This document shows, piece after piece, positions 1-64,000 of a stretch of 64,000 nucleotides of DNA. Made by a program: the position numbers and the translations under genes. A model generated the notes under the pieces. The model made no database searches. It saw only the letters and a list, made by a program, of their open reading frames with translations, and had not been told where the DNA came from. The stretch is from a virus, in the IMG/VR virus record IMGVR_UViG_3300037961_006825, positions 1 through 64,000 of that record. The stretch is one strand, 5' to 3'. How positions within the stretch are numbered: position 1 is the first letter of the stretch; each line of letters begins with the position of its first letter.

Positions 1-17
1 TATTATAGATTAGTTCC

Positions 18-1067
18 TTATCTTAAACCTGTAGATTCAAAAACATCTCTTGCAACACCTGCTCTAAATCCACCTTCAATACCTTTTACAATAACTGATA
101 TAGCATTATGACTATGAAGACTTTCATTATGAGAAGCTACAATCTTAAAGTCTTTAATACGTGACTCGTTATTAAGTTTCTCAAACATTAATCGAACTGC
201 ATCTTCTACAAACTTAAGATATGCACCATTCTTTTCAGCAAATGCTTGCTCATCTTCTCTCTTAACCATAACTTGCGTTTCAGTTTGCAGAGCAGCTAAA
301 CATAACTCTTGAATATCTTCAATCCATAACATATCGTCAAAGCGTACACTTACTCTTGCAACACTTCTTTGACTATGAGGTACAGTAGCTCGATTACGAT
401 ACTTTTCAGCATGCTCACTTAACTCAAAACTACAAGGACAAGCAGAAGAGTAAACAAAGTCAAAATGAATATACTTTTTAAACTCACCATCTTTAGTAAG
501 ATCACCTTCAAATACTACATCATAATATTGATAACCTTCTAAACCACTACGTAAACTTTTTTGCTTAATAGGATATGAAATCTTAAGCATTATACGAGAA
601 TCAAATACTTTAAGATTTTCTTTATATGTTTCTAATACATCTTTAATTTTATCGATACTAAATATCTCATCTTTATGATCATAAAAACTTCTCATAATAC
701 GAGACATATTAATACCTTTCTTATGAGCTTCTAATGATACACTACCAGTTACACTAGTCTCTAATTCAATAGTTTTACCATCTCTCTTTTTATAATTAAG
801 AGGTAATCTAAAGTTATGTATACCAACTTGTTGAATCGGTACTGCAGCTCCTTGAATTAAGCTGGAAGGTCCATTTTGAAGATCGGGCAATGAAGATATA
901 TATTTCTTATCAGCATTAACATTATCATCATAAACTCTAATCGGAGGAAAATAACCTTTAGCAAATTCTTCACCCATAATTTCTTTAGCGATAACATCTT
1001 TTTCACCGGTAAGTTCATCGTCTTCACCTAACCAATCATAACCAGTATTAGTTTCTTTTTTACTCAT
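18..1067 (-). CDS. folE2: GTP cyclohydrolase FolE2 (type IB)
   Basis: Predicted to convert GTP to 7,8-dihydroneopterin triphosphate, the first step of both folate and 7-deazaguanine synthesis. The 349-residue protein has the FolE2 family pattern: the CPC metal/active-site motif at C210-P-C212, followed by SFELSEH, a conserved HSQRS block near residue 231 and the C-terminal ASHNESLHSHNA block near 311-322. Length is slightly above the family's usual 260-300 because of a charged N-terminal extension of about 60 residues. It faces away from queD and queE but belongs with them functionally. A host-type promoter lies just upstream. Family call is secure; use for DNA modification rather than folate is inferred from queD, queE, queF and dpdA in the same window. 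Confidence 0.93.
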   Translation of the reverse strand: MSKKETNTGYDWLGEDDELTGEKDVIAKEIMGEEFAKGYFPPIRVYDDNVNADKKYISSLPDLQNGPSSLIQGAAVPIQQVGIHNFRLPLNYKKRDGKTIELETSVTGSVSLEAHKKGINMSRIMRSFYDHKDEIFSIDKIKDVLETYKENLKVFDSRIMLKISYPIKQKSLRSGLEGYQYYDVVFEGDLTKDGEFKKYIHFDFVYSSACPCSFELSEHAEKYRNRATVPHSQRSVARVSVRFDDMLWIEDIQELCLAALQTETQVMVKREDEQAFAEKNGAYLKFVEDAVRLMFEKLNNESRIKDFKIVASHNESLHSHNAISVIVKGIEGGFRAGVARDVFESTGLR

Positions 1068-1076
1068 ATATGTATT

Positions 1077-1104
1077 ATTATAGAGTATAGATTAAATATT
1101 TCAA
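1077..1104 (-). promoter_or_regulatory. Host-type promoter of folE2
   Basis: On the minus strand a TTGAAA box (1099-1104) is followed after 16 bases by a perfect TATAAT (1077-1082). The folE2 ATG (1067-1065) is 9 bases further on, so only a leader of 0-3 bases is expected. Confidence 0.7.
1091..1098 (+). promoter_or_regulatory. Late-type promoter variant ATTAAATA
   Basis: ATTAAATA ends 7 bases before the ATG at 1106. It is a one-base variant of the T4-type late box TATAAATA and has the spacing used throughout this window. Confidence 0.45.
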
Positions 1105-1105
1105 G

Positions 1106-2803
1106 ATGAAGAACGAAAATTTATTTAACCAAATTGAAGAAGCCTTTGATCTAAAAGAAAAAAATGTAGATAAAATTTTTGAAGAAGGTAAATTTAAAAA
1201 AGTCTTAGAAGAAAGAACCACTGCTCCATTAGCTGGACAATCAGCTTTAGGTGATGTTACAAGAACTGCAACAGGCGCAACAGGATCTGCTATTGGAGGT
1301 ATTGGTAAAGGTATAGGAGCTGCTGCAAGAGGTGCAACAGCATTAGCTAGTAATTTATTTGGTAAAAATAGACAATTAAGAAGACAAGAAAAATTAAAAG
1401 CTGATCAAATGGCTCAAGATTTAAAGTTACAGAAAAAATTTGGTAAAAAAATAGCAGCTCAAGATCTTAAAAAAGCAAAACAAGATCAAAGATTAGCAAT
1501 GAAACAAGGTCAGCAAGCATTAAGGCAAGGTCAGCAAGCATTAAAACAAGGTGATCTTGCTGCGAAAGATCAAGCATTAGATTTAAAACGTAAGCGAACC
1601 GGATATGTATCACCGCAAGAAAGATTAGCAATGATGCAATCAGGTACACCTACACAAACCCCTGATACTTTAGAAGGTAAATCAGCTGCATTCAAAGAAG
1701 TTTATAGTGAAAATCCAGAATTCAAAAGATTAGTAGATAAAATTGCTGGAGGTCAAGAATTAACTTCTAGTGAAGCTGATCAGTATGAAAATTTTAAGAG
1801 AAAAATTGAAGGAATTAAAACTCAAACCGGAGAAACGTTAGGGGGCGAAGCTAAGAAAAAAGCTAAACAAGAAGAAAAAAGAATACGAGATGAAGAAAGA
1901 AAAAAAGCAGCAGACCAAGCTGCTGCAGCTGAAAAAGCTGTTAAAGAAAAAGAAAAAAAAGATTATCAAATTACTGTAAGAAAAGAAATTGATAGGTTAG
2001 ATCCTGACCTTAGAGCATTATTAGCTGCAAGAAATATTGTACAAGATTATGTAGAATATAAAATTGATAAAAATAAAACAAGTGACTCATTAAGACATGG
2101 TACTAAACCTAGTGAATTCCAAGATGATGTGTTTGAAGTTGTTAAAACTTTTATATTTGGTGGTGATTTACAATCAAAAGATGGTCAAGGTTCAGTCGCA
2201 TTAAAAGGAGATGATACTTTTGAGAAACATCGTCAAGATAAAAAAATATTTTTAAATAGATTTGATAGAGATGTAATGAAATTGATACCAACATATATGA
2301 ACCCTGGTGTTAGAACAAGGATTGCTAATAGAATTAAAGAAGTTTATGATACTGAAGTAGCTAAAATAGATAAAGAAGGTATGCCATCGAAGCTTGAAAT
2401 GAGAGATGATTTTAAAGCTGAACTTCAAGGTAAAATTAAAGATGAAATGGATAAAGATAAAAAATTACCTTCTGATGAAAAGAAGAAAAAAATTGAACCA
2501 ATAAAATTAAGTGCTAAAGCTAAGAAAGCTGCTATTTCTAATATATCTAAAAATATGACTGATAGAGCGGCAAAAATTAAAGTTTTATCTCCTGAAAAAT
2601 ATGTTGAAAGTATATTTAAAAAGAGAGGACCTAATGCTTTAAGAAATCCTAAAAATGTAGCTCGTAATTATAACAATTATATTCTTAAAAAAGAGAGAGA
2701 AAAGGGTGTTCAAAGAGAATTAAAATTAGAACATATGGTATTTGAAGAAAGAATAGAGTCCCTCTCTCAATCTCTCTTATCTAAAGATATTATAACTAAG
2801 TAA
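1106..2803 (+). CDS. Hypothetical lysine-rich, coiled-coil protein (possible virion protein)
   Basis: 565 residues with no family I recognise. Residues 1-40 are acidic/charged. Residues 50-100 are Gly/Ala/Thr-rich (a GATGSAIGGIGKGIG-type stretch). Residues 100-190 are strongly basic with 7-residue Q/A repeats, and residues 240-290 are a Lys/Glu-rich predicted coiled coil. The C-terminal 100 residues are basic. The composition resembles phage internal or structural proteins, and the upstream late-type box supports late expression, but neither point proves it. The start lies next to the folE2 promoter, so the two genes are divergently expressed from one short intergenic region. Function unknown. 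Confidence 0.75.
   Translation: MKNENLFNQIEEAFDLKEKNVDKIFEEGKFKKVLEERTTAPLAGQSALGDVTRTATGATGSAIGGIGKGIGAAARGATALASNLFGKNRQLRRQEKLKADQMAQDLKLQKKFGKKIAAQDLKKAKQDQRLAMKQGQQALRQGQQALKQGDLAAKDQALDLKRKRTGYVSPQERLAMMQSGTPTQTPDTLEGKSAAFKEVYSENPEFKRLVDKIAGGQELTSSEADQYENFKRKIEGIKTQTGETLGGEAKKKAKQEEKRIRDEERKKAADQAAAAEKAVKEKEKKDYQITVRKEIDRLDPDLRALLAARNIVQDYVEYKIDKNKTSDSLRHGTKPSEFQDDVFEVVKTFIFGGDLQSKDGQGSVALKGDDTFEKHRQDKKIFLNRFDRDVMKLIPTYMNPGVRTRIANRIKEVYDTEVAKIDKEGMPSKLEMRDDFKAELQGKIKDEMDKDKKLPSDEKKKKIEPIKLSAKAKKAAISNISKNMTDRAAKIKVLSPEKYVESIFKKRGPNALRNPKNVARNYNNYILKKEREKGVQRELKLEHMVFEERIESLSQSLLSKDIITK
1505..1552 (+). repeat. 21-bp tandem repeat in coding sequence
   Basis: CAAGGTCAGCAAGCATTAA occurs at 1505-1523 and 1526-1544, with a third partial copy at 1547. 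It encodes the heptad-like repeats KQGQQAL/RQGQQAL/KQGDLAA. Confidence 0.8.
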
Positions 2804-2810
2804 AAAACAA

Positions 2811-2836
2811 AATCAACTATTTTTTTTCAGTTGATT
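2811..2836. repeat. Inverted repeat between the 1106 gene and queD
   Basis: AATCAACT (2811-2818) and AGTTGATT (2829-2836) can form an 8-bp stem with a 10-base T-rich loop. Its right arm contains the TTGATT -35 box of the queD promoter. No U-run follows on the plus strand, so it could be an operator or weak terminator; on the minus strand it is followed by a T-rich tract. Confidence 0.5.
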
Positions 2837-2858
2837 ATAAAAAACTATATGCTATAAT
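2831..2858 (+). promoter_or_regulatory. Host-type promoter of queD
   Basis: TTGATT (2831-2836), 16-base spacer, TATAAT (2853-2858), then exactly 6 bases to the ATG at 2865. Transcription should start at or next to the ATG, giving a leaderless mRNA. Confidence 0.8.
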
Positions 2859-2864
2859 ATTTGT

Positions 2865-3542
2865 ATGAGCGCATTTAAGTCAACTAAAATTATTCCTATG
2901 GGATCTACCGCTTTTCGTCAATGGAGAGCTGAAAGTCATTGTCAATTTATTCATGGTTATCGTTTACAAACTAAAATTTGGTTTGGATTAAGTGAAGGAG
3001 CAACATTAGATGATAAAAATTGGGTATTTGACTTCGGTGGTTGTAAGGAGATTAAAAAATTATTAGAAGATCAGTTTGATCATACATTTTGCGCTGCAGC
3101 AGACGATCCAGAATTAGAAGTATTTAAGATGCTTGATAGTAAAGGTCTAATTCAACTAAGAATTATGGATGGAGTAGGTATTGAAAAGACTGCTGAATGG
3201 GTTTATACTGCAGTAAGTAATTATGTTAAAGAGTCTACTAAAGGTAGAGTAAAGATCGATAAGGTTGAAGTATGGGAGCATGAAGGTAATAGTGCAATAT
3301 ATGATACTAGACTAGATACTTTAAATAATCGTGCAGATAAATACGTTGATCAACGCGTAATCAGTAAAGAAAAGGCTCATGAAATGGCTATTGAAGAAAA
3401 TAAAGAGATTTTAAATAATCTTAAAAAAGAAAAGCCAATAGATCCTGAGTTAGATACAGGTAGAAAAAGTTCTTTAGGTTCAGATATACCGGTTTCAAAA
3501 GGTATGAGTAATCCGTTCCAAGGTACTTCATGGGGTAATTAA
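2865..3542 (+). CDS. queD: QueD-like 6-carboxy-tetrahydropterin synthase
   Basis: Member of the PTPS/QueD family, predicted to turn dihydroneopterin triphosphate (FolE2 product) into 6-carboxy-tetrahydropterin. Visible family features: catalytic-type Cys26 in SHCQFIHGY, the Asp-His pair D72-H73 in LEDQFDHTF, and the substrate-binding Glu region VEVWEHEG near 135-141. The usual HGH zinc motif reads HGY (H30, Y32), so one metal ligand must be supplied differently or is missing. Residues 150-225 form a charged, low-complexity tail not found in the roughly 120-140-residue bacterial enzymes. First gene after a strong host-type promoter, followed by a 65-residue ORF. Family call is good; catalytic competence is less certain because of the zinc-site change. 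Confidence 0.85.
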   Translation: MSAFKSTKIIPMGSTAFRQWRAESHCQFIHGYRLQTKIWFGLSEGATLDDKNWVFDFGGCKEIKKLLEDQFDHTFCAAADDPELEVFKMLDSKGLIQLRIMDGVGIEKTAEWVYTAVSNYVKESTKGRVKIDKVEVWEHEGNSAIYDTRLDTLNNRADKYVDQRVISKEKAHEMAIEENKEILNNLKKEKPIDPELDTGRKSSLGSDIPVSKGMSNPFQGTSWGN

Positions 3543-3550
3543 ATAATTAC

Positions 3551-3748
3551 ATGTTTGGTGCTAAAAAAGAACGTGATCCTAACTTAATTAAATTAGAACA
3601 AAGTGTTTTTAGTAGAATTAATCAAGAAATTCAAAAAGTACAACCTGAATTACCGGATACTGCTAAAAATGATGTAAATTTTGTAAGTTTTGAACAAGCT
3701 TTACGTGAATTAAGCGATATCAGCAAGTCTACTAACGATAAATCTTAA
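3551..3748 (+). CDS. Hypothetical 65-residue protein
   Basis: Small charged protein starting 8 bases after queD, probably in the same transcript. It has no recognisable motif or membrane segment. Its last 39 bases overlap the 3' end of the convergent phoH gene. Confidence 0.55.
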   Translation: MFGAKKERDPNLIKLEQSVFSRINQEIQKVQPELPDTAKNDVNFVSFEQALRELSDISKSTNDKS

Positions 3749-4453
3749 TATTTCACTACGAACCACTTCATTTTCAGTAAAATCGTATGCAAATATGCCA
3801 TTTTCTTGACATTCTGATGTATCAAAACAATCTTTTATACGTTTGAACCCTGATTTACCGTTAATATCACTTTGCAATGAGTCTCCTACTACGATATACT
3901 TGGTATCTTCACCAAATCTCGTTAAAACTGTAGTTAATTCATCAGTAGTCATGTTTTGAGCTTCATCTACTATAACGCAACTGTTGCGAAACGTTAAACC
4001 ACGTGTAAAATTAACAGGAATACACTTTATTATATGTTTATTCAATAAATTACTTTGAACAGAAGGGTCTAAAATTTCTTCTAGCTTATCGATTAAAGGT
4101 GCAGCCCACGGTTTAAACTTTTCTTCTAACTCTCCCGGTAATGCACCCATGCTTCGATTAGCGCTTTCAACTACTGAACGTATATAAACTATATTATTAA
4201 CTTTACCTTCGTTAAGGAGACGTAAAGCTGCTAATACTCCTATATATGTCTTAGCACTTCCTGCAGGACCATCAATAAATCCCATGCTAGTGTTATCATC
4301 TATTATAGTATCAAAAAATTCCTGTTGGATCTGATTGAGTTTATACTCTTTTTTGATATGGAAATCAGTATCCCAATCTTTTGATGCTAAGTTATGCAAA
4401 TCAAATATATCAGTTTCATTTGCCCGACGTGTAGAGATTTTCTTCTTCGCCAT
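3710..4453 (-). CDS. phoH: PhoH-like P-loop ATPase
   Basis: 247-residue PhoH-family ATPase, very common in marine phages, often linked to phosphate stress or RNA metabolism though its phage role is not settled. Walker A GPAGSAKT at residues 62-69, Walker B CVIVDEAQN in the middle of the chain, and a GDSLQSD block typical of PhoH. The N-terminal 30 residues are basic and Ser/Thr-rich. Upstream is a late-type box CATAAATA 6 bases from the ATG, so expression is probably late and leaderless. Cytoplasmic. Confidence 0.94.
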   Translation of the reverse strand: MAKKKISTRRANETDIFDLHNLASKDWDTDFHIKKEYKLNQIQQEFFDTIIDDNTSMGFIDGPAGSAKTYIGVLAALRLLNEGKVNNIVYIRSVVESANRSMGALPGELEEKFKPWAAPLIDKLEEILDPSVQSNLLNKHIIKCIPVNFTRGLTFRNSCVIVDEAQNMTTDELTTVLTRFGEDTKYIVVGDSLQSDINGKSGFKRIKDCFDTSECQENGIFAYDFTENEVVRSEILRFIVSRLADIA

Positions 4454-4459
4454 TAAAAT

Positions 4460-4467
4460 TATTTATG
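4460..4467 (-). promoter_or_regulatory. Late promoter of phoH
   Basis: On the minus strand CATAAATA lies 6 bases before the phoH ATG (4453). Confidence 0.6.
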
Positions 4468-4552
4468 GTAAAATACTTAAAAAATTCATTTTAAAATTAT
4501 TGATTATCGTCAAATAAATACTATACTATATAGATATAAAAAGGAACTAAAA

Positions 4553-4558
4553 TATAAT
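4553..4558 (+). promoter_or_regulatory. -10 box of queE operon
   Basis: Perfect TATAAT ends 6 bases before the queE ATG at 4565. The -35 region (TAGATA at 4531-4536) is weak. A purine-rich AAAAGGAACT at about 4540-4549 is upstream of the predicted start point and would not be in the mRNA. Confidence 0.6.
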
Positions 4559-4564
4559 TATATT

Positions 4565-5308
4565 ATGGCATTAGATACGTTAAGTTTAAGTGATGATAAA
4601 GTGTTTTATACTCTAGAAGGTGAAGGTTTGCATATTGGTCAACCTTCTGTCTTTATGAGATTAGCGATGTGTAATCTATCTTGTAAAGGTTTTGCATCTG
4701 AAGATTCACCGCATGGTTGTGATTCTTTTGTTTCATGGTCTATAAAAAATAAGTTTACGTTCGATGACTTAAATTTATATTTTGAAGAGCATGGTTATGA
4801 TGAAGCATTACGTAAAGGTGCTATATTAAAAATAACTGGCGGTGAGCCTATGTTACAGCAACGTAGATTATTAGAATGGTTACCTACTTTTGAAGAATGG
4901 TTTGGGTTTAAACCTCGTATAGACTTTGAAAGTAATGCTAGTATAATGCCTAAAGAAGAGTGGATAACTGATTGGAATGCTACTTTTACTTTATCTCCTA
5001 AGATGAGTAATAATGGTGATCCAGAAAAGATTAGATATAAGCCTGAAGTTTTAAAATGGCATAATAGTCATGATGAAAGTTGTTTCAAGTTTGTTATTAG
5101 TAATAATAATGATGTTAAAGAGTTATATGAAAAATATATTGACCCTGGTTATGTAAGTAAAGATAAGATATGGTTAATGCCTTGTTGTGGTAGTAGAGAT
5201 GAACATACTGAAAAATCTACTATGGTAGCAGAATTATGTAAAGAACATCATTTTAAATTTAGCCCTAGACTTCAATTAGTAATATGGGATATGGCTTTAA
5301 AGGTATGA
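4565..5308 (+). CDS. queE: 7-carboxy-7-deazaguanine synthase QueE (radical SAM)
   Basis: Radical SAM enzyme predicted to convert 6-carboxy-tetrahydropterin to 7-carboxy-7-deazaguanine (CDG). N-terminal FYTLEGEGLHIGQPSVFMR matches QueE, and the SAM-binding TGGEP is at residues 91-95. Cluster cysteines are C36, C40 and C52, spaced Cx3Cx11C instead of Cx3Cx2C. An expanded cluster loop is known in some QueE proteins, so the enzyme may still be active. 247 residues, near the family norm. First gene of an operon with speD, speD-like and speE; the next start is one base after the stop. Confidence 0.9.
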   Translation: MALDTLSLSDDKVFYTLEGEGLHIGQPSVFMRLAMCNLSCKGFASEDSPHGCDSFVSWSIKNKFTFDDLNLYFEEHGYDEALRKGAILKITGGEPMLQQRRLLEWLPTFEEWFGFKPRIDFESNASIMPKEEWITDWNATFTLSPKMSNNGDPEKIRYKPEVLKWHNSHDESCFKFVISNNNDVKELYEKYIDPGYVSKDKIWLMPCCGSRDEHTEKSTMVAELCKEHHFKFSPRLQLVIWDMALKV

Positions 5309-5309
5309 T

Positions 5310-5678
5310 GTGAGTTTAGCAAATCACCAGATTATAGATTTTTACGGTTGTGATAAAGATATTTTATCTAACTCTGATATTGTAAAAAGTTATTTTGTTA
5401 AGGCTGCTGAAATGTCTCATGCAACTATTGTATCTGAAAAGTTTCATGAATTTAGTCCATTCGGTTTAACAGGTGTATTAGTGATAACTGAAAGCCATAT
5501 CAGTATACATACTTGGCCTGAATATGGGTATGTAGCAATTGATGTATTTAGCTGCTGTGATAAATTAGATCATAAAAGATTAGTTGATGTTTTACAAACA
5601 CATTTTAAAGCAAAAAAGGTAAATTCAAAAAGTATAAAGAGAGGTAGACATGGACGAGCATTCATTCGAAAAGGATAA
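5310..5678 (+). CDS. speD: S-adenosylmethionine decarboxylase proenzyme (SpeD)
   Basis: Pyruvoyl enzyme producing decarboxylated SAM, the aminopropyl donor for spermidine. The self-cleavage region TESHISIHTWPEYG is intact: E61-S62 is the processing site, with S62 becoming the pyruvoyl group; H67 and the Cys of DVFSCC are the other usual catalytic residues. 122 residues, normal for the prokaryotic form. The start is GTG at 5310, right after the queE stop, with no in-frame ATG nearby. Followed by a second SpeD-like gene (29-base overlap) and speE. Confidence 0.93.
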   Translation: MSLANHQIIDFYGCDKDILSNSDIVKSYFVKAAEMSHATIVSEKFHEFSPFGLTGVLVITESHISIHTWPEYGYVAIDVFSCCDKLDHKRLVDVLQTHFKAKKVNSKSIKRGRHGRAFIRKG

Positions 5679-6030
5679 ATTATGGGGCATGTCAATGTCC
5701 TTAGATCTCTATAAATGTAATCCGGATACAATTCGAGATGCAGATAAGATTAAAGAATACGTAAAAGAGCTTTGTGATAATGTCATTGATATGAAAAGAT
5801 ATGGTGAATGTCAAGTAGTTCATTTCGGTGACGATCCGAAAGTTACAGGGTTTTCAATGACTCAATTAATTGAAACGTCTTTAGTATCAGGACATTTTGC
5901 TAATAATACTAATGCAGCATACTTAGATATATTTTCTTGTAAATGGTATGATATAGATAAAGTTAGAGATTTTAGTGAAAAGTTTTTTGAAGCTAAAGCA
6001 TCAATAACTAATTTAAGTAAACGACAATGA
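5650..6030 (+). CDS. Second, divergent SpeD-like protein
   Basis: 126 residues resembling the short SpeD-like proteins of T4-like marine phages. It keeps a candidate processing serine in ETSLVSGHF (S77, with H82 aligned to SpeD His67) and the Cys of YLDIFSC, but the residues flanking the cleavage serine are T-S-L rather than E-S-H. It may be a second decarboxylase or a partner of the first SpeD, as paired pro-enzyme/prozyme systems exist in other organisms; this is inference. It overlaps speD by 29 bases if started at 5650; ATGs at 5689 and 5695 would avoid the overlap. Confidence 0.82.
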   Translation: MDEHSFEKDKLWGMSMSLDLYKCNPDTIRDADKIKEYVKELCDNVIDMKRYGECQVVHFGDDPKVTGFSMTQLIETSLVSGHFANNTNAAYLDIFSCKWYDIDKVRDFSEKFFEAKASITNLSKRQ

Positions 6031-6848
6031 TAATAGATGATAGTTGGGATAAAAAGAATGGTAGTACTATTCTTATTGAAGGAGAACTTTTAGAGGAAGT
6101 TCGTTCAGAATATCAACACATTGAAGTGTATGATACAAAACGTTTTGGTAAACTTTTAAAACTTGACGGTGTTATTCAACTAACTGAATTTGATGAAGCT
6201 AATTATCATGAAATGATAGCTCATGTACCTTTACGTACTCATAATACACCTGATAATGTTTTAGTTATCGGTGGCGGTGACGGCGGGGCTGTTAGAGAAA
6301 TATTAAAACATAAACGAGTTAAAAATATTGATTTAGTAGAAATTGATAATGAAGTTATAAAAATATCAAAAAAATATTTTCCAGAAATATCATCTGGTTT
6401 AGAAGATAGTAAAGTTACTATTATGAATCAAGACGGTGCTGAGTATATTAAAAAATGTACTAATTTATATGATGTAATAATTATAGATTCTACTGATCCA
6501 TTTAGTGTAGGTGAATCGCTTTTTAAAGAAGAATTTTATTCTAATTTAAAAAAAGCATTAAAAGAAAGAGGTATAGTTATTTCTCAATCTGAAAGTATGT
6601 TTTATAATAAAGATTTAATTCAAGATATGTTTGAATTTAAACGTAAACATTTTAACGTTGTAAGATATTATTATACTTTAGTACCTACATATCCGTCAGG
6701 AACGATTGGCTTTCATTTTTGTTCAGATGGTCATTATTTACCTATTGATTTAAATGATGATTCTTTTGATAGAATGGAAGGCTTAAAATATTATAACGAA
6801 ATGATTCATAACAGTAGTTTTTTAACACCAAACGGAGTAAGTAATTAA
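6027..6848 (+). CDS. speE: Spermidine synthase (SpeE)
   Basis: Aminopropyltransferase making spermidine from putrescine and decarboxylated SAM. 273 residues, like bacterial SpeE. Diagnostic pieces: SEYQHIEVY near residue 28, LKLDGVIQLTEFDE near 44-57, the nucleotide-binding VIGGGDGG at 80-87 and the catalytic IIIDSTDPF block. ATG overlaps the previous stop (ATGATAA), showing translational coupling with the SpeD pair. No decarboxylase for putrescine formation is seen here, so putrescine would come from the host. Confidence 0.95.
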   Translation: MIIDDSWDKKNGSTILIEGELLEEVRSEYQHIEVYDTKRFGKLLKLDGVIQLTEFDEANYHEMIAHVPLRTHNTPDNVLVIGGGDGGAVREILKHKRVKNIDLVEIDNEVIKISKKYFPEISSGLEDSKVTIMNQDGAEYIKKCTNLYDVIIIDSTDPFSVGESLFKEEFYSNLKKALKERGIVISQSESMFYNKDLIQDMFEFKRKHFNVVRYYYTLVPTYPSGTIGFHFCSDGHYLPIDLNDDSFDRMEGLKYYNEMIHNSSFLTPNGVSN

Positions 6849-7499
6849 ATGGCACAATTAATATGTAATTTACCAAACAATAAAGTTTGGGTTAGAAAAG
6901 AATTCTTAAGAGATGGCAAAGATGGGCATGGTGAGTTTGTTGAAGGTCATTGGGTAACTGCTAAAAGCATAGTTGGTAGAGCATTTTATTTTGAAACTTA
7001 TCTACCAGAATATGGTGCAGTATTTGATAAACTACCTATTAATGCATTTGTTTCATCACCTGAAAAACCAGATAAAGATTACCCATTACATGACTTACAA
7101 TTTTGGAATTGTATGGATTATGGAGTAACTTGTATTTATAAACAATTTATTGGTAGTATGGATTTTGAAATCTTTACTAGATCACATGATATTGTAAAAG
7201 GTACTTATTTGTTTACTTTAGATAATTATCATGCATCAGCAGATGAAATAGATTATAGTTGTTCTGAGGTACCTGCAGAGCATAAATCATTTAATTGTTT
7301 GGAGTTAGAAAATGGACAATATGCATTGTATCCTAATAATAGAATGAGAGTTTATGATAATTCATTAACTCCTAAAACTCCAAAAATGCCAGACTTTTTA
7401 GTTAGTACTGACTATTATCAAGTAGAAAGCGGTTACGAATATCGTTTAGGTGATACAGATGAGTACTTCTGGAAAACAAAAGATAAAAAGGATAAATAA
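6849..7499 (+). CDS. Hypothetical protein, end of polyamine operon
   Basis: 216 residues, soluble, aromatic-rich and acidic at the C-terminus, without a domain I recognise. It starts directly after the speE stop and is probably co-transcribed. No signal peptide or membrane segment. Function unknown. Confidence 0.75.
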   Translation: MAQLICNLPNNKVWVRKEFLRDGKDGHGEFVEGHWVTAKSIVGRAFYFETYLPEYGAVFDKLPINAFVSSPEKPDKDYPLHDLQFWNCMDYGVTCIYKQFIGSMDFEIFTRSHDIVKGTYLFTLDNYHASADEIDYSCSEVPAEHKSFNCLELENGQYALYPNNRMRVYDNSLTPKTPKMPDFLVSTDYYQVESGYEYRLGDTDEYFWKTKDKKDK

Positions 7500-7504
7500 A
7501 AATT

Positions 7505-7708
7505 ATGAGTATATTAATATCATTAGTAGTATTCGTAGCTGGGTTCGTCGTCGGTGCACTCGTAACACGTAAAAATGTTGAAGAGGTAAATGCTGTAGTT
7601 GCAGAAGCAAAAGAGCTTGCAGCTAAAATCGATGCAAAGGTTGATGAGCTTAAAGATGAAAAGAAGCCTGCTACGAAAAGAGGCCGTAAGCCTGCAGCAA
7701 AGAAATAA
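7505..7708 (+). CDS. Small membrane-anchored protein with basic tail
   Basis: 67 residues: an N-terminal hydrophobic segment (residues 3-20, ISLVVFVAGFVVGALV), an Ala/Glu/Lys helix with coiled-coil character (25-50), and a tail KKPATKRGRKPAAKK resembling AT-hook or histone-like tails. It could tether nucleic acid or protein to the membrane (inference). It is followed by a clear terminator that ends the queE-speE transcript. Confidence 0.7.
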   Translation: MSILISLVVFVAGFVVGALVTRKNVEEVNAVVAEAKELAAKIDAKVDELKDEKKPATKRGRKPAAKK

Positions 7709-7728
7709 GTAATTTTTTTTGCTTTTCT

Positions 7729-7762
7729 AAACCCTGTTAATTAATTTTAGCAGGGTTTTTTT
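7729..7762 (+). terminator. Rho-independent terminator
   Basis: AAACCCTG (7729-7736) pairs with CAGGGTTT (7751-7758), followed by a T-run. It closes the queE-speD-speE operon. Confidence 0.88.
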
Positions 7763-8141
7763 ATAGATACTTAAGAGATAAATAATTGATAATTAAATGT
7801 ATCGTATTGTCAGTAATAATTAAAAGCCAAGTTGATAACCAAACTGGTACATCTTTATGATATCCATTAGTATCGCAATCTTTCCAACTAGGCCAATATT
7901 TGCAAGGAGCTATTTTTGTTTTTGCAAAGGCTATATATTTTGCAACTCCAAATCTATCGATTAAGAAATGGGTAAAGAAAATAGTAAACCAAGCAGCAAA
8001 TGAAGGCTGTAATAATAAAAACGGCAACGAGTAAACGAATGCATGGGTTGCAGCGGCTCTATTATTTTTAATTTTATGTAAAGCCATCCAATCACTTTGT
8101 AACAAGTAATCCCCTGTTAAGTGTAATATTAATTGTTCCAT
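7761..8141 (-). CDS. DUF3307 membrane protein
   Basis: 126 residues matching the DUF3307 family: N-terminal LHLTGDYLLQSDWMALHK, then hydrophobic segments around residues 32-62 and 100-122. DUF3307 proteins are small integral membrane proteins common in phages and bacteria; function unknown. It is the only minus-strand gene between the polyamine and curli regions, and it ends next to the terminator. Confidence 0.85.
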   Translation of the reverse strand: MEQLILHLTGDYLLQSDWMALHKIKNNRAAATHAFVYSLPFLLLQPSFAAWFTIFFTHFLIDRFGVAKYIAFAKTKIAPCKYWPSWKDCDTNGYHKDVPVWLSTWLLIITDNTIHLIINYLSLKYL

Positions 8142-8197
8142 AATCTAAATCTAAACCTTACCATATTATTTACTTATTGGGAAAGATAAGTCAACGT

Positions 8198-8205
8198 TAT
8201 AAATA
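8198..8205 (+). promoter_or_regulatory. Late promoter TATAAATA of the curli/cyclase operon
   Basis: Perfect T4-type late box ending 5 bases before the ATG at 8211. It is the first promoter of the operon that runs to 13991. Confidence 0.75.
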
Positions 8206-8210
8206 ATTAT

Positions 8211-8492
8211 ATGGAAGGTTTTATTAGATTTATGACCGAAGTTGGGTTTCCGATTGCAGGAGCTCTAGCTGGCGGTGTTTTCATCTTTATAATTTTAAAA
8301 TTTATATTAGAAGGTGTAAAAGGTTCTGTAGCCGGTCTTGGTGGTATGATTGGTAGTTTACAGAATAGAGTAGATGTAATGACAAATGAAATCGTTAAAA
8401 TTGATACATTAATTTCACATGCTTTTAATGTAGAACCAAACTTAGATAGAATAGCTGCTTCCGAAGGTAAAGAAGACGCAAGGAAAGATTAA
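8211..8492 (+). CDS. Small membrane protein, YvrJ-like N-terminus
   Basis: 93 residues with one strong transmembrane segment (about 10-35, VGFPIAGALAGGVFIFIILKF) and a helical tail. The GFPIA motif resembles the start of YvrJ-family small membrane proteins. The next gene looks like a diverged copy. First gene of the late curli/FecR/cyclase operon. Role unknown; a holin-like or envelope role is possible but not shown. Confidence 0.7.
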   Translation: MEGFIRFMTEVGFPIAGALAGGVFIFIILKFILEGVKGSVAGLGGMIGSLQNRVDVMTNEIVKIDTLISHAFNVEPNLDRIAASEGKEDARKD

Positions 8493-8494
8493 AA

Positions 8495-8812
8495 ATGGGT
8501 AATGCAGAAATAGATAGTATTTCAAAATTAGTAAATGATTTCGGGTTCCCGGTCATAGCAGCTATAGGTTTAGGCTATTTTGTGTATTACGTATGGCAAT
8601 GGGTAACTAAAGATATTTCTCCAGTAATAGGTGATTCAAAAAAGACGTTAATAGGTTTAATTGATAAAGTAAGAATGTTAGATAATGACATGATTCGTCT
8701 GAATATTAAACTAAAAATGATTCTTCAAGAACAGGAAAGAAAGAAGCACTTAGAAGATGATTACAATAAAAGACGAAACGAACTTGATAAACTTATTAAT
8801 GAGAGTAAATAA
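8495..8812 (+). CDS. Small membrane protein, paralogue of the preceding gene
   Basis: 105 residues. A transmembrane segment follows a GFPVIAAIGLGYF motif (residues 17-35), then a long charged coiled-coil tail. Layout and motif match the gene just upstream, 2 bases away, suggesting duplication. It precedes csgF by 5 bases, so both small membrane proteins are likely co-expressed with the curli genes. Confidence 0.7.
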   Translation: MGNAEIDSISKLVNDFGFPVIAAIGLGYFVYYVWQWVTKDISPVIGDSKKTLIGLIDKVRMLDNDMIRLNIKLKMILQEQERKKHLEDDYNKRRNELDKLINESK

Positions 8813-8817
8813 TTTTT

Positions 8818-9291
8818 ATGAAATGTATTCTAATACTTTTTATACCTATTTTATGTTTTGGAAGTGAAATAGTTTTTCAATTTAAATCTCCTACATTTAA
8901 CGGGGTAGGTTATTCAGCTCACGAATTAGCTAAAGAGCAAATTACTTTTAACAGAAAGAAAAGTATAGCAGATGAGTTAGAAGCTATAGCTTTACAAGCT
9001 CAATTAGCAGAAGATAGATCAGCTTTAAATACTTTTTTGTCAAATGTTCAAGCAAGAATTTATTCTGAATTAGCTAAGCAAGTAACTGAGCAATTATTTT
9101 CAGATGACGGAGCTGAATCAGGTACTTTTACTTTAGAAGGTAATCAAATTACTTGGTATAAATCAGCAGATGATAATATTGTATTAACTGTAGCAGATCT
9201 AATAGCTGGTACAACTACTGAAATTATTATACCAGTTGGTACATTATTTATACCGTTAGAAACAACTACAGGTACTACAGGTGATGATTAA
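8818..9291 (+). CDS. csgF: CsgF-like curli assembly protein
   Basis: 157 residues with a signal peptide (cleavage after about residue 15, FCFG-SE) and the CsgF start IVFQFKSPTFNG, the region that in characterised CsgF inserts into the CsgG pore. The middle helix and beta-rich C-terminus (TWYKSADDNIVLTVAD) also match. In bacteria CsgF sits at the CsgG secretion channel and couples secretion to nucleation of amyloid on the surface. It directly precedes csgG and overlaps it by a few bases. The C-terminal tail is Thr/Gly-rich. Confidence 0.88.
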   Translation: MKCILILFIPILCFGSEIVFQFKSPTFNGVGYSAHELAKEQITFNRKKSIADELEAIALQAQLAEDRSALNTFLSNVQARIYSELAKQVTEQLFSDDGAESGTFTLEGNQITWYKSADDNIVLTVADLIAGTTTEIIIPVGTLFIPLETTTGTTGDD

Positions 9292-10135
9292 AAATTTAAT
9301 TTTAGCATTTAGTTTATTTTTTATTGCAGGGTGTGTTTCAACACCAACTTATAATAGTCCTTATATTCAAAGACCACCTTATTTAATTGAACAAGGTGAA
9401 ATGAAAAAAATGGAAAAAGCTCCTATATATGTTGCTGTTTATAAATTTACTGATTTAACCGGTCAAAGAAAATCTACAGATAATTTTGCAAGTTTTTCTT
9501 CTGCAGTAACTCAAGGAGGTGAAGCTTGGGTAATTGAATCATTAATGGAAGCTGGTAATGGTCAATGGTTTAAAGTAGTAGAAAGAGCAGGTTTAGCTAA
9601 TCTACTAAATGAAAGAAATATAATTAAAAATACCCAAGAAGATTTTTCTGATAAACCTCCTCAAATAAAACCTTTATTATATGCAGGTATATTAATTGAA
9701 GGGGGAATTATTTCATATGAAAGTAATATTGTATCTGGCGGAGCAGGTGCTAGTTATTTAGGTATAGGTCTCTCAAAACAATACAGAAAAGATAATGTTA
9801 CAGTATCAATGAGAATGGTTAGTACTGTGTCGGGGGAAGTATTACTATCATCAACAGTAAGTAAAACTATTTTAAGTGTAGGTTTAGGTGGTACTTTATT
9901 CAAATATTTTGATACAGATAAATTAGGTTTAGGTGATTTTAATGAATATGGTGAAGCTGAAATAGGTTTTGCAAGAAATGAAAGAGTTTCAATGGCAACA
10001 AGAAAAGCTATAGATGCGTGTATAATTGATTTAGTATTACAAGGTCACGATGCTAAATTATGGAAATTATTAGAACCAATTCCAGAGCCAGAAGTTGAAC
10101 CTATTTTAGATTTGAAATCAAATAAAAGTAAGTAA
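9284..10135 (+). CDS. csgG: CsgG-like curli secretion channel lipoprotein
   Basis: CsgG forms a nonameric outer-membrane pore that secretes curli subunits. The lipoprotein signal LILAFSLFFIAGC has a clear lipobox. The body has CsgG features: IYVAVYKFTDLTGQ, a WFKVVERAGLANLLNER block, the IKPLLYAGILIEGGI region and VTVSMRMVSTVSGEVL. Length fits the family (about 277-285). I start it at ATG 9284; an in-frame GTG at 9281 is immediately upstream. It overlaps csgF and is followed by the curlin-like gene. No csgE is seen, so periplasmic gating may differ or be host-supplied. Confidence 0.93.
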   Translation: MIKNLILAFSLFFIAGCVSTPTYNSPYIQRPPYLIEQGEMKKMEKAPIYVAVYKFTDLTGQRKSTDNFASFSSAVTQGGEAWVIESLMEAGNGQWFKVVERAGLANLLNERNIIKNTQEDFSDKPPQIKPLLYAGILIEGGIISYESNIVSGGAGASYLGIGLSKQYRKDNVTVSMRMVSTVSGEVLLSSTVSKTILSVGLGGTLFKYFDTDKLGLGDFNEYGEAEIGFARNERVSMATRKAIDACIIDLVLQGHDAKLWKLLEPIPEPEVEPILDLKSNKSK

Positions 10136-10139
10136 TTTA

Positions 10140-10147
10140 TATAAATA
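10140..10147 (+). promoter_or_regulatory. Late promoter TATAAATA of the curlin-like gene
   Basis: Perfect late box ending 5 bases before ATG 10153. It would give extra, leaderless transcription of the curlin-like, FecR and cyclase genes. Confidence 0.72.
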
Positions 10148-10152
10148 CTTAT

Positions 10153-10959
10153 ATGAAGAAAATTACATTTATATCAATATTAGCGTTAGTTACCTCGTTA
10201 GCATATGCAAATAACGAGATTTACTTAGAACAGGAAGGTACAACAGGTACTTTTAATATTACTCAAATCGGTTCATCAAATAGAATCGGTCAATCAACTG
10301 ACATTTCAACAATTAAAGGTAATGATAGTATCTTTAATTTATCTCAATTAGGTAATAGTAATGCATTAGACATCAATTGGGATGGTAAAGAAACTACTTT
10401 TGATCTTTATATTGAAGGTGATGGTAATACACAAGACTTAGTAGTTACAGGGGATGGTAATGATTTTGATAATGTTATTTTAGGTAATAATAACTCTTTA
10501 ACAGTTTCAAAAGACCCAACTTCTGACGATGCTTCAAGTATTTCAGATCAAACATTTAATAATTATATTATTGGTGATAGTAACTCTTTAGATTTTTATC
10601 TTGATTCGAATGTTAATGCTGTAGTTGATATTACAATTGCAGGTAGTAGTAATGATTTAACATCAATTCAAGAAGGTGGTAACTTAGGAGTAGGTCATTC
10701 ACAAACACTTGAATTACAAGGTAGTGGTAATACAGTAGAGTTAGTACAAAGTGGTTCAGAATCTCAAACATTAGAATTAACTCACTACGGTCATGACACA
10801 ACATTTACAATTATTCAATCAGATGGAACGTATACAGCTGGTTTAGAAGGTGCTAATGTAATAAGTAATTTTGATGGAAGTTATTCAGCAGTTTATGCAC
10901 AACCTGGTTTCTTACTTGGCTCAGTACCTGAAGCAACAGCCGGTGCTGACGGTAACTAA
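10153..10959 (+). CDS. Curlin-like amyloid repeat protein
   Basis: 268 residues. Signal peptide MKKITFISILALVTSLAYA, then imperfect repeats of about 20-25 residues of the type FNITQIGSSN, FNLSQLGNSN, LELQGSGNT and VELVQSGSES, resembling the Q-x-G-x-x-N curlin repeats of CsgA/CsgB. With csgF and csgG immediately upstream, this is the likely secreted substrate. The repeats are more degenerate than in E. coli CsgA and the C-terminus (YAQPGFLLGSVPEATAGADGN) is not repeat-like, so whether it forms fibrils is unproven. Predicted extracellular. Confidence 0.82.
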   Translation: MKKITFISILALVTSLAYANNEIYLEQEGTTGTFNITQIGSSNRIGQSTDISTIKGNDSIFNLSQLGNSNALDINWDGKETTFDLYIEGDGNTQDLVVTGDGNDFDNVILGNNNSLTVSKDPTSDDASSISDQTFNNYIIGDSNSLDFYLDSNVNAVVDITIAGSSNDLTSIQEGGNLGVGHSQTLELQGSGNTVELVQSGSESQTLELTHYGHDTTFTIIQSDGTYTAGLEGANVISNFDGSYSAVYAQPGFLLGSVPEATAGADGN

Positions 10960-11872
10960 ATCTTTAATTTTATTTTTCTTCATTTGTTTAACCTCTTCTG
11001 CTGCTGGTTCAGTTGGAGAGGTTTTCCATCAAACAAGACAAGCTCAAATTACTAGAGGAGCAGATAAAATTTTAACTGAAGTAGGTACTGAAGTTGAAAT
11101 GGGTGATAAAATAGAAACATTAAAAGGTAGTATCACTATAGTATTCGTTGATAAAACTGAGGTAACTATATCAGAATATTCAAAACTTATAATAGATGAA
11201 TTTGTATATGATGCTAATAGTAATAAAGGAAAAATTAATTTAAAAGCAGGTTTAGGTAAATTAAAATATACTTCAGGTATAATGGCTAATAAAGAAAATA
11301 TTAGAATAACGACTCCTACTGCATCAGTTTCTGTTAGAGGTACTGATTTTGAAACTACTGTAAATGAAGCTGGCTCAAGTACTTTTACATTACTACCTTC
11401 AATAGCTGCTGATGGGTCAACGTATGTTGGAGTTATTGAAGTTTTTAATGCAACCGGTGCTGTTGTATTAGATACTGCTTTCGAAGTAACTACTGTATCA
11501 TCATCTTATACACCACCTACTCCTCCAGTAATTAACAGAGCAAGATTAAATGAAGCTATAGAAAAAAGAGATAATCAAAATGAAGAAATAAATGAAACCG
11601 AATCAGTAGATGATGAAGAATTAGATTTAGATAGTGAAAAAGACGCTTTAGATGAATCTTTAATACAGTTAATGGAAGAAGATAATTCAAATGGATTATT
11701 TTATGAAGAAGATGACAAAGCAATATTTGAATCTGTAGATGGAGAGAATAAAGTTAAATTAATAGTAGATAAAGATTCAAATGTCTCACTAAAATATGAT
11801 AATAAAGGAGTTATAACTGAAGGTAATCACAACAGTGGTGGTAACGTAATTATAAATATTATACAACAATGA
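10943..11872 (+). CDS. FecR-domain protein
   Basis: A signal peptide (KSLILFFFICLTSSAAG) precedes a FecR domain: GDKIETLKGSITIVFVD, TEVTISEYSKLII, the LKAGLGKLKYTSG block and ITTPTASVSVRGTDF. After it come an acidic Glu/Asp-rich region and a C-terminal VIINIIQQ segment. Secreted or periplasmic. I prefer the GTG at 10943, because it places the signal peptide at the N-terminus and reduces the overlap with the curlin-like gene to 17 bases; an in-frame ATG at 10871 would add a non-signal extension. In bacteria, FecR-domain proteins are often encoded beside CHASE2-cyclases, as here. A ligand-sensing role for the cyclase is inference. Confidence 0.8.
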   Translation: MLTVTKSLILFFFICLTSSAAGSVGEVFHQTRQAQITRGADKILTEVGTEVEMGDKIETLKGSITIVFVDKTEVTISEYSKLIIDEFVYDANSNKGKINLKAGLGKLKYTSGIMANKENIRITTPTASVSVRGTDFETTVNEAGSSTFTLLPSIAADGSTYVGVIEVFNATGAVVLDTAFEVTTVSSSYTPPTPPVINRARLNEAIEKRDNQNEEINETESVDDEELDLDSEKDALDESLIQLMEEDNSNGLFYEEDDKAIFESVDGENKVKLIVDKDSNVSLKYDNKGVITEGNHNSGGNVIINIIQQ

Positions 11873-13911
11873 AGTTAAAAAAACTAAAACCATTTTTATG
11901 GTGTATGTTTATTGCATTAATATTTTCTGCAATAAGAATATACGATCCATACCCGGTAGAAATAATTAGACTTAAAGGTTTAGATTTTTATCAAAGGCAA
12001 CAAGAAGCAAAAATATCTCAAGAAATTAGTATTGTAGAAATAGATGAAGCAAGTTTAGAGCAATATGGTCAGTGGCCTTGGAAAAGAGATATTTTATCTA
12101 ATGGTATAATAAAAGCATTTGAAAATAATGCAGCTTTAGTAGTATTACCAATATTATTTGCTGAAGAAGATAGACTAGGTGGTGATGAATTTTTTATACA
12201 AACAATACAAAATTATCCTGTAGTTACTTCGCAATCAGCTTCATTGAAAGGTAAGGGTAAAGTAGTACCAAGAGGTATATCTACTATTGGTACGGGGTTA
12301 TATAATTGGTTATATGACTATCCAGCAGGTATAGGACCGTTAGATAGTATAGGTAAATATTCAGCAGGGGTAGGTATGCTTTTAACAGCTCCAGAGTTAG
12401 ATGGCGTTGTGAGAAGGCTACCTTTACTTATACAAATTAATGGAGAACCTTACCCTACAATACCTTTAGAAGTTTTACGATTATTCGGAGGTGAACAATC
12501 TTATCAGGTAAAAGTTGATGAAATGGGAATAAATAAAGTTAGAGTATTAGGTGTAAATACTATTGATACTGACCAACATTCTCGAGTTTGGATAAACTTT
12601 AATAATGAATTTAATAAAATATCATTCATAGATAATGATTGGACAAGTTTAGAAAATAAGATTGTTGTAATTGCTTTAACAGCTGAAGGATTATCTAACT
12701 CAGTTGCAACACCAATTAAGGTTAGCAATGGTCATGAATTAAATATGCAGGTTTTACAAATGTTAATTGACGGCAATACTTTAAATAGACCAGTTGACGC
12801 AACTATAAATGAAGTTCTTATAACTTTAGGTATAAGTTTAATTTTAACTTTAGGTGCATTATTTTTATTATATTATATAAATGTATTTTTATTACTTATT
12901 ACAGTAATTTTATTACCTTATACAGGGTTTTACCTCTTTAATAACTATAATTTACTTTACGACTATACATATCCTTTATATTCAACATTTATAATTTTTA
13001 CAATAGCTATTTTCTTTAGATTTATTCATGAATTTAAAGGTAGAATGTTAATAAAAAAACAATTTGAACATTATCTTGCCCCTGAAATAGTTAAAAAACT
13101 TCAAAAGAATCCTGATATGTTAAAATTAGGAGGTGATACACAGGACTTAACTATTTTATTTTCTGATATCAGAGGGTTTACTACTATAAGTGAGCAATTC
13201 AAAGATAATCCACAAGGATTAACTGATTTAATTAATAGATATCTTACACCTATGACTCAAATAGTTATGGAATCAGGCGGTACTATTGACAAGTATATTG
13301 GAGATGCTTTAATGGCGTTTTGGAATGCACCTATACCAGAAGATAAGACGTCACATAGAATAAAAGCTATAGAAGTTGCAATAAAAATGCAATCTGAGTT
13401 GGAAAAACTTAATATACAATTAGTAGAAGAAGGTAAAAAGGAACTTGCAATAGGTATTGGTATTAATACTGGAACAGTTGTGGTAGGTAATATGGGATCT
13501 GATCAAAGATTTGATTATACTTGCTTAGGAGATGCTGTAAATTTATCAGCTAGACTTGAAGGGCAAACTAAATCATATGGCGTGGGTATATTATTAGGTG
13601 AAGAAACTATAAAACATATTGAAGATAAATTTAAATTTATTGAGTTAGATAAAATTGCAGTGAAGGGTAAAAAAGAAGGTAAATATGTATATACAGTTTT
13701 AGATAAATTTAACCATACTTTACATAATGCATTTTTAGAGTACTATAAGAATAGAAAATGGAAACAAGCTTTATTGACAATAGAGAAGATTTTTGATAAA
13801 GGTACACAGCTTGAGTTTTACTATAAAGAAATGGAAAAAAGAGTTGTTGATTTAGCTAAAAATGATCCAGGTGAAGATTGGGATCAAGTATATAGATTAA
13901 AGACAAAATGA
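11869..13911 (+). CDS. Membrane class III adenylate cyclase with CHASE2 sensor
   Basis: 680 residues: N-terminal transmembrane helix (about 8-24), periplasmic CHASE2 domain (about 30-305, with VEIDEASLEQYGQWPW and LVVLPILFAEED), three transmembrane helices (about 312-385), then a cytoplasmic class III nucleotidyl cyclase domain (about 425-600). Catalytic residues visible: metal-binding Asp in LFSDIRGFTT and in YIGDALMAFW, the specificity lysine in TIDKYIGD, and Asn/Arg in DAVNLSARLEG. The active site looks complete and most like bacterial adenylate cyclases. ATG overlaps the FecR stop (ATGA). A membrane cyclase in a phage is highly unusual. cAMP rather than cGMP as product is inferred from motif type. 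Confidence 0.93.
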   Translation: MKLKKLKPFLWCMFIALIFSAIRIYDPYPVEIIRLKGLDFYQRQQEAKISQEISIVEIDEASLEQYGQWPWKRDILSNGIIKAFENNAALVVLPILFAEEDRLGGDEFFIQTIQNYPVVTSQSASLKGKGKVVPRGISTIGTGLYNWLYDYPAGIGPLDSIGKYSAGVGMLLTAPELDGVVRRLPLLIQINGEPYPTIPLEVLRLFGGEQSYQVKVDEMGINKVRVLGVNTIDTDQHSRVWINFNNEFNKISFIDNDWTSLENKIVVIALTAEGLSNSVATPIKVSNGHELNMQVLQMLIDGNTLNRPVDATINEVLITLGISLILTLGALFLLYYINVFLLLITVILLPYTGFYLFNNYNLLYDYTYPLYSTFIIFTIAIFFRFIHEFKGRMLIKKQFEHYLAPEIVKKLQKNPDMLKLGGDTQDLTILFSDIRGFTTISEQFKDNPQGLTDLINRYLTPMTQIVMESGGTIDKYIGDALMAFWNAPIPEDKTSHRIKAIEVAIKMQSELEKLNIQLVEEGKKELAIGIGINTGTVVVGNMGSDQRFDYTCLGDAVNLSARLEGQTKSYGVGILLGEETIKHIEDKFKFIELDKIAVKGKKEGKYVYTVLDKFNHTLHNAFLEYYKNRKWKQALLTIEKIFDKGTQLEFYYKEMEKRVVDLAKNDPGEDWDQVYRLKTK

Positions 13912-13991
13912 TGAAGATAGTTTTACTTTTAGGAATTTTTGCATTAAGTTTTATTGTTATTTTTATAAGCGAAAAATCTAATAAAAATTAA
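13908..13991 (+). CDS. 27-residue membrane peptide
   Basis: Tiny ORF whose ATG overlaps the cyclase stop (ATGATGA). It encodes MMKIVLLLGIFALSFIVIF followed by a short charged tail, i.e. one transmembrane helix. Tight coupling and hydrophobicity suggest a real micropeptide, possibly a cyclase partner. It converges with the next gene, overlapping by 4 bases. Confidence 0.5.
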   Translation: MMKIVLLLGIFALSFIVIFISEKSNKN

Positions 13992-14335
13992 TTAGAACTT
14001 GGTGATTTTAATTCAAAACGCCATTTAGGTGGATAGTTAATTATTGTACCACCTTCATCATTTTCTTCAATAAGAGTAGTAACTTGATCATTATCATAAG
14101 CTTTCTTTAATAATTTTATATCAATTTCAATTTGATCTACTCTATTAACTAAAGAAGTCCACATTGCTATTTCATCAGAATTATCTATAGTATAAACTTC
14201 TGTTTCTATAATCTTTTCAACTAATTCTTTTTCACCTGATTTAGGTTTAAACATACTTAGCATAATACTGCCTAGTAAAACTATAGATAGACTTACAAAA
14301 ATAAGTAAAGCATTATCTTTTAACTTCTCAATCAT
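13988..14335 (-). CDS. Hypothetical single-pass membrane protein
   Basis: 115 residues: one N-terminal transmembrane helix (about 8-30, ALLIFVSLSIVLLGSIMLSMF) and a mostly helical extracytoplasmic or cytoplasmic tail. Next to a holin-like gene on the same strand, so a lysis-associated role (for example an Rz-like spanin partner) is possible, but no lipobox or second spanin is evident. Late-type box 6 bases upstream. Confidence 0.65.
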   Translation of the reverse strand: MIEKLKDNALLIFVSLSIVLLGSIMLSMFKPKSGEKELVEKIIETEVYTIDNSDEIAMWTSLVNRVDQIEIDIKLLKKAYDNDQVTTLIEENDEGGTIINYPPKWRFELKSPSSN

Positions 14336-14341
14336 TAAAAA

Positions 14342-14349
14342 TATTTAGA
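14342..14349 (-). promoter_or_regulatory. Late-type box TCTAAATA
   Basis: Lies 6 bases before ATG 14335 on the minus strand; one or two bases off the late consensus. Confidence 0.45.
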
Positions 14350-14359
14350 ATACTATTTT

Positions 14360-14839
14360 TTATTTTCCACCTGGGGTAAAGTAGAATCCGACGATAGCTC
14401 CCAGAGTGGCGATCGAGACAAGAGAAATGTGTCCCGTTGTGATAACCGTTGTGATATCGCTCCCGGAGGGGAATTTAACAAGTCCCCAAAGGAGGGTGAA
14501 GGCTTCTTTTGATTCGGGAGGGGTGAATGTGACCAATTCGACTCCTGGGAAGAGGGTGCAGAGAACTGAAATGACTGCGAAGTTTGACATCCCGATAAGA
14601 GCAATAAGCCTACGAGTATGACGGGTAAACATACCATGGTCTGCATTAGCATCACCAAATACCGCTTTTTGAAAATCCACGTCTGCTTTATGCATTGCCA
14701 TGTCTCTAACGAGCTCTCGTTTAGCAGCGGTTTCTTTAGCTGCTGTAATGCCTTGGAAAACTCCTCCAAGTATTTTAAGCATAGAGCCCATACCGGTTGC
14801 ACCAAGCGTTGATAATAACATTGTAATAAGTCCTGACAT
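14360..14839 (-). CDS. Holin-like membrane protein
   Basis: 159 residues with an N-terminal amphipathic/hydrophobic segment (1-30), a charged middle (38-75) and two transmembrane helices (about 77-97 and 130-152). The layout resembles three-segment phage holin-like proteins. It has a Shine-Dalgarno (GGAAG, 5 bases before ATG), unlike most genes here. The reading frame is chosen over an overlapping frame because of its coherent membrane topology and SD. Local base composition is clearly more GC-rich than the surroundings, which suggests recent acquisition or different selection. Holin function is inference. Confidence 0.7.
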   Translation of the reverse strand: MSGLITMLLSTLGATGMGSMLKILGGVFQGITAAKETAAKRELVRDMAMHKADVDFQKAVFGDANADHGMFTRHTRRLIALIGMSNFAVISVLCTLFPGVELVTFTPPESKEAFTLLWGLVKFPSGSDITTVITTGHISLVSIATLGAIVGFYFTPGGK

Positions 14840-14864
14840 ATCATTTTACTTCCAAAAAACTGTA

Positions 14865-14878
14865 TATAAATATTTATA
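14865..14878. promoter_or_regulatory. Palindromic bidirectional late promoter
   Basis: TATAAATATTTATA is a perfect palindrome containing TATAAATA on both strands. Plus copy (14865-14872) is 5 bases from the Nudix ATG. Minus copy (14871-14878) is 31 bases from the holin-like ATG, giving that mRNA a leader with an SD. Confidence 0.7.
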
Positions 14879-15300
14879 TGCAAATGCCAAGTTTCAAACT
14901 CTTATTCGAACGACCTAAAAATGATAGTAATTTATCAGCTAAAACTATAGCAACTTATAGGAAAAGAATATTGCTTCTTAAAAATAAAGATAACTCTTAC
15001 GAATTACCTGGTGGTCACGTAAAGATAGGAGAGCCTATAATTGCAGGAGCTACAAGAGAGTTTTTTGAAGAAACTGGTATTCAATTATATAAATTAAAAC
15101 TAATAAAAAAATCAAAAGAACGTGCATTATTTTATGCAAGCTTAAATACTAATATAGTTAAATTAAGTGATGAGCATGTTGGGTATGTATTTGTAAAACC
15201 AAGTGAAGTATTCATATATCCTTTATCACCTAAAGCTAGAAATGATTTAAAAATAATTAAAAAAGAGAAAAAACAAAAAAAAGATGAAATGGAATTTTGA
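14878..15300 (+). CDS. Nudix hydrolase
   Basis: 140 residues with a full Nudix box GGHVKIGEP(x)6REFFEETGI at about 45-68. Nudix enzymes hydrolyse nucleoside diphosphate derivatives; the substrate cannot be told from sequence (oxidised dNTP, ADP-ribose, RNA cap and others are possible). The N-terminus MQMPSFKLLFE resembles the leading segments of nearby small genes. The lysine-rich C-terminus overlaps the next ORF by 17 bases. Confidence 0.9.
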   Translation: MQMPSFKLLFERPKNDSNLSAKTIATYRKRILLLKNKDNSYELPGGHVKIGEPIIAGATREFFEETGIQLYKLKLIKKSKERALFYASLNTNIVKLSDEHVGYVFVKPSEVFIYPLSPKARNDLKIIKKEKKQKKDEMEF

Positions 15301-15652
15301 TATATTAGTTGAAAGTATTTTACTAGAAGCTGATCCTAAAAAAGGTACAGGTAAAAAACCTAAAGGTTCGGGTAGAAGATTATATACTGATGAAAATCCA
15401 AAAGATACAGTAAGTGTTAAATTTAGTACAGCTTCAGATATAAGACAAACTTTAAGTAAACAATCTTTTAAAAATAAATCTCATGCAAGACAATCTCAAA
15501 TAATAAATTTAATTCATCAAAGGGTAAGAGCTGCTAAAGGTAGAACAAAAGACCCTGTTAAGAAAAAAAGACTTAACGCTGCTTATAGTTATATAAGTAA
15601 AAGAAAAGAAGCAAGTAAACGTAAAACGCAACGGATGAAAAAAAATAAATGA
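15284..15652 (+). CDS. Basic protein with possible capsid-targeting leader
   Basis: 122 residues, strongly basic (Lys/Arg-rich throughout), so probably nucleic-acid binding. The N-terminus NFDILVESILLEADPKK resembles T4 internal-protein targeting peptides, with LLE-A matching the gp21 protease rule (L/I-x-E followed by A or G). If cleaved, it would be an internal head protein packed with DNA. A domain GSGRRLYTDENPKDTV is of a kind seen in other marine T4-like phages; function unknown. Overlaps the Nudix gene upstream and the next gene by 4 bases. Confidence 0.7.
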   Translation: MKWNFDILVESILLEADPKKGTGKKPKGSGRRLYTDENPKDTVSVKFSTASDIRQTLSKQSFKNKSHARQSQIINLIHQRVRAAKGRTKDPVKKKRLNAAYSYISKRKEASKRKTQRMKKNK

Positions 15653-15849
15653 TTAACTTTCAAACATATTTCGAAAATTATGCTGACGGTAAACGTAAAG
15701 GTAAAAGTAGACCTGGTAGAGTTAAGCGCGCTGGTGCTAGCTGTAAAGGGTCAGTATCTGAACTAAGACGTAAAGCTAAAAAATATGGTGGTGAAAAAGG
15801 TAAGATGTATCATTGGTGTGCTAATATGAAAGGTGGTAAAAAGAAATGA
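15649..15849 (+). CDS. Small basic protein, two cysteines
   Basis: 66 residues, about one third Lys/Arg. Motifs GKSRPGRVKRAGASC and MYHWCANMK are of a type I associate with conserved marine T4-like phage proteins. N-terminus MINFQTYFENYADG resembles neighbouring leaders. Likely DNA-binding or virion internal; not proven. Overlaps the genes on both sides by 4 bases. Confidence 0.7.
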   Translation: MINFQTYFENYADGKRKGKSRPGRVKRAGASCKGSVSELRRKAKKYGGEKGKMYHWCANMKGGKKK

Positions 15850-16469
15850 GTTACGATTCAGTTACAGAATTATTTTTAGAAAAATATGAAGGTATTAAAC
15901 CAGTTAAATTACCTTATGCGCTTGATGCTTTAGAGCCTTATATAGATGCTGAAACGATGAATTTACATTTTAATAAACACTATAAAGGTTACGTTAAAAA
16001 ATTAAATGCAGCTTTACCAGCTACAAATAAACAAGATTTATTATCAATTATTAAAAAAGCTAAATCTAAAAAAGATGCTATTCGTAACAATGCTGGCGGT
16101 GCTTATAATCATCAGTTATTTTGGTTTATGATGTCTCCAGATAGAAAACCTATCTCAGGTGAAATAAAAGATCTTATTGAAAAACAATATAAAAGTTTCG
16201 ATAACTTTAAAGCTAAATTCGTTGAAGAAGCTTTAGCCCATTTCGGGTCAGGTTGGTTATGGTTAGTTAAAAAAGGAAATAAACTTGAAATGATATCTAC
16301 AGATAATCAAGATAATCCTTTAATGACTTCTGATGTAACTATCCTTTTAGGAGTAGATGTTTGGGAGCATGCTTATTACAAAAAGTATGGACCAAATAGA
16401 GAAAAATATCTTAAGCAATTTTTAAAAATTGTAAATTGGGATTATTGTAATCAGCAATTAACTCAATAA
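15846..16469 (+). CDS. Superoxide dismutase, Mn-type
   Basis: Fe/Mn-family superoxide dismutase, disproportionating superoxide to H2O2 and O2. All four metal ligands are visible: H41 (NLHFNKH), H89 (GGAYNHQLFW), D171 and H175 (GVDVWEHAYY). G85 and Q155 (STDNQDNPLM) are at the positions that distinguish Mn from Fe enzymes, favouring Mn. The core begins at residue 20 (VKLPYALDALEPYIDAETM); residues 1-19 (MSYDSVTELFLEKYEG...) are an extra leader. Last gene of the Nudix operon, overlapping by 4 bases. Phage-borne SODs are rare. Cytoplasmic or packaged (inference). Confidence 0.95.
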   Translation: MSYDSVTELFLEKYEGIKPVKLPYALDALEPYIDAETMNLHFNKHYKGYVKKLNAALPATNKQDLLSIIKKAKSKKDAIRNNAGGAYNHQLFWFMMSPDRKPISGEIKDLIEKQYKSFDNFKAKFVEEALAHFGSGWLWLVKKGNKLEMISTDNQDNPLMTSDVTILLGVDVWEHAYYKKYGPNREKYLKQFLKIVNWDYCNQQLTQ

Positions 16470-17203
16470 TCAAATGAAGGTGTTGAATTATTGTAATCAT
16501 TAATTAAAGCAATAATATCATTTTTCATATAGTTAACACTAATAGGTCTCCATATATCATATAACTGACTATCGTCTGTATTCGCAAATTGTTTAGATTT
16601 ATCTTTATAAAATATTACACAACCTGCGCATTTTTTATTAGTTGCTTTTTCATACAAATAAGCATACATTGATAATTGTAAAGCGTATGTATTAAATTCA
16701 CAAACCGTAAGATGACATAAAGGCCCTAACATATAGTCATTAAACGTACTAGTATAATTAAAACGTTTATTAGTTTTAAAATCTCCTATAAAAAATCTAT
16801 CTTTATTTTCATAAATTAAATCTGCAGTACCAGCAATAAAATTATCTAAATCAAATAGTTGTTCTTCAGATTTAAATTCTCCGTAACCTCTAAATAGAGA
16901 TTTAGCCCACATATCATAAGACTTATATAATGTTGAATATTCATCTTCTTCTTTACCTTCAACGAGATAATCTTCCATTACTTTATGTATTGATGTACCG
17001 TAATCACAAGCTCTATTTTTTTCTTGCTCCCACATATCAAGTACAAACTCAACATCTAAACCTTCTCGATTAGCAACTCTCGTTGCATTTTCCATTTTAT
17101 CGAAAACAGGTTTATATTTACCCAACAATGTAGTAACTGAAATTAGTTCTTTACCGGTTTTCTCACAAGTATATCTATGCTTTACAGGATCAAATTTAAC
17201 CAT
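16463..17203 (-). CDS. PD-(D/E)XK family nuclease
   Basis: 246 residues. Core motif GTADLIYENKDRFFIGDFKTNK provides the catalytic Asp and D-x-K of the RecB/Cas4-like PD-(D/E)XK nucleases. The C-terminal YALQLSMYAYLYEKA helix carries the Q-x3-Y motif of that subgroup. The Cys residues near C197 and C212 are too few for a clear Fe-S cluster. Probably an exonuclease in DNA processing or host DNA breakdown. Transcribed from a strong promoter divergent from the P-loop kinase gene. Confidence 0.85.
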   Translation of the reverse strand: MVKFDPVKHRYTCEKTGKELISVTTLLGKYKPVFDKMENATRVANREGLDVEFVLDMWEQEKNRACDYGTSIHKVMEDYLVEGKEEDEYSTLYKSYDMWAKSLFRGYGEFKSEEQLFDLDNFIAGTADLIYENKDRFFIGDFKTNKRFNYTSTFNDYMLGPLCHLTVCEFNTYALQLSMYAYLYEKATNKKCAGCVIFYKDKSKQFANTDDSQLYDIWRPISVNYMKNDIIALINDYNNSTPSFDY

Positions 17204-17209
17204 AAGACT

Positions 17210-17253
17210 ATTATAGTATAAAAACTTGATATATCAAGATAATATATTAAAAT
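17210..17253. promoter_or_regulatory. Divergent host-type promoters sharing a palindromic -35
   Basis: Perfect 14-bp palindrome CTTGATATATCAAG (17225-17238) supplies a TTGATA -35 to both strands. Minus: TTGATA at 17232-17237, 16 bases, TATAAT at 17210-17215, 6 bases to ATG 17203. Plus: TTGATA at 17226-17231, 16 bases, TAAAAT at 17248-17253, 6 bases to ATG 17260. Confidence 0.8.
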
Positions 17254-17259
17254 ATATAT

Positions 17260-18054
17260 ATGAGAATAGCAATCTGTGGAACAGCAAATATGGGTAAGAG
17301 TACCCTTATTAATGATTTTATAAAAGCATTTCCGACTTATGAAGCGGATATTGAAACGTATCGAAAAAAAATAGTTGATGAGGAATTACCTCATAGTAAA
17401 GAAACAAATAAAGATACGCAATGGAAAGTTCTTAATCATATGATTGATAGACTACAGAGTTATTCAAAAGATGACCATGTAATCTTTGACAGATGCCCGT
17501 TAGATAATTTAGTTTATTCATTATGGTCATTAGAAAAAGGAGCAAGTGATATTGATGATGACTTTATTTCTAAGTGTTTACCTTTAGTTAGAGAAAGTAT
17601 GAGTCATTTAGATATTATATTTTTCTTACCTATCAGCAAATATAATAAAATGACAATTGAAAGTGATGGTATGAGAGAAACTGATACTAAATATATTGCT
17701 GAAATAGATGCATTTTTTAAAGTTATTCAAAGGCATTATAATGAAAATCCTCAAGAAAATCCTTTCTTTCCAAGAGATGATATGCCAGGATTTATTGAAA
17801 TTTTTGGAAATAGAGAAGAACGTATTGCAATGATTAAACTATACGTTGATGTAGAAGGTGATCTCATAGGCGGTAACGATGAAGATTTAGCTAATTTATT
17901 AGCTCAAAGTGCAGGTGGGGTAGGTCTCGATGAAACTACAAATGCTATGGAAAATTTAATTAAAGCGCAAAAAGAAGCTGATAAAACTGAAAAAGAAGTA
18001 AAAGTACAATTACAGGATATTAAAAACTTCTTAAAAGATGGCGGTAAAATTTAA
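17260..18054 (+). CDS. P-loop kinase-like NTPase (AAA_28/NadR-kinase type)
   Basis: 264 residues. Walker A GTANMGKST at 7-15 and the FDRCPLDNLVYSLW block are typical of the AAA_28/NadR-like kinases that phosphorylate nucleotides or nucleosides. The C-terminal 60 residues are an acidic then coiled-coil tail absent from the shorter relative at 46788. Substrate unknown; deoxynucleotide salvage is plausible. Strong leaderless-type promoter shared with the nuclease gene. Confidence 0.82.
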   Translation: MRIAICGTANMGKSTLINDFIKAFPTYEADIETYRKKIVDEELPHSKETNKDTQWKVLNHMIDRLQSYSKDDHVIFDRCPLDNLVYSLWSLEKGASDIDDDFISKCLPLVRESMSHLDIIFFLPISKYNKMTIESDGMRETDTKYIAEIDAFFKVIQRHYNENPQENPFFPRDDMPGFIEIFGNREERIAMIKLYVDVEGDLIGGNDEDLANLLAQSAGGVGLDETTNAMENLIKAQKEADKTEKEVKVQLQDIKNFLKDGGKI

Positions 18055-18602
18055 AGAACCGGTCCAGCACTTAACATTATATAATATTGTCTTCTAACAC
18101 CACCATTTAATATTTCAATAGGTAATAGCGAAGGATTAAAAGTAGTCAACTTATGATTAGGAAATCCAAGTTCCTCATCACCATTATTAGCTGTAACTGA
18201 GTGAGTATACATTTCAAATTCTTTTACCATAGCTATATTTTGACCAGGAAAGTCTGGCATACCAGATACAAATGCTGTTGTAGTATTTGGTTCTACAGCT
18301 AAAACTGGGTTAAAAAGTGGTGTCTGATCATTAGGTTGCGCGCATATAGCAACTGTAAATGTATTATCAAGGATTGCAGCTGGTTTAAAAAAGGTATCAC
18401 TAACTATAGATGATATTCCTCTTATTCTTGTATCGTAACTAGAGAAAGCTACTGCAAATGTAGTGTTCTCTAAACCAATAACGAAGTTATCAAAATCTAA
18501 TGTTGCAGTTGAGTTAGGAGTTTGAATTAATAATAAATCTCCCGTGTTAACTTCGTTAATAAGAGGTAACTGTTTTATACTTATATCTTGTGTTGACATC
18601 AT
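18051..18602 (-). CDS. Putative virion-associated protein
   Basis: 183 residues, soluble and beta-rich. The start ISIKQLPLINEVNTGDLLLIQTPN resembles N-termini of structural proteins in marine myoviruses. No enzymatic motif. Two adjacent ATGs exist (18602 and 18599); the second is 6 bases from the late-type box AATAAATA, matching the spacing elsewhere, so 18599 is the likelier start. Overlaps the previous gene's end by 4 bases, convergently. Confidence 0.65.
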   Translation of the reverse strand: MMSTQDISIKQLPLINEVNTGDLLLIQTPNSTATLDFDNFVIGLENTTFAVAFSSYDTRIRGISSIVSDTFFKPAAILDNTFTVAICAQPNDQTPLFNPVLAVEPNTTTAFVSGMPDFPGQNIAMVKEFEMYTHSVTANNGDEELGFPNHKLTTFNPSLLPIEILNGGVRRQYYIMLSAGPVL

Positions 18603-18620
18603 AATTATTTATTATAAAAT
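18593..18620 (+). promoter_or_regulatory. Strong host-type promoter of the glycan operon
   Basis: Consensus TTGACA (18593-18598), 16 bases, TAAAAT (18615-18620), 6 bases to ATG 18627. The -35 lies within the first codons of the opposite-strand gene. Confidence 0.8.
18606..18613 (-). promoter_or_regulatory. Late-type box AATAAATA
   Basis: Minus-strand box 6 bases from ATG 18599, interleaved with the early promoter of the glycan operon on the other strand. Confidence 0.5.
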
Positions 18621-18626
18621 ATATAT

Positions 18627-19460
18627 ATGTCAAAGATTGGATTAGGAATAGTTACCTGTGACCGACCAGATTTTTTATCAAAATGTATAGAAGGCATTGA
18701 TCTTGACCTATTTCATCGTCGCGTTATAGTAAATGACGGTAAAATGCCAGTAAAACATAATCGTTTTAATATTATTAATAATGAAGAAAATTTAGGGGTT
18801 GGCAAGTCAAAAAATAAAATATTACAAGATTTATACAATAATGATTGCGATTATATCTTTTTACTTGAAGATGATATGATTGTACACGACAATATAGTAT
18901 TTCAAAAGTATATAGATGCATCTAAAAGATCAGGTATACAACATTTCAATTACGGTCCTGGCTCTCCATTCAATAGAAAACAAAATGTAGCTTTTGATTT
19001 GCATAATCGACATGAATTAGATCAGCATTCTGATCCTGTACCACGAAAAATTATTGATTATGGTAATAATGTAAAGGTTTCACTTTTTACCCATACAGTT
19101 GCAATGTTTTCGTTTTTTACGCGTAAGTGTATAGAAGAATGTGGATATTTAGATGAAGATTTTTATAACGCGTGGGAGCATGTAGATCATACTTATAGAA
19201 TAGCAAAAGCTGGGTTACACCCTCCATTTTGGTGGTTTGCTGATATTTATAATAGTCACGATTTAATTAGTGAAGCTCCGCAAGCAATTGATAAATCCTC
19301 TATTGCAGAAAATAAAGAACAGTGGGAAAAAAACGTTTTTGGTGGTATAGAAATATATAAAAAGAAACATGGACATGTACCTAATCAACCTCCTTTAGTT
19401 AATGAATCTGAAATACCAAGTATTTTAAAGGAAATAAAAAATAAATATGCAACAAGATAA
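18627..19460 (+). CDS. Family 2-type glycosyltransferase
   Basis: 277 residues with a GT-A fold pattern: GLGIVTCDRPDFL start, nucleotide-sugar region NLGVGKSKNKIL, metal-binding EDD in IFLLEDDMIV (about 85) and a late acidic/His region AWEHVDHTYRI. Donor and acceptor unknown. First gene of a surface-glycan cassette running to 28382; overlaps the next by 14 bases. Confidence 0.87.
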   Translation: MSKIGLGIVTCDRPDFLSKCIEGIDLDLFHRRVIVNDGKMPVKHNRFNIINNEENLGVGKSKNKILQDLYNNDCDYIFLLEDDMIVHDNIVFQKYIDASKRSGIQHFNYGPGSPFNRKQNVAFDLHNRHELDQHSDPVPRKIIDYGNNVKVSLFTHTVAMFSFFTRKCIEECGYLDEDFYNAWEHVDHTYRIAKAGLHPPFWWFADIYNSHDLISEAPQAIDKSSIAENKEQWEKNVFGGIEIYKKKHGHVPNQPPLVNESEIPSILKEIKNKYATR

Positions 19461-20367
19461 ACCAAAAGATCCTTCTATTAGTATTGTAATGACTCATTTT
19501 AATAGAGCTCATCTATTAGAAAGAACATTACATACTTTCACGTATAATAAAACAAGAGATTTTGAAATAGTTATTGTAGATGATGCAAGTGAGACTGATG
19601 AGTGGGAAAAGTTAATAAATTTAATTAGTGAATATAAACAACATTTTAAGTTTAGAGTTTTTAGAATTAGAGAAAATAGTAAGTGGTATTCCAATCCATG
19701 TATACCTTTTAATATTGCATTAAAACAGGCTAAAGGTAAAATTATTATAATACAGAATCCAGAATGTTTACATGTTGGCAATATTATTGATTATGTGCAT
19801 AAACGACTTGATGCATTTGATTCCGACGAAGCTATTCCACATAGAAAATTTATGTCTTTTGCTTGTTATAATATTGATAAGAATCAAACCGAGTCATTAG
19901 CTCCTAACCCTACACCAGAAGAGGTTTTAAAAACTATTAACCCGGTAAATAATAATCCTATTACACATTGTGAAGAACCGGGTTGGTATGATCATTCTAA
20001 ATATAGACCTTTAGCATATCATTGGTGCAATGCAATAGCAAATGAAGATTTTAAAAAATTAAAATATTTCGATGAGAGATATGCTTTTGGTACAGCTTAT
20101 GATGATGATGAATTAGCATGGAGAGTTAAAAAACTATTATACTCATATAATGAAGGTATTAATAATCCTTTAGTAGTGCATCAATGGCACGGTTTGGGTA
20201 ATTATTATAAAAATCCTAATCAAGCAGAAAATCAAATGAAACAAGATTACAATCACAAGTTTTATGAAACAATTACTAAAAGTGAACAAAGAGGAAAATA
20301 TAATCCTGATAATATAAGAAATGATTTATCTGAAAAAGTAGAATATGATATAGTATCAGGTGTATAA
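19447..20367 (+). CDS. Family 2 glycosyltransferase
   Basis: 306 residues. GT2 start SISIVMTHFNRAHLLERTL and VIVDDASETDEW are clear. The usual DxD position reads IIIQNPEC, so the metal site is unusual, but the C-terminal AYDDDELAWRV has the acidic catalytic motif. Adds a sugar in the same glycan pathway as its neighbours; specificity unknown. Confidence 0.9.
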   Translation: MQQDKPKDPSISIVMTHFNRAHLLERTLHTFTYNKTRDFEIVIVDDASETDEWEKLINLISEYKQHFKFRVFRIRENSKWYSNPCIPFNIALKQAKGKIIIIQNPECLHVGNIIDYVHKRLDAFDSDEAIPHRKFMSFACYNIDKNQTESLAPNPTPEEVLKTINPVNNNPITHCEEPGWYDHSKYRPLAYHWCNAIANEDFKKLKYFDERYAFGTAYDDDELAWRVKKLLYSYNEGINNPLVVHQWHGLGNYYKNPNQAENQMKQDYNHKFYETITKSEQRGKYNPDNIRNDLSEKVEYDIVSGV

Positions 20368-20370
20368 ATT

Positions 20371-21420
20371 ATGAAAAAAACAATAGTTACAGTTACAGGT
20401 ATTAGACCAGACTTTATACGTATGTCAGAAGTTTTTAAAAAACTTGATAAAGATTTTAATCATATATTAGTACACACAGGTCAGCATTATGATAAACTTC
20501 TTTCAGATGTATTTTTTGATGAACTTGATATAAGAAAACCTGATTATAATTTAAAGATTGGAAAACCGGGCGCTGAACATTTTCACCAATCAGCAGATTT
20601 ATCTGTTAAATTAATTGAATTACTAAGAAAGATAGGTAATGTAGATTGTGTAGTATTTTTAGGTGATTCAAATTCTGTATGTATAGCTCCTCAACTTAAA
20701 AAGGAAGGTTATAAAATAGCTCATATAGAAGCAGGTATGAGATCATATGATAAAAGAATGCTCGAGGAAGTTAATCGAGTAGTTTGCGATCATTGTAGCG
20801 ATTTTCTTTTCGTGTATCATGATAATTATAAAATAAAACTTTTCTATGAAAAAATAAATGAGCATATCTATACAGTGGGGAATACTATTGTTGAAGTTTT
20901 GAAAAAAGTTCATAAAAATAAGAAAAAGAAAACTTCTGATTATATCATTCTTGATATACATAGACCAGAGAATTTTAAATATAGAGATAGACTTATACAT
21001 ATATTAGATTTTGCAGATAATTTTAATTTACCGGTAAAGTTTTTAAACTTTAAACGAACTATGCAATATATAAAAGATTTTGAAATAGATATGAGTCTAT
21101 ATAAAAATATAAAAATTATTGATTTATTATCATATAAAAAATTTATTGATTTGCAGTATAATGCATATTGTATAATTAGTGATTCTGGTACAGCTCAAGA
21201 AGAACCGGCACTACTTAAAACTCCTGTTATAGTACCTAGAGATTATGCTGAAAGACCTGAATCAGTTGAATATGGATGTTCAATTGAAGTTAATGCTAAT
21301 AAAATTATACAGGTAGAAGCAGCAAAAAGTTTTATTGAAAATTATAACCCTAATATTGAATGGTTAGGAAATGGAAACACTAGTCAATTAATAGTAAATA
21401 AATTAAAAGAAATTTTATGA
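20371..21420 (+). CDS. wecB: UDP-N-acetylglucosamine 2-epimerase
   Basis: 349 residues, WecB/NeuC-type epimerase making UDP-ManNAc (or releasing ManNAc). Motifs: VTGIRPDFIRMSEV, LVHTGQHYDKLLSD, VVFLGDSNSV, HIEAGMRSYD, EVNRVVCDH and the C-terminal SDSGTAQEEPALLKTPVI. Catalytic acidic and histidine residues appear kept. ManNAc supply would feed surface polysaccharide or sialic-acid-type glycans. ATG follows the previous stop by 3 bases. Confidence 0.93.
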   Translation: MKKTIVTVTGIRPDFIRMSEVFKKLDKDFNHILVHTGQHYDKLLSDVFFDELDIRKPDYNLKIGKPGAEHFHQSADLSVKLIELLRKIGNVDCVVFLGDSNSVCIAPQLKKEGYKIAHIEAGMRSYDKRMLEEVNRVVCDHCSDFLFVYHDNYKIKLFYEKINEHIYTVGNTIVEVLKKVHKNKKKKTSDYIILDIHRPENFKYRDRLIHILDFADNFNLPVKFLNFKRTMQYIKDFEIDMSLYKNIKIIDLLSYKKFIDLQYNAYCIISDSGTAQEEPALLKTPVIVPRDYAERPESVEYGCSIEVNANKIIQVEAAKSFIENYNPNIEWLGNGNTSQLIVNKLKEIL

Positions 21421-22208
21421 ATAGAAAAAAGATAATAGGCTTCGGTCAGATGAGAAATGAGAGCGAGAATGGTAACCTAGAAAATTGGTTTAAATGTATG
21501 GAGCCTTGTGATCATATCTATATTTTTGATCAAGCGAGTACAGATAATAGTAAAGAAATCTATGAAAAATATAAAGATAGAACTACTGTTATATATAGTC
21601 CGACTAATAGATTTACCGAAGAACTATTATGTAAAGATGAATTATATAGATTAATGTTAAAGGAACATCCTGATGTAGATTGGGTATTATGGTTAGATGG
21701 GGATCTATTACTTGATGGAAGATTATTAGTAGATGATAATCTACAAAAATTATGTCATAAACTTGATGAAGCGAAAGTAGACCTTCCTTGTTTTGGTCAT
21801 TATAATTTATGGAGATCAGATAAATGGTATAGGAAAGATAATGCTTACCATGATTTACATATGCATTGGTTCCCTTTATGGGGTCAACCGCAAAATAAAT
21901 GGTTTGATAGACAACCTGGATTACATCACGGACAAGTACCTCAAGGTACAACTAAACATGCACAGGTTGATGTTAACGTGATTCATTTCGGGTTTAAAAA
22001 TGAAGAAAAAATTGTTAATAAATATTTACACTATAAAAGTTTAGGGCAATCTGGATGGGCATTAGATAGATTAGTTGACGAAAGTACACTAGATGTCGGT
22101 GAAGTCCCGAGTCATATATATCCGAAATGGTTTAAAATAGAAGACGATCAATCACCTTTAAATAAACCAAAATTAATAGATAAATACAAAGAAAAAATAT
22201 TTAGTTAA
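21417..22208 (+). CDS. Glycosyltransferase, family 2-like
   Basis: 263 residues. GFGQMRNESENGNLENWFK and YIFDQASTDNSKEI are the nucleotide-binding start; LWLDGDLLLDG (about 98) carries DGD in place of DxD. Rich in Trp, His and Tyr in the acceptor half. ATG overlaps the epimerase stop (ATGA). Likely same glycan pathway. Confidence 0.85.
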   Translation: MNRKKIIGFGQMRNESENGNLENWFKCMEPCDHIYIFDQASTDNSKEIYEKYKDRTTVIYSPTNRFTEELLCKDELYRLMLKEHPDVDWVLWLDGDLLLDGRLLVDDNLQKLCHKLDEAKVDLPCFGHYNLWRSDKWYRKDNAYHDLHMHWFPLWGQPQNKWFDRQPGLHHGQVPQGTTKHAQVDVNVIHFGFKNEEKIVNKYLHYKSLGQSGWALDRLVDESTLDVGEVPSHIYPKWFKIEDDQSPLNKPKLIDKYKEKIFS

Positions 22209-22210
22209 TT

Positions 22211-23707
22211 ATGAATATTACTACTTTAGGTCATGCAGGTCTATGGATAGAAACAAAAGATCTTAAAGTTTTATGCGATCCATGGCATTTTAAAAACCCA
22301 GCTTTTTTTAATACCTGGCATGTTTATCCGGATAATAGTAACGTAGATTGGGATCATATACTTGAAAAAACCGATATTGTTTTTGTATCTCATGTACATA
22401 AAGATCATTTTGATGAAAAAATATTAACTGATTTATTAGAAAAAAATAATGACGTAAAAGTATTATTACCAGATTTTAGATTCTGCGAACTTAAAAAAGA
22501 TTTCGAAAAAATTGGATATAAAAATTTTATTATAAAAGAATACAAAAAGGGAGATACCACAATAGTAACGTATCCGTCTGAAACTATCGATAGGGAAAGA
22601 GAAGATAGTAGTATTTGTGTAAATGATGGTAGTAAAACTTTTTTAAATTTTAATGATTCTACTATAACCCCTGAACATAAAGATAATATAATAAAAAGAT
22701 TCAAAAAAATTGACTGGGCTGCTGGTCAATTTTCCGGAGCTAACTGGTGGCCTTCATGTTATGAATATAATGAAGATAAAAAACTTGAATTAATTTTATC
22801 ATATAAAAAACGCAAGATTGATCATTATAAAAGAATGATTGATTATTTAGGGGTTAAAAAAATGATACCAATAGCTGGACCTCCTTGTTTTCTTCAAAAT
22901 AATTTAAATGAATTAAACTATAGAGAAAATAAGAAAAGTATATTTTTTGATAATTGGGATGTACCTGAATTTAATTTAATGAAACAAGTATATAGAACAT
23001 TACCTGGTGATAGATATACTTTTTCATCCATAAAAGATATTAAAGATAGACCATTCGATAAAGAGGAATTTATTAAAAATAATTTATACGATTTTAATTA
23101 TGATGTATCAAACGATGAAATAAAAAAAATTGATAAAAAAATATTTTCTTTATTTAGCGATTTATTATCAAATAATACCTGGTTAAGCAAGTATATTAAA
23201 TGTAAAATTTACTTAAATGTAGAAAATTATAAAACTTTTTGTTTAGATTTTAAAAATGCAAAAGTATCTACAGAAGACGAAATTATTAAAAAAGGAATTT
23301 ATTATATTATAAATTTTAAACAAAAAGTAATTTACGATTTACTTTTTAAAAATATAACTGATTGGGAAGAAGCATTTTTAAGTTGTACATGTACATTTGA
23401 AAGAAAACCTGATTTATATAATCCATGGATATTATCATTTTTTAGAAATCTTAATAATGATAGATTACAAAAAATATATGAAATAACCCAATCCAGTGAA
23501 GTATTAGAAGGTAAAATGATAGTTGGTGATTATGAGGTAAATAGGTATTGCCCTCATCAACAATATGATTTAATGTATCATAGTAAAATAGATCTTGAAA
23601 ATGGGACTATACAGTGTTTAGGACACGGTTGGAAATGGGACTTAGAAACCTGTGAAGGTATAAATTGTGCTGCAAAAATTATTTGTAATAGAATAATACG
23701 TAAGTAA
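22211..23707 (+). CDS. Metallo-beta-lactamase fold protein fused to a Rieske domain
   Basis: 498 residues. The N-terminal half is a UlaG-like MBL fold: GHAGLWIETKDLKVLCDPW, then metal motif SHVHKDHFD (about 59-67). The C-terminus is a Rieske [2Fe-2S] site: CPH near 448-450 and CLGH near 470-473, followed by GWKWDLETCEG. The same two modules occur in CMP-N-acetylneuraminate hydroxylase (CMAH), there with the Rieske part first. A mono-oxygenase or hydroxylase acting on a sugar nucleotide is plausible given the flanking epimerase and glycosyltransferases. Substrate unproven. Confidence 0.88.
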   Translation: MNITTLGHAGLWIETKDLKVLCDPWHFKNPAFFNTWHVYPDNSNVDWDHILEKTDIVFVSHVHKDHFDEKILTDLLEKNNDVKVLLPDFRFCELKKDFEKIGYKNFIIKEYKKGDTTIVTYPSETIDREREDSSICVNDGSKTFLNFNDSTITPEHKDNIIKRFKKIDWAAGQFSGANWWPSCYEYNEDKKLELILSYKKRKIDHYKRMIDYLGVKKMIPIAGPPCFLQNNLNELNYRENKKSIFFDNWDVPEFNLMKQVYRTLPGDRYTFSSIKDIKDRPFDKEEFIKNNLYDFNYDVSNDEIKKIDKKIFSLFSDLLSNNTWLSKYIKCKIYLNVENYKTFCLDFKNAKVSTEDEIIKKGIYYIINFKQKVIYDLLFKNITDWEEAFLSCTCTFERKPDLYNPWILSFFRNLNNDRLQKIYEITQSSEVLEGKMIVGDYEVNRYCPHQQYDLMYHSKIDLENGTIQCLGHGWKWDLETCEGINCAAKIICNRIIRK

Positions 23708-23727
23708 TTGATCTTCAATTTTTAGTT

Positions 23728-23735
23728 TTTAAATA
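23728..23735 (+). promoter_or_regulatory. Late-type box TTTAAATA
   Basis: Ends 6 bases before ATG 23742, in a 34-base gap inside the glycan cassette. A weaker match, but at standard spacing. Confidence 0.35.
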
Positions 23736-23741
23736 ATAGTA

Positions 23742-24488
23742 ATGATAAAGAAAAACGTTGAAATAATTACCTTAATTTATAAAAGTGTAGACTATTTACG
23801 TTTCATTGTTGAACAAATGAAATCAGATAGATGCAAAGCAGAAGGTTGGGATGTAGGTATAAGAGTTGTAGCTAATGATGCAACGCCTGAAGTTTTAGAT
23901 GAACTTAAAAAATTAGATATACCTTATACTATTCATAATAACTTTTGGACTAATGAATTTTATCTTAATAAAGTATATAGAGCATATAATTATGCAGTAA
24001 TAACTAGTGAGTATGATAATGTAGTTTTAATTAATTCAGATTATGTTATCGGTGAAAACTTTTTAACTAATTTATTAAAACATCACGATGGGGTAAATAT
24101 ACCTTGTGGTAGACTTATTGAAAGTGGTAAGATGCCTTCAGGTGAAAATGCTATTAATATGGGTCAGAATGATTTTGGTAGATCTCCAAAAAATATTGAT
24201 AAAGAAGGTTTTGACAACTGGGTTAAAAATAATGCAGAAGATAAAACTTTACCAGGTGGGTTGTTTATGCCAGTTGTATTAGAAAGAAAAACATTTATCG
24301 ACAGTTGCATGTACCCTTTAGGTAATATATATCATAACGGTATAGGTACTGCAAACTTTGGTGGAAAATATGTGCAGTCAGGTGATGATTTTTATTTTAA
24401 AAGAGTTTTAGCTAAAAGAGGTATGAAACATATAACTGTTTGCGATTCATGCGTCTATCACATTATAGAGGGTGAAAAAGACGAATAA
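23742..24488 (+). CDS. Glycosyltransferase-like protein (GT-A)
   Basis: 248 residues. Start VEIITLIYKSVDYLRFIVEQM and VVLINSDYVIG (in place of DxD) are GT2-like, and the late AKRGMKHITVCDSCVYHI segment fits a catalytic C-terminus. Weaker match than its neighbours, but the context supports glycan assembly. Confidence 0.78.
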   Translation: MIKKNVEIITLIYKSVDYLRFIVEQMKSDRCKAEGWDVGIRVVANDATPEVLDELKKLDIPYTIHNNFWTNEFYLNKVYRAYNYAVITSEYDNVVLINSDYVIGENFLTNLLKHHDGVNIPCGRLIESGKMPSGENAINMGQNDFGRSPKNIDKEGFDNWVKNNAEDKTLPGGLFMPVVLERKTFIDSCMYPLGNIYHNGIGTANFGGKYVQSGDDFYFKRVLAKRGMKHITVCDSCVYHIIEGEKDE

Positions 24489-24991
24489 TGATTAGACATG
24501 AAGAATTTATAGAAGCTATTGCAGTTATTAAAAGACCTAAATCATATTTAGAATTAGGATTATACCAAGGTGATACTATCAATAGAATATCAAAATATTT
24601 TAAAAATAAAGAAAATATTGTTGGGGTTGATATGCTTCTTGAACCTATAATAGATGGTACGTTTCATAAAATGTCTACTGATGATTTTTTTAAACAAAAT
24701 AAAAAAAACTTTGATATGATTTTTATTGATGCTGATCACAGATATGAAAGTGTTAAAAAAGATTTTAAAAACTCTATAAAAATTTTAAACCCAGGTGGTG
24801 TAATTTTATTACATGATACTGACCCAGAGAATGATAATTTATTTAATGACGGTTATTGTGGCGATTGTTATAAAATAGTAAAAGAATTAGAAGAGGATGA
24901 AAGATATAATATAACAACATTACCTATCGAAGAAGCTGGGTTATCAATTGTAACAAGAAAAAATGAAACGAGAACACAAATAAGAAAATGA
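24488..24991 (+). CDS. SAM-dependent methyltransferase (class I)
   Basis: 167 residues, Methyltransf_24/cephalosporin-hydroxylase-like: YLELGLYQGDTINRI (SAM site), IVGVDML, FDMIFIDADHRYESVKKD and GVILLHDTDPEND. Such enzymes often O-methylate sugars; a sugar target is inferred from position. Overlaps the preceding gene by one base and the following by 4. Confidence 0.87.
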   Translation: MIRHEEFIEAIAVIKRPKSYLELGLYQGDTINRISKYFKNKENIVGVDMLLEPIIDGTFHKMSTDDFFKQNKKNFDMIFIDADHRYESVKKDFKNSIKILNPGGVILLHDTDPENDNLFNDGYCGDCYKIVKELEEDERYNITTLPIEEAGLSIVTRKNETRTQIRK

Positions 24992-25911
24992 AAGGTTGGT
25001 TAGTACACGATTACATGACATGTATACCTAATACTAGAACATTATGGTATGATTTAGTTGATTGGTTACCACATTTAGAAGATAAGTGTAATAATGGAGA
25101 GTTAATGAGACTTCCAGAACATGTTGACCAACTATTAAAGCATAATGAAGAACCAGATTATGTAATCCGCAATGCATCCTATTGGCCTACATATGCTTTT
25201 TCTAAATCTAAAATTATTTCTATTCTCCAAGATTTTAGAGATGAACCAACTCTAAAGCAATGGCAACTTGATGTTTGTAATGGTAGTGATAAAGTTATAG
25301 CAGTTTCTAATTATGTAAAGGAAAAATTTTCTGATGATATTGATAAAGAAAATGTAGAAGTTTTACCTATCGGTACAGATTTTAATTTTTTTAAACCGCA
25401 AGAAGTAGATAATGAGTTTGATATATTACCAAATTCAATTTTATGGATAGGAGATTATAATAATAATCCAAAAGGGTTTGATATATTAAAACAAATAATT
25501 AAAAATACTAACTATAATTTTTGTATAGTTTTAAAATCAAATATAAAATTTGAACATAAACGTATTAGATGTTTCAATAGAATTTCTCATGAAAAATTAG
25601 TTAGAATTATGAACAATTGTAAAGCAGTTTTATGTACTAGCAGAGAAGAAACATTACATTTATCATCAATAGAAGCTGCAGCTTGTAACCTACCAGTTAT
25701 AACATCTAATATAGGAATACATTATAATGTTAAATCAGGTGTATGGGGGGAAAATGTACCAACTTTTGATTATAATGACTATATTACTTCAATAGATAAG
25801 GTTTTTAATAATATAAAAAATTATACACCAAGAGATTATTTTAATGAAAGATATAGTATATCTGCATTAAAAGAAAAATGGTTAAAAATGATTAATGAAG
25901 TTATTGATTAA
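24988..25911 (+). CDS. Family 4 (GT-B) glycosyltransferase
   Basis: 307 residues. GT-B pattern: DKVIAVSNYVKEKF, VLPIGTDFNFFKP, SILWIGDYNNNPKGFDIL (start of the C-terminal Rossmann domain) and the donor-binding SSIEAAACNLPVITS with the E-x7-E type region. Shorter than typical GT4 (350-400). Donor sugar unknown. Confidence 0.88.
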   Translation: MKGWLVHDYMTCIPNTRTLWYDLVDWLPHLEDKCNNGELMRLPEHVDQLLKHNEEPDYVIRNASYWPTYAFSKSKIISILQDFRDEPTLKQWQLDVCNGSDKVIAVSNYVKEKFSDDIDKENVEVLPIGTDFNFFKPQEVDNEFDILPNSILWIGDYNNNPKGFDILKQIIKNTNYNFCIVLKSNIKFEHKRIRCFNRISHEKLVRIMNNCKAVLCTSREETLHLSSIEAAACNLPVITSNIGIHYNVKSGVWGENVPTFDYNDYITSIDKVFNNIKNYTPRDYFNERYSISALKEKWLKMINEVID

Positions 25912-25931
25912 TCGTAAAAGTATACTATAAT
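25904..25931 (+). promoter_or_regulatory. Internal host-type promoter
   Basis: TTGATT (25904-25909, inside the end of the previous gene), 16 bases, TATAAT (25926-25931), 7 bases to ATG 25939. Separately drives the sugar-nucleotide genes. Confidence 0.75.
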
Positions 25932-25938
25932 ATAATAT

Positions 25939-26892
25939 ATGAAAATTTTAGTAGTAGGTGGAGCTGGTTATATAGGCGGATATTTAGTTGATCAACTAAT
26001 TGAAAAAGGTCATGAACCTATCGTATATGATAATATTCTTTATGAAGATCGTTATTTAAAAGATGTACCTTTTATTAGAGGTGATATAAGAGATACGTAT
26101 AAATTAGTTGAAGCTGCTGAAGATTGTGATGTAGTGGTTTTAGCTGCAGCGTTAGTTGGAGACCCAGCTTGTAGTGTTGATAAAAATCTAACTGATAGAA
26201 TTAATTATCAGGCTATTAAAAGAGCTTGTGAAGATTTACCTAAAGATATACATGTTATTTTTATGTCAACTTGTTCGGTATACGGAGCTCAAGACGATGT
26301 ATTAGATGAAGAAAGTAGTACAAATCCTTTAAGTGAATATGCAGTTACTAAGTTAAAAGCTGAAGATCATATTAAAGAGAGAAACGGTACTATCTTTAGA
26401 TTAGGAACGGTATATGGTGTAGGCGATGCAATGAGTAGAATAAGATTAGACTTAGTAGTAAATGTTTTAACTTATAATGCAATAAAGAATGGAAACATAA
26501 CTGTAAACGGTGGAGATCAATGGAGACCTATTATTTCAGTAAAAGATATATCAGGGTATATAATTGAAGCGGCACAAAGAAAACCTAATGATACCTTTAT
26601 TCTCTCTTATGAGAATACTACTATAAAACAATTAGGTGAATTAGTTGTTAAAGAGTTACCTGGTACAGAAATAAAATATACTGAAATATCTTTTCAAGAC
26701 GCACGTAATTATAAAGTATGTGCTAAAAAAGCAGAAGATTATTTTGATTATATGGCAAAATGGTCTCCTGCAGAAGAAATTAAACAGATGGAAAAAATCT
26801 TTAGAGAAGAAAGATTAAAAAATCCGGATGATGAAATTTATAGTAATGGTAAATATCTTGCAGAGTTAAAACGAACAAATGGATTTAATTAA
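25939..26892 (+). CDS. NAD-dependent sugar epimerase/dehydratase
   Basis: 317-residue extended SDR: VVGGAGYIGGYLVDQL (NAD site), the catalytic SEYAVTKLKAE (Y-x3-K) and STCSVYG. Closest in style to GalE/UDP-glucuronate decarboxylase-like epimerases. Acts on a nucleotide sugar for the glycan cassette; exact reaction unknown. Confidence 0.9.
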   Translation: MKILVVGGAGYIGGYLVDQLIEKGHEPIVYDNILYEDRYLKDVPFIRGDIRDTYKLVEAAEDCDVVVLAAALVGDPACSVDKNLTDRINYQAIKRACEDLPKDIHVIFMSTCSVYGAQDDVLDEESSTNPLSEYAVTKLKAEDHIKERNGTIFRLGTVYGVGDAMSRIRLDLVVNVLTYNAIKNGNITVNGGDQWRPIISVKDISGYIIEAAQRKPNDTFILSYENTTIKQLGELVVKELPGTEIKYTEISFQDARNYKVCAKKAEDYFDYMAKWSPAEEIKQMEKIFREERLKNPDDEIYSNGKYLAELKRTNGFN

Positions 26893-27115
26893 TATGAGCG
26901 CGCACTTAAAAGCAATAGTAAAAAAACTAGAAGGCCAGCGAGACATTGAGCTTGCTGATTTAGATACCTACTTAACAAAGCAGGTAGCAATTGGTGAACA
27001 TCCTGATATAGGTGTTGAAATAGAAAAGAAAATTGAAAAAATTGATGAGTTAGATTCAAAAATAGATACAATTCAAAAATATTTTAATAATAGTCAAATG
27101 GAATTATTAGGGTGA
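26879..27115 (+). CDS. Small coiled-coil protein
   Basis: 78 residues, highly charged and helical, predicted coiled coil over residues 40-72. No known domain. ATG 26879 overlaps the previous gene by 14 bases; ATG 26894 (MSAHLKAIV) lies 2 bases after the previous stop and is a good alternative. Confidence 0.6.
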   Translation: MDLINMSAHLKAIVKKLEGQRDIELADLDTYLTKQVAIGEHPDIGVEIEKKIEKIDELDSKIDTIQKYFNNSQMELLG

Positions 27116-27534
27116 ATGAAATAAATGAAATAAAAGGCGGCGTTGCTGTTGATGATAGAGGGTCGGTTAGATTTGTAAATGATTTTGACTTTAAAAATGT
27201 AAAACGCTTTTATCAAGTCAGTAATCATAAAGAAGGTTTTATTAGAGCTTGGCATGGTCATAAAAAAGAAGGTAAGTATGTTTATGTTGCAAAAGGTTCA
27301 GCTTTAATCGGAGCTGTAAAATTAGACGGTACTAATAATCCTCATAAATTTATACTATCATCTCAATCGCCGAAAGTTATTTATATACCACCTGGTTATG
27401 CAAATGGATTTAAAAATTTAGAAGAAGATACCATTGTTCAATTCTTCTCTACTTCAACCTTGGAGGAAAGTTTAGGAGATGATTATCGATATGATCACGA
27501 TCATTGGAATATTTGGGAGGAAGATTATAGATGA
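27112..27534 (+). CDS. RmlC-like cupin (dTDP-sugar 3,5-epimerase family)
   Basis: 140 residues. Cupin core with RmlC-type motifs: FIRAWHGHKKEGKYVYVAKG, YIPPGYANGFKNL and DHDHWNIWEED. RmlC epimerises dTDP-4-keto-6-deoxyglucose, and with the RmlD-like gene next to it a rhamnose-like deoxysugar is likely. Starts with GTG at 27112 overlapping the previous stop; no in-frame ATG fits. Confidence 0.85.
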   Translation: MNEINEIKGGVAVDDRGSVRFVNDFDFKNVKRFYQVSNHKEGFIRAWHGHKKEGKYVYVAKGSALIGAVKLDGTNNPHKFILSSQSPKVIYIPPGYANGFKNLEEDTIVQFFSTSTLEESLGDDYRYDHDHWNIWEEDYR

Positions 27535-28382
27535 ATATATTAGTTTTAGGTGCAAAAGGAATGTTAGGTAGATATGTTGCAACATATCTTAATAAAAATA
27601 AAGATTATCAAATTTATTGTACTGATAGAAGACATTTAGATGTCTCTAAAGTAGATAGAGATGATATATTATCACAACTTATGTTTCCAGAAAATGGTAA
27701 GGATATAAAAATTGATTTAGTTATAAATTGTATTGGTATGATTAAACCTGTAATTGCTAAAACTTCTATGAGTGAAGCAATAAAGGTTAATACTTTATTT
27801 CCACATTTAGTAAGTGAAGTATGTAAAGAACATGATATTAAATTTATACACGTAACTACTGACTGTGTATATACAGGTAGTTTGGCAGACTTTACTTTAG
27901 GTTATGATGAAATGGATATACATGATGCTGAAGATGATTACGGTCTAACTAAATTTTTAGGTGAACCAAAAAATTGTACTGTTATTAGAACATCTATAAT
28001 TGGTGAAGAAGTTGGTCAATCTCGTTCATTAATTGAATGGATAAAGAATCAAAGAAACGGTAAAGCAAATGGTTATACTAATCATTATTGGAATGGAGTA
28101 ACTTGTTTGCAGTTTGCTAAAATTGTTGAACGTATGATTGAAACTGATAATTTTTGGGAAGGTACTAAACATATTCACTCTGATGCTGTTGATAAATTTC
28201 AGTTAGTAGAAATGATAAATAAAATTTATAATTTAAATATTGAAGTTACTCCAGTAGAAGGTCCTTCATTTTGTAATCGATCGTTATCATCAGTATACGA
28301 AGATACAGAAAAATTAAATACTGAAACTTTAGAAACACAAATTAAAGAATTAGCTAAATTTTCGGATGAACTCTATGCATGA
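27531..28382 (+). CDS. RmlD-like dTDP-4-dehydrorhamnose reductase family
   Basis: 283 residues. NAD(P) site VLGAKGMLGRYVATYL, Asn-Cys region VINCIGMIKP, catalytic DYGLTKFLGE (Y-x3-K). Reductase step of a deoxysugar pathway, paired with the RmlC-like cupin (4-base overlap). RmlA and RmlB are not in the window. Confidence 0.88.
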   Translation: MNILVLGAKGMLGRYVATYLNKNKDYQIYCTDRRHLDVSKVDRDDILSQLMFPENGKDIKIDLVINCIGMIKPVIAKTSMSEAIKVNTLFPHLVSEVCKEHDIKFIHVTTDCVYTGSLADFTLGYDEMDIHDAEDDYGLTKFLGEPKNCTVIRTSIIGEEVGQSRSLIEWIKNQRNGKANGYTNHYWNGVTCLQFAKIVERMIETDNFWEGTKHIHSDAVDKFQLVEMINKIYNLNIEVTPVEGPSFCNRSLSSVYEDTEKLNTETLETQIKELAKFSDELYA

Positions 28383-28578
28383 AACCAAAACTCGTTCTAT
28401 AACGAAAACCGTAGCATGGAGAATAGTTGCAACACTTAATAGTTTTTTAGTATTAGTATTTTTTAGTAATATTTTAACTTCTAATTTAGGTAAAGCTATA
28501 ATGATGAATATAACCGGATTTTTTATCTATTACATTTATGAACGAATCTGGAATATGATAAAGTGGGGTAAAGAATAA
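28366..28578 (+). CDS. DUF2061 small membrane protein
   Basis: 70 residues. SITKTVAWRIVATLNSFLVLVFF, then a second helix ending YYIYERIWNMIKWG, matching DUF2061 (two helices, W-R and ERIW signatures). Function unknown. ATG 28375 (MHETK) would shorten the overlap with rmlD to 8 bases and fits the family start better. Confidence 0.82.
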   Translation: MNSMHETKTRSITKTVAWRIVATLNSFLVLVFFSNILTSNLGKAIMMNITGFFIYYIYERIWNMIKWGKE

Positions 28579-28670
28579 TGGATTTTGAATTTTTAATGAA
28601 AATATTTTTATTTGCATCAGTATCAATTATTATCTTAATGATGTATTTCAATAATGATAATTTACTATGA
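28578..28670 (+). CDS. 30-residue membrane peptide
   Basis: ATG shares a base with the previous stop (TAATG). Encodes a peptide with one hydrophobic helix (LMKIFLFASVSIIILMMYF). Chained by overlap to genes on both sides, which argues that it is translated. Confidence 0.5.
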   Translation: MDFEFLMKIFLFASVSIIILMMYFNNDNLL

Positions 28671-28840
28671 TAGCATATAAAGTAATTGTTTGGAGAATTT
28701 TTTCTATTATAGTTTGTACAATAACAGCTAGGATATGGTTTGGTGATTGGCATGCTACAGTTTTTGGAATTTTTATTAGTATTTTTTTAACAATACTACA
28801 TTATTTCTTTGAAAAAATATGGAACAGGTATATAATATAA
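28667..28840 (+). CDS. Second DUF2061-like membrane protein
   Basis: 57 residues, ATG overlapping the previous stop (ATGA). Two hydrophobic helices with a WRIFSIIVCTITARIW start and FEKIWNRY end, the same layout as the DUF2061 gene 90 bases upstream. Probably a diverged duplicate. The stop overlaps the promoter of the DUF366 gene. Confidence 0.65.
   Translation: MIAYKVIVWRIFSIIVCTITARIWFGDWHATVFGIFISIFLTILHYFFEKIWNRYII
28809..28836 (+). promoter_or_regulatory. Host-type promoter of the DUF366 gene
   Basis: TTGAAA (28809-28814), 16 bases, TATAAT (28831-28836), 7 bases to ATG 28844. The whole promoter lies within the preceding small ORF. Confidence 0.75.
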
Positions 28841-28843
28841 AGT

Positions 28844-29434
28844 ATGATAATTAAAGATATTAAAGTTTATGATGGGCCGCTAATTCATAAAAGATTCGCT
28901 TATAACTTCTTTCGTAAAAATACTTTACCGATTGGTAATATAATAGCGTTTAGATGTCCGATGGATGTAGAAGTAGGCGGTATGATTGATCAAGAAGATG
29001 TATTGCAAAATGATTATATTCGTAGCGATGATGCGATGAATTTTTGTTGGGAGATCCCTAACTTAGATAAACTTGGAGCTGTAGCGTTTCAACGACTTTT
29101 AAATACTCAGATTGCTAATATTTTATCTTCAACATATATTAAAAAGCCTATTGAAGTAGATGGAGACGACTTAATGGTTCATCATGAGTTTACTGGTAGC
29201 GATGGTGAGTTGCGAGACGTTGGTAAATGTAGTGTTAGTATAACTTATTCAAAAGATAATGTTGCAATTGGTCATACAGGAATTAATATCGATGCAGGTC
29301 GTGGTGCTCCTCCTTTTGCTTATAGTACTAAGCTTACTGATGAGCAGGCTGAAAAATTTATGCAAGATGTTATAGATATTTTTTATGCAATGGCAGATGA
29401 TATGTTTATAGCAACTACTAAAATTAATCTATGA
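28844..29434 (+). CDS. DUF366 family protein
   Basis: 196 residues matching DUF366, a family best known from archaea: YDGPLIHKRFAYNFF, NIIAFRCPMDVEVGGMIDQEDV, IRSDDAMNF, and KCSVSITYSKDNVAIGHTGINI. The biochemical role is unknown. In a phage that encodes most of a 7-deazaguanine DNA-modification pathway, a tailoring or precursor role is worth testing, but this is speculation from co-occurrence. Early, leaderless-type promoter. Confidence 0.82.
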   Translation: MIIKDIKVYDGPLIHKRFAYNFFRKNTLPIGNIIAFRCPMDVEVGGMIDQEDVLQNDYIRSDDAMNFCWEIPNLDKLGAVAFQRLLNTQIANILSSTYIKKPIEVDGDDLMVHHEFTGSDGELRDVGKCSVSITYSKDNVAIGHTGINIDAGRGAPPFAYSTKLTDEQAEKFMQDVIDIFYAMADDMFIATTKINL

Positions 29435-29793
29435 CGATATTTCAATATATAAATAGTTTACTTTATAGTAAAAAGAAAATAGATATGAACTGTGATGATG
29501 AATCACAGTTTAATCTTTTTATGGTGAATAGATGGAGTAGTATGTATTCTAAAGAAGTAGCTAATTATATAAACGAAACAAGCAATAAATTTTGGAGTTT
29601 ATTTGACGATAAACAAAATCAATACAAATATCTTTATAATATTTTACCAAGATTAAAGTATAAAAGAATACAATATATAAAGAAACTTAAAAAAGAAAAA
29701 GTTAAGAAACAAGACGAACCTATACTTCCGGAATTCATTTCTAAGAAAGAATATAAACAATATGTTGAATTGGAAAATATATTGAGTAAATAG
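29431..29793 (+). CDS. Clamp-loader small subunit (gp62-like)
   Basis: 120 residues. The block SQFNLFMVNRWSSMYSKEVANYINE followed by YKYLYNILPRLKYKRIQYIKK matches the small clamp-loader subunit of T4-like marine phages, which with gp44 loads the gp45 sliding clamp. Short length is normal for marine relatives. Overlaps the DUF366 gene by 4 bases. Confidence 0.78.
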   Translation: MTIFQYINSLLYSKKKIDMNCDDESQFNLFMVNRWSSMYSKEVANYINETSNKFWSLFDDKQNQYKYLYNILPRLKYKRIQYIKKLKKEKVKKQDEPILPEFISKKEYKQYVELENILSK

Positions 29794-29797
29794 TAGT

Positions 29798-30259
29798 ATG
29801 GGACAAGTTAATATTGACGTTTTAGCTCCGCAAAAGAAAATAATTGACTTAGATGGAGCGCATAATGAAAGTTTAGATAATCTAATTACAGATGATTATG
29901 TATTAGATTTTATTTTCGATGATATCTTACTAATTGAATTTATCGATGAGGTTAATGACGGTGCAGGTGATGCAGTAATGAGAGGTGGTGTATATATACC
30001 TACCAATGCAATCCAAAGGGCGTGGCGCAAAGGTAAAATTATTTTAGCAGGTCCAGAAGCAAAATATGCAAAGAAAGGCGATGTCGTTGTTTTTCCTAAT
30101 AATTTAGGAGTTGGTATTTCAAATACTGAAATAGGTGGTTATGGACATTTACGTAAAGGAATCTTTTTAAATGAAAGTAGATTATTCGGTATTTGTAATA
30201 AAAAGGTAAAGGTAAATGAAAGTAAATCTCGCAAGTCTAAGAAACGTTCTACAAAGTAA
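29798..30259 (+). CDS. GroES-like co-chaperonin (gp31-type)
   Basis: 153 residues. Beta-barrel pattern of Cpn10/gp31: DDILLIEFIDEV, then GVYIPTNAIQRAWRKGKIILAGP, KKGDVVVFPNNLGVG and FLNESRLFGI. The mobile-loop region is a short Asp/Gly-rich segment. In T4, gp31 replaces GroES to fold the capsid protein. The C-terminal 15 residues are basic. It overlaps the next gene by 44 bases. Call rests on fold pattern, not close identity. Confidence 0.72.
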   Translation: MGQVNIDVLAPQKKIIDLDGAHNESLDNLITDDYVLDFIFDDILLIEFIDEVNDGAGDAVMRGGVYIPTNAIQRAWRKGKIILAGPEAKYAKKGDVVVFPNNLGVGISNTEIGGYGHLRKGIFLNESRLFGICNKKVKVNESKSRKSKKRSTK

Positions 30260-30593
30260 CGTTTGTGAAATAGTATTTGCGAAGAGAAGACCGAAACCAA
30301 ATGATTCTCCGACTCGTAGAATGCTATGCACATTAGATCAATCTATATTAAATAGTGTTAATGGTCGTATAACCTTAAACTTTAAACCTCCTTCTGGTCC
30401 TCCAAAGTATAATCCTGAATCTAAAAATTTATTACTTGTGTGGGATATTCTAATGCAAGGGTGGAGAATGGTAAGTTGTGATGATGTTGAAATAGTAAAT
30501 ACTATTCCTGGTAATGATGATTTCTGGACTTACTTTAACGAAAATATTTTAACAATGGAAGCTGATGAAAAACGTCAGTATATGGGTACATGA
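30216..30593 (+). CDS. WYL_2/Sm-like SH3 beta-barrel protein
   Basis: 125 residues: LRNVLQSNVCEIVFAKRRPKPNDSPTRRMLCT, FKPPSGPPKYNPESKNLLLVWDI and GWRMVSCDDV match the WYL_2 (former DUF2693) proteins common in T4-like phages. Possibly nucleic-acid binding. Function unknown. Confidence 0.8.
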   Translation: MKVNLASLRNVLQSNVCEIVFAKRRPKPNDSPTRRMLCTLDQSILNSVNGRITLNFKPPSGPPKYNPESKNLLLVWDILMQGWRMVSCDDVEIVNTIPGNDDFWTYFNENILTMEADEKRQYMGT

Positions 30594-30928
30594 AGTTTGA
30601 GCGTATAGAAAAAGATTTACAAAATTTACTATTAAGAGATATTGTAATTTTTAATGATAAAAAGACCTTTAAAAGGGGTAAATTAATTATCTTTAAAGTT
30701 AAAGAATTTTATTATGTTCTAACTCTAAAAAATGAAAAAAATGAATTAAGAGAATATGAATTACCATACCCGTTCAAACATGAATGGAAAGAAGATCATT
30801 TAATTTTTGACTACTCAATACAAAACTTTCATCAACATAATCAATTTGTTGAATTTAAAACTAAAATATTCAAACCCTCTTCAAAGAATAAAATACTAAA
30901 TACAACAGTTGTTTTATCAGCAATTTAG
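30590..30928 (+). CDS. Hypothetical protein
   Basis: 112 residues, basic, mixed alpha/beta, no recognised motif. Overlaps the upstream gene by 4 bases, so it is the last gene of the DUF366-gp62-gp31 operon. Confidence 0.65.
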   Translation: MKFERIEKDLQNLLLRDIVIFNDKKTFKRGKLIIFKVKEFYYVLTLKNEKNELREYELPYPFKHEWKEDHLIFDYSIQNFHQHNQFVEFKTKIFKPSSKNKILNTTVVLSAI

Positions 30929-30936
30929 TATATAAT
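30909..30936 (+). promoter_or_regulatory. Host-type promoter of the helicase gene
   Basis: TTGTTT (30909-30914), 16 bases, TATAAT (30931-30936), 6 bases to ATG 30943. Overlaps the end of the previous ORF. Confidence 0.75.
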
Positions 30937-30942
30937 CATTAT

Positions 30943-32571
30943 ATGCTGAGTAAGTATCTAAATAAGTTTCCGCATAGGTATAATCCAAGTACGCAGCAAA
31001 TAAAACTAATTAAAAAGATTGAACATGCATTCAATCGTGGACATAAATTTGTTATATGCAGTGCACCTACAGGAAGTGGAAAGAGTTTTATATCAAAAAC
31101 TTTAGCTAATGTATCTAATGAACCAACTGAAGTGTTTAGAGATTTGATTGAAACATATCAAGCATTTAAAATGGATTCTGTTGGTAATTATACTAATGAG
31201 TTAGAATGCATGGATGAACCTCCATCAGGTGCATTTGCATTAACCATAACTAAATCTTTACAAGATCAATATTTGCAATTATTTAGTGATAGTGCGATAA
31301 TGAAAGGTAAAAGTAATTATACGAGTACTTTAGACCCTAATATAGATGTTGAAATGGAATCATCAGTAATGCCGAAAAAAGTTTTAGATGATCATAGAAT
31401 GTCTCATAAGTGTCCTTATCATAATGCACGTAACGCAGGTTTATTAGAAAAGTTTGGTGTACTTAATTATAAGATGTTTTTATCTTTACCTGATCATGTT
31501 AAACGTAAAAATTTTATTATATGTGATGAAGCATCTGAACTTGAGGATGAAATAGTAAAGCAATATTCAGTTTTCATTGATCCTGATAGATTAAAATTAT
31601 TAGGAGTTAAAGTACCTAATCTTTATTCAGTAAAGCAAGAAGCAGTGCATAAATGGGTATGTTCATGCATGGTATTAATAAGTGAGTATGTTAATACTTT
31701 AACTAATAGAAGTAATAATAAAAGAATAAAACTTAGTAATAGTGAAAATATTAAATTGACCTATCTTAAAAATTTACATCGTAGTTTAAACTTAATCGAT
31801 GATACTTGGGAAGAATGTGAGTATGTTGTTCAACGTGAAGGTAAAACAGTTAAAGTAATGCCTCTTAAAGTAGATGTATTATCAAAGTATATTTTTAAAC
31901 ATGCTGATAACGTATTATTAATGTCAGCTACTATTATTGATCATGAGCATTTTGCTAAAAGTTTAGGTATTACTCAGTATGAGTATGTAGAATCTGATAG
32001 TACTTTTGACCCTAAAAAAGCTCCGATATATATTAATACTAAACAAAAAATTAATCATTATAATCTTAAAAAAGTATTACCTAAGATAGTAAAGCAAATT
32101 GAAGATGTATGTCAAGAGCATGAATTTGAAAAGGGTATAATACATACACATACCGGATTTATTGCTTCTTACTTGCAGAATCATTTAACAAGTAAAAGAT
32201 TTCTTTATCGTGATCAGCATACACGTAATGAAGAAATATTAGAGCAGCATTCTAAAAGTAAAAATCCTACTGTACTGGTAAGTCCATCATTAGGTTTAGG
32301 TATTGATTTACGAGATGATCTTGCAAGGTTTCAAATTATTATTAAAGCTCCTTATTTACCTCTCGGGGATAATAGAATTAAAAAATTATTTGAACAAGAT
32401 AAGAAATGGTATACTAATAAAATGCTTAGTAATGTAGTTCAGCAATGCGGTAGAGGGATAAGAAGTAAACAAGATTATTGTACTACGTATATTTTAGATT
32501 CAAGTATATCTGATGCAATAATAAGGAGTAAAAAATATTTACCTAAGTATTTTTTAGAAAGGTTCGTGTAA
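30943..32571 (+). CDS. XPD/DinG-like superfamily 2 helicase
   Basis: 542 residues. Walker A APTGSGKS at 41-48, DEAS box in FIICDEASELEDE (about 195), LLMSATI (motif III) and QQCGRGIRSKQD (motif VI) identify a DinG/Rad3-type 5'-3' DNA helicase. The Fe-S region is recognisable (MKGKSNY...CPYHNAR...NYKMFL), but three of the four cluster cysteines are missing; only the one before PYHNAR remains. So it probably lacks the usual [4Fe-4S] cluster. Likely in replication or repair. It is followed directly by a gene whose ATG overlaps its stop. Confidence 0.88.
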   Translation: MLSKYLNKFPHRYNPSTQQIKLIKKIEHAFNRGHKFVICSAPTGSGKSFISKTLANVSNEPTEVFRDLIETYQAFKMDSVGNYTNELECMDEPPSGAFALTITKSLQDQYLQLFSDSAIMKGKSNYTSTLDPNIDVEMESSVMPKKVLDDHRMSHKCPYHNARNAGLLEKFGVLNYKMFLSLPDHVKRKNFIICDEASELEDEIVKQYSVFIDPDRLKLLGVKVPNLYSVKQEAVHKWVCSCMVLISEYVNTLTNRSNNKRIKLSNSENIKLTYLKNLHRSLNLIDDTWEECEYVVQREGKTVKVMPLKVDVLSKYIFKHADNVLLMSATIIDHEHFAKSLGITQYEYVESDSTFDPKKAPIYINTKQKINHYNLKKVLPKIVKQIEDVCQEHEFEKGIIHTHTGFIASYLQNHLTSKRFLYRDQHTRNEEILEQHSKSKNPTVLVSPSLGLGIDLRDDLARFQIIIKAPYLPLGDNRIKKLFEQDKKWYTNKMLSNVVQQCGRGIRSKQDYCTTYILDSSISDAIIRSKKYLPKYFLERFV

Positions 32572-33077
32572 TGAAAAAATTAAGACTTAATGAGTATATT
32601 GTTAAACCATATGAAAAAAAATATTTCGAAGAAATAATTGACTTATTTTATATTTTTAATCAATCAGCTAAAATACCTGAATATAATGGTATGTTTGAAT
32701 ATGATAATGAAGAAGAACAAAAAGAACATCTAAGAGGATGTTTTAATCAATTGTTAGAAGAAACTGAAGGAACTTTTTTAATAGTAGATACCTCAAATGA
32801 TAAAGTTTTTGGTTATACGTCTTACGGTCCTGATAATGGTGAAATTAATTTAACTTTAGCTTTTACGTCTCCTTTATATGTTTTTTGGACCGGTATCCGA
32901 GCTTATCAAAAATTAATTAATACTATTTGTATTTTTAAACACGTTGATAGAGTAGTTTCAAAAGTGTATAGAGATAGAGTCGGTAAATATATGGACTTTT
33001 TGCATCGTTATTTTAAAATAGAGGTTGAAGATTGTACTGATGGTCCTGGGTATCAAGTAACAATGTATAAGAATTAA
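32571..33077 (+). CDS. Hypothetical protein, possible GNAT fold
   Basis: 168 residues. N-terminal YIVKPYEKKYFEEIIDLFYIFNQ, the central FLIVDTSNDKVFGYTSYGP and the later VDRVVSKVYRDRVGKYMDFLHRYFKIE have the order expected of a GNAT acetyltransferase, but the acetyl-CoA loop is not clear. No firm function. Confidence 0.6.
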   Translation: MKKLRLNEYIVKPYEKKYFEEIIDLFYIFNQSAKIPEYNGMFEYDNEEEQKEHLRGCFNQLLEETEGTFLIVDTSNDKVFGYTSYGPDNGEINLTLAFTSPLYVFWTGIRAYQKLINTICIFKHVDRVVSKVYRDRVGKYMDFLHRYFKIEVEDCTDGPGYQVTMYKN

Positions 33078-33078
33078 T

Positions 33079-34332
33079 ATGTGTGGTTTTGTTTGTACAA
33101 ATAAAGATTTAGAATATAGTAAATCGAATAAAAAAATTAAATCTAGAGGTCCTGATTTTACTAATTCAGTAAAGCTAGATAAGTTTAATATTGTTCATAA
33201 CCTTCTTGATATATCAGGATTAAAAATATTACAACCTATTACAAAAGATAATATAACTATTTTCTTTAATGGGGAAATATATGAACCGTATAATGAAGTA
33301 GAAAGTAAAACTATAATTCCTTTATATAAAGAATATGGAGAAAAGTTTATAGAAAAAATAAACGGTGAATATGCTTTAGTAATTATAGATCATTCAAAAC
33401 AGTTAATTTTAGCTTATAGTGATATTTTTGCAACTAAACCATTATTTTATTCAGTAAATGGAGATGATATTGGTATTAGCTCTTATAAATCTGAATTAGA
33501 TATATTAAAATTTAAAGAAATAAAAAGAATTAAACCATCCACTTACGTTAAAATAAATTTAAAAAATAATGAATATAGCGAATCTATTCATAGTAATTTC
33601 AATTTAGAAGAAAAAAATAACTCATATGATTCATGTATAGATGCTTTAAGTAATGCATTTAAAATAAGATGTAATAAACCAGCTGGCGTTGGGTTGAGCT
33701 CAGGACACGATTCAGGTGGCATATTAAAGTGGTCAGTTAATAATAAAAATAAAAATAGTTTCTTTTTTGTAGAAACTGATAATGAAGATTTATCTGTAAT
33801 GCAAGAAAGGTATAAAATTTGTGAAAATAATAAACTACCTTTACATTTAATTGATTATAAAAAAAATCTTACTTTAAATGAAATAATGGAACATAAACTT
33901 CTTGAACTAAAAATGGAAGAATATGAATTATTTAAAAATGAAGTTTCAACTACTTTAATATCTAAATTGCTAAGAACTGTAAAAGCTAAAAAATTAAATG
34001 TTTTTATATCCGGTCAAGGTAGTGATGAGATTTTATCTAATTATAAATCAGGACCTTTTGTAAAAAATTTACAAAAACAATTTCCATGGAAAAATTTTTA
34101 TGAAGGTGCTAATAGACATTTTATAGATCAATTAGAATATATTGGTGGATGTTATGGTATTGAAACACGCTACCCATATTTAGATAAAAACTTTGTTCAA
34201 GAATTTTTATGGCTTTCAAAAGAAAAAAAGAATGAAAAATATAAAAACGTTTTATCAGAATATTTAAATGATTTATCAGTTAGTGATATCAAGTATGGTT
34301 TTAGAATAAATAATATTAATGCAAACGTTTGA
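33079..34332 (+). CDS. asnB: Asparagine synthetase B-like (glutamine-hydrolysing)
   Basis: 417 residues. Class II glutamine amidotransferase with catalytic Cys2 (MCGF), RGPD and FFNGEIYE, then an Asn_synthase domain with the PP-loop GLSSGHDSGG, SGQGSDEI and RYPYLDKNFVQEFL. Shorter than E. coli AsnB (554), and the PP-loop differs slightly from SGGxDS. I considered a Gat-QueC fusion and rejected it because of the GxGSDE and YPYLD motifs. Might amidate a carboxylate other than aspartate. Confidence 0.87.
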   Translation: MCGFVCTNKDLEYSKSNKKIKSRGPDFTNSVKLDKFNIVHNLLDISGLKILQPITKDNITIFFNGEIYEPYNEVESKTIIPLYKEYGEKFIEKINGEYALVIIDHSKQLILAYSDIFATKPLFYSVNGDDIGISSYKSELDILKFKEIKRIKPSTYVKINLKNNEYSESIHSNFNLEEKNNSYDSCIDALSNAFKIRCNKPAGVGLSSGHDSGGILKWSVNNKNKNSFFFVETDNEDLSVMQERYKICENNKLPLHLIDYKKNLTLNEIMEHKLLELKMEEYELFKNEVSTTLISKLLRTVKAKKLNVFISGQGSDEILSNYKSGPFVKNLQKQFPWKNFYEGANRHFIDQLEYIGGCYGIETRYPYLDKNFVQEFLWLSKEKKNEKYKNVLSEYLNDLSVSDIKYGFRINNINANV

Positions 34333-34837
34333 AGAATATTATAATGAACAAATGCTTAATGAAGGAAAAATAGGTAAAGCATTAGCGACAGGGGCGTTAG
34401 CTGCGAGTATGATGGCTGGTACAGCTCAAGGTGCTATTTTTAATAATAATCCGGGCAACATAAGAAGTTCACCGACTCAATGGAATGGTGAAATAACTAA
34501 ACCTGGAGAAGCATTTGAAAGATTCGAATCTATGCCATATGGTATTAGAGCGTCAGCAAGAATTCTTAGAACTTATGGTAGTAAATATAATATAAAAACT
34601 ATTAATCAGATAATTGATAGATATGCACCACCAGAAGATAATAACCCTAATAATGCTAATTATGCACGTCATGTATCCAATGGTTCAGGGTTTGGTGTTG
34701 ATGAAGAAATTAACTTAAACGATCCAGCAGTTTTAATGAAATTAATGAGACCTATCTTTGAATTTGAAAATGGTAGAAAAGAAGCTGATAAAATATCAGA
34801 TGAAGATATTCAAAAAGGTGTCAAGATGGCATTTTAA
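34319..34837 (+). CDS. Lysozyme-like (structural protein P5-type) with possible capsid-targeting leader
   Basis: 172 residues. Core IFNNNPGNIRSS...YGIRASARILRTY...INQIIDRYAPPEDNN...NYARHV matches a phage domain often annotated structural protein P5, with lytic-transglycosylase-like character. The N-terminus MQTFEEYYNEQMLNEG strongly resembles T4 capsid-targeting sequences, with LNE-G fitting the gp21 cleavage rule, so this may be an internal, DNA-ejected peptidoglycan enzyme. A hydrophobic Ala/Met/Gly segment (22-40) follows. Start overlaps asnB by 14 bases. Confidence 0.78.
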   Translation: MQTFEEYYNEQMLNEGKIGKALATGALAASMMAGTAQGAIFNNNPGNIRSSPTQWNGEITKPGEAFERFESMPYGIRASARILRTYGSKYNIKTINQIIDRYAPPEDNNPNNANYARHVSNGSGFGVDEEINLNDPAVLMKLMRPIFEFENGRKEADKISDEDIQKGVKMAF

Positions 34838-35024
34838 TTTTTAAGGTTTTAACTTTACCTTTTCTTTGACCTTTGAATCCCCTAACTACTTTTGAATTAC
34901 TTGGTTTACCTAATTGATCATTTTGGTTTGTAAACTTACCAGGTAAAACTTTGCTACGTTTATTAGTATCTACTGGAGCTTTGAAATCTTCTAAAAACTT
35001 ATCAACTAAACCATTGAATTTCAT
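34821..35024 (-). CDS. Small basic protein
   Basis: 67 residues, very Lys/Arg-rich C-terminal half (RGFKGQRKGKVKTLKIK), no known domain. Supported by a perfect late box TATAAATA 7 bases upstream. Possibly virion-internal or DNA-binding; unknown. Confidence 0.6.
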   Translation of the reverse strand: MKFNGLVDKFLEDFKAPVDTNKRSKVLPGKFTNQNDQLGKPSNSKVVRGFKGQRKGKVKTLKIKMPS

Positions 35025-35041
35025 ATATAATTATTTATAAT
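35014..35041 (+). promoter_or_regulatory. Host-type promoter
   Basis: TTGAAT (35014-35019), 16 bases, TATAAT (35036-35041), 6 bases to ATG 35048. Its -10 overlaps the minus-strand late box at 35032-35039. Confidence 0.78.
35032..35039 (-). promoter_or_regulatory. Late promoter TATAAATA
   Basis: Minus-strand late box 7 bases before ATG 35024, overlapping the plus-strand early -10 box. Confidence 0.7.
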
Positions 35042-35047
35042 AGATAT

Positions 35048-35404
35048 ATGCGAAAATCTTTAAAGCTGAAATGTATAGTAACTGGAAAGGATAGTTTATT
35101 TTCCGGAGACTATCTTAAGAAAAAAATCGAAGAGTATGGTGATGTTGAATCATTAGAAAAATTATATGTAAGTAGAGACGTTAAAACGTTATTAAGAAGA
35201 GGTTATGGAATAAATGAAATAAGAAATATTCTTAATGTTAGTGAAGACGTAAACTTACCTGATAAAAATATTATTGATGAAGTTGAAAGTAAATTTAAAA
35301 TATCTGGTTTAAAATTACCAACATTTAACGATAATCTTTCCGGCTTTACATATAATAAGTCAGATAAAGAAGTTGAAAACTTTATAAATAATCATATAAT
35401 ATAA
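35048..35404 (+). CDS. Hypothetical protein
   Basis: 118 residues. Start RKSLKLKCIVTGKDSLFSGDYLKKKIEEYG and middle YVSRDVKTLLRRGYGINEIRNIL recall a conserved small protein of marine T4-like phages of unknown function; only one Cys of a possible zinc knuckle is present. Early promoter, first gene of an operon leading to nrdA. Confidence 0.68.
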   Translation: MRKSLKLKCIVTGKDSLFSGDYLKKKIEEYGDVESLEKLYVSRDVKTLLRRGYGINEIRNILNVSEDVNLPDKNIIDEVESKFKISGLKLPTFNDNLSGFTYNKSDKEVENFINNHII

Positions 35405-35406
35405 TT

Positions 35407-35628
35407 ATGAATTTCAACGTACGTATAGATGGAAGCAAGTTAATTATCTTTAATGTAGTTAACGGTGCTATACATAAAGTAATAAGCTTACCTACAGGAG
35501 CTACATATAGTGGTCCTATAGTATCAGGAGATGTAGCAACAGTTAGTATACATTACAAAAACGGTACTAACAGATCTAGAACATATAATTTAAAGACAGG
35601 ATCACTTAAGAGTGATATAGGAATGTAA
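35407..35628 (+). CDS. Hypothetical beta-rich protein
   Basis: 73 residues, repeated beta-strand pattern (FNVRIDGSKLIIFNVVNG, ATVSIHYKNG), probably a small beta-barrel or sandwich. No function suggested. Chained to neighbours by a one-base overlap. Confidence 0.6.
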   Translation: MNFNVRIDGSKLIIFNVVNGAIHKVISLPTGATYSGPIVSGDVATVSIHYKNGTNRSRTYNLKTGSLKSDIGM

Positions 35629-36140
35629 TGATAGATATTGCGTTAGTAGACGACCCTGTTGATATGGATAAATTTAAATTAAGAAGCATAGAAAAAGCTT
35701 CTTTATTCCTTGGATTTATTATTAAAAATAAATATGATGAAGAAAGATTATCTATTAATGAAATTTATAGTCCTGAAAAATTTAGTATTGGATATAAAGA
35801 AAATGATAATATAAAATTACTACCTCTCTATGGTATTTTTGTTAGTCTTAATGATCTTAGTAATAAGTTAAGTAAGTTAATTATACGGCAGGAGAGATAT
35901 GAGAGCGTAATGAATCTTAACATGTTTACCAATTTATTAGAAGAGTTTAATTTATCATGTAATGATAGTTATTGTCATTTTTATAAAGGTATTTACCCTA
36001 TTGATAATAAGCATTTTGATAAGTTAACTGATGATAGAATAGGTAATGATAAACGCATATTTCAACATATGCTTGGTCTAAATGAAAATAAATTCGATTT
36101 TCAAAAGTTTGGTAGCTTAAAACTACTACTTCTAACATAA
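35628..36140 (+). CDS. Hypothetical protein upstream of nrdA
   Basis: 170 residues, mixed alpha/beta, no recognised domain or membrane segment. Ends 9 bases before nrdA. Confidence 0.65.
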   Translation: MIDIALVDDPVDMDKFKLRSIEKASLFLGFIIKNKYDEERLSINEIYSPEKFSIGYKENDNIKLLPLYGIFVSLNDLSNKLSKLIIRQERYESVMNLNMFTNLLEEFNLSCNDSYCHFYKGIYPIDNKHFDKLTDDRIGNDKRIFQHMLGLNENKFDFQKFGSLKLLLLT

Positions 36141-36149
36141 TTATTATAT

Positions 36150-38408
36150 ATGAACGTATTGAAGAGAAATGGTGAACTTGTCCCTTATGATGTTGATAAA
36201 ATTCATAAGTCAGTAAATTGGGCAATAGGTGATATAAAAGGCGTAACTGCATCTGATATAGAGATTAATGCTAATCTTCAGAAAAGAGATGGTATGACGT
36301 CGACTGAAATACATAACGTATTAATTGATTCTGCAGCTAATCTAATATCTCTAGATAGTCCTAACTATCAATATGTTGCAAGTAGATTACTATCTGCTCA
36401 GTTACGCAAGGATGTATGGGGTGGAAAAAATCCTCCTAAGCTTTTAGATTTTATTAATAAAAATGTTCATGAATATGATGTATATGATGAAGATATTTTA
36501 ATGTTATATACTGATGATGAAGTTAATAAGTTAGATGAATACATTGATCATGAAAGAGATAATAATTTTACATATGCTGGTATGCGTCAATTGTGTGATA
36601 AATACCTTATTCAAGATAGAGAATCTGGTAAGATATATGAAACTCCTCAGTTTGCATATATGATTATTGCAATGGTATGCTTCGGTAAATATACTAATTC
36701 AGTTAGAATGAATTACGTAAAAAGAGCATATGATTATTTTTCTAAGTTCAAAATTAATATACCAACTCCTCTAATGGCAGGGGTTAGAAGTAAAATTAAG
36801 CAATATGCTTCATGTTGTCTTATTGACGTTGATGATACTCTACCTTCTATATTTTCTTCTTCTACTGCTGCAGGGTATGCAACAGGTTCAAGATATGGTA
36901 TTGGTTTAAATATGGGTCGTATCAGACCTTTAAACTCTCCAATAAGAAACGGTGAAGTTATTCATACCGGAGTTATTCCTTTTCTTAAGTTAATGGAATC
37001 TACGGTAAAGTCTTGTCATCAGAATGGCATTAGAGGGGGTTCAGCTACTGTTAACTTTCCTTTCTGGCATTATGAAGTCGAAGATATTATGGTATTAAAA
37101 AATAATTCAGGTACTGATGATAATAGAGTTCGTAAGTTAGACTATTGCATACAGTTCAGTGAATTATTTTATAAACGATTCTTAAAAAATGAAGATATAA
37201 CTCTATTTTCTCCATATGAAGCAAAAGATCTTTATGATGCTTTTGGTCATGAAAACTTTGATGAACTATATGAGCAGTACGAAAGAAAGACTAGTTTAAA
37301 ATTTAAAAAGACAGTTAAAGCAAGACAGCTTATGTCTTTATTTGTTAAAGAGAGAGTTGAAACGGGTAGAATATATTACATGAATATAGATCATTGTAAC
37401 CAAAGATCAGCTTGGGATACAGATGTTAAAATGACTAATTTATGTGTTGAAGTATTGCATCCAACTAAACCAATGCAACATGTTGATGATAATGATGCTG
37501 AAATTGGTATTTGTATTTTATCTGCTATTAATGTATTAGAGATACAATCTGATGCAGAAATGGAAAAGGTATGTGATGTGATTGTTAGATTATTAGATCA
37601 ACTTATTGACTATCAAGATTACTTTTTACCAGCTGCTAAAAACTTTACCCGAAACAGAAGATCATTAGGAGTTGGTATAACTAACTTTGCAGCTTATCTT
37701 GCTAAGAACGGTGCAAAATATGATGATGAAGAAGCACCGAACATTGCAAGTAACTTAATGGAAAAAGTTCAATACTATTTGCTTCTATCTTCAAATACTT
37801 TAGCAAAAGAAAAAGGTAAATGTCCTAAGTTTCATGAAACAAAATATAGTAAAGGATGGTTACCTCACGATACATATAAAACTGAATTAGATGAATTTGT
37901 AACTGTTAAACCATATATGGATTGGGAATATTTAAGAGAACAAATTAAAGAGCATGGGTTGAGACATAGTACTGTATCAGCTATTATGCCTTGTGAGAGT
38001 TCATCTGTCATACAGAGTTCAACTAATGGTATAGAACCAATTAGGAATTATATTACCTATAAGAAATCTAAAGCTCGTACGTTGCCTGTAATTGTACCTA
38101 ATTATCATCATTATAAGAATAAGTATACTTTAGCTTATGATATGGAAGACAATCAAGGTTTAATTAAAGTAGTTGCTGCTTTACAGAAATGGGTTGATAT
38201 GAGTATTAGTGCGAATCTTTATTATAATTATGCTCATTATGAAGGTGGAGCATTGCCTGATGCAAAAGTTATTAAAGAGCTTTTACTATCATATAAGCTT
38301 GGTTGGAGAACTGGATATTATCTCAATACTGATGATGGAGATAAACAAAGTAGTGCTGAAGAAATAAACGAAGAAGAAGGATGCGAATCAGGGGCATGCG
38401 CATTATAA
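36150..38408 (+). CDS. nrdA: Ribonucleotide reductase alpha subunit (class Ia)
   Basis: 752 residues. ATP-cone at the N-terminus (VLKRNGELVPYDVDKIHKSVNWA), catalytic-barrel motifs SCCLIDVDD, RGGSATVNFPFWH, NLCVEVLHPT and MPCESSSVIQSSTNGIEP, and the C-terminal redox tail CESGAC. Reduces ribonucleotides to deoxyribonucleotides for phage DNA. Full length (E. coli 761), no intein. The stop codon TAA is part of the late box that precedes the ferredoxin gene. Confidence 0.97.
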   Translation: MNVLKRNGELVPYDVDKIHKSVNWAIGDIKGVTASDIEINANLQKRDGMTSTEIHNVLIDSAANLISLDSPNYQYVASRLLSAQLRKDVWGGKNPPKLLDFINKNVHEYDVYDEDILMLYTDDEVNKLDEYIDHERDNNFTYAGMRQLCDKYLIQDRESGKIYETPQFAYMIIAMVCFGKYTNSVRMNYVKRAYDYFSKFKINIPTPLMAGVRSKIKQYASCCLIDVDDTLPSIFSSSTAAGYATGSRYGIGLNMGRIRPLNSPIRNGEVIHTGVIPFLKLMESTVKSCHQNGIRGGSATVNFPFWHYEVEDIMVLKNNSGTDDNRVRKLDYCIQFSELFYKRFLKNEDITLFSPYEAKDLYDAFGHENFDELYEQYERKTSLKFKKTVKARQLMSLFVKERVETGRIYYMNIDHCNQRSAWDTDVKMTNLCVEVLHPTKPMQHVDDNDAEIGICILSAINVLEIQSDAEMEKVCDVIVRLLDQLIDYQDYFLPAAKNFTRNRRSLGVGITNFAAYLAKNGAKYDDEEAPNIASNLMEKVQYYLLLSSNTLAKEKGKCPKFHETKYSKGWLPHDTYKTELDEFVTVKPYMDWEYLREQIKEHGLRHSTVSAIMPCESSSVIQSSTNGIEPIRNYITYKKSKARTLPVIVPNYHHYKNKYTLAYDMEDNQGLIKVVAALQKWVDMSISANLYYNYAHYEGGALPDAKVIKELLLSYKLGWRTGYYLNTDDGDKQSSAEEINEEEGCESGACAL

Positions 38409-38411
38409 ATA
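38404..38411 (+). promoter_or_regulatory. Late promoter TATAAATA overlapping the nrdA stop
   Basis: Perfect late box containing the nrdA TAA stop, 7 bases before ferredoxin ATG 38419. Confidence 0.65.
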
Positions 38412-38418
38412 CTTAAAG

Positions 38419-38649
38419 ATGGCTGATAAAGAAGAGAAACAGCCAGAGAATGTTCCTGGCAAATTCTACGTTGATGAACAATGTATAGATTGCGACATGT
38501 GTAGAGATCATGCCCCGGAGTTTTTTATGCGCAGTGATGATGGAGGTTATTCTTACGTTTATAATCAACCTAAAAATGATAATGAAATCGAATTATGTGA
38601 AGAAGCTTTGCAAGATTGCCCTGTAGAAGCAATAGGAAATGATGGATAA
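38419..38649 (+). CDS. Single-cluster ferredoxin
   Basis: 76 residues. Cluster ligands CIDCDMC at the N-terminal side and CPVEAIG at the C-terminal side give one [4Fe-4S] or [3Fe-4S] cluster. Acidic, cytoplasmic. Its place between nrdA and nrdB suggests electron supply to, or radical maintenance of, the ribonucleotide reductase, as YfaE-type ferredoxins do for class Ia enzymes; that analogy is inference, since YfaE is a [2Fe-2S] protein. Confidence 0.9.
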   Translation: MADKEEKQPENVPGKFYVDEQCIDCDMCRDHAPEFFMRSDDGGYSYVYNQPKNDNEIELCEEALQDCPVEAIGNDG

Positions 38650-38667
38650 TTTTTTAACTAAAGCTAT

Positions 38668-38675
38668 AATAAATA
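38668..38675 (+). promoter_or_regulatory. Promoter region of nrdB (AATAAATA / TATAAT overlap)
   Basis: AATAAATA (38668-38675) is 7 bases from ATG 38683. An overlapping TATAAT (38665-38670) is 12 bases away. Either or both may be used. Confidence 0.45.
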
Positions 38676-38682
38676 AAGTAAT

Positions 38683-39744
38683 ATGGAGACTGTATTGAAC
38701 ACAAAAAATGTAGACACAACTAAACAACCAATGTTTTTAGGAGAAGATCTAGCTCTGCAAAGATATGATAGATTTAAATATCCTAAATTTTTCGATCTAT
38801 GGAGAAAGCAAGAGGAATTTCATTGGTTACCAGAAGAAGTTTCATTAACTAAAGATCGTAACGATTATGAGAATTTAACTGAAACTGAGAAATTTATCTT
38901 TAATAGTAACTTAAGATGGCAAACTATGACTGATAGTATGTTATCAAGAAGTATTCATAATATTAAAAATTATGTATCGAACCCTGAATTAGAAATTTGT
39001 ATGACCACATGGGCTAGATTTGAAACTATTCATAGTTACTCATATACATATTTGTTGCAAAATATTACAAAAGACGCTACTGCTTTTTTTGATAGTATTT
39101 TAGAAGATAAAAATATTGTTACTAGAGCAACTGAAATTAGTTCTGCTTATAATAAACTTTTAGGAGATGATAGTAATGATATTAAACAAAAAATATTCAA
39201 TGCAGTATTATCAACTCAAATTACTGAAGGTTTAGCTTTTTACGTTTCATTCGCATGTTCATACTTTTTCGGATATAAAGGTAAAATGGAAGGTAATGCT
39301 AAAATTATTGGATTAATTGCACGTGATGAAAACTTACATGCTGCTATTACTCAAAATATTATTAAGAACTGGCGTCAAAATGAAGATGAAGGTTTTTCTA
39401 AAATCTTAAAAGATAATGAACAAAAGGTTTATGATATGTATGGGTTAGCTGTAGAGAATGAAAAGAAATGGGCTGAATATTTATTTTCACAAGGTTCATT
39501 ATTAGGTCTAAATGCAGATATGCTAAACGGTTACATTGAATGGTTAGCTAATAATAGACTTAAATCTTTAGGATATGATAAAATATTCGATGCACCTACC
39601 AATCCGATCGGCGGTTGGTTAAATAGTTTTTCAGATAGTTCTAAAGTTCAAGTAGCACCGCAAGAAACTGAAATAAGTTCTTATAAGATAGGTGCGAGAG
39701 ATACTGAAATAAGTGAATCAGAATTTGAAGATTTTGATCTATAA
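38683..39744 (+). CDS. nrdB: Ribonucleotide reductase beta subunit (class Ia)
   Basis: 353 residues. Diiron and radical residues visible: WARFETIHSYSYTYLLQ (Glu, His and the radical Tyr in E-x2-H-x3-Y spacing) and the second set EGLAFYVSFACSYFF and ARDENLHAAITQ. The C-terminal SEFEDFDL is the type of tail that docks into NrdA. Supplies the tyrosyl radical for NrdA. Confidence 0.96.
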   Translation: METVLNTKNVDTTKQPMFLGEDLALQRYDRFKYPKFFDLWRKQEEFHWLPEEVSLTKDRNDYENLTETEKFIFNSNLRWQTMTDSMLSRSIHNIKNYVSNPELEICMTTWARFETIHSYSYTYLLQNITKDATAFFDSILEDKNIVTRATEISSAYNKLLGDDSNDIKQKIFNAVLSTQITEGLAFYVSFACSYFFGYKGKMEGNAKIIGLIARDENLHAAITQNIIKNWRQNEDEGFSKILKDNEQKVYDMYGLAVENEKKWAEYLFSQGSLLGLNADMLNGYIEWLANNRLKSLGYDKIFDAPTNPIGGWLNSFSDSSKVQVAPQETEISSYKIGARDTEISESEFEDFDL

Positions 39745-39745
39745 C

Positions 39746-39773
39746 TTGACTTGTATTAAATAGACTATATAAT
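39746..39773 (+). promoter_or_regulatory. Strong host-type promoter
   Basis: TTGACT (39746-39751), 16 bases, TATAAT (39768-39773). The ATG at 39776 is only 2 bases away and probably upstream of the start point; ATG 39782 is 8 bases away and fits better. Confidence 0.82.
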
Positions 39774-39781
39774 TTATGACT

Positions 39782-40528
39782 ATGAATAAAAAATACATCA
39801 TCATTGGAGCATTGGTTGCTATCGTTGCATTTTTTACAATGTGCGGTAAAGCTGAAGCTCAAGAAGTAAAACAAGAGAAGACATGGAGTGTCAATACTGA
39901 AGTAGGTTATTACGAATCAAGAATCTCCGGAGGATTGGTTGGAGCAGAAGATGCCCCGTACGTAAAAGCTTCTACGAAAATTGGCGATTTTTATGGCTTA
40001 TCGCTCGTAGGTGGGATCGAATATGTTGATGATCCTGATGCTTACGAATTGCACGGTTCAATTGGAACTGTTCTAGATACACCTATCGGTGATATCGATA
40101 CAAGATTAGTTGCACATAATAAACAAGGTAGCGATGCTACATTTGAATTAGTTGGAGCTTATATTGTAAACTTATTTAGCTTTGTAGAAACAGAGTTAAG
40201 TTTAAGCGTAGAAAATGGATCAGAAGCTGTTGATACTACTTTAGATCCTATCTATACCCCTGCTGTAGTATTATCAAAGACCTTTAATACTGGTACTTTT
40301 GATCTTATTGTAGGTGGTGAATATGGACAATCATTCGGTTATGATGAAGACTATGAATACATTCATGGATTTGCAAGACTTGAAACGATTGTTAATGATG
40401 CTGCTAAGTTATTTGTTCAAGGTAATTGGATTAATAGTGATGTAGTATTCGCAGATGGAATTACTTATGCTGATGCACAACTTGATTGGGATCAATCAGT
40501 TAATGTTGGGTTAGCATTTACCTTCTAA
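39782..40528 (+). CDS. Predicted outer-membrane beta-barrel protein
   Basis: 248 residues from ATG 39782 (an upstream ATG at 39776 adds MT). Signal peptide MNKKYIIIGALVAIVAFF...AEAQ, then alternating beta-strands with aromatic girdles (WSVNTEVGYYESR, GLSLVGGIEYV, SFVETELSLSVENG, AKLFVQGNWIN), ending VNVGLAFTF with the C-terminal Phe signal of outer-membrane barrels. About 10-12 strands. Could alter host surface, block superinfection or act as a porin; no family name can be assigned. Strong promoter and a terminator make it a single-gene unit. Confidence 0.78.
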   Translation: MNKKYIIIGALVAIVAFFTMCGKAEAQEVKQEKTWSVNTEVGYYESRISGGLVGAEDAPYVKASTKIGDFYGLSLVGGIEYVDDPDAYELHGSIGTVLDTPIGDIDTRLVAHNKQGSDATFELVGAYIVNLFSFVETELSLSVENGSEAVDTTLDPIYTPAVVLSKTFNTGTFDLIVGGEYGQSFGYDEDYEYIHGFARLETIVNDAAKLFVQGNWINSDVVFADGITYADAQLDWDQSVNVGLAFTF

Positions 40529-40545
40529 TTTTATTTAGACACAAT

Positions 40546-40582
40546 GAGCCCTCTACTGAGAAATCGGCAGAGGGCTTTTTTT
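40546..40582 (+). terminator. Rho-independent terminator
   Basis: GCCCTCT (40548-40554) pairs with AGAGGGC (40569-40575), followed by seven T. Ends the outer-membrane protein transcript. Confidence 0.92.
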
Positions 40583-40585
40583 GTA

Positions 40586-40759
40586 TTACTTGCTCCAAGC
40601 AGAGCCACGGTACATACCGTGCTTTACTTCTGTAGCAGGTTTTACTTTATTCGGATCGTAAGTGTTTCCTCTGTAAGAAGCGATGCCGGGTTTCTTTGCC
40701 ACCGCTTGTTCAGAATTTTCCACTTTCGCTCCTCTATACTGCATGTATCGAGTTGCCAT
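40586..40759 (-). CDS. 57-residue YRG-repeat peptide under riboswitch control (DUF4278-like)
   Basis: Small protein with three Y-R-G motifs (MQYRGAKV, ASYRGNTYD, GMYRGSAW), resembling DUF4278-type peptides. Such short genes are the usual targets of the downstream-peptide/glnA class of RNA motifs in cyanobacteria and their phages. It has an SD (AAAAGGA, 9 bases before ATG), unlike most genes here. It is too short for a 60-residue cutoff, and the larger ORF on the opposite strand is not credible. Role probably in adjusting nitrogen or photosynthate metabolism, by analogy only. Confidence 0.78.
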   Translation of the reverse strand: MATRYMQYRGAKVENSEQAVAKKPGIASYRGNTYDPNKVKPATEVKHGMYRGSAWSK

Positions 40760-40780
40760 AGTTTATTTTCCTTTTACGGT

Positions 40781-40860
40781 GCGTTCCTTCCCCTACCCCA
40801 TATTTCTTTCATAGAACTATGTACAGAAAATAGGGTACTTCCGCCCTTTCGGGTGAACGA
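40781..40860 (-). promoter_or_regulatory. Glutamine-type riboswitch (glnA/downstream-peptide RNA)
   Basis: Read on the minus strand: CGTTCACCC, a GAAA-capped CCC/GGG hairpin, the conserved CGGAAGTA, a long stem (ACCCTATTTTCT with AGAAATATGGGGT, one bulge), then AGGGGAAGGAACGC closing P1 (CGTTC with GAACG). Order and conserved blocks match the glnA/downstream-peptide RNA family that binds L-glutamine. It lies 21 bases upstream of the YRG-peptide ATG, so glutamine would control that gene. Confidence 0.85.
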
Positions 40861-40903
40861 GTTATATATATATTTATTATTTTAATATAGTTCCTCAAGT
40901 TCT

Positions 40904-40911
40904 TATAAATA
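40904..40911 (+). promoter_or_regulatory. Late promoter TATAAATA
   Basis: Late box 8 bases before ATG 40920. Confidence 0.65.
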
Positions 40912-40919
40912 ATTTTGTT

Positions 40920-41171
40920 ATGGAAATTATACTATACACAATCGTTTGGCTTTCACTTGGAGGTTTATTTGCTACTATTTTACTAGCAAATGATCCTTAT
41001 GTTAAAGCTAAAAAAATAGCTGATATCGCTTTAGAGCGTATCGAAATATTAAAGCATAAGTGGCTTGAATCTGAAAAAGCCGGTTATGATATTGGCATAG
41101 AAAATGCTCAAAAATCATGGAAAAAAAATCATGCTAAAGACTGGCGAAAAAGCCGGAAGAAAGCTGCTTAA
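40920..41171 (+). CDS. Small membrane-anchored protein
   Basis: 83 residues. N-terminal transmembrane helix (2-24, EIILYTIVWLSLGGLFATILLA), then a basic helical cytoplasmic tail rich in Lys, Trp and Arg. No known family. Followed by a strong terminator, so transcribed alone from its late promoter. Confidence 0.65.
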   Translation: MEIILYTIVWLSLGGLFATILLANDPYVKAKKIADIALERIEILKHKWLESEKAGYDIGIENAQKSWKKNHAKDWRKSRKKAA

Positions 41172-41186
41172 TTAATTAGAAAATTC

Positions 41187-41219
41187 AAGCCAGTCTCAAA
41201 TATTTGAGGCTGGCTTTTT
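41187..41219 (+). terminator. Rho-independent terminator
   Basis: AAGCCAGTCTCAAA (41187-41200) pairs with TTTGAGGCTGGCTT over about 14 bp (one T-G pair), followed by TTTTT. Confidence 0.93.
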
Positions 41220-41230
41220 AATATAATAAC

Positions 41231-41257
41231 TTGTCTTTCAAGGAACTGTGATATAAT
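41231..41257 (+). promoter_or_regulatory. Host-type promoter of 58-residue gene
   Basis: TTGTCT (41231-41236), 15 bases, TATAAT (41252-41257), 6 bases to ATG 41264. Confidence 0.6.
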
Positions 41258-41263
41258 TGTTAT

Positions 41264-41440
41264 ATGAGTAGAGCAGGAAAACAACAAGTAGTTAGCAATA
41301 GAACACGAAATATTCAAAACGGTGCATATACTGATATATTCCGTAGAGAAGAAGAACAAGAACGTACAAGACGAAGAAACTTAAATCGTATGTATAATAA
41401 TAACTACCACGGCGGGTATACTTGTAAAATAAAATGGTAG
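41264..41440 (+). CDS. 58-residue Arg/Asn-rich protein
   Basis: Basic, Arg/Asn-rich small protein (SRAGKQQVVSNRTRN, RREEEQERTRRRNLN) ending YTCKIKW. No family. Below common length cutoffs but supported by a well-placed promoter and clean boundaries between a terminator and the hsp20 promoter. It is preferred over the opposite-strand ORF. Confidence 0.6.
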   Translation: MSRAGKQQVVSNRTRNIQNGAYTDIFRREEEQERTRRRNLNRMYNNNYHGGYTCKIKW

Positions 41441-41441
41441 T

Positions 41442-41449
41442 TATAAATA
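41442..41449 (+). promoter_or_regulatory. Late promoter of hsp20
   Basis: TATAAATA ends 7 bases before ATG 41457. Confidence 0.72.
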
Positions 41450-41456
41450 TTTTTCT

Positions 41457-41873
41457 ATGACTAGACTAACTACATACAGAGGAGACAACCCATTAAAAAT
41501 CATTGAGGATAGCTTAAACGGTATGCTCAATCTAACACCGGTCTTCCATAACTTGGAAGAAGTATACAAAACTGGCGATATCGTAAGATTCGCTTCAACA
41601 AAAGATGGCCTGAATATTCAAATTGATATTCCGGGCTGTAAAAAACAAGACCTTGATCTTGATGTTGATTCTGATCAACGTGAAGTGTACATCAAAGGTA
41701 AGCGTACCGTCAAAACTAATGACGGTGAAGAGACCCAGACTATGAATAGAAGTTTTTCTATTGGTAGAGAATACGATCTTAATAAAATTAAGTTTACGTA
41801 TGAATATGGTGTACTCGAAGTATCAGTACCTAGAAGAAAAAAAGAAGAGTATATTAAAAAATATACTGTTTAA
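41457..41873 (+). CDS. hsp20: Small heat-shock protein Hsp20
   Basis: 138 residues. Alpha-crystallin domain: LNIQIDIPGCKKQDLDLDVDSD, REVYIKGKR, FSIGREYDLNKIKFTYEYGVLEVSVPR. A holdase chaperone and a well-known marine T4-like phage gene, thought to help virion protein folding. Late promoter directly upstream. Confidence 0.95.
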   Translation: MTRLTTYRGDNPLKIIEDSLNGMLNLTPVFHNLEEVYKTGDIVRFASTKDGLNIQIDIPGCKKQDLDLDVDSDQREVYIKGKRTVKTNDGEETQTMNRSFSIGREYDLNKIKFTYEYGVLEVSVPRRKKEEYIKKYTV

Positions 41874-41875
41874 TA

Positions 41876-41883
41876 TATAAATA
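41876..41883 (+). promoter_or_regulatory. Late promoter with 65-base G-rich leader
   Basis: TATAAATA 65 bases upstream of ATG 41949. The leader contains GGTAGGGGAG (41890-41899) and GGGGTTGGTTGGTGGG (41916-41931), a two-tetrad G-quadruplex-type sequence in an otherwise AT-rich genome. Confidence 0.6.
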
Positions 41884-41948
41884 GTTACTGGTAGGGGAGT
41901 ACGCAATTGTAAACTGGGGTTGGTTGGTGGGAACATTTTACAAATATC

Positions 41949-42206
41949 ATGACAATTTTCGGGTGGATATATACTATAGCATTTTCAATATGCTATATTC
42001 CTCAAATAGTAAAAACTTTTAAAACTAAAAAAGTAGAAGATATTAGTATAAGTTTATTTACATTATCTATAGTTGGCTATGGCAGCGCATTAGTGTATAG
42101 CATTACGGAGCTTAACGCTCCTTTAGTTTTAATAATTAACTATACATTTGGCGGTATATGTAGCTTAACTATGATTCTCCTGTATTATCTATATAAATCT
42201 AAATAG
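41949..42206 (+). CDS. SemiSWEET/PQ-loop membrane protein
   Basis: 85 residues, three transmembrane helices: MTIFGWIYTIAFSICYIPQIVKTFKTKKVEDIS has the PQ-loop motif (IPQ), followed by helices at about 32-50 and 58-80. Length and layout match bacterial SemiSWEET sugar transporters, which work as dimers. Sugar transport in infected cells is an inference. A 65-base G-rich leader precedes it. Its end overlaps the convergent gp5-like gene by 8 bases. Confidence 0.82.
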   Translation: MTIFGWIYTIAFSICYIPQIVKTFKTKKVEDISISLFTLSIVGYGSALVYSITELNAPLVLIINYTFGGICSLTMILLYYLYKSK

Positions 42207-44562
42207 ATACGTTTATAGCTTGAGATTTATCTGTGTTAAATTGTGATGATGCTGGTACATTACAACCATGACTCATTTTTGATTTAATTGTTGAATTTCT
42301 TAAACTTTTATTACTATCAACTAATGTCATTGGAATACCTGCTGTGGTATGTGAATGAGGGTAAACTTCAATAGAATTAGGATCTGGGAAAGGTTGAACC
42401 TTTCCTCTATTAAACGCTATTAGATCAATTGAATTTGTTACTACTGGCATAGCTTCATCAAATTTAATAAAACCAGTACCTAATGTTACCCCTGATACAT
42501 TTACCGTAGCACCTCTAGGTATAAAACCTATAACGCATGAACTAACAAGACCTTTTGTTGGTTGACCACTGGCTTTTGATGTACCACCTGTAGTAAACTC
42601 TGCAGGAGCAGTAATATGTTGAACTGACATCTCTCCTTCAACATGTAACCCTCCACCAACAATTATATTATTTTGAACTCCTAAACTACCTTCAACAAAT
42701 ATTTGTCTTTTTCTTTTATTTCTAAGTTTTAAAATATTAGCAGAAATATTAACATAATCACCATCAATATTAACGCCATATTCAGATCCAATATTTACTT
42801 GATCACCAGCTATATTTGTAACTGAACCTGATACATTAGTTGGTCCTGATGATTTTAATTGTAACCCACCTGCACCAACCATTAGATTGTATTTGTTAGC
42901 AACATTTAAATTATAAGTACCACCTGGCATATCTTGAACATCCACATATTCAATTAATGCTGCTGGTTCTCTATTTTTATAAACCCCGTTAGTACCAACA
43001 ATCATTTCAGAAGTAACTAACTTACCTACCGGATCAACTCTTATACTACCATAGTCGTTCATTACCATGCCAATAGTTTCAATTTTGTTCTTAGCTATTT
43101 CTACAAATTCATTTCCACCTACACCCATTTCTTTTTCCAGATCCATTAACTCTTCTAATTTTTGAATTATTTGATCTTTAAGATTATTAACATTAGGATC
43201 TTCATCATAGGTACCGCCAGATGATGTTACTGGTATAGGTAATCCGGTCTCTTTAGTATAATTTCTCCTATCAGTTGCATTTGTTTGTTGTTGACCCTGA
43301 GCAGGTGATGCAAATTTAGCTACTAAATCATTTACGTTTTCAAAAATAGGATTTAAAAATCCACTAACTATTGAACCTATATTAATAGAAGATGCTATGC
43401 TTGAAAATCCTGAATCTTCAAAAGTATTTTTATTGTTTAAAGCAAAAACTTGATCACTAAATACAGGATATTCTGGATCTTTACCAACTTTTTGTTGCTT
43501 AATACTATTTCGTTTAATTATTACATTACCACTATTATCAGTTACATTATAAGAAAATGTTCTTCTTTTTGGAAAAAGTTGTTTAGTATCTTGAATAGGT
43601 GCAAAAGTATCTCTCCATTGCTCATAAATTTCTTTATTTAAATTACCAATTTTTTTATACTTATCTCTAACTATTATTTCATCTAAATTCTTACCTGTGT
43701 ATTCATTTCTAAACCCTTTTGTAGTATGGTAACTATCAGCTAATACTAATTTTTGATCATTCTTTGAAGCTAATTCAATACTAGTATGATTATTCATTTC
43801 TTTAAATGACCCTGAATATTGAGTTATTCTGACCTTTTCATTAAAATCAGTATTATTAATTTCTATAGCTCCCCCTTTTTGATTTAAAACATATTTGTTT
43901 CTATACGTTTTTACATTTTCATCTAGTTCGGATAGCGAGGCATCAAAATTTTCAAACTTACCCGGATAATCTACATCATTATCATATATACCCTGCCAGT
44001 CATTTATACCGTATGCTGCAGCCATTACAACTGGAAAGTTGTAATCTCCTTCTCTAAAAAATACATAAACGTGAGCTCCTACTGAAGGTATACCAAATGA
44101 CCCTTTAGCTTTATTAGAATATGTATTTGGTTTATACATATATGAATAAGGATTTACATTATTAATATTATTTTCGTTTTTATCAAAAGCATCTTTCAAT
44201 CTAAAAGAACTTTGATCATAAATTTCTCCACTTGAAGCAGTGTTTTCATTTAAAAAGTTTTCATACTTATTAGCATCTGAAACAGAAGATTTACTTGCAT
44301 AACTATTATATCTTCCTGATGCGTCTTCACTTGTTAATGGAGCAGCTATTTCAGCCCAAGGTAAAGTTTTTTTCAATTCTTTCATTATCGGATTTAGATC
44401 ATTATTGATAAACTTGAAAGATTTATTTGTATTATCTCCAATCCATTCACTATATACGGCAGGTGATACACTCGGTACATATACTTTAACCCTACCTCTT
44501 TTTTTAGGGTCATTATTTTGTACCACTATACCAAGATATATATTATTAAATTTATCCATCAT
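42199..44562 (-). CDS. Baseplate hub/spike protein, gp5-like
   Basis: 787 residues. N-terminal OB-fold typical of T4 gp5/VgrG: LGIVVQNNDPKKRGRVKVYVP, PSVGAHVYVFFREGDYNFPVVM. The middle is charged and possibly disordered (380-480), and the C-terminal half has beta-helix/spike repeats (GPTNVSGSVTNIAGDQVNIGSEYGVNIDGDYV). No lysozyme domain is evident, unlike T4 gp5. Two starts, ATG 44562 and 44559; the latter fits the 6-base spacing from the late box AGTAAATA. Part of the virion block. Confidence 0.83.
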   Translation of the reverse strand: MMDKFNNIYLGIVVQNNDPKKRGRVKVYVPSVSPAVYSEWIGDNTNKSFKFINNDLNPIMKELKKTLPWAEIAAPLTSEDASGRYNSYASKSSVSDANKYENFLNENTASSGEIYDQSSFRLKDAFDKNENNINNVNPYSYMYKPNTYSNKAKGSFGIPSVGAHVYVFFREGDYNFPVVMAAAYGINDWQGIYDNDVDYPGKFENFDASLSELDENVKTYRNKYVLNQKGGAIEINNTDFNEKVRITQYSGSFKEMNNHTSIELASKNDQKLVLADSYHTTKGFRNEYTGKNLDEIIVRDKYKKIGNLNKEIYEQWRDTFAPIQDTKQLFPKRRTFSYNVTDNSGNVIIKRNSIKQQKVGKDPEYPVFSDQVFALNNKNTFEDSGFSSIASSINIGSIVSGFLNPIFENVNDLVAKFASPAQGQQQTNATDRRNYTKETGLPIPVTSSGGTYDEDPNVNNLKDQIIQKLEELMDLEKEMGVGGNEFVEIAKNKIETIGMVMNDYGSIRVDPVGKLVTSEMIVGTNGVYKNREPAALIEYVDVQDMPGGTYNLNVANKYNLMVGAGGLQLKSSGPTNVSGSVTNIAGDQVNIGSEYGVNIDGDYVNISANILKLRNKRKRQIFVEGSLGVQNNIIVGGGLHVEGEMSVQHITAPAEFTTGGTSKASGQPTKGLVSSCVIGFIPRGATVNVSGVTLGTGFIKFDEAMPVVTNSIDLIAFNRGKVQPFPDPNSIEVYPHSHTTAGIPMTLVDSNKSLRNSTIKSKMSHGCNVPASSQFNTDKSQAINVSI

Positions 44563-44565
44563 ATG

Positions 44566-44573
44566 TATTTACT
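44566..44573 (-). promoter_or_regulatory. Late-type box AGTAAATA (gp5-like)
   Basis: Minus-strand box 6 bases from ATG 44559. Confidence 0.5.
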
Positions 44574-44580
44574 TTAAAAA

Positions 44581-45960
44581 TTATACTATTCCATTAGAGC
44601 TAACTTGATAATCTTCTAATTTAGGACTATTGTATCTTACATTATATTTGTTACCATCTACTGTTATAAAACTCCACGTATTGCTAACTCCTAAATTTTC
44701 TTCCGAACCAGGCTCTAAAACTGTAACATCTGAACTATTAATTATGATACCTGCATTTTTTAAAATTTCAATATAAGTTCTTCTATTTCCTGAAATTTCC
44801 GGAAAACGATCATCTTGAATAGAAAAATTATTTTTTATTAAACATAAAAGTATTGCATATTGATCTCTACTTCCGAACACGTCATTGTAATTTATATCTA
44901 ATACGCTATCTAAATTTGAAAATCTATCAGGTAAACCTCCCCCTGCCATAAAATCATAGAACTCAGTCTCATCTAATGGATCCAAACTCACAACTTCATA
45001 ATTTTCATCTGTAATTTGAGATAAAGATAATAACTCTTTATCCTTTAACAGTTTAAATTTTCTAAATCTACCTCTAAAATTTTCAAACTCACTATAAGAT
45101 ACATCAATTTTATTTTTTACATAATTTTGTATTTCTGGGTCATAAACTGGCCTAGCTTGTACTTCTTTTTCATTATTAAAAAAGCTCAAATTCGGTCTAT
45201 TAAATGGTTTTTTATCAATAGTTTTTATACTATCTAATTCAGCTTTTTGAGTCATAACTGGAGATACAAAAGTAGATGTTTCAGATGCAATTTCATTTGT
45301 AAATGTAGTACCTAATTCAGTCATTACTGAATCTTTAAAATCAGGATCAACATTAATATCTCTTATCACCCTATTTGAAAAATTTTGAAGATTATCTTTT
45401 AATGATTGAGATGCTGAGCCTGATATCAACCCAACTTCTGCTTCTTCAATATTTTTATAATTAACAACTTCTCTAACATTTTTGATAGTTTCTGCTACAT
45501 CTTTACCTATACCAACTATTGCTTCATTAAAAATTTCAGCAGAATTTGCTATAGTATCTACTGCTTCTGTAATTGTATCGCTTATAGTACCAATTAATGT
45601 ACTAACTGCATCTTTAAGTTGTTGCACTACACCATTAACTGCTTCTGCTATTTTTTCTTTAATTTTCTTTTTTACTTTTTTGATTACTTCTTTAGTAGAA
45701 AAACCAACCGGATTTGTAACTAATTGAAATACCATCATACCGGTTTCTACTAATTTTTTAGCAGTTTCTATACCTTGAATCAATCTTTCCTGTATTTGCA
45801 TTCTAATCTTAGCTGCGGCGATAGCAGCTTGATTTATAGGCGCTAATGCTTGCTTAACTTTTAGTTGCATTGCATTACCAAATGTTCTAACAGGGTTACC
45901 TATAGACGTTTGTCTAATACTTGATATCTGATCATTTATACTTTTTAAATTGTTAGGCAT
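44581..45960 (-). CDS. Structural protein next to the hub gene
   Basis: 459 residues. The N-terminal 170 residues are a long Ala/Ile/Val/Lys amphipathic helical region (MQIQERLIQGIETAKKLV, IADAVNGVV-type repeats); the C-terminal 150 are globular. No family recognised. Position and direction with the gp5-like gene suggest a baseplate or hub-associated virion protein. Late-type box 7 bases upstream. Confidence 0.68.
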   Translation of the reverse strand: MPNNLKSINDQISSIRQTSIGNPVRTFGNAMQLKVKQALAPINQAAIAAAKIRMQIQERLIQGIETAKKLVETGMMVFQLVTNPVGFSTKEVIKKVKKKIKEKIAEAVNGVVQQLKDAVSTLIGTISDTITEAVDTIANSAEIFNEAIVGIGKDVAETIKNVREVVNYKNIEEAEVGLISGSASQSLKDNLQNFSNRVIRDINVDPDFKDSVMTELGTTFTNEIASETSTFVSPVMTQKAELDSIKTIDKKPFNRPNLSFFNNEKEVQARPVYDPEIQNYVKNKIDVSYSEFENFRGRFRKFKLLKDKELLSLSQITDENYEVVSLDPLDETEFYDFMAGGGLPDRFSNLDSVLDINYNDVFGSRDQYAILLCLIKNNFSIQDDRFPEISGNRRTYIEILKNAGIIINSSDVTVLEPGSEENLGVSNTWSFITVDGNKYNVRYNSPKLEDYQVSSNGIV

Positions 45961-45967
45961 ATATTAA

Positions 45968-45975
45968 TATTTACT
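45968..45975 (-). promoter_or_regulatory. Late-type box AGTAAATA
   Basis: Minus-strand box 7 bases before ATG 45960, back to back with the dpdA early promoter. Confidence 0.5.
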
Positions 45976-46002
45976 TGATAATTATGTTTTATATACTATA
46001 AT
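45975..46002 (+). promoter_or_regulatory. Host-type promoter of the dpdA-queF operon
   Basis: TTGATA (45975-45980), 16 bases, TATAAT (45997-46002), 6 bases to ATG 46009. Confidence 0.8.
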
Positions 46003-46008
46003 TATAGT

Positions 46009-46791
46009 ATGTTAGTATCTCATGAAAGCCCTATAAGTATGCTCGAGAAATCGAGAGATTATAATGATTATGATTATGCTTTAGTCCATCTCTTTGAGTC
46101 TCATCCAAAGTATTATGATTTCTTTAAAGAATCATTATTAATGGATAGAGATGTATTATTAGATAATAGTATATTTGAGTTAGGTGAAGCATTTGATCAT
46201 AAGAAATTTGCTAAGTATGTTAAAGAATTAAAACCTACTTATTATATAGTACCTGATGTATTAGAAAATGGTTATGAAACTATTAAACATTATATTGAGT
46301 TTTGTTCAGAATATACTGATTTACCTGGTAGTAAAATAGGTGTAGTTCAAGGTAAAACGTATGATGAGTTAGTTGATTGTTATCGCTTTATGGAGCAAAA
46401 TGCTGATTATATTGCTATTAGTTTTGATTATAGTTATTATGTTACTACTGGGTTTGGTAAAACTAAACTTGAAAGATGGTGTAATGGTAGGCAAAGATTT
46501 ATAAAGCATCTAAAAGATGACGGTGTATGGAATTGTCATAAACCTCATCATTTGTTAGGTTGTTCATTAGCAAGAGAGTTTAAAGCTTATGTAGGAGATA
46601 ACTCTATAAGATCTGTTGATACATCTAATCCTATAGTTGCAGGTATTAAGGAACTAAGATATAATAGTGATTTAGGATTGAATGATAAACCTTCTATAAA
46701 ATTAGCAGATTTAATTGATACAAAAGTTAATGCAAGTCAAGTAGAAGATATAATGTATAACGTAGGAAAATTTAAAAATATAGTTACATGA
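46009..46791 (+). CDS. dpdA: DpdA-like DNA 7-deazaguanine transglycosylase
   Basis: 260 residues of the TGT-related phage family DpdA, which exchanges guanine in DNA for a 7-deazaguanine base. Recognisable: VSHESPISMLEKSRDYNDYDYALVHL-type start, LLDNSIFELGEAF (active-site region), YIVPDVLENG, IGVVQGKTYDEL, YIAISFDYSYY, HHLLGCSLAREF and SVDTSNPIVAGI. Clearly shorter than tRNA-TGT (about 370) and without its zinc site. First gene of an early operon with a kinase and queF. DNA as substrate is known for the family; the base inserted here is inferred. Confidence 0.85.
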   Translation: MLVSHESPISMLEKSRDYNDYDYALVHLFESHPKYYDFFKESLLMDRDVLLDNSIFELGEAFDHKKFAKYVKELKPTYYIVPDVLENGYETIKHYIEFCSEYTDLPGSKIGVVQGKTYDELVDCYRFMEQNADYIAISFDYSYYVTTGFGKTKLERWCNGRQRFIKHLKDDGVWNCHKPHHLLGCSLAREFKAYVGDNSIRSVDTSNPIVAGIKELRYNSDLGLNDKPSIKLADLIDTKVNASQVEDIMYNVGKFKNIVT

Positions 46792-47342
46792 TAATTACTT
46801 TTACAGGAGCTCAAAGTACTGGTAAATCTACTTTACTAGATAAATGTACGTATGATGGTAGGTTTAATTGCTATAGCTTCGTACCTGAAATAACTAGAAA
46901 GTTAAAGAAAAAATATAACTTAACTATAAATGAAAATGGTGATGAATATACTCAATTATTTTGTATTAATAGTCATTTAGAAAATTATCTAAGTCATAAA
47001 AATAGTAAGGTGGTATTAGATAGATGTGCATTAGATGCTTTAGTTTATACGACTTATCAATATCATACTGGTAAAGTTAATGAATGGGTAATGGATTATG
47101 CAACTAATTTATTTGAGAGTTTAAAAGATAAATATGATATTATTTTTTATACTGAACCTGATATTGATTTAGTTGATGACGGTGAAAGAAGTAGTAGTAA
47201 TGAGTTTAGAGATACTATTGTTAAACTATTTGAGGAAGCAATAGATCATTATAATTTAAAAGTAGTACGATTAAAAGGTACTGTTGAAGAACGTATGGTA
47301 ACAATATATAAAACTTTAGATAAAATTAATTATGGCAAATAA
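46788..47342 (+). CDS. P-loop kinase-like NTPase (AAA_28/NadR-kinase type)
   Basis: 184 residues. GAQSTGKSTLLDKC (Walker A), LDRCALDALVYTTYQY, FYTEPDIDLVDDGERSSS and a C-terminal RLKGTVEERM match the AAA_28/NadR-like kinases; related to the gene at 17260. Sandwiched between dpdA and queF with 4- and 11-base overlaps, so it may phosphorylate or salvage a modified nucleoside (inference). Confidence 0.83.
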   Translation: MIITFTGAQSTGKSTLLDKCTYDGRFNCYSFVPEITRKLKKKYNLTINENGDEYTQLFCINSHLENYLSHKNSKVVLDRCALDALVYTTYQYHTGKVNEWVMDYATNLFESLKDKYDIIFYTEPDIDLVDDGERSSSNEFRDTIVKLFEEAIDHYNLKVVRLKGTVEERMVTIYKTLDKINYGK

Positions 47343-48261
47343 AACATTAGATAATAGTAGGATAAGTAAGCATTTAGGTCAAACGTCTCAATATAAGAGT
47401 CAGTATGATCCTGAGTTATTGGTAAGAGAGCCTCGTAGTAATAATCGAGAATATTTGAATATATTTGATGATGATTTACCTTTCGTGGGATCAGATACGT
47501 GGAATGCATATGAGTGTTCGTTTCTTTTAGATAACGGATGCCCTGTAACTGGGATTGTAAAATGTGTGTATCCTTGTAGTAGTAAGTATATTGTTGAGAG
47601 TAAAAGTATTAAGTTATATTTTAATTCCTTTAATATGACTAAAATAGCTGCTGATAGAGATGTAGCTATTAGTTCTTTTGAAAATACTGCAAGTAAAGAT
47701 TTAAGTAAGTTACTAGAGACTGAAGTTAAGGTATCATTTCAAGACGGGGCTCGTGTAAATAATACTTATAATAGTCCTAATGGTGCTTGGGATATAGATC
47801 AATATATAAACGTAGATCATTTAGAAGATCAAAAAGATTATATTTATAATCAGTATACTGAAGACCCGAGCTTATTAGAAGGAATAACTCGTCAAAGAGA
47901 TCTAAAGCAATATTTTTATTCCGGGTTGCTTAAAAGTAACTGTCGTGTAACTTCTCAACCTGATTGGGGTGATGTATTTATATACATTAAATCTAAGTAT
48001 GCTATTGATGCGCATAGCATTAAAAAGTATATTGTATCTTATAGAGATGAGTGTCATTTTCATGAAGAGATCTGCGAATGTTTTTATAAACGTTTAAAAG
48101 ATGCATTTGATCCTTCTGAACTTTTAGTTATGTGTTTATACGCTCGTAGAGGTGGTATTGATATTAACCCTGTAAGAGCGTCGAATCAAGATCTAATTGA
48201 TGAATTTGCTGGTAGTTTAGTCGATCCAGATGTAGTTCATATTAAAACTTCTAAACAATAA
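47332..48261 (+). CDS. queF: QueF 7-cyano-7-deazaguanine reductase
   Basis: 309 residues, bimodular (two T-fold halves) like E. coli QueF. Predicted to reduce preQ0 to preQ1 with NADPH. Visible: NADPH motif VESKSIKLYFNSF (89-100), catalytic Cys204 in LLKSNCRVT, D211 in QPDWGD, and H244-E245 in HFHEEICE. Follows dpdA and the kinase. It implies a preQ1-type base as the end product, provided preQ0 comes from a QueC encoded elsewhere or by the host. Confidence 0.93.
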   Translation: MANKTLDNSRISKHLGQTSQYKSQYDPELLVREPRSNNREYLNIFDDDLPFVGSDTWNAYECSFLLDNGCPVTGIVKCVYPCSSKYIVESKSIKLYFNSFNMTKIAADRDVAISSFENTASKDLSKLLETEVKVSFQDGARVNNTYNSPNGAWDIDQYINVDHLEDQKDYIYNQYTEDPSLLEGITRQRDLKQYFYSGLLKSNCRVTSQPDWGDVFIYIKSKYAIDAHSIKKYIVSYRDECHFHEEICECFYKRLKDAFDPSELLVMCLYARRGGIDINPVRASNQDLIDEFAGSLVDPDVVHIKTSKQ

Positions 48262-48266
48262 TATAT

Positions 48267-48443
48267 ATGTCAAAAAAAATATTGCAAGGCCGTACACAAT
48301 ATAAAGGTGTTGGTAAATTATATGGTCGTAGTTCTGGAGAAATGGTCTTCAACGAACATGTAGGTTACAAAGTAACACCTAAGCTTAACCAAGCTATCAA
48401 TAAAAATTTGCAAAAAAAGAGCCTCAACTCTAAAAAGAGCTGA
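48267..48443 (+). CDS. 58-residue protein after queF
   Basis: MSKKILQGRTQYKGVGKLYGRSS... basic small protein with no family. Starts 5 bases after queF, so probably co-transcribed. Its 3' end overlaps the terminator of the capsid gene on the other strand. Confidence 0.55.
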   Translation: MSKKILQGRTQYKGVGKLYGRSSGEMVFNEHVGYKVTPKLNQAINKNLQKKSLNSKKS

Positions 48444-48449
48444 GACTCT
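48411..48449 (-). terminator. Terminator of the major capsid gene
   Basis: On the minus strand a long imperfect hairpin (AGAGTCTCAGCTC with GAGTTGAGGCTCT; plus positions 48418-48449) is followed by a run of seven T (48412-48418 as A on plus). It lies inside the 58-residue plus-strand gene. Confidence 0.75.
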
Positions 48450-48471
48450 ACGCAAATGTATAAGAACGAAC

Positions 48472-50001
48472 TTATGCAAAATACACGCTGTTTGTACCAG
48501 GTGTGAATGCAGATCCGAGTCCTGTACAAATGATTACGTGGTAGTAAAGGTTAGCACCAAAGATATTATCAACGACGCCATAACGAGTAAGCAAGCCTAC
48601 TCTAGGAGCGAAGTCGTTAGGACCAATTGTGCGTTGTACCATTACAGGAATGTAAGGACAGTAGATAATACCAGTGTCATAGAACTCAGGTCCTTTGTAT
48701 CCTAATAGGATATATTCAGGAGCTGTAGAAGCTGCGGCACTGAAATCATTACCAATTGTTTGTCCTTCTGTTCTTGTATCACGATAAACATTGAAACGTC
48801 CACCAAGGTTACCGATCTTAGCAACACCTACTGGCTGTGTATTAACGTTACCTTGAACTGGTACCCACTGGAATTCAGGGAGCATTTCCAAGATAGCGCA
48901 AACACGTGGAGTAGCAACTAAGAAGTTAGCAGCACCACGTCTGTTTCTAACAGCAATACGGTTAGCTTCGACGATTACTCTTTGATATAAGTCTCTGTTA
49001 CGCTCAACAATCCAACGTCCGTCAGCAGAAGCAGGTGACCAGATAGAATATCCAGTACCTTTTTGTGCATTAAGAGCAGTTTGAATCATACGGATCAACA
49101 TTTCACGATCGATCTCAGCCTGAATTTCATATGACATAGCATTTGTTAACTCAGTATCGATATCGATTCCGTTCATGTTTTTAAGATCCTGTTCTAATTC
49201 AACTGACCATCTAGCGCCTAAGCGTCTAGTACCGGCTTCTACAGCAGTCTTCTCAAACGAAACTTCCATTGTAGGAATTTTGTTTGTGATTTCGAAGTTC
49301 TTTAGAAGTGCTGCAACACCCTTATCGTTAGCATCGATTGTAAAATCATCGTTACCAGATAAGTATGTTGAAGTTTGTCCGGTATAACCAGTTACTAGCT
49401 CTTGGAAACCAGCTTCTTTAGCAGAAGCAGCGGTTGCAGCAGTGCTATCAGCACCGGAACCAGGGTTACCAGAAATTTGATCGCTATCGAAGCCATCAAC
49501 ACCAGTTCCACCTAAAGTTTCACCAGAGTAACGGTAACGTAATGCGAACGCTAGACCAACTGGTCCGGCCATTGGTTGAACACCAACAATCTCATTTGTA
49601 ATTAACTCGGGAAAAGTACGTCTAATCATTGGAATCAAGATCTTAGGCAGACGAGCGTCACCAGAAGCGTAAGTATCTTCGCCAGGTGTACCACCGACTG
49701 TTGCTCGATTGTTCCAAGAAGTTGCAGTATCACCTAAAGAACCAGTTTGTGAACCAGCACCATGTCCAGCTGCTACAGATGAACCACCAATATTACTCAC
49801 AGGAGTATAGTTAGGTCCAGCTTCTTTCAAACACCATGTCTCTTGGTTTTCCAAAAGCATAGCAGTGTTTAAACGTGTATGGCTGTCTTCGATAGGAGCA
49901 ACACTCTTTGAAGTGTAATCTAATACAGGAGCCCATTTCTCTAATAGTTGAGAAGCTCTTGATTCGTCAATATATGCCTGTGTAGGTCTAATTGAATTCA
50001 T
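48472..50001 (-). CDS. gp23: Major capsid protein (gp23-like)
   Basis: 509 residues; the shell protein of T4-like heads. N-terminal SRASQLLEKWAPVLD and the RLNTAMLLENQ block are classic, followed by GSQTGSLGDTATSWNNRA, the cross-phage PMAGPVGLAFALRY and the C-terminal VDNIFGANLYYHVI. T4 gp23 is cleaved by gp21 to gp23*; a site of the L/I-x-E type is expected near residue 60. Richer in GC and Ala/Gly codons than its neighbours, consistent with high expression. A 70-80-base leader has an SD (AAAGGA). Confidence 0.97.
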   Translation of the reverse strand: MNSIRPTQAYIDESRASQLLEKWAPVLDYTSKSVAPIEDSHTRLNTAMLLENQETWCLKEAGPNYTPVSNIGGSSVAAGHGAGSQTGSLGDTATSWNNRATVGGTPGEDTYASGDARLPKILIPMIRRTFPELITNEIVGVQPMAGPVGLAFALRYRYSGETLGGTGVDGFDSDQISGNPGSGADSTAATAASAKEAGFQELVTGYTGQTSTYLSGNDDFTIDANDKGVAALLKNFEITNKIPTMEVSFEKTAVEAGTRRLGARWSVELEQDLKNMNGIDIDTELTNAMSYEIQAEIDREMLIRMIQTALNAQKGTGYSIWSPASADGRWIVERNRDLYQRVIVEANRIAVRNRRGAANFLVATPRVCAILEMLPEFQWVPVQGNVNTQPVGVAKIGNLGGRFNVYRDTRTEGQTIGNDFSAAASTAPEYILLGYKGPEFYDTGIIYCPYIPVMVQRTIGPNDFAPRVGLLTRYGVVDNIFGANLYYHVIICTGLGSAFTPGTNSVYFA

Positions 50002-50078
50002 GATAGATTTTTTCCTTTTGTTTTATCGACCCCAAGGGATTTTATTCCCAGGTAACTTAGAATGAAATTCTCAACTAA
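50002..50078 (-). promoter_or_regulatory. Structured leader of the capsid gene with SD
   Basis: 77 bases between gp22 and gp23. On the minus strand: AGAAT/ATTCT and GGGA..TCCC hairpins, then AAAAGGAAAAAA as an SD before ATG 50001. No TATAAATA at leaderless spacing, unlike neighbouring genes. Confidence 0.55.
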
Positions 50079-50936
50079 TTAGTATTTGGAAAGTTCATCA
50101 AGATATGGACTATTAGGCTTAGGTTGCTCTGCTGTAGCACTTTCATATACTACATCAACCTTTTCCATATCACTGTAAGCTTCTTCTTTCAAAGTCTCGA
50201 GCCTATCGCTTTCTTTCTTCTTAAAGAGCTTAACCGTATAATCAAAGTTTTCATTGATAAACGATGCACTCTTTCCTTTAAATGCTTTCTCAACAAACTT
50301 CTTAGCTTTACTATCAAGTTTAGCTGATTTACTTTCAATTAAGTATTGAGCTTTTGTTTGCTCTAATTCTTTTTTGATTTTAGCATTCTCTTCTACGACA
50401 GACTCAAGCTTTTCATTAGCTTCATTTATTTGCTTATGACCATCTACAACAGCTTCTTTAATGCTTTCTTTTTCTAAAGCACTATCAACTGCTAAATGAC
50501 TTCTAAGACTTTCTAATACCTTAACTGCTTTTGTATTCTTTACTGCTTCTTGAACACTTTCAGAAGGTACGGTTTCTTCTAGATAAACATCTAGATAATC
50601 GGAAATTGATTCAACTAAGCTTTGTTTAAAGCTTGCAGCATCATCATTTAATGCTGTTTCATATTTTTCAATTACAAGTTTTAATTTTTCAGCTCTATCA
50701 CTATCTAAAGCTTCAACCACTCTTTCTAATTTTTCTGTATGATCACTATCGATCTTTTCTATTAATTGTTCTAGCTTTGTTGAATAAAGTTCATCTTGAT
50801 CCTGTAAAGCTTTCTCCACGTGAATTTCAACTCTATCATTTACTTTAGCTTCGAAAACTTTTTCAATTTCAGATAGAACTTCTTCATTCAACGCTCCGTT
50901 AGTGGCTTCTCCTAGTATTGTTTTGATATCACTCAT
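50079..50936 (-). CDS. gp22: Prohead core scaffold (gp22-like)
   Basis: 285 residues, almost entirely alpha-helical, Glu/Lys-rich with heptad-type repeats (SDHTEKLERVVEALDSDRAEKL), as in T4 gp22. Forms the assembly core of the prohead and is degraded by gp21. Located between gp21 and gp23 as in T4. Late box TATAAATA 22 bases upstream, inside the small core gene. Confidence 0.92.
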   Translation of the reverse strand: MSDIKTILGEATNGALNEEVLSEIEKVFEAKVNDRVEIHVEKALQDQDELYSTKLEQLIEKIDSDHTEKLERVVEALDSDRAEKLKLVIEKYETALNDDAASFKQSLVESISDYLDVYLEETVPSESVQEAVKNTKAVKVLESLRSHLAVDSALEKESIKEAVVDGHKQINEANEKLESVVEENAKIKKELEQTKAQYLIESKSAKLDSKAKKFVEKAFKGKSASFINENFDYTVKLFKKKESDRLETLKEEAYSDMEKVDVVYESATAEQPKPNSPYLDELSKY

Positions 50937-50938
50937 AA

Positions 50939-51091
50939 TTAAAAAATCTTTATATTATTATTTATAATCTTCTGCTCTATTTTCTTGTTAACTGCATCAG
51001 ATAAAGCAGCAGAAGCTGTTGCGTAGTCTCTTTTTTGTACATTTGATATAAATTTACTAATAGTTTTTTCTAAATTTGCAACTTTTTTCAT
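50939..51091 (-). CDS. Small prohead-core-like protein
   Basis: 50 residues MKKVANLEKTISKFISNVQKRDYATASAALSDAVNKKIEQKI..., helical and charged. It sits between gp21 and gp22; T4 also encodes small core proteins (gp67, gp68) in this neighbourhood, but upstream of gp21. ATG overlaps the gp21 stop by one base. Below common length cutoffs. Confidence 0.68.
   Translation of the reverse strand: MKKVANLEKTISKFISNVQKRDYATASAALSDAVNKKIEQKIINNNIKIF
50959..50966 (-). promoter_or_regulatory. Late promoter of gp22
   Basis: Minus-strand TATAAATA inside the small core gene, 22 bases from the gp22 ATG, so this mRNA keeps a short leader. Confidence 0.65.
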
Positions 51092-51759
51092 TATAATCCT
51101 TTAATAAATTTAATAATATTTTGTTTTAAATAATCATCTACATCTCTACCTGGTAGAGAAGTTAATGATTTCTCGAAATTATCATACGCTTCTTCAAATT
51201 GACCATACTTGTTAACAACGTACTGTTTACTTTCTAATATACCATTTACAAATGCTTTAGGAAATGATGGGTCTGCAACGCAGTCAATTGCTACTAATTT
51301 AAAGTCTTTAACTCTATTAACACCATCTTGACCTGATTCGGGTATCAATTGACCTAATGCTCTAGAACTCATACCTACTCTCACACCATCATTAATTAAA
51401 CTTCTTACGATTAAACCTGTTGGTGTAGATAGAACTTTACTTTTACCATAAAAAACATTACCGTCTTGAGACATTTCTGTAACTAAATGACATGCTCTTT
51501 CTAAATCAACGTCAGCAGTAGTAGGATGATTTAATTCTCCCATCGCGCGTCCTGTTTTAACCATTAGATTTTCATAACGTTTTACTTCACGTTGCATTTC
51601 TTCTAAAGGATATATTCTTTTATTACGATTTACACCTTCGGCCATCATATAAGGACCTTTAATATAAAAGTTTTTAGAGTCTTTACTATTGCCTTCTTCT
51701 ACAATATATTCAAACTCTTCTTTAGGAGCTGGTGTTTCGACTATTAAATTTAAACCCAT
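51091..51759 (-). CDS. gp21: Prohead protease (gp21-like)
   Basis: 222 residues; serine protease of the assemblin/herpesvirus-protease-like fold that cleaves head proteins at L/I-x-E sites. MAEGVNRNKRIYPLEEM, GELNHPTTADVD (catalytic His) and GVRVGMSSRALG (catalytic Ser) are present, as is FVADPSFPKAF-type LVAIDCVADPSFP. Normal length. Its target motif also appears in the putative internal proteins at 15284 and 34319. Confidence 0.95.
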   Translation of the reverse strand: MGLNLIVETPAPKEEFEYIVEEGNSKDSKNFYIKGPYMMAEGVNRNKRIYPLEEMQREVKRYENLMVKTGRAMGELNHPTTADVDLERACHLVTEMSQDGNVFYGKSKVLSTPTGLIVRSLINDGVRVGMSSRALGQLIPESGQDGVNRVKDFKLVAIDCVADPSFPKAFVNGILESKQYVVNKYGQFEEAYDNFEKSLTSLPGRDVDDYLKQNIIKFIKGL

Positions 51760-51767
51760 GTTATTAA

Positions 51768-51775
51768 TATTTATA
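51768..51775 (-). promoter_or_regulatory. Late promoter of gp21
   Basis: Minus-strand TATAAATA, 8 bases before ATG 51759. Confidence 0.7.
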
Positions 51776-51820
51776 TTATTTATTACTTTTTAACAGGAAC
51801 TCAACGATATTATATTTTTA

Positions 51821-54241
51821 CTATGCATCTTTAATTTGTAGGTTACCTATTGATTTAAAGTCTCCGTCTTCTGACATTACCATATATCTGACTTTTAGAT
51901 AATAAACATCAGCACTAGTATTAGATGATATATTTACACTTGTTCTAAGAGCTAAAGCTCTATTACTATGAATTCTAGTTTGTGTATCCGGACCTTGATT
52001 TCTGTTATATAGCCAATCTCCATCTATAAGAGCAACTACTCTAGGTAATGATGTTAATTGAGAAAAAGTACCTGTTGTATCACTACTTGCAAATGTACCA
52101 ATTGAAATAGCTGCCTGACCGCTACCAGCCCATGAAACTCTAGTACCTCCGCTTTGAGATTTATAAACTTGTATTGAAACCGGTACAATGTATTTATTAG
52201 CACCGGGTGATGCTACTAGAATAACTGGATTTGTATTTTTATTAACAAGTCCTGCACCGGAAAGAGCAAAAGTATCAATTCTCATGTCTTCAACTATTTT
52301 ACCAGCGGTACCTACACCTAGACTAAATGCAGCTCCATTTACTGATCCTTCCTTACCGAAGAAGTTACCAGCTCCATAAGCACCCATCTTAACAAATGCA
52401 TTACCAGTAGAGGTACCATCATCAACAAATAAATTACCTCCACCGACGTTCAATCTATTACTTTTAATTATATCCTTAGCAGACATGTCATCAGTTGAGG
52501 TAAACCCGGTTGCTTTAACATTACCAGCGACTTCTAACATTTCACTTGGTGTTTTATCTCCAATACCAACACGCCCGGTATCTCCTTTAATGGTTACACG
52601 TTCGACAGGCCCATTATTGACATCTCCAGTAGCTAGTTGAATATCACCATGAGTATCATTACCACCAACAGAATTTAAAAAAAGATCATTTCCTTGCTGA
52701 TAAAATTGACCTGTACGCGGACCATCGCTACCATCAGAAAAATTTGATGAAAAGAAGCCTGAACCATTATCAACATCACCTTTTAAAGTTACACCAGCAC
52801 CGGTTTGAGTGGTTTCAAAACCGATAAATCCAGTACTAGTTATTTTTGAAGCTGATAAGTCTCCATTAGCTGATAAATTTCCAGTTACGTTAAATCCAGA
52901 TAATTCAAAACCTATATCTAAATTAGTTGATGATAATAATGTATTAGCAAGAATAGTATCTGCTTCCATTGTACCGGTAACAGTTAAGTCGCCATTCATA
53001 GTACCACCATTAGCATATTGCACTGCATTGGTACCACCACCAGAAGACATTTCAACATATCTTCTGAGACCTCTCATATCTTGAGAGAAATTTTCTGTAA
53101 CTTCTTTTATTAGCTCATCTTTAACTTGAGTTAATTCAACGTCTTGTATTTTTTCTTTTAATATAGTCTTATATTCAACAACCTCTTTATTATTAACAGC
53201 TGCTAATAATTTATTATATTCATCATTTTTCTTCTCTGATAATAATTTAAATTTTTCATTAAGCTTATTAAATTTATCATTAGAGTCTTCTAATATATCT
53301 TGAATTACTTTATTTTGTTTTTCTATCTTTTTATTATCTGCAACTTCTAAAAGAGTAATATTATTTTTTATTTCTTTTAATTCTTTGTTAGCTTCATTAA
53401 CTTTCTTTTTACTATCCTTTAAGAACTTTTCTTGTAAGTTTTCTAATAGTTTAGTTTCATTTGAAATATTATTAATATAATTTTCTACTAGTTCTGATAT
53501 TTCTGCATATTTACCTTCAACTACGTTGCTAATATTTTTAGATGTAAATTCTTTTAAACTTTTAACCTCGGTGATAAAATTGTCATACTTTTCATTTATT
53601 TCATTTGATAATTGTTTAGATCGTAATTGAATACTATCTTTATTTTCTTTATCTGTTTCTTTTAAAAACAATTGAAGCCTATCTTGTATATCATCTTTTA
53701 ACAATCTTAAATTTTTATCAAACTCTTCTTCTAAATGTTTTAACGTTTGATTCTTTTTTGTTTCTAATAAATCTATTTTTTCATTATAAATTTCATCATA
53801 CTTATCAAGTTTAATTTTTAATCTATCATCACTATATTTTTCTAATGTCTCTCCTAAAAAGTTTATCATTACATCAGATGTTTCGTTTTCTATTTTTTCA
53901 ATTAAAACTTGTTGATCCTCTTTAATAGTATTATCGGTAATTAAATTCTCTTGACTTTTTATTAAATGTAAATTAGTCTCGTTTATTTTAATATATGATT
54001 TATCACCATTAACTAGTACTGCATCAGTAACATATTTTTTACCTTTATATTTTAAATCGATATAAACTAGAGGGTCGCCATTAATTTCACCTACCTTCTC
54101 TAGTATTATTTTTTGGTCATTTAATGTACATTCAAATACATCTGAAAATGATTCTATTTTTTCACTTATTGAAATAACGTTTTGACTATCATTAGATAGT
54201 ATAAAATCAAATTCATTATTATTAATAATACATTTTTCCAT
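51821..54241 (-). CDS. Long tail fiber or whisker-like coiled-coil structural protein
   Basis: 806 residues. N-terminal 1-110 is globular; 110-390 is a very long Glu/Lys/Asn coiled coil (repeats such as EEFDKNLRLLKDDIQDRL); residues 400-640 have fiber repeats with GDLTVTGTMEADTI, NVTGNLSANGDLSAS and RVGIGDKTPSEMLEVAGN (as in tail-fiber proteins with S74-type C-termini); the C-terminal 150 residues are beta-rich. No chaperone domain is visible. Host-recognition role inferred. Confidence 0.82.
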   Translation of the reverse strand: MEKCIINNNEFDFILSNDSQNVISISEKIESFSDVFECTLNDQKIILEKVGEINGDPLVYIDLKYKGKKYVTDAVLVNGDKSYIKINETNLHLIKSQENLITDNTIKEDQQVLIEKIENETSDVMINFLGETLEKYSDDRLKIKLDKYDEIYNEKIDLLETKKNQTLKHLEEEFDKNLRLLKDDIQDRLQLFLKETDKENKDSIQLRSKQLSNEINEKYDNFITEVKSLKEFTSKNISNVVEGKYAEISELVENYINNISNETKLLENLQEKFLKDSKKKVNEANKELKEIKNNITLLEVADNKKIEKQNKVIQDILEDSNDKFNKLNEKFKLLSEKKNDEYNKLLAAVNNKEVVEYKTILKEKIQDVELTQVKDELIKEVTENFSQDMRGLRRYVEMSSGGGTNAVQYANGGTMNGDLTVTGTMEADTILANTLLSSTNLDIGFELSGFNVTGNLSANGDLSASKITSTGFIGFETTQTGAGVTLKGDVDNGSGFFSSNFSDGSDGPRTGQFYQQGNDLFLNSVGGNDTHGDIQLATGDVNNGPVERVTIKGDTGRVGIGDKTPSEMLEVAGNVKATGFTSTDDMSAKDIIKSNRLNVGGGNLFVDDGTSTGNAFVKMGAYGAGNFFGKEGSVNGAAFSLGVGTAGKIVEDMRIDTFALSGAGLVNKNTNPVILVASPGANKYIVPVSIQVYKSQSGGTRVSWAGSGQAAISIGTFASSDTTGTFSQLTSLPRVVALIDGDWLYNRNQGPDTQTRIHSNRALALRTSVNISSNTSADVYYLKVRYMVMSEDGDFKSIGNLQIKDA

Positions 54242-54246
54242 AACAA

Positions 54247-54254
54247 TATTTATA
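54247..54254 (-). promoter_or_regulatory. Late promoter of the fiber gene
   Basis: Minus-strand TATAAATA, 5 bases before ATG 54241. Confidence 0.72.
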
Positions 54255-54275
54255 AACTAATAAAGTCTATTCAAA

Positions 54276-54728
54276 TTACTTCCATCTTATATTCAATTCT
54301 TTCTCAGTTAAAATGATAAATTTATAACCTTTTTTGGAAGCATATTTTTTAGCTGCTTCCCATTTAGCTATATTCTGCACATACATTTTTCTTTCATATA
54401 ATAGAGTAGTTTTTCTTGCATATTTTCGAGTTTTAGGTTTAACTGTTTGACTACTTGGTTTTATTTCAATTAAGAACTTAGTTTTTTTACCTTTTTTATC
54501 TCTAAAAATAATATAGTTATCAATAAGATATCTATGAACTTTATTATCTAAGGGGTTCAAATAAGGTATAATAACATTTTCACTACCCCATTTTAATATA
54601 TTATCGTTCTTATCAGCCCATCTAAAAAATTTTAACTCCCATCCAGATCTATATTGCGGTAGTTTAGTACCTATATACTTTTCTTTATTAACAGGTCTAT
54701 AATATCCTTGATGGAAATTTCCCTTCAT
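54276..54728 (-). CDS. gp4: Head completion protein gp4-like
   Basis: 150 residues from ATG 54728, exactly the T4 gp4 length. MKGNFHQGYYRPVNKEKY, YRSGWELKFFRWADKN, ILKWGSENVIIPYLNPLD and FLIEIKPSSQTVKP follow T4 gp4. The E-x-K with nearby acidic residues recalls a nuclease-like core. Completes DNA-filled heads before neck attachment. A longer frame to 54818 adds 30 unrelated residues and is rejected; TTTAAATA 5 bases upstream of 54728 supports this start. Confidence 0.88.
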   Translation of the reverse strand: MKGNFHQGYYRPVNKEKYIGTKLPQYRSGWELKFFRWADKNDNILKWGSENVIIPYLNPLDNKVHRYLIDNYIIFRDKKGKKTKFLIEIKPSSQTVKPKTRKYARKTTLLYERKMYVQNIAKWEAAKKYASKKGYKFIILTEKELNIRWK

Positions 54729-54733
54729 ATTAA

Positions 54734-54741
54734 TATTTAAA
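54734..54741 (-). promoter_or_regulatory. Late-type box TTTAAATA (gp4)
   Basis: Minus-strand box 5 bases before ATG 54728. Confidence 0.5.
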
Positions 54742-54760
54742 GTGATATTTGTGGAAAATC

Positions 54761-54768
54761 TATAAATA
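54761..54768 (+). promoter_or_regulatory. Late promoter TATAAATA
   Basis: Plus-strand late box 5 bases before ATG 54774, divergent from gp4. Confidence 0.7.
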
Positions 54769-54773
54769 TTGAT

Positions 54774-55292
54774 ATGACGTTTGAAGAAAAAATTATTAAA
54801 AATAGTTCTATTAGACAAAAGAACTTAATGAGACCTGCTTTAATTGCAACTGAAAAACCAGATACAGGCGTAACTATTCTAAAGAAAGGTGCATATTACC
54901 TTATAAAAGACTCAGCTGATATTACGGTGAAGTATTTACCATTATTATGCTATGGTAGTTTTTCTGCACCTATAAGTGATTTGAAAGGAAAATTTACTCA
55001 AGCTGAAATTATTGACTTTGTAGGTAGAGCTAAAGAAGAAAGCTTTACTAATCAGTTACTCAATATTATATTAACTGATATAGGGTGTACTCAACCTATA
55101 ACACAAATAGTAGATGATGATAAAACTGATGAATTAGATTTATCATTTGATGATGATGAAGACGTATACGGTGATTACGAAACTGAAGAAGAAACATCAG
55201 TTACTACAACTACTACAACTACTGAAGTTATTGATATAGAAGATGCTAGTGTAGTTATTCAAAAGCTTATTGAAGTATTTGCAGCTAAATAA
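54774..55292 (+). CDS. Hypothetical acidic protein within the virion block
   Basis: 172 residues. The N-terminal 110 are globular; the rest is very acidic with a Thr run (TTTTTTT) near residues 146-152. Probably a virion or assembly protein because it has a late promoter and sits between fiber and gp4 genes. Its stop abuts the stop of the convergent fiber gene. No family. Confidence 0.65.
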   Translation: MTFEEKIIKNSSIRQKNLMRPALIATEKPDTGVTILKKGAYYLIKDSADITVKYLPLLCYGSFSAPISDLKGKFTQAEIIDFVGRAKEESFTNQLLNIILTDIGCTQPITQIVDDDKTDELDLSFDDDEDVYGDYETEEETSVTTTTTTTEVIDIEDASVVIQKLIEVFAAK

Positions 55293-58200
55293 TTAAACAC
55301 TTATCTTTAAAGTTGCACCATCTCTATATACCACTCCTGGTACACCTGGATCTGATGTTGGTAAGGCTGCTGCACTTAAGTATAACGTTTGAGCGTGTAA
55401 CATATTAGCTGATACCGATGTTATATGTTCACCTCCAGCAATAACCGTATTACAATGTTCACCACCACCTCCGCTGCCACTACCTAATATATTATTACAT
55501 TTACCACCTAATACAGCAGAACTATTAATATAGTCTTGTATACAATTTTTAAATCCACCTAATATAGTTGAATATGATGTATTACCATTACCTACACCTC
55601 TACCTATTGAACTGCAATATCCTCCTATAATAGAAGAATAATCAGACGCTTCTCCAAGGCAGTTAAATCCACCTGATGCAACTTGCCCTCTTGCAAGACA
55701 TGTTTGATTTTGTATACCACCTAATACTACATTATCTTGGCCATTAGCTGTATTAAATGAACCAGCTAGTACAGCATTGTTAAATCCAAACGTATTAATA
55801 TTATTAAATTCACCTGCTAATATAGCAGAGTTTTTAGATTCAATCGTATCAATCCGGTTAAAAAATCCTCCTAGAACTGTTGACCCTGACGATGCAACAA
55901 CATTACTTGAACCACCTACTATAACTGAATGATTTCCAAAAGCTGAATTGTCTTTACCGTTTATAACTACGTTAAAACTATCTCCTGCGCTTACACCGAC
56001 GATGTTATTTGAACCATTACCTATTAAACCACAATTACCTTTTACAGTATTATTAAATCCTCCTAATATAATACTATGCTCACCATTAGCAATACCTCTT
56101 TGACCTATAGTGTTTCCACGACCAGCTAAAATTGCTGAATCAGTAGCGCCATCAGTAATAATACCACTAATAGCATTAACAATAGTGCCATTAAATGCAC
56201 CTGATAAGATTTGATTACCTCTACCACCACCTATGAACGATCCAGATGCTGCAATATAATTTGTAAAACCTGCACCGATAATTGAGTCATTAACTACGTC
56301 TTGCCCTGGCCCATCTATTACACTATATATTTCATTTTTACATCCTACTAATATAGCATTGCTATTACCGCAAATTATATTACATTCACCACCGCCCATA
56401 AAGTTGAACGTGCCCATTTGATAAGTACCACCTGGTGGACATTTTATAGGTGTAATACAGTTTTTTAACCCTCCTGTAATAGTTGATTCGGTGGCCATTA
56501 TTTGATTTTGTTTACCACCTCCAATAAATGAATATTCTATATTACAATTATCACTGTTACATATTTTATTTGCAAAACCTCCACCAATAGTATTACCATA
56601 ATTTGATGTACAAGCACCATCCAATATTGTATTAGTTGATCCAATACAATTATCAAAACCACCACCTATAAAGCTAACATCACCGTAAATACAATTTCTT
56701 ATACCGGATGCGACTGTACTTGCACCGTTATAGCCTTTGACCATATTATTGTAACCTGATCCTATAAAGTTAAAGTGACCAGAACATATTTCATTACTAC
56801 AACCTGCTACTATGGCATTTCCAGTTGCTCTTGGAAATACTCCAATAAGACCTCGAGTACCACACATTATATTTCCAGTACCGCCGCCGATAAATGTATA
56901 ATCACCTCTAGAAGTATTATTAATACCACCTCCGATAAATGAATCTTGACCGCTTATACTATTACATTTACCACCTGCAATTGTTCCCCCACATGTATCA
57001 GGGCCACCAAATATAGTTCCACTTACCCCTGATATAATAGTACCGTCTGGGGCATCAACTACTCCACTTACCCCTCCTACAATTGTACCATCAGCACCTG
57101 CAGATGCAATAACATTAAATGTTCCTCCACCAATATTACCACCAGATGCATGGATTGTATTATTTTGACCGCCTACTATACTAGCTCCAGATTCTCCTCC
57201 TGATAACCCAGGGTATGCTGATACGTTTATAGTATTTGTATCTGAACCAACTACTAATTCACCACCTGATATAGTAGTTGAACCTGATGTACCGTCTCCC
57301 GAAACTACAACCGTTGCTGTTGTACCTGAAGGTGATGTTACTACAACAGTACCTGGATCTGTTAAATCTATACCTATATTAGCACTAGCAGTTCCTGAAG
57401 TACTATCTCCAAAACCTAAATTACCACCTGATAAAAATACATCATTACCACCGGTATTACCTCCTGAAACTATTACCGTATTAGAAGATATTGTAACGAA
57501 ATCAGTTTGTAAGGATCCTCCGGATAAAGTAACATTACCTATACCAGAATTACCTCCGCTAATAAACACATTATTAGATGAAATAGTAACTAAATCTGTC
57601 TGTAAAGAGCCTCCTGATAAAATTACATTACCAAAATCATTATTATTACCACCAGAAACAATAACTGTATTAGATGAAATCGTTACGTTATCTGTTTGCA
57701 ATGCACCACCTGATAAAACAACATTACCAAAATTATTTGTATTACCACCTGAAACAAAAATAGTGTTAGATGATACTGTTACGTTATCTGTTTGTAATGC
57801 CCCGCCCGATAAAACTACGTTACCTGCATTTGAAAACCCGTCTGCGCTAACTACTACACAAAATGAAGAAATAGTTACGCCATCTGTTTTTAATGCTCCG
57901 CCAGATAAAACTACATTACCAAAATCGTTTGTATTACCACCTGAAATAACAACAGTATTAGATGAAACTGTTACGTTATCTGTTTGTAAAGAGCCACCCG
58001 ACAGAACTACATTACCAAAATCGTTTGTATTGCCACCTGAAATAACAACAGTATTAGATGAAATCGTCACGTTATCAGTTTGTAGGGAGCCACCTGATAA
58101 AACTACATTACCAAAATCGTTTGTATTACCACCTGAAACGGTAACTGCCTCTGGTAATAAAGTAACTACACTTTGACCATTTGATAAACTAACGGAAACA

Positions 58201-58334
58201 GATTCACCAAAGAACATGTTACCTTCATTTAAATTAGCTACGTTACTTATAAAATTGAAAAAATCCCCTTCTGTGGGTACTTTTCCGGTAAGAAACAATG
58301 CTGATAAATTGTTGCGAGTATAAGTGGTGCTCAT
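55293..58334 (-). CDS. Giant repetitive fiber protein with YadA-head-like repeats
   Basis: 1013 residues. Residues 1-60: virion-attachment region. Residues 60-300: about eight 32-residue Gly/Asn/Ser repeats (SSNTVVISGGNTNDFGNVVLSGG). Residues 330-960: many short IGGG-x2-N-x-I type repeats (for example SFIGGGFDNCIG) resembling the left-handed beta-roll of YadA/Hep_Hag adhesin heads, unusually rich in Cys. The C-terminal LPTSDPGVPGVVYRDGATLKIS motif closes many marine phage structural proteins. Probably a trimeric adhesin-like tail fiber. Confidence 0.85.
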   Translation of the reverse strand: MSTTYTRNNLSALFLTGKVPTEGDFFNFISNVANLNEGNMFFGESVSVSLSNGQSVVTLLPEAVTVSGGNTNDFGNVVLSGGSLQTDNVTISSNTVVISGGNTNDFGNVVLSGGSLQTDNVTVSSNTVVISGGNTNDFGNVVLSGGALKTDGVTISSFCVVVSADGFSNAGNVVLSGGALQTDNVTVSSNTIFVSGGNTNNFGNVVLSGGALQTDNVTISSNTVIVSGGNNNDFGNVILSGGSLQTDLVTISSNNVFISGGNSGIGNVTLSGGSLQTDFVTISSNTVIVSGGNTGGNDVFLSGGNLGFGDSTSGTASANIGIDLTDPGTVVVTSPSGTTATVVVSGDGTSGSTTISGGELVVGSDTNTINVSAYPGLSGGESGASIVGGQNNTIHASGGNIGGGTFNVIASAGADGTIVGGVSGVVDAPDGTIISGVSGTIFGGPDTCGGTIAGGKCNSISGQDSFIGGGINNTSRGDYTFIGGGTGNIMCGTRGLIGVFPRATGNAIVAGCSNEICSGHFNFIGSGYNNMVKGYNGASTVASGIRNCIYGDVSFIGGGFDNCIGSTNTILDGACTSNYGNTIGGGFANKICNSDNCNIEYSFIGGGKQNQIMATESTITGGLKNCITPIKCPPGGTYQMGTFNFMGGGECNIICGNSNAILVGCKNEIYSVIDGPGQDVVNDSIIGAGFTNYIAASGSFIGGGRGNQILSGAFNGTIVNAISGIITDGATDSAILAGRGNTIGQRGIANGEHSIILGGFNNTVKGNCGLIGNGSNNIVGVSAGDSFNVVINGKDNSAFGNHSVIVGGSSNVVASSGSTVLGGFFNRIDTIESKNSAILAGEFNNINTFGFNNAVLAGSFNTANGQDNVVLGGIQNQTCLARGQVASGGFNCLGEASDYSSIIGGYCSSIGRGVGNGNTSYSTILGGFKNCIQDYINSSAVLGGKCNNILGSGSGGGGEHCNTVIAGGEHITSVSANMLHAQTLYLSAAALPTSDPGVPGVVYRDGATLKISV
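57430..58150 (-). repeat. 96-bp tandem repeats in fiber gene
   Basis: About 7-8 imperfect direct repeats of 96 bases (32 codons) encode the SGGNTNDFGNVVLSGG(S/A)LQTDNVTISSNTVV unit type; adjacent copies at 57885-58150 are nearly identical. They favour recombination and length variation. Confidence 0.85.
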
Positions 58335-58341
58335 ATATCAA

Positions 58342-58349
58342 TATTTATA
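58342..58349 (-). promoter_or_regulatory. Late promoter of the repetitive fiber gene
   Basis: Minus-strand TATAAATA, 7 bases before ATG 58334. Confidence 0.72.
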
Positions 58350-58362
58350 GAATTTATGATAA

Positions 58363-59610
58363 TTATCCTACAAAGAAGAGTGGTGGATCTGCATCTCCTT
58401 GACCTGGAGTGCCTTCGTATAATTGTTGCTCTAAATCAGCTTTTTCTTGAAGACCTTCTTGCAATAGTCCATCGTTAAGCTGACCACCTCCAAATAATCC
58501 AGTACCTTGATATTTACCTCTTATTCTACCAACAACAATTTTAGTTAATGCTAATGAATATTGGTAAACCCAAAGCTCTTTAATGACGTCTCTTATAGGT
58601 CTTTCAACATAACAATCTAACACACCATAAAATCTAACTGTATTATTATTAGACCCTGGTTGAGGGTACATCCTTAATATTTGAGTACGTGGATCAAAGT
58701 CAAAAGTTCTTTCTATAGCTAATAATTTTTCTCTCGTCTCTAACCAATTTTTTAATGTATACCATGATACTAAATCAAATCCATAATTACCCATAGCATA
58801 ACTAAAATATGTCTGTTGAGCTAATGTTTGCTCAATTGTAAATAGTGTATTAATACCAGTTGTTGATCCTTCAGTAAAGTTTTTAACGTCTATAACTTTT
58901 CTATAATCCATTAGATCATAATCAAAACTGTTAACCATTTCCATTGAATAATTATTAGCATCATTTCTAACTTCACCAAGTAAGGTTACATCATGAGGTA
59001 CCGGTGCTTGGAAAAATCCTGTTAATATAACTGTATTAGATGACCCTATTTCGAAAGTTAAACCTAAAACTGCATTACCTATTGTAGCAAATTCTGAAGA
59101 TTTTTCTACACTAATAAACTCTTGATACAATGGAGCAGGTATAATTTCATTTCTACTGATACCTCCGCTTAAGAACGTACCGCTTAAAGATGGTATTGAT
59201 TGAAATAAGGTACCGTCAATAGCTGATAAACACAAATAGTTTCTTGTTGAAGATAAATCGGTATATTTTGTAAAAGTAGGGTTAGTAATAGATCTTGTTT
59301 CAAGAAAACTCGATTCCTTTACATCAGTTGCATTTAATGAAAATAAAGTATCAAGTTTTATACCATAATTTTTACGATATAAATTACTATCAAATACAAG
59401 ATACTCTCTTGTATAACCTGCAAATTTAGTAAAATATTCAGTTGCTATACTTATATTTTCAAATAATTGATCTCTATGAATTTCAACATTTACTGTAGGA
59501 TAACCTAATGATCTAATTATCCTATCACCTAAACGATTAAATGAATCTATTCTATTATTCAGATTAGTACTCTGAAACCCTGATATTGGCGCTATAGTGC
59601 AAGTTGACAT
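58363..59610 (-). CDS. Neck protein gp13-like
   Basis: 415 residues. LGDRIIRSLGYPTVNVEIHRDQLFENISIATEYF corresponds to the T4 gp13 start (LGAPIINVELTPDQI...A..Y), and the C-terminal half (ELWVYQYSLALTKIVVGRIRGKY, DPPLFFVG) matches marine myovirus neck proteins. Longer than T4 gp13 (309). Connects head to tail. Late-type box 7 bases upstream. Confidence 0.8.
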   Translation of the reverse strand: MSTCTIAPISGFQSTNLNNRIDSFNRLGDRIIRSLGYPTVNVEIHRDQLFENISIATEYFTKFAGYTREYLVFDSNLYRKNYGIKLDTLFSLNATDVKESSFLETRSITNPTFTKYTDLSSTRNYLCLSAIDGTLFQSIPSLSGTFLSGGISRNEIIPAPLYQEFISVEKSSEFATIGNAVLGLTFEIGSSNTVILTGFFQAPVPHDVTLLGEVRNDANNYSMEMVNSFDYDLMDYRKVIDVKNFTEGSTTGINTLFTIEQTLAQQTYFSYAMGNYGFDLVSWYTLKNWLETREKLLAIERTFDFDPRTQILRMYPQPGSNNNTVRFYGVLDCYVERPIRDVIKELWVYQYSLALTKIVVGRIRGKYQGTGLFGGGQLNDGLLQEGLQEKADLEQQLYEGTPGQGDADPPLFFVG

Positions 59611-59617
59611 ACATAAT

Positions 59618-59625
59618 TATTTAAT
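59618..59625 (-). promoter_or_regulatory. Late-type box ATTAAATA (gp13-like)
   Basis: Minus-strand box 7 bases from ATG 59610. Confidence 0.45.
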
Positions 59626-59645
59626 TAAAAAAGCGTTATCTTTCT

Positions 59646-59653
59646 ATTAAATA
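59646..59653 (+). promoter_or_regulatory. Late-type box ATTAAATA
   Basis: Plus-strand box 5 bases before ATG 59659, divergent from the gp13 promoter. Confidence 0.45.
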
Positions 59654-59658
59654 ATTAC

Positions 59659-60027
59659 ATGGCATATCCAATACCAAAATTATCAGATGCAGATGTACCT
59701 AATACGTACGTTAATAGAAATAAAAACTTTCAGTTTGCACAGTATGCAACGAATACAGCCTATACTGAATTATCAGCTATCGAATGTAGTGAAGCTACTA
59801 TTAAAAATTCTACCGGACAAACTTTAAATATTTTCGATGGATCACAATACGATAGGGGTTCAGATACTGAAATATATCAAGATTATAGAGCATTTGCATT
59901 AGACTCAAATGAAAGTATGGTTTTCAGAGGTATTACAAGTACAAGTCAATTAAGTGCAAGAACCGCTTCAGGTGCCGGAACGTTTTATGTTAGAACTGCA
60001 TTCTTTAGCAATTCAATCTCGACTTAA
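59659..60027 (+). CDS. Hypothetical virion-associated protein
   Basis: 122 residues, beta-rich, Ser/Thr-rich (TSTSQLSARTASGAGTFYVRTAFFS). No family known to me. Plus-strand gene within the minus-strand virion block; ends 3 bases from the portal stop. Confidence 0.65.
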   Translation: MAYPIPKLSDADVPNTYVNRNKNFQFAQYATNTAYTELSAIECSEATIKNSTGQTLNIFDGSQYDRGSDTEIYQDYRAFALDSNESMVFRGITSTSQLSARTASGAGTFYVRTAFFSNSIST

Positions 60028-60030
60028 TAA

Positions 60031-61749
60031 TTAAGTAGCAGGTTCAATAGGAGCAACTTCTGGAGCTGCATCAGCCCCTAATTCAGCAGGACCACCACCA
60101 AAGTCTGGAGGTGTCTCAGGATCAGTAGGTAATCCAGGTTGAGCTCCGCCTTGTAAAGGAGCAGCTGCTTCTTGATCTCTCCAATCAGGACCACCAGCAC
60201 CAATTTGCTGTAACTCCCATTGAAATTCTGCATCCTTACGTAAAAATTCTCTATTAGCTTTTATTTCTTGATCAGACCAACCAAGATATTTTTTCTGTGC
60301 ATATGTATTAGAAACAAACTCACCAGCTGCTAATTGATTATAGTTTGCAACTTTAAGTTCTAATTTTTGATTTTCTCTTAATTCATAAAAATTAGTAGGT
60401 ACATTAAATTCAATATGAACATTATTAGGCTTAATATCAAATTCTTCATATAAACCTTTTAATTTTAAATGAGTTAAGAAACCATTTTTAAGACCAGAAG
60501 CAAATTGCTGTTGCATTCTAATAATAAATCTTGCAAATTTAAGCTCTTCTCTTAAAATTTCATTACCATCACTAAATTGACTATCAGGATTTAATCTATT
60601 AAGAGGTACTTTAAGAGCTTTATATAGCTTATTAACAAAATACATTAAGTCTGCTAACTCACCTAAATTACTACCTCCAGGTATCTGAGTTACTGATGTA
60701 CCTTCTGATCCAGCTCTTTTAGCAAACCAGAAAGAATCAAGCATAGACTGAGGATTAAATTTTTGAACTTGACCAGATTGATTAGTATCAAATGTTTTCT
60801 TACTCCAATACTCAGCAACTAACTTTCTAAGATAAGCTTCTGCTTTAGGTGGAGCCATATTACCAACATCAACGTTAAATACTAAACGTTCTGGAGCTCT
60901 TACAAGCCTATATATAACAATTGCATCTTCTACTAACGAAAGCTGACGATATGCTCTTCTTGCATTTTCAATAAAAGGTAGTCTAAATGCTTTATCTTGA
61001 TTCCATATACCTGAATTAACATATGTTACTTGATTTTCATCCATAGGAATGAAATCAAACTTCATAATTTTTTCAGGCTTATTAGGATCAAAAATAGGTT
61101 TACGAAGAATATAACCTTTTATAATCATATTCTGAATATTATCGTAAATAGGATCAATTAAATCTGCTGGTAAAATTACTGAGCCTAAAATTCCTTCTTT
61201 AACATGGCCACCGTGGATAATATGCTCAAAGTATACTTCACCTTCTATTAATAATTGTCTAAAATATTCAAAACCTTTTTTATCTAAATTAAAATAATCA
61301 ATATATCGATTAAATTCTTCTTGTAAAGTATCTGCTACATTTTCATCTATATCCATATTTCTAAGATATAAATTAACAACATTTCCTTTTTCATCTATAT
61401 TAATACACTCATCGCAAATTTCATCTAGTGCATCACTGATTTCAGAAAAAGCAGCCATGATTCTATAATCACGTAAACGACCGCCTTTGTTTTCTTCTAT
61501 ATTTGCATAAACTAACTTATTATAGTTTCCATCAACGCTAACATGTCCTGATGGATTACTATTAAAATCATTATTATAAAATATACTATTTTTTGCTAAA
61601 GCTTCAGTTCTATTCATTCCAACATCTTGAAATGAGCTATACTTTGGATTTAAGTCATTAATAACATTATTAAAATCTAAAGATTGATAAGGCAATTTAT
61701 TTGCTATATTCTTAAAGAAACCACCGCTTTGTTGTTTTTCGTCAGCCAT
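60031..61749 (-). CDS. gp20: Portal protein (gp20-like)
   Basis: 572 residues; dodecameric DNA portal at the head vertex. SEISDALDEICDECINID, VYRLVRAPERLVFNVDVGN-type IVIYRLVRAPERLVF, MYFVNKLYKALKVPLNRL and RMQQQFASGLKNGFLTHLKLKG are gp20 hallmarks. The C-terminus is Pro/Gly/Ala-rich. Late-type box 6 bases upstream. Confidence 0.97.
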   Translation of the reverse strand: MADEKQQSGGFFKNIANKLPYQSLDFNNVINDLNPKYSSFQDVGMNRTEALAKNSIFYNNDFNSNPSGHVSVDGNYNKLVYANIEENKGGRLRDYRIMAAFSEISDALDEICDECINIDEKGNVVNLYLRNMDIDENVADTLQEEFNRYIDYFNLDKKGFEYFRQLLIEGEVYFEHIIHGGHVKEGILGSVILPADLIDPIYDNIQNMIIKGYILRKPIFDPNKPEKIMKFDFIPMDENQVTYVNSGIWNQDKAFRLPFIENARRAYRQLSLVEDAIVIYRLVRAPERLVFNVDVGNMAPPKAEAYLRKLVAEYWSKKTFDTNQSGQVQKFNPQSMLDSFWFAKRAGSEGTSVTQIPGGSNLGELADLMYFVNKLYKALKVPLNRLNPDSQFSDGNEILREELKFARFIIRMQQQFASGLKNGFLTHLKLKGLYEEFDIKPNNVHIEFNVPTNFYELRENQKLELKVANYNQLAAGEFVSNTYAQKKYLGWSDQEIKANREFLRKDAEFQWELQQIGAGGPDWRDQEAAAPLQGGAQPGLPTDPETPPDFGGGPAELGADAAPEVAPIEPAT

Positions 61750-61755
61750 TGTAAT

Positions 61756-61763
61756 TATTTAAT
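61756..61763 (-). promoter_or_regulatory. Late-type box ATTAAATA (gp20)
   Basis: Minus-strand box 6 bases from ATG 61749. Confidence 0.5.
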
Positions 61764-62953
61764 TAACTTTCTAAGATTATAAAGGTGTCGTTGCTACTAT
61801 AAGTTTGTGATGTTGTTGTTTTACTTGATATTGCATAACCTGCAGATAATGTATAAGGTACAAATTGTATAGTTGGATTATATGGTTGTGATGTATCTAA
61901 AGCGCTTAATTGAAATGATATTGTATTTGAATTTATTACTGTATAGTCTATAGGGTGACCGGTAATAGATTTACCACTATAATTATTATCGCTACCGCTA
62001 ACAAAATCTGTTATAGTAGATAGCTCTCTAGTAGAGGAATCAAAATATCGACCTGCATTAGTACTTAACAACATTCCATTAATTTTATCAAATCCTGTAC
62101 CATTTAATAAAACATTATGACTTGCTCCGTTAGCATCCATTCTTGCTAAATTTGGAATTGTAAAGTTATTCAATAATTGAATACCATTATAAAATATAGA
62201 TGTTATATCAGGTTTACCAGATACTGAAATATTTTCCGTATCATTATAATTATGAGCTGATAGAGTTGAGTAATTATCGTATGTTTCTAATAATCTTTCA
62301 TTATAAAAATTAGCATCAATTTTGAATATGTTACCTTCACCATCTGCTGTATCTTTAAATAACCAACCTTTAATAGTAAACGATGTATCAGCTGTTACTC
62401 TAGCTTTTTGAGAACCATTTGTTTCTACTGGATAATCTAAACTAACATCTCCTGACCATAATACTTCACTTCTTATTTCTTGATCTTTAGCTAAAGCAAA
62501 TTTTTCCGGAACTTTCCAAGATATAACTACATAAGGGTTACAAAAAGGAATAAAATTAGATAAAATCTGATCCATATCAGTTTGAAACTTAGTCATTATT
62601 GAACAACTGATATTAATATTAATAGGTACAGGAGCTTTAACTTTCCTTGATATTAAGTCTTGTTGAGGTAAAGCGGTACCTGCATAATGAAATCCGTCTA
62701 TCTTATTAAAAACTCTACTCGTATCTCTAGATATACCTGTTATGTTTATTGCAACTGCAGGTAATGTCATAGTTTTATTCAAATTGACTAAATCGTAAAG
62801 TACCCTCTGCTTAGGAGCATAAACATATCTTACATTTATTTTATCTTGCTCTTCTCTGGCTTTATTAAATCTACCAATAACAATGTCGTCAAACGCTGCA
62901 ACGAACTGCGTTATCATATCTTTAATTTCGAAATAAAAAGGTCGGGCTTTCAC
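61763..62953 (-). CDS. Tail sheath stabilizer (gp15-like) with C-terminal extension
   Basis: 396 residues. Residues 1-230 follow T4 gp15: FVAAFDDIVIGRFNK, INVRYVYAPKQRVLYDLVN, LPAVAINITGISRDTSRV, PVPININISCSIMTKFQTDMDQIL and SFTIKGWLF. Residues 240-396 form an extra beta-rich, Ig-like domain starting KPDITSIFYNGIQL, absent from T4 gp15 (272 residues). Start is GTG at 62953, supported by GATAAATA 5 bases upstream and family fit. Confidence 0.8.
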   Translation of the reverse strand: MKARPFYFEIKDMITQFVAAFDDIVIGRFNKAREEQDKINVRYVYAPKQRVLYDLVNLNKTMTLPAVAINITGISRDTSRVFNKIDGFHYAGTALPQQDLISRKVKAPVPININISCSIMTKFQTDMDQILSNFIPFCNPYVVISWKVPEKFALAKDQEIRSEVLWSGDVSLDYPVETNGSQKARVTADTSFTIKGWLFKDTADGEGNIFKIDANFYNERLLETYDNYSTLSAHNYNDTENISVSGKPDITSIFYNGIQLLNNFTIPNLARMDANGASHNVLLNGTGFDKINGMLLSTNAGRYFDSSTRELSTITDFVSGSDNNYSGKSITGHPIDYTVINSNTISFQLSALDTSQPYNPTIQFVPYTLSAGYAISSKTTTSQTYSSNDTFIILES

Positions 62954-62957
62954 TTAA

Positions 62958-63458
62958 TTATTTATCCCAAGGAAACACCATCCAGTTGTCTGAATGAAAA
63001 CTATTTCCATAAAATCCATCATTGAATTTTGAATTATAACGTTTAACAAGAGCACAATAACGTATATCTTTTATTTTTTTAAGATGATTATTAAGATAGT
63101 AATTAATAGCTTTAAATGTATCACCTGAGTCATTAATATCATCTACTACTAATACTCTACCCCATACAGTCGGTTTTTGTATCATAGCAAATTTTTCTGT
63201 ATCAGATTTAAATCCCATATCAGATAAATTTTTAATTAATTGTTTAAGTGTCTTGTTATCTTTATGCCTAGTATTAATACCTAAATTTTGTAAATTATAA
63301 ACTCCTAATTTATAACTTAAGATAGTAGCAGGTATTAACCCACCTCTACCTAATCCTATTATAGTATCGAACTTAAAATCGTGCCAGCTTATTTCATCAA
63401 TTATACGCTCAATTAAAAAATCTACATCTGACCATTTAAGTATAGTATTATTAAGCAT
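62958..63458 (-). CDS. Phosphoribosyltransferase
   Basis: 166 residues. PRTase fold: FDTIIGLGRGGLIPATILSYKLG and the PRPP-binding VLVVDDINDSGDTF. Resembles xanthine/hypoxanthine-type PRTases (Gpt-like); purine or 7-deazapurine salvage is possible. Early host-type promoter, unlike the late genes around it. Confidence 0.88.
   Translation of the reverse strand: MLNNTILKWSDVDFLIERIIDEISWHDFKFDTIIGLGRGGLIPATILSYKLGVYNLQNLGINTRHKDNKTLKQLIKNLSDMGFKSDTEKFAMIQKPTVWGRVLVVDDINDSGDTFKAINYYLNNHLKKIKDIRYCALVKRYNSKFNDGFYGNSFHSDNWMVFPWDK
62959..62966 (-). promoter_or_regulatory. Late promoter GATAAATA (gp15-like)
   Basis: Minus-strand late box 5 bases before the GTG at 62953, inside the 3' end of the phosphoribosyltransferase gene. 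Confidence 0.65.
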
Positions 63459-63464
63459 ATATTA

Positions 63465-63492
63465 ATTATAATATATAAAAGATAGAAATCAA
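63465..63492 (-). promoter_or_regulatory. Host-type promoter of the phosphoribosyltransferase gene
   Basis: On the minus strand TTGATT (63487-63492), 16 bases, TATAAT (63465-63470), 6 bases to ATG 63458. Confidence 0.8.
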
Positions 63493-63495
63493 GAA

Positions 63496-64000
63496 TTATT
63501 CACCATACTTAAGATTTAGCTTTTTTCTTCTTTGTTTAGCTATAGTAATTTTTCTTTTATATTGAGGCTTATCCATTATTTCTAAAACTTGTTGTAAAGC
63601 TTTACATTTATGGATAAAAGCTGAGTCCTTTTCAACTACTCTATGGATTACTTTACCTACTCCAAATTCTGGATATTGAGAGGTTGGTTCAATAGCATCA
63701 ACCATTTCTTCCAAATCACTTTTTATATTTTTTTGTAAATGAACTAAGTCCGTTCTATATAACCCCACTACTATAATTTCTGGATTTTCTGGTGTTACTT
63801 TGCTTTGTTCTGAATCGTAAATATAACCGTACGTTTTTTTATCTTCTTGATCTGATATTCCTGCTGGCATATATGGTACTCCTGTTTTTTGCGCATATGC
63901 TGTTGGTATATTTCCTTTAGCATATCCTGTTTTACTTTCATCTGGTATATATTTTAAATTCTTTCTATCTTTCTGTTGATCATATCCAATAGCACTTTGA
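63496..64000 (-). CDS. Hypothetical protein, runs off the window end
   Basis: The reading frame is open from 63496 to the edge (64000), so the true start lies outside and the ATG at 63870 is probably internal. The visible part is Lys/Tyr-rich with an N-terminal-side stretch (GYAKGNIPTAYAQKTGVPY) and a basic C-terminus (KRKITIAKQRRKKLNLKYGE). No family recognised; a virion protein by position. Confidence 0.6.
   Translation of the reverse strand, partial: QSAIGYDQQKDRKNLKYIPDESKTGYAKGNIPTAYAQKTGVPYMPAGISDQEDKKTYGYIYDSEQSKVTPENPEIIVVGLYRTDLVHLQKNIKSDLEEMVDAIEPTSQYPEFGVGKVIHRVVEKDSAFIHKCKALQQVLEIMDKPQYKRKITIAKQRRKKLNLKYGE

Follow-up and report, generated by a model that had tools for sequence, protein, structure and literature searches.

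A phage curli locus joined to a CHASE2-adenylate cyclase and a FecR-domain protein that ends in a curlin-like kernel

The window analyzed here, a stretch of 64,000 nucleotides from IMG/VR virus record IMGVR_UViG_3300037961_006825, carries between positions 8211 and 13911 a tight run of plus-strand genes. A pair of small membrane proteins is encoded first, followed by CsgF, CsgG, a protein of curlin repeats, a protein with a FecR domain and a CHASE2-adenylate cyclase that is intact. Ahead of the run is a T4-type late-promoter box (TATAAATA, 8198–8205, plus strand), and the first gene begins with an ATG 5 nt after it. The two small proteins (8211–8492 and 8495–8812) both belong to family phrog_18771, the first displaying one predicted transmembrane helix and a coiled coil (by eye). 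CsgF follows (8818–9291; 157 aa, signal peptide; Pfam PF10614, 2.5e-15; phrog_35372) and is overlapped by the gene for the outer-membrane secretion lipoprotein CsgG (9284–10135; 283 aa from the ATG at 9284; PF03783, 1.3e-46), which has a lipobox (..FIAGC) and a Cys18 that is conserved in the alignment. A second late-promoter box (10140–10147, plus strand) lies 5 nt ahead of the ATG of the curlin-repeat gene (10153–10959; 268 aa, signal peptide), the product of which has a predicted β-solenoid-like strand repeat. Next is a putative FecR-curlin hybrid of 309 aa with a signal peptide (10943–11872; Pfam FecR, 1.1e-10), the start of which is best placed at the GTG at 10943, and then the cyclase (11869–13911; 680 aa; cyclase domain, 6e-24).

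The gene calls and gene order given for this run in an earlier note are borne out, as are its overlaps of starts with stops (9284/9291, 10943/10959, 11869/11872 and 13908/13911). That note also counted a hydrophobic 27-aa peptide as the last member; the open reading frame exists (13908–13991, plus strand), but close relatives showed nothing similar after the cyclase gene, and its membership is doubtful. PHROGs searches matched most genes of the locus, along much of each gene, to phage families without a known function, and the cluster is therefore not private to this phage. The E. coli type VIII secretion system (T8SS) includes CsgC, CsgD and CsgE, whereas a Pfam search of the interval from 8.2 to 14 kb revealed none of the three, and they are likewise missing from pelagiphages (PMC9599517).

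The small proteins that precede csgF presumably correspond, by position, to the "HK" genes of an earlier description of this module (PMC9599517). They are only about 100 aa long, all 243 homologues are 200 aa or shorter, searches of Pfam and NCBIfam matched them to neither HisKA nor HATPase, and the best histidine column is occupied in at most 44 of the 243 sequences. A histidine kinase assignment was rejected on these grounds of size, domain content and lack of a conserved histidine, and the published label is, as judged from these sequences, unsupported and a point for correction in the literature.

The curlin-repeat protein does not match the Pfam curlin repeat (PF07012), which is detected in its Melnitz orthologues, and its NCBIfam matches, to CsgB (5.7e-4) and CsgA (4.6e-3), are weak. 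Its G..N spacing occurs nine times, compared with 2.9 times in shuffled sequences (maximum of 8 in 2000 shuffles). In an AlphaFold2 (AF2) model (pLDDT 71), strands recur regularly at intervals of about 11 residues, and a Foldseek search with this model gave no significant match. The protein is accordingly described as curlin-like, with a predicted solenoid-like fold and a putative capacity to form amyloid.

In the cyclase, the CHASE2 domain (PF05226, E = 1.3e-37) spans residues 21–329 and is situated between an N-terminal transmembrane helix and the transmembrane bundle that precedes the catalytic domain. The active site had been called apparently complete, and the residues expected of a class III enzyme (two metal-binding Asp, the substrate-binding Lys with Thr/Ser/Asp, Asn and Arg) are indeed all present as D433, K475, D479, T551, N558 and R562. 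Among 84 phage cyclases, D433, K475, D479 and R562 are invariant and N558 is kept in 80. The four Melnitz-type enzymes carry Ser in place of N558, together with Asp at position 551, and may for that reason be weak or altered in activity. In a phylogenetic tree, the phage cyclases form one group separate from 45 bacterial cyclases, with support of 100.

Patterns for the cyclase, FecR and CsgG, scanned against IMG/VR, returned 234 loci. The FecR and CsgG scans contributed 38 non-redundant csgG loci that have 6 kb or more of upstream and 8.5 kb or more of downstream sequence. All 38 contain csgF, curlin, fecR and cyclase genes, in a sample that represents the nearest relatives of the window rather than a survey of all phage curli, and most are ordered csgF-csgG-curlin-fecR-(curlin)-cyclase. 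The cyclase gene is divergent or upstream in several phage loci, and so its co-transcription with fecR is not universal. Values of dN/dS between close relatives range from 0.06 to 0.25, with synonymous sites partly saturated. The earlier claim that FecR and cyclase belong with the phage curli genes is thus upheld by strong conservation of the module, and the two safeguards attached to it, presence of the module in relatives and retention of catalytic residues, both gave favorable results.

This conservation also bears on the suggestion, made for Melnitz and pelagimyophages (PMC9004378, PMC7029224), that the CsgG pore itself is what matters, serving for uptake or to trigger lysis, with the fibre secondary and with FecR and the cyclase gating or timing the pore. 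The missing CsgE gate would suit such a role, as would the observation that infected OM43 cultures did not clump, reported where the lysis role was proposed (PMC9004378). A pore alone needs no curlins, however, and these are encoded in 38/38 complete loci and are under purifying selection, which leaves this an improbable account.

The same arrangement has been reported before. The earlier note held that a membrane second-messenger enzyme linked to phage-encoded curli was not described, and in this it was mistaken: the operon was published in 2022 as a T8SS-FecR-adenylate cyclase module, with the order csgF-csgG-CsgA/B-FecR-(CsgA/B)-adenylate cyclase in podo- and myophages (PMC9599517), the arrangement is described in PMC9004378 too, and curli genes in pelagimyophages have been reported as well (PMC7029224). 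As in that module, csgF, csgG and a curlin repeat gene are adjacent in the window and are followed by genes for FecR and an adenylate cyclase. The pelagiphage examples (Pelagibacter phage HTVC008M, KC465899; Methylophilales phage Melnitz, MZ577097) share this order and the small membrane proteins ahead of it, and the window differs in lacking a second curlin gene between those for FecR and the cyclase. The window phage and HTVC008M are distant relatives, with matches for 15 of 58 open reading frames longer than 150 aa and a major capsid protein of about 30% identity. That FecR and adenylate cyclase are foreign to bacterial curli operons was already noted in the 2022 report (PMC9599517); CHASE2 is not named there, nor in PMC7029224 or PMC9004378. 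Conservation of the gene set in 38/38 loci, the separate existence of its two halves in bacteria and the curlin kernel of FecR are additions of the present analysis, as none of them was found in the literature consulted on the module.

The bacterial halves can be compared directly with the phage locus. The phage cyclase was set against its 80 closest bacterial genes, most of them from Alphaproteobacteria; a FecR gene is found in the flank of 30 and lies within 100 bp or overlaps in 17, and no csgF, csgG or curlin gene was seen near any of the 80. In Campylobacterota, too, CHASE2-cyclases are grouped with an outer-membrane protein of the FecR type (PMC9239204). Such pairs, in Alphaproteobacteria and Campylobacterota, have the same architecture as the phage pair, an adjacent FecR-domain protein and CHASE2-cyclase, but differ from it in having no curli genes nearby and in a FecR that is often fused to cadherin, RTX or FG-GAP regions. 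Conversely, five true alphaproteobacterial csgG loci (L348–L352), in which csgF and curlins are present, contain neither FecR nor cyclase within about 10 kb (0/5). These operons and csgBAC/csgDEFG of E. coli share CsgF, CsgG and curlins with the phage locus and, unlike it, have no FecR and no cyclase. In the loci examined, therefore, the gene content of the phage module combines two modules that are separate in bacteria.

The point of contact between these halves may be the C-terminus of FecR. Among 140 non-redundant phage FecRs from curli loci, 139 end in the kernel φ-x-φ-x-Q followed by 0–3 residues (for example, ITINQTN, VTIIQIN and ITIIQTD; the window protein ends in INIIQQ), and nine further kernel-bearing FecRs sit at contig ends, with any csg genes beyond view. 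In an alignment of 62 FecR sequences, I304, I306 and Q308 are conserved at 90% or more, while the 60–100 residues ahead of the terminal kernel are highly variable. The pattern corresponds to the published curlin kernel, N-x-φ-x-φ-x-Q (PMC10192328), and the same kernel terminates several bacterial curlins as well as E. coli CsgB, which ends in IRVTQR. The set of FecRs was gathered with patterns for the FecR domain, CsgG or the cyclase, and so was not selected by its C-terminus.

The kernel is rare elsewhere. The same pattern is present in 6 of 1531 other phage ORFs, in none of 30 FecRs encoded beside bacterial CHASE2-cyclases and in 1.8% of shuffled C-termini, and a looser version is found in 5 of 184 CsgG and 7 of 186 CsgF proteins. 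Two kernels spaced 14–30 residues apart are present in 94/140 FecRs versus 0/1531 background ORFs. A position-specific scoring matrix (PSSM) trained only on curlin strands places 136 of the 140 FecR C-termini above the 99th percentile of the background (p ~1e-85, a value that is optimistic since the sequences are related). The overlap of fecR with the next gene was rejected as a cause of the motif, as it amounts to only 4 nt in the window. A Pfam search of the C-terminal pieces for curlin repeats found nothing, and the case consequently rests on the kernel motif, the curlin-trained PSSM and conservation. No published description of this kernel in FecR was found.

Four phage loci encode FecR and cyclase with no csgG anywhere in the record (the largest being 172 kb), although these records could be fragments. 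The kernel is absent from all four of their FecRs (0/4), and the three complete ones are 1234–1471 aa long, with cadherin or RTX regions. A near-invariant amyloid strand on FecR that tracks the curli genes thus hints concretely at how fibre and cyclase might be physically linked, and the kernel suggests, as indirect support from sequence, that the link supposed earlier could be real.

Structure prediction is consistent with a two-part protein. The AF2 model of the window FecR (62 sequences; mean pLDDT 86) displays a signal helix, a β-rich FecR domain, a helix, a disordered linker (residues 225–250) and strands continuing to the end. Its best Foldseek match is the cell-surface signaling domain of PupR (probability 1.00, E = 1.8e-3), which fits a signaling role in the periplasm. 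Only the FecR domain finds relatives in the PDB by Foldseek; the C-terminal part finds none and is not a clear curlin solenoid in the model. With a signal peptide, a FecR domain and C-terminal strands, the protein departs from the FecI/FecR anti-sigma type, and no sigma factor or TonB receptor gene adjoins fecR.

The overall arrangement may be a phage curli secretion module joined to a FecR and CHASE2-cyclase pair of bacterial type, in which FecR docks on the fibre or pore and reports to CHASE2, a reading whose chances we consider evenly balanced. Late in infection, CsgG and CsgF would export the curlin protein to build a surface fibre, and FecR would reach the periplasm by means of its signal peptide. 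Its C-terminal curlin strands could then dock either on a subunit of the fibre or, at the pore, on CsgF, taking the position that CsgB has in E. coli, where contacts run in the order CsgG-CsgF-CsgB-CsgA and the C-terminal part of CsgF binds CsgB (PMC6957492). Docked FecR would offer its FecR domain to CHASE2 in the periplasm, such that the cyclase would report the state of curli assembly, which could switch it either on or off. In Sinorhizobium meliloti, CyaD1 is constitutively active once CHASE2 is removed (PMC5498481), and CHASE2 can therefore be a brake that is relieved by a partner.

Several considerations run counter to this docking model, among them the lack of clumping in OM43 cultures, the Ser of Melnitz-type cyclases, the loci with a divergent or upstream cyclase gene and the FecR C-terminus that AF2 does not render as a clear solenoid. 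The S. meliloti FecR protein SMc02177, with a locus number beside that of cyaD1, is dispensable for signal perception (PMC5498481), and the kernel could instead be a sorting tag for CsgG or CsgF that makes no fibre contact. A related and unlikely, though not negligible, alternative is that FecR is the phage CsgB, a nucleator or fibre-end adhesin secreted through CsgG, while the cyclase responds to something else, such as a small ligand or stress on the membrane or envelope, and came along because FecR and cyclase arrived as one piece. The resemblance of the terminal kernel to that of CsgB would agree with this, as would the implication of the last CsgB repeat in CsgF binding (PMC10192328), the binding of CsgF to CsgB and not CsgA (PMC6957492), the occasional placement of the cyclase on the opposite strand and the S. 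meliloti result just mentioned. Against it, FecR domains and CHASE2-cyclases stay paired where curli are missing, both in bacteria and in csg-less phages, which argues that they are a functional pair.

Within the docking model, the cAMP produced would have its receptor in the host, because a search for cNMP-binding proteins found none in the record of the window or in 17 other phage records (18 in total). Candidate benefits are superinfection exclusion, the holding of sibling cells and the timing of lysis. A rival account takes the cyclase as the main effector, reprogramming the host through host CRP, with curli and FecR merely serving as its sensor of cell-cell contact. The presence of the cyclase in 16/16 large phage records and its retention without curli in phages with a cadherin- or RTX-type FecR are compatible with this idea, but no CRP-like receptor of the host was identified, and we regard it as highly improbable. 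A limited literature search found no published cAMP receptor for SAR11.

With rather less than even confidence, the phage FecR can be viewed as an adaptor, combining a FecR signaling domain with an amyloid strand, through which a CHASE2 cyclase would be linked, across the periplasm, to the state of assembly of a secreted amyloid. Its C-terminus would be swappable, being curlin in curli phages and cadherin or RTX in csg-less phages and bacteria. If so, FecR and CHASE2 would constitute a general readout for whatever surface structure FecR carries, and the phage kernel also suggests a possible role for the bacterial FecR-domain partners of CHASE2 cyclases. The curli of phages that infect some of the sea's most abundant bacteria have been described as a mystery, for which several rival purposes but no mechanism had been offered.

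The proposed late timing of expression relates to the two promoter boxes. The TATAAATA word occurs 23 times in the window versus 26 expected and was rejected as an enriched late-promoter word, its total count being at chance. An ATG follows 5–8 nt after the box 11 times for the 23 boxes, compared with 0–5 times for four control words, and this box-to-ATG spacing is the sole informative signal for the late-promoter reading.

T4-type late boxes (TATAAATA) recur in the window, at 8198, 10140, 14865, 54761 and 54254 (the last on the minus strand) among other positions, several of them with an ATG a short distance downstream. The ATG lies exactly 5 nt downstream at five sites and 7-8 nt downstream at six, so that these spacings account for 11 of the 23 window boxes, as against 0-5 for control words. 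A peak at 5 nt is also present in the Pelagibacter phage HTVC008M (5/21 boxes). This box-to-ATG spacing suggests that the late mRNAs are leaderless.

In four cyclases of the type found in the Methylophilales phage Melnitz (loci L003, L038, L039 and L074), the active-site Asn is replaced by Ser, and Asp occupies the position of Thr551 (window cyclase numbering). These enzymes may have lost activity or have it altered.

Four further phage loci (L053:1125-10830, L055:1492-10935, L071:1709-10905 and L054) carry a CHASE2-cyclase together with a FecR-cadherin/RTX protein, the FecR proteins being 1234-1471 aa where complete; csgG is absent from the records of all four. In these phages, cyclases of the same family would be linked to a second kind of surface protein, the FecR-cadherin/RTX protein.

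Elsewhere in the window, the curlin-motif count picked up a long minus-strand ORF with many G..N-type repeats (55296-58337), which is probably a structural or fibre protein. The minus strand at 40778-40861 carries a glutamine riboswitch aptamer, which matches Rfam RF01739 at 42.3 bits. Inspection by eye points to a possible phage-borne polyamine pathway at 5650-6848, where an ORF resembling S-adenosylmethionine decarboxylase precedes one resembling spermidine synthase, and to a putative iron/manganese superoxide dismutase-like ORF at 15846-16469.

Follow-up and report, generated by a model that had tools for sequence, protein, structure and literature searches.

Four adjacent, overlapping genes of a T4-like phage begin with similar short segments, and a fifth, unlinked gene does so too. 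The question raised by this locus is whether these segments are capsid-targeting propeptides of the T4 kind, so that the proteins behind them would travel inside the phage head. The DNA analysed, here called the window, is a stretch of 64 kb out of a virus record of 74,204 bases, with T4-type head genes encoding gp23 (PF07068), a gp22-like scaffold and gp21 (PF03420). No near DNA match to the record was found in the phage collection searched. The adjacent genes, at 14878, 15284, 15649 and 15846, encode a Nudix hydrolase, a 122-residue basic protein, a 66-residue basic protein and an Fe/Mn superoxide dismutase (SOD); they overlap and appear to form a single operon. The fifth, at 34319, encodes a peptidoglycan hydrolase. 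A previous interpretation of this DNA, made without database searches (the sequence-only reading), had proposed T4-type leaders on all five, with enzymes as cargo. The segments it quoted are all present at the starts of real open reading frames: MQMPSFKLLFE (14878), MKWNFDILVESILLE↓A (15284), MINFQTYFE↓N (15649), MSYDSVTELFLE↓K (15846) and MQTFEEYYNEQMLNE↓G (34319), where the arrow marks the predicted cut.

The T4 capsid-targeting sequence (CTS) is an N-terminal propeptide of 10-19 residues, and mutations in the ipIII leader showed that residues 4 and 7 direct targeting and residues 8 and 10 direct processing (PMC9026906). T4 ipII and ipIII both start MKTYQEFIAE↓A, and SFLTE↓AEIGG occurs around residue 65 of T4 gp23 (NC_000866).

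Our data are best read as leaders of the T4 kind on at least three, probably six, proteins of this phage, belonging to a broader set found across marine T4-like phages. Leaders are probable on the 122-residue protein, the 34319 hydrolase, the SOD and two proteins which the sequence-only reading had missed (encoded at 34821 and 1106), and likely on the 66-residue protein; the Nudix hydrolase, which it had included, is not supported. We think it likely that these leaders are capsid-targeting propeptides cut by gp21 and that their cargo is delivered at the next infection. This reading is supported by the leaders themselves, the presence of gp21, conservation, gene placement and the correlation with the virion proteome of cyanophage S-CREM2.

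Head genes and the cleavage rule

The presumed leader-cutting enzyme, a gp21 prohead protease, is indeed encoded in the window, as had been stated (51091-51759, minus strand; PF03420, E 2e-34). The genes for the gp22-like prohead scaffold (50079-50936, minus strand) and the gp23 major capsid protein (48472-50001, minus strand) adjoin it. The scaffold protein starts with MSDIKTILGE↓A, matching the same cleavage site, and the predicted maturation site of gp23 is CLKE60↓A61. Throughout the clade the gp23 maturation site is mostly [LI]xE followed by A or S (53 distinct gp23 segments, 38 by automatic pattern and the others visibly alike), so the proposed rule of cleavage after L/I-x-E is valid for the clade. 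A gp21-family protease is also encoded in G001, G002, G003, G004 and G007.

Only two of the five proteins fit (L/I)-x-E exactly, 15284 (LLE↓A) and 34319 (LNE↓G), just as had been claimed. At the third position upstream of the cut, the window SOD and 34821 have F (FLE) and 15649 has Y (YFE) in place of L or I; relatives of the SOD and of 34821 have ILE. The predicted leaders comprise 12-15 residues in 15284, SOD, 34319 and 34821, and 9 in 15649. With the T4 IPII/IPIII CTS they share a short hydrophobic N-terminal leader ending in Glu, a gp21 of the same family and basic cargo. The T4 ipIII register, with aromatics at positions 4 and 7 and a hydrophobic residue 8 before E10, is also seen in 34319 and several relatives; F4 and Y7 are present in 34319 and 15649, whereas SOD, 34821 and 15284 follow a 3/6 or other register. 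Unlike the T4 CTS, a second leader form of about 12 residues, M-x-[FYW]-x-x-[LV]...[LI]LxE (SOD, 34821), is out of register.

Proteins of the operon with proposed leaders

The 122-residue protein (15284-15652, plus strand; pI about 11 without the leader) carries MKWNFDILVESILLE at 15284-15328, with a predicted cut between E15 and A16, before ADPKKGTGKKPKGSGRR. Members of its clade read ...LLE↓ADPKKGTGKKPKGSGRRLYTDENP or ILQE↓ADPKK, and stand-alone leaderless homologues start with MADPKVGTGKK or MAKKDPKTGTGKK. The predicted mature N-terminus (E↓ADPKK) is therefore the natural start of the leaderless form. Homologues with a leader had gp23/gp21 alongside in 4/14 cases, as compared to 0/24 for leaderless ones, a comparison confounded by how long the contigs are. 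AlphaFold places the leader in an isolated, low-confidence helix (residues 5-15), with a basic, disordered linker and then a helical domain behind it; a fold search with this model gave no significant match. By tblastn against cultured phages, only two pelagiphages matched.

The SOD (15846-16469, plus strand) has a 12-residue leader, MSYDSVTELFLE, at 15846-15881. Domains PF00081 and PF02777 score above cut-off, the protein aligns to solved Mn-SODs, and H41, H89, D171 and H175, which we take to be the metal ligands, are invariant. Homologues of 50-87% identity retain a leader of 12-14 residues (MNYDELADVILE↓S, MRFSKLSDIILE↓Q, MKQTYDKLTTLILE↓G, MKHNYNKLAALVLE↓S, MSFLSEVNLILE↓K), the consensus among relatives is M(N/K/E)YxxLADLILE↓, and one relative has MNYDKLADLILE. 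Identity is 55% in the leader and 83% in the body; the leader changes faster while its LILE end is kept. Residue 6-8 of the solved SODs aligns to about residue 21 of the window protein, so the viral SODs are about 15 N-terminal residues longer than cellular ones, and a cut after the leader Glu would take off 12 of these. In four loci the SOD gene lies directly behind gp21-gp22-gp23. SOD fusions also occur, as proteins of about 360, 510 and 700 residues, in apparently freshwater phages; SOD is the first domain of the fusion of about 510 residues, preceded by [LI]xE↓MKxIGIExLPY, and gp21 was present in 4/12 contigs of the phages with SOD fusions.

The 66-residue basic protein (15649-15849, plus strand) has the leader MINFQTYFE (15649-15675), followed by a module reading ENYADGK...KSRPGRVKRAGASCKGSV...MYHWCANMK. 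Its relatives are encoded by a separate gene and keep the leader form (MINFSTYFEN, MITFSTYFLEN, MNSFIQFFSEN). By tblastn, no match was found in cultured phages. The core is a module of about 58 residues that terminates many unrelated phage proteins; in three loci it is fused to the 122-residue family. Cleavage here is uncertain, since the final E-N belongs to the module; FE↓N is a doubtful site, E-N being conserved in fusions with unrelated partners. The basic module (ending MYHWCANMKGG in its longer form) was seen in at least 548 viral stretches, usually as the C-terminal end of diverse phage proteins.

The peptidoglycan hydrolase and further candidates

The NNPGNIR peptidoglycan hydrolase of 172 residues (34319-34837, plus strand) begins with the leader MQTFEEYYNEQMLNE (34319-34363) and continues with a signal-peptide-like stretch, GKIGKALATGALAASMMAGTAQGA (34364-34435). 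The family pattern is MQxFxEYY..(M/V)(L/I)xE↓GK(I/F)xxALATGALAAGL..A-x-A, then NNPGNIR. From its sequence, the stretch after the leader looks like a Sec signal. The protein might thus be an ordinary late secreted endolysin, with an unusual N-region and then a Sec signal (GKIGKALATGALAAGL..A-x-A), which lyses the cell from within, and the conservation of the hydrophobic stretch with its A-x-A-like end in the family agrees with this. An acidic N-region of 15 residues with a conserved (L/I)xE↓GK is, however, unlike that of a signal peptide, and internal virion proteins, T7 gp16 among them, contain the domain, so that we regard the endolysin as a serious but rather unlikely explanation. Among the relatives of 34319 are internal virion protein D of the T7 gp16 type, PM2 P5 and head proteins of epsilon15, and the occurrence of its domain in internal virion proteins of other phages counts in favour of a capsid leader. 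T7 gp16 has a homologous peptidoglycan hydrolase domain and is ejected from the head; it is a large core protein without a leader, whereas 34319 has 172 residues with a leader and a signal-like stretch. If capsid leader and Sec signal both work, we hypothesise packaging and injection of the hydrolase, with export to the cell wall as the last step.

A 67-residue basic protein (34821-35024, minus strand) with the leader MKFNGLVDKFLE↓D (34989-35024) overlaps the end of 34319 on the opposite strand; its relatives read MxFNxxVxxILE↓DF(K/R)AP. The lysine-rich protein of 565 residues at 1106-2803 (plus strand) has a candidate leader, MKNENLFNQIEE↓A, and its counterparts by gene order start with MSNFLKLIQE↓A and MGNFLKTINE↓A. 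Domain searches gave no family match for 15284, 15649 and 34821; their likeness to the T4 internal proteins IPI-IPIII is one of basic charge only, and it is by charge alone that the mature proteins are compared.

The Nudix hydrolase

The Nudix hydrolase (14878-15300, plus strand) had also been proposed as virion cargo, and this we could not uphold. Its relatives start with MSMLRKLFKQRP and MSPPNFTKESER and have no conserved hydrophobic or LxE leader, and T4 nudE has none either. One might still suppose a packaged Nudix protein with a degenerate leader, because the gene is the first of the operon, overlaps leadered genes and encodes FKLLFE, which has the shape. Six other versions nevertheless have neither a leader nor a conserved Glu at the N-terminus, and T4 nudE near ipIII also lacks a leader; we judge a degenerate leader improbable. 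As its N-terminus is not conserved among relatives, Nudix was rejected as cargo; it is probably part of the operon and outside the cargo. The T4 nudE gene, close to ipII/ipIII (T4 62000-70000) and without a clear leader, resembles the Nudix gene standing here beside leadered basic proteins.

Leader frequency in the record and its relatives

Similar N-termini could also arise by chance and composition, because AT-rich phage genes often start with MKF or MKN and hydrophobic residues, and the tripeptide [LI]xE is frequent. A strict rule was applied (E at position 8-17, L or I two residues before it, hydrophobic, no proline), whereby thresholds and residue classes were set after some of the sequences had been viewed. 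In the record 5/96 genes match, as compared to 2.6% for internal Met and 3.8% for shuffled N-termini; the excess within this contig alone is barely above chance, as the chance explanation would have it. In the relatives, the rule is matched by 22/230 (G001), 15/130 (G002), 14/84 (G005) and 11/76 (G006) genes, that is 10-17% against 3-5% by chance, with far fewer hits at shuffled N-termini and internal Met of the same proteins, and adjacent leadered genes often stand in runs. A genome-wide excess of the motif, which the sequence-only reading had named as a check, is hence marginal in the record and clear in the relatives. MEGFIRFMTE at 8211 matches the strict ipIII register and was taken as a false positive (hydrophobic, probably a membrane protein).

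A position model was trained on eleven leader families taken from relatives, with all families of the five originally proposed proteins left out. Its training leaders were picked by eye among rule hits, so that figures are inflated for the relatives which supplied them; the five proteins, G003 and S-CREM2 are independent of the training set, and 1106 is not, as its counterparts by gene order are included. By this model 15284 is the best-scoring gene of the record (p=0.0003), followed by 34319 (p=0.0026) and 1106 (p=0.005). The window SOD reaches p=0.10, the SOD of relatives 0.0003 (G004), 0.003 (G003) and 0.012 (G001), while the Nudix and 66-residue proteins give nothing. Below p 0.01 there are 10-13 genes as compared to 0.8-1.3 expected in G002, G005 and G006, which supplied training leaders and are inflated, and 12 as compared to 1.9 expected in G003, which supplied none. 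An ipIII-register pattern, drawn up after the S-CREM2 N-termini had been viewed, is found in 10/856 genes of the marine clade against 1/2822 internal Met.

Virion proteomes

The strongest test of the leader idea is provided by S-CREM2, for which a virion proteome has been published (PMC10665884, Table 3). The five best-scoring of its 217 ORFs (score 3 or more) are all virion proteins detected by mass spectrometry outside the named structural set, and 0/165 undetected ORFs reach this score (Fisher p 4.6e-5). They are ORF154, a cytidylyltransferase (MKNFSSFLTE↓AD), ORF155, ORF13 (MKDLHSFLTE↓QD), ORF6, a SAM hydrolase (MKDFDSFLEE↓FD), and ORF209, an endolysin. The cut-off of 3 is one of three tried; at 1 the counts were 6/28 vs 3/165 (p 3.5e-4), and at 5 they were 3/28 vs 0/165 (p 0.003). 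Overall, virion proteins outside the structural set do not score higher (Mann-Whitney p 0.57), since tail and most other virion proteins carry no leader. ORFs 6, 14, 136 and 154 match the ipIII-register pattern and all are in virions (p 3.7e-4, with the pattern chosen as described above). The leader thus predicts virion presence in S-CREM2, and its form is conserved across SOD homologues; chance is largely refuted by the S-CREM2 test, and we consider it very improbable. The proposal of T4-type leaders with enzymes as cargo is accordingly supported for 15284, 34319 and SOD, on comparative data and the S-CREM2 proteome, and fairly well for 15649.

Purified virions of cyanophages S-CREM2, S-SM1, S-SZBM1 and S-SCSM1 contain virion-associated enzymes, namely a cytidylyltransferase/NMNAT, a SAM hydrolase and an APH-like kinase, and those of the first three have N-termini with the same kind of leader as described here. 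The cytidylyltransferase family GC190 was detected in S-SM1 virions (PMC3037559), and its members start with MKKFSAFLNE↓A (S-SM1), MKSFFQFLSE↓A (S-SM2) and MKKFSAFLTE↓A (P-SSM7); GC119 of P-SSM7 starts with MKTYSQFIEE↓G. The homologues of S-PM2 and HTVC008M, as annotated, have no leader. S-SZBM1 (proteome in PMC9146016) is a weak second case: its detected cytidylyltransferase starts with MRFRQFIIE↓A, and its best-scoring ORFs, 192 (MKTFKQYITE↓A) and 191, were undetected in virions. In the available text of the publications on these virion enzymes the leader is not mentioned, and there the authors of the S-CREM2 and S-SCSM1 studies leave open whether the enzymes are packaged or left over from purification (PMC10665884, PMC9602691). 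A literature search lacking many subscription papers gave no paper that connects capsid targeting with the cargo of cyanophages. A leader which matches the T4 targeting sequence and marks virion proteins in S-CREM2 offers a testable answer to the question of packaging, and a way to predict the injected proteins of uncultured marine phages.

Proposed route and known systems

A role outside the capsid, for example as inner-membrane or host-target binding helices with an incidental LxE end, would suit the short hydrophobic helices of the models (low confidence) and the hydrophobic, probably membrane-bound 8211 protein, but the leaders share register and cleavage residues with the tested CTS of T4, are encoded alongside gp21 and, in S-CREM2, mark virion proteins, which makes it a very unlikely one.

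For capsid targeting the following route is proposed. Late in infection the short leader helix, hydrophobic and in most cases acidic, would bind the prohead scaffold core and carry its protein inside. Activated gp21 would then cut after Glu at (L/I)-x-E↓, with F or Y at the third position upstream apparently tolerated, and the freed cargo would remain beside the DNA in the head. This cargo, made up of DNA-associated basic proteins, the peptidoglycan hydrolase and the SOD, would enter together with the DNA when the next cell is infected, and the delivered SOD would clear superoxide as infection starts. In contrast to the T4 internal proteins, the proposed cargo here includes enzymes, and it is from the genes that we infer targeting, packaging, cleavage, delivery and cargo function in this phage.

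If true, the packaging of a superoxide dismutase in a phage head would amount to a novel form of protection early in infection. The closest precedent that we found is in a chlorovirus, a group for which we know of no gp21 leader system. Chlorovirus PBCV-1 encodes an SOD and packages it in the virion (PMC7019647), but this is a Cu/Zn enzyme of an unrelated family in a virus of a eukaryotic alga; the literature searched contained no example of a phage with such an enzyme, a superoxide dismutase of any family, inside its head.

In a broader form, marine T4-like phages may use cut-off leaders of two or more registers genome-wide, by which about a dozen proteins of diverse kinds would be packed into the head and delivered into the cell. 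Superoxide dismutase, nucleotidyltransferases and kinases would be among them, as would a peptidoglycan hydrolase that has an export signal as its second one; the leader alone would then let the injected proteome of uncultured phages be predicted from sequence. We see the case for this extension as evenly balanced. In G015 (295 kb, gp21 present) clustered families start with MKKIIRLTESDLxxxVRRVISE, MNLQENIxRIKEMMGLxxE or MKDLIRKILRE, and these are possibly capsid leaders of another lineage.

Other genes in the window

A curli-type secretion cluster at 8818-13911 comprises CsgF (PF10614), CsgG (PF03783), FecR and a CHASE2-adenylate/guanylate cyclase, together with a curlin-like repeat protein recognised by eye and without a Pfam match. 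A paper on pelagimyophages (PMC7029224) uses the word curli 23 times; a phage curli cluster is probably already known, and it hints at a SAR11 host. Glycosyltransferase-like and sugar-nucleotide genes, recognised by eye, fill a long stretch at 18627-28382, and downstream of them a glutamine amidotransferase/asparagine-synthase-like gene (33079-34332) overlaps the start of 34319.

Follow-up and report, generated by a model that had tools for sequence, protein, structure and literature searches.

A NamH-like MBL-SCP2-Rieske protein in the glycan cassette of a T4-like phage is a predicted N-acetyl-sugar hydroxylase

NamH is the mycobacterial N-acetyl-muramic-acid hydroxylase, which forms N-glycolyl muramic acid and carries an UlaG-type MBL domain at its N-terminus and a Rieske domain at its C-terminus (PMC10050696). 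The NamH genes were already known to be distantly homologous to CMAH, the animal CMP-N-acetylneuraminic acid hydroxylase (PMC6481270). NamH and CMAH are the two characterised branches with the MBL/SCP2/Rieske domain set, and in both the target is the N-acetyl group of a nucleotide sugar (PMC6481270, PMC10050696). The MBL diiron family also comprises FrsH and CmlA, which hydroxylate amino acids on carrier proteins (PMC7794379). Here we analyse a stretch of viral DNA of 64,000 nucleotides (the window; positions 1 to 64,000 of IMG/VR record IMGVR_UViG_3300037961_006825), in which a protein with the NamH domain set is encoded among glycosyltransferase and sugar-nucleotide genes (Table 1).

Table 1. 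Features of the NamH-like gene and its surroundings (window positions)
Feature	Position	Strand	Basis
Probable glycosyltransferase	18627..19460	+	No Pfam match; GT-A-like N terminus by eye only
Glycosyltransferase family 2	19447..20367	+	PF00535, E 3.7e-12
Non-hydrolysing UDP-HexNAc 2-epimerase (WecB/CapG/WbpI class)	20371..21420	+	PF02350, E 1e-60
Glycosyltransferase family 2-like	21417..22208	+	PF13704/PF00535 near cut-off
NamH-like MBL-SCP2-Rieske protein, 498 aa	22211..23707	+	PF13483, PF25451 and PF00355, each above Pfam cut-off; full-length homologue alignment; AlphaFold model
MBL-fold domain, residues 1-270	22211..23020	+	PF13483; VIA-align Z 16-21 against MBL-fold chains, residues 1-271
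HxHxDH metal motif (H61, H63, D65, H66)	22391..22408	+	Invariant, 37/37 relatives
SCP2-like domain, Rv3818 type, residues 313-421	23147..23473	+	PF25451, 39.4 bits, cut-off 28.2
Rieske [2Fe-2S] domain	23537..23662	+	PF00355; ligands C447/H449 (23549-23557), C469/H472 (23615-23626)
Probable glycosyltransferase	23742..24488	+	By eye, GT-A-like; no Pfam match
SAM-dependent methyltransferase	24488..24991	+	PF13578, E 1e-13
Glycosyltransferase group 1 (GT4-like)	24988..25911	+	PF13692, E 7.5e-11
NAD-dependent sugar-nucleotide epimerase/dehydratase	25939..26892	+	PF01370, E 4e-29; best PDB 6vo6
RmlC/FdtA-like sugar-nucleotide cupin	27112..27534	+	PF00908, PF05523, PF14667
RmlD-like sugar-nucleotide reductase	27531..28382	+	TIGR01214, E 6e-16, below its cut-off

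The open reading frame is intact, running from ATG to TAA without an internal stop. An initial annotation had described an N-terminal SHVHKDHFD motif and a C-terminal Rieske site in this one protein; both were found, the latter as CPH(x19)CLGH, and both domains scored above the Pfam cut-offs, with Lactamase_B_3 (PF13483) at residues 3-81 (33.1 bits, cut-off 24) and Rieske (PF00355) at residues 443-484 (23.6 bits, cut-off 20.3). Between them lies an SCP2_Rv3818 domain that the annotation had not listed, and which was matched again, with 42.4 bits, in a search of the whole record. As all three domains exceed their curated cut-offs, this is not a chance pair of motifs. PF25451 is named after Rv3818, which is NamH, and the order of the domains from N- to C-terminus, MBL-SCP2-Rieske, is that of NamH. 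The arrangement had been interpreted as the modules of CMAH in reverse; it is indeed reversed with respect to CMAH, where the Rieske domain comes first, but the order is not new, since NamH provides the precedent (PMC10050696). The AlphaFold model of the protein was of high confidence (pLDDT 88, pTM 0.89).

The kinship with cellular NamH-like proteins extends over the full length. Actinobacterial homologues aligned over residues 1-480 of 498 by tblastn (E down to 6e-52, 29% identity), and those of Nocardia, Rhodococcus and Tsukamurella gave end-to-end alignments with 29-32% identity; they are of about equal length, possess the same three Pfam domains and have in common with the phage protein the MBL, SCP2 and Rieske motifs, all the Rieske and MBL motif residues being kept. 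One full-length actinobacterial homologue adjoins an annotated UDP-N-acetylmuramate dehydrogenase gene. When 84,980 species, each represented by one genome, were scanned with a pattern-based method, hundreds of relatives were retrieved, and the best 80 were nearly all from Actinomycetota; full-length NamH-like matches were also present in about a dozen of the 301 Chloroflexota genomes, where short flanking stretches inspected by eye contained no obvious glycan neighbours. On Microbacterium plasmid NZ_CP072877.1 (L005:6001-7758) the NamH-like gene is split into three ORFs, which correspond to the MBL, middle and Rieske parts. With respect to CMAH, an approximate query sequence was matched in its MBL part by the family profile (E 3e-19), and in this query the Rieske part came first and the MBL-SCP2-like part second; we treat both results as a lead only. 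Judged by its sequence, the phage protein is a member of the NamH/CMAH type whose setting is new.

When the family profile was compared with the PDB, FrsH (7e-15) and CmlA (1e-9), both diiron monooxygenases of the MBL fold, ranked first, and the hydrolases of this fold followed with E values of 2e-6 or weaker. By sequence, the MBL part is thus akin to FrsH/CmlA ahead of the hydrolases. Unlike the phage protein, these two best solved-structure matches show no Rieske or SCP2 match, and their substrates are carrier-bound amino acids. The C-terminus of the profile matched Rieske oxygenases and the Rieske ferredoxin of toluene-4-monooxygenase, which is a known electron donor to a diiron enzyme. In the structure comparison (VIA-align, residues 1-271) MBL hydrolases gave Z scores of 18-21 and CmlA/FrsH of 16-18; the hydrolases therefore align structurally as well as the monooxygenases do, and the sequence profile separates the two kinds better. 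Residues 1-277 made up most of what the structure search covered, the SCP2 and Rieske assignments coming from sequence models, and a search of the viral structure library returned generic MBL proteins only. Besides the residues of the HxHxDH motif, D132 and D149 were invariant in the 37 relatives compared, D127 was kept in 35 and H8 in 32. No invariant histidine was found after H66 within the MBL domain of these 37 proteins which, together with the invariant aspartates as candidates, suggests a carboxylate-rich ligation. These conserved candidate ligands would fit a diiron site that is rich in carboxylates and receives its electrons from the Rieske cluster.

The CxH...CxxH pattern of the Rieske ligands was kept in 79 of the 80 cellular relatives fetched by their MBL motifs, although complete proteins also have an advantage when matches are ranked by their full-length score; this figure is fairer than the conservation in our alignment A5, which is partly built in because its rows were chosen for the motif. 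The two nearest viral relatives also retain the ligands. Loss of the Rieske ligands in relatives, which the initial annotation had named as a condition that would refute its reading, was thus not seen in these two or in 79 of the 80 cellular relatives, while other viral MBL relatives, which form a set of their own at a greater distance, have no Rieske domain at all.

No relative came up when 50,697 phage records were searched at the near-DNA and protein levels, nor when contigs of viruses and genomes were scanned with patterns from a single protein; alignment-based scans were required. In IMG/VR these scans yielded two further three-domain proteins, one in contig L009 with 44% identity and one in L090 with about 30%. 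They also yielded ten loci, with seven distinct proteins, that encode a Rieske-less MBL relative. A scan with L090 alone recovered only L090 itself, and one with alignment A5 only L009 again. Both three-domain relatives belong to phage glycan cassettes. In L090 the gene is found among probable glycosyltransferases. In L009, the nearest relative, it is followed by genes for a PseB/FnlA-type dehydratase and a WbjC-type reductase, that is, for UDP-6-deoxy-HexNAc synthesis; these enzymes belong to L009 and differ from the sugar-nucleotide enzymes of the window. L009 (11465-13332) and L090 (15118-16982) also have two genes in common, one kinase-like and, after it, one of the nucleotidyltransferase-HAD type, with about 35% identity each; these were not found in the window. 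In the tree, the window protein and L009 formed a pair (100/99) that fell outside the 27 cellular NamH-like sequences (97/96), under long branches and limited sampling. The phage protein is hence not inside the actinobacterial NamH-like clade, nor in the wider set with the Chloroflexota sequences, and as L090 and others have long branches, the deeper placement of the phage proteins is unsure. Two of the Rieske-less loci, L094 (5348-12722) and L100 (7027-12686), encode in this order a PseB-type dehydratase, the MBL protein, a DegT aminotransferase, a NeuB-type synthase and a CMP-sugar synthetase. These cassettes are of the pseudaminic/legionaminic type. PseG found no match in the whole of either record, and the MBL protein might there replace this UDP-sugar hydrolase.

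In the window, the NamH-like gene belongs to a series of closely spaced genes on one strand that encode a UDP-HexNAc 2-epimerase, glycosyltransferases and sugar-nucleotide enzymes, and not to a wall-synthesis setting; its ATG lies 2 bases past the stop codon of the preceding glycosyltransferase gene, which overlaps the epimerase gene by 4 bases. The initial annotation had pointed to an adjacent UDP-GlcNAc 2-epimerase and to at least four glycosyltransferases. The epimerase is present, and the region 18627-26000 holds two glycosyltransferases above the Pfam cut-off, one borderline and two recognised by eye only. The product of one of the latter, immediately downstream of the NamH-like gene, resembled by blastp (26%, E 1e-12) that of ORF 12655-13845 of the viral contig L100, and the relative of this ORF in L097 is a Pfam GT2 protein. 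We also considered the cupin and RmlD-like genes as a split WbjC; this was rejected, the cupin being weakly like that of the L009 WbjC (E 9e-6) and the RmlD part showing no similarity.

Both the major head protein and the portal protein are T4-like, with marine cyanophages as nearest relatives (about 30% identity), and a csgG-FecR-CHASE2/cyclase (adenylate/guanylate cyclase) module at 9281-13911 is shared with two phages of Gram-negative hosts, Pelagibacter phage HTVC008M and Methylophilales phage Melnitz. The phage thus resembles, by its sequence, T4-like phages of Gram-negative hosts. Elsewhere in the window, a 6-pyruvoyl tetrahydropterin synthase (QueD-like) gene and a QueF gene (2865-3542 and 47332-48261) give a hint of 7-deazaguanine metabolism, an ORF at 15846-16469 resembles by eye an Fe/Mn superoxide dismutase, and a small ferredoxin-like ORF (38419-38649, 76 aa, CxxCxxC...C by eye) lies between two ribonucleotide reductase genes; its product could donate electrons to either enzyme. 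Pelagimyophages are reported to carry glycosyltransferase-rich islands, thought to alter the O-chains of the host and to exclude co-infecting phages (PMC7029224). On this account a change of the surface glycan is the likeliest purpose of the cassette, and glycosylation of the virion is possible.

Because the protein is a full-length NamH homologue, CMAH-type chemistry on an N-acetylated sugar is the best reading, and we consider it fairly probable that the phage protein is an O2- and iron-dependent monooxygenase of the NamH/CMAH type, predicted to convert the N-acetyl into an N-glycolyl group on a nucleotide-activated HexNAc. From the computed domain content, homology to NamH, MBL kinship with diiron monooxygenases and gene context, we infer the metal, the chemistry, the substrate and the destination of the glycan. 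A ferredoxin or reductase of the host (or of the phage) would pass electrons to the C-terminal Rieske [2Fe-2S] cluster and from there to the dinuclear metal site, most likely of iron, in the N-terminal MBL domain. This site would activate O2 and hydroxylate the N-acetyl methyl of the sugar, while the SCP2-like middle domain would probably help to hold the nucleotide-sugar substrate. The likely substrate would be a UDP-N-acetylhexosamine that the neighbouring genes make or use, UDP-ManNAc or a UDP-6-deoxy-HexNAc derived through the 2-epimerase, and the adjacent same-strand glycosyltransferases would place the modified sugar on a glycan of the host outer membrane or on the virion. Evidence against the N-glycolyl reading comes from the identity to NamH-like proteins, of about 30%, and from the position of the phage pair outside the cellular clade, so that the substrate, and even the reaction, could have drifted.

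The neighbouring 2-epimerase bears on the choice of the sugar. It scored 189.5 bits with the wecB model TIGR00236, below its cut-off of 210, and just 40 bits with the NeuC model, and the PDB ranking was led by 4neq, followed by 4hwg, CapG 7ya2 and 8sxv. It is most like the WecB type and next like the CapG and WbpI types, so UDP-ManNAc is one candidate substrate among several. The earlier proposal of hydroxylation of a ManNAc- or sialic-acid-like sugar therefore survives in part: N-acetyl-sugar chemistry is upheld by the homology to NamH and a ManNAc-type (UDP-HexNAc) candidate fits the adjacent epimerase, whereas a sialic-acid substrate is not supported. That an activated nonulosonic acid (sialic, legionaminic or pseudaminic) is hydroxylated in the manner of CMAH appears very unlikely to us. 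The chemistry and the component domains are those of CMAH, the epimerase could supply ManNAc, and Rieske-less viral MBL relatives do occur in NeuB cassettes, NeuB being present in five of their seven records. However, NeuB was not found in the 74,204-base record nor in those of L009 and L090, CTP_transf_3 was not found in the former, and no cytidylyltransferase or CMP-sugar synthetase above cut-off was detected in the three Rieske-bearing records, all of which may be fragments of genomes whose host could supply the pathway. The absence of NeuB and CMP-sugar synthetase from these records speaks against sialic acid and for UDP-HexNAc, and the epimerase fits the non-hydrolysing WecB class, not NeuC.

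NamH is the closest characterised relative, and on actinobacterial plasmids family homologues are located next to UDP-N-acetylmuramate dehydrogenase genes or in their vicinity; the phage enzyme might accordingly act on UDP-MurNAc like NamH proper and N-glycolylate the peptidoglycan precursors of the host, for instance to protect the wall from competing lysins. We regard this as quite unlikely: the genes around it encode glycosyltransferases and sugar-nucleotide enzymes, none nearby is a peptidoglycan-precursor gene, and the phage groups with phages of Gram-negative hosts. As the protein groups with L009 outside the NamH clade, its substrate is probably other than UDP-MurNAc. An oxygenase of the Rv3818 family acting on another C-H bond of a sugar or of a lipid-linked glycan, not on the N-acetyl methyl, is unlikely in our judgement; very few family members have been tested for substrate scope and FrsH and CmlA hydroxylate carrier-bound amino acids (PMC7794379), but NamH and CMAH both act on nucleotide-sugar N-acetyl groups (PMC6481270, PMC10050696). 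Finally, the high structural Z scores to MBL hydrolases, and Rieske-less viral relatives in glycan cassettes that may themselves be hydrolases, could suggest an UlaG-like metal-dependent hydrolase with a vestigial or regulatory Rieske domain. The existence of such relatives implies that the MBL part can be of use even where the Rieske domain is missing; nevertheless, the sequence profile favours diiron monooxygenases and the Rieske ligands are intact in the window protein, L009 and L090, making a hydrolase highly improbable.

Together, these results place the predicted N-acetyl-sugar hydroxylase in a new setting, with a substrate that is probably new. To our knowledge, almost all other reports of N-glycolyl sugars concern Neu5Gc or N-glycolyl-muramic acid, which is why a phage-made one would be notable, and the presence of a NamH-family enzyme among the glycan genes of a phage leads us to predict a third. 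We tentatively propose, with a confidence that falls somewhat short of even, that phages carry their own N-acetyl-to-N-glycolyl hydroxylases and make this third class for the infected-cell surface or the virion, of which UDP-ManNGc or an N-glycolyl 6-deoxyhexosamine may be examples. The compact family formed by cellular NamH-like proteins, phage proteins and Rieske-less phage relatives is suited for testing the role of the Rieske module, as well as the move of this domain between NamH and CMAH. Changing a surface glycan by a single oxygen atom would be a new route for a phage and could alter receptor recognition by competing phages; if the predicted N-glycolyl chemistry is true, this phage may build an unusual sugar for the surface of its host or for its own virion.
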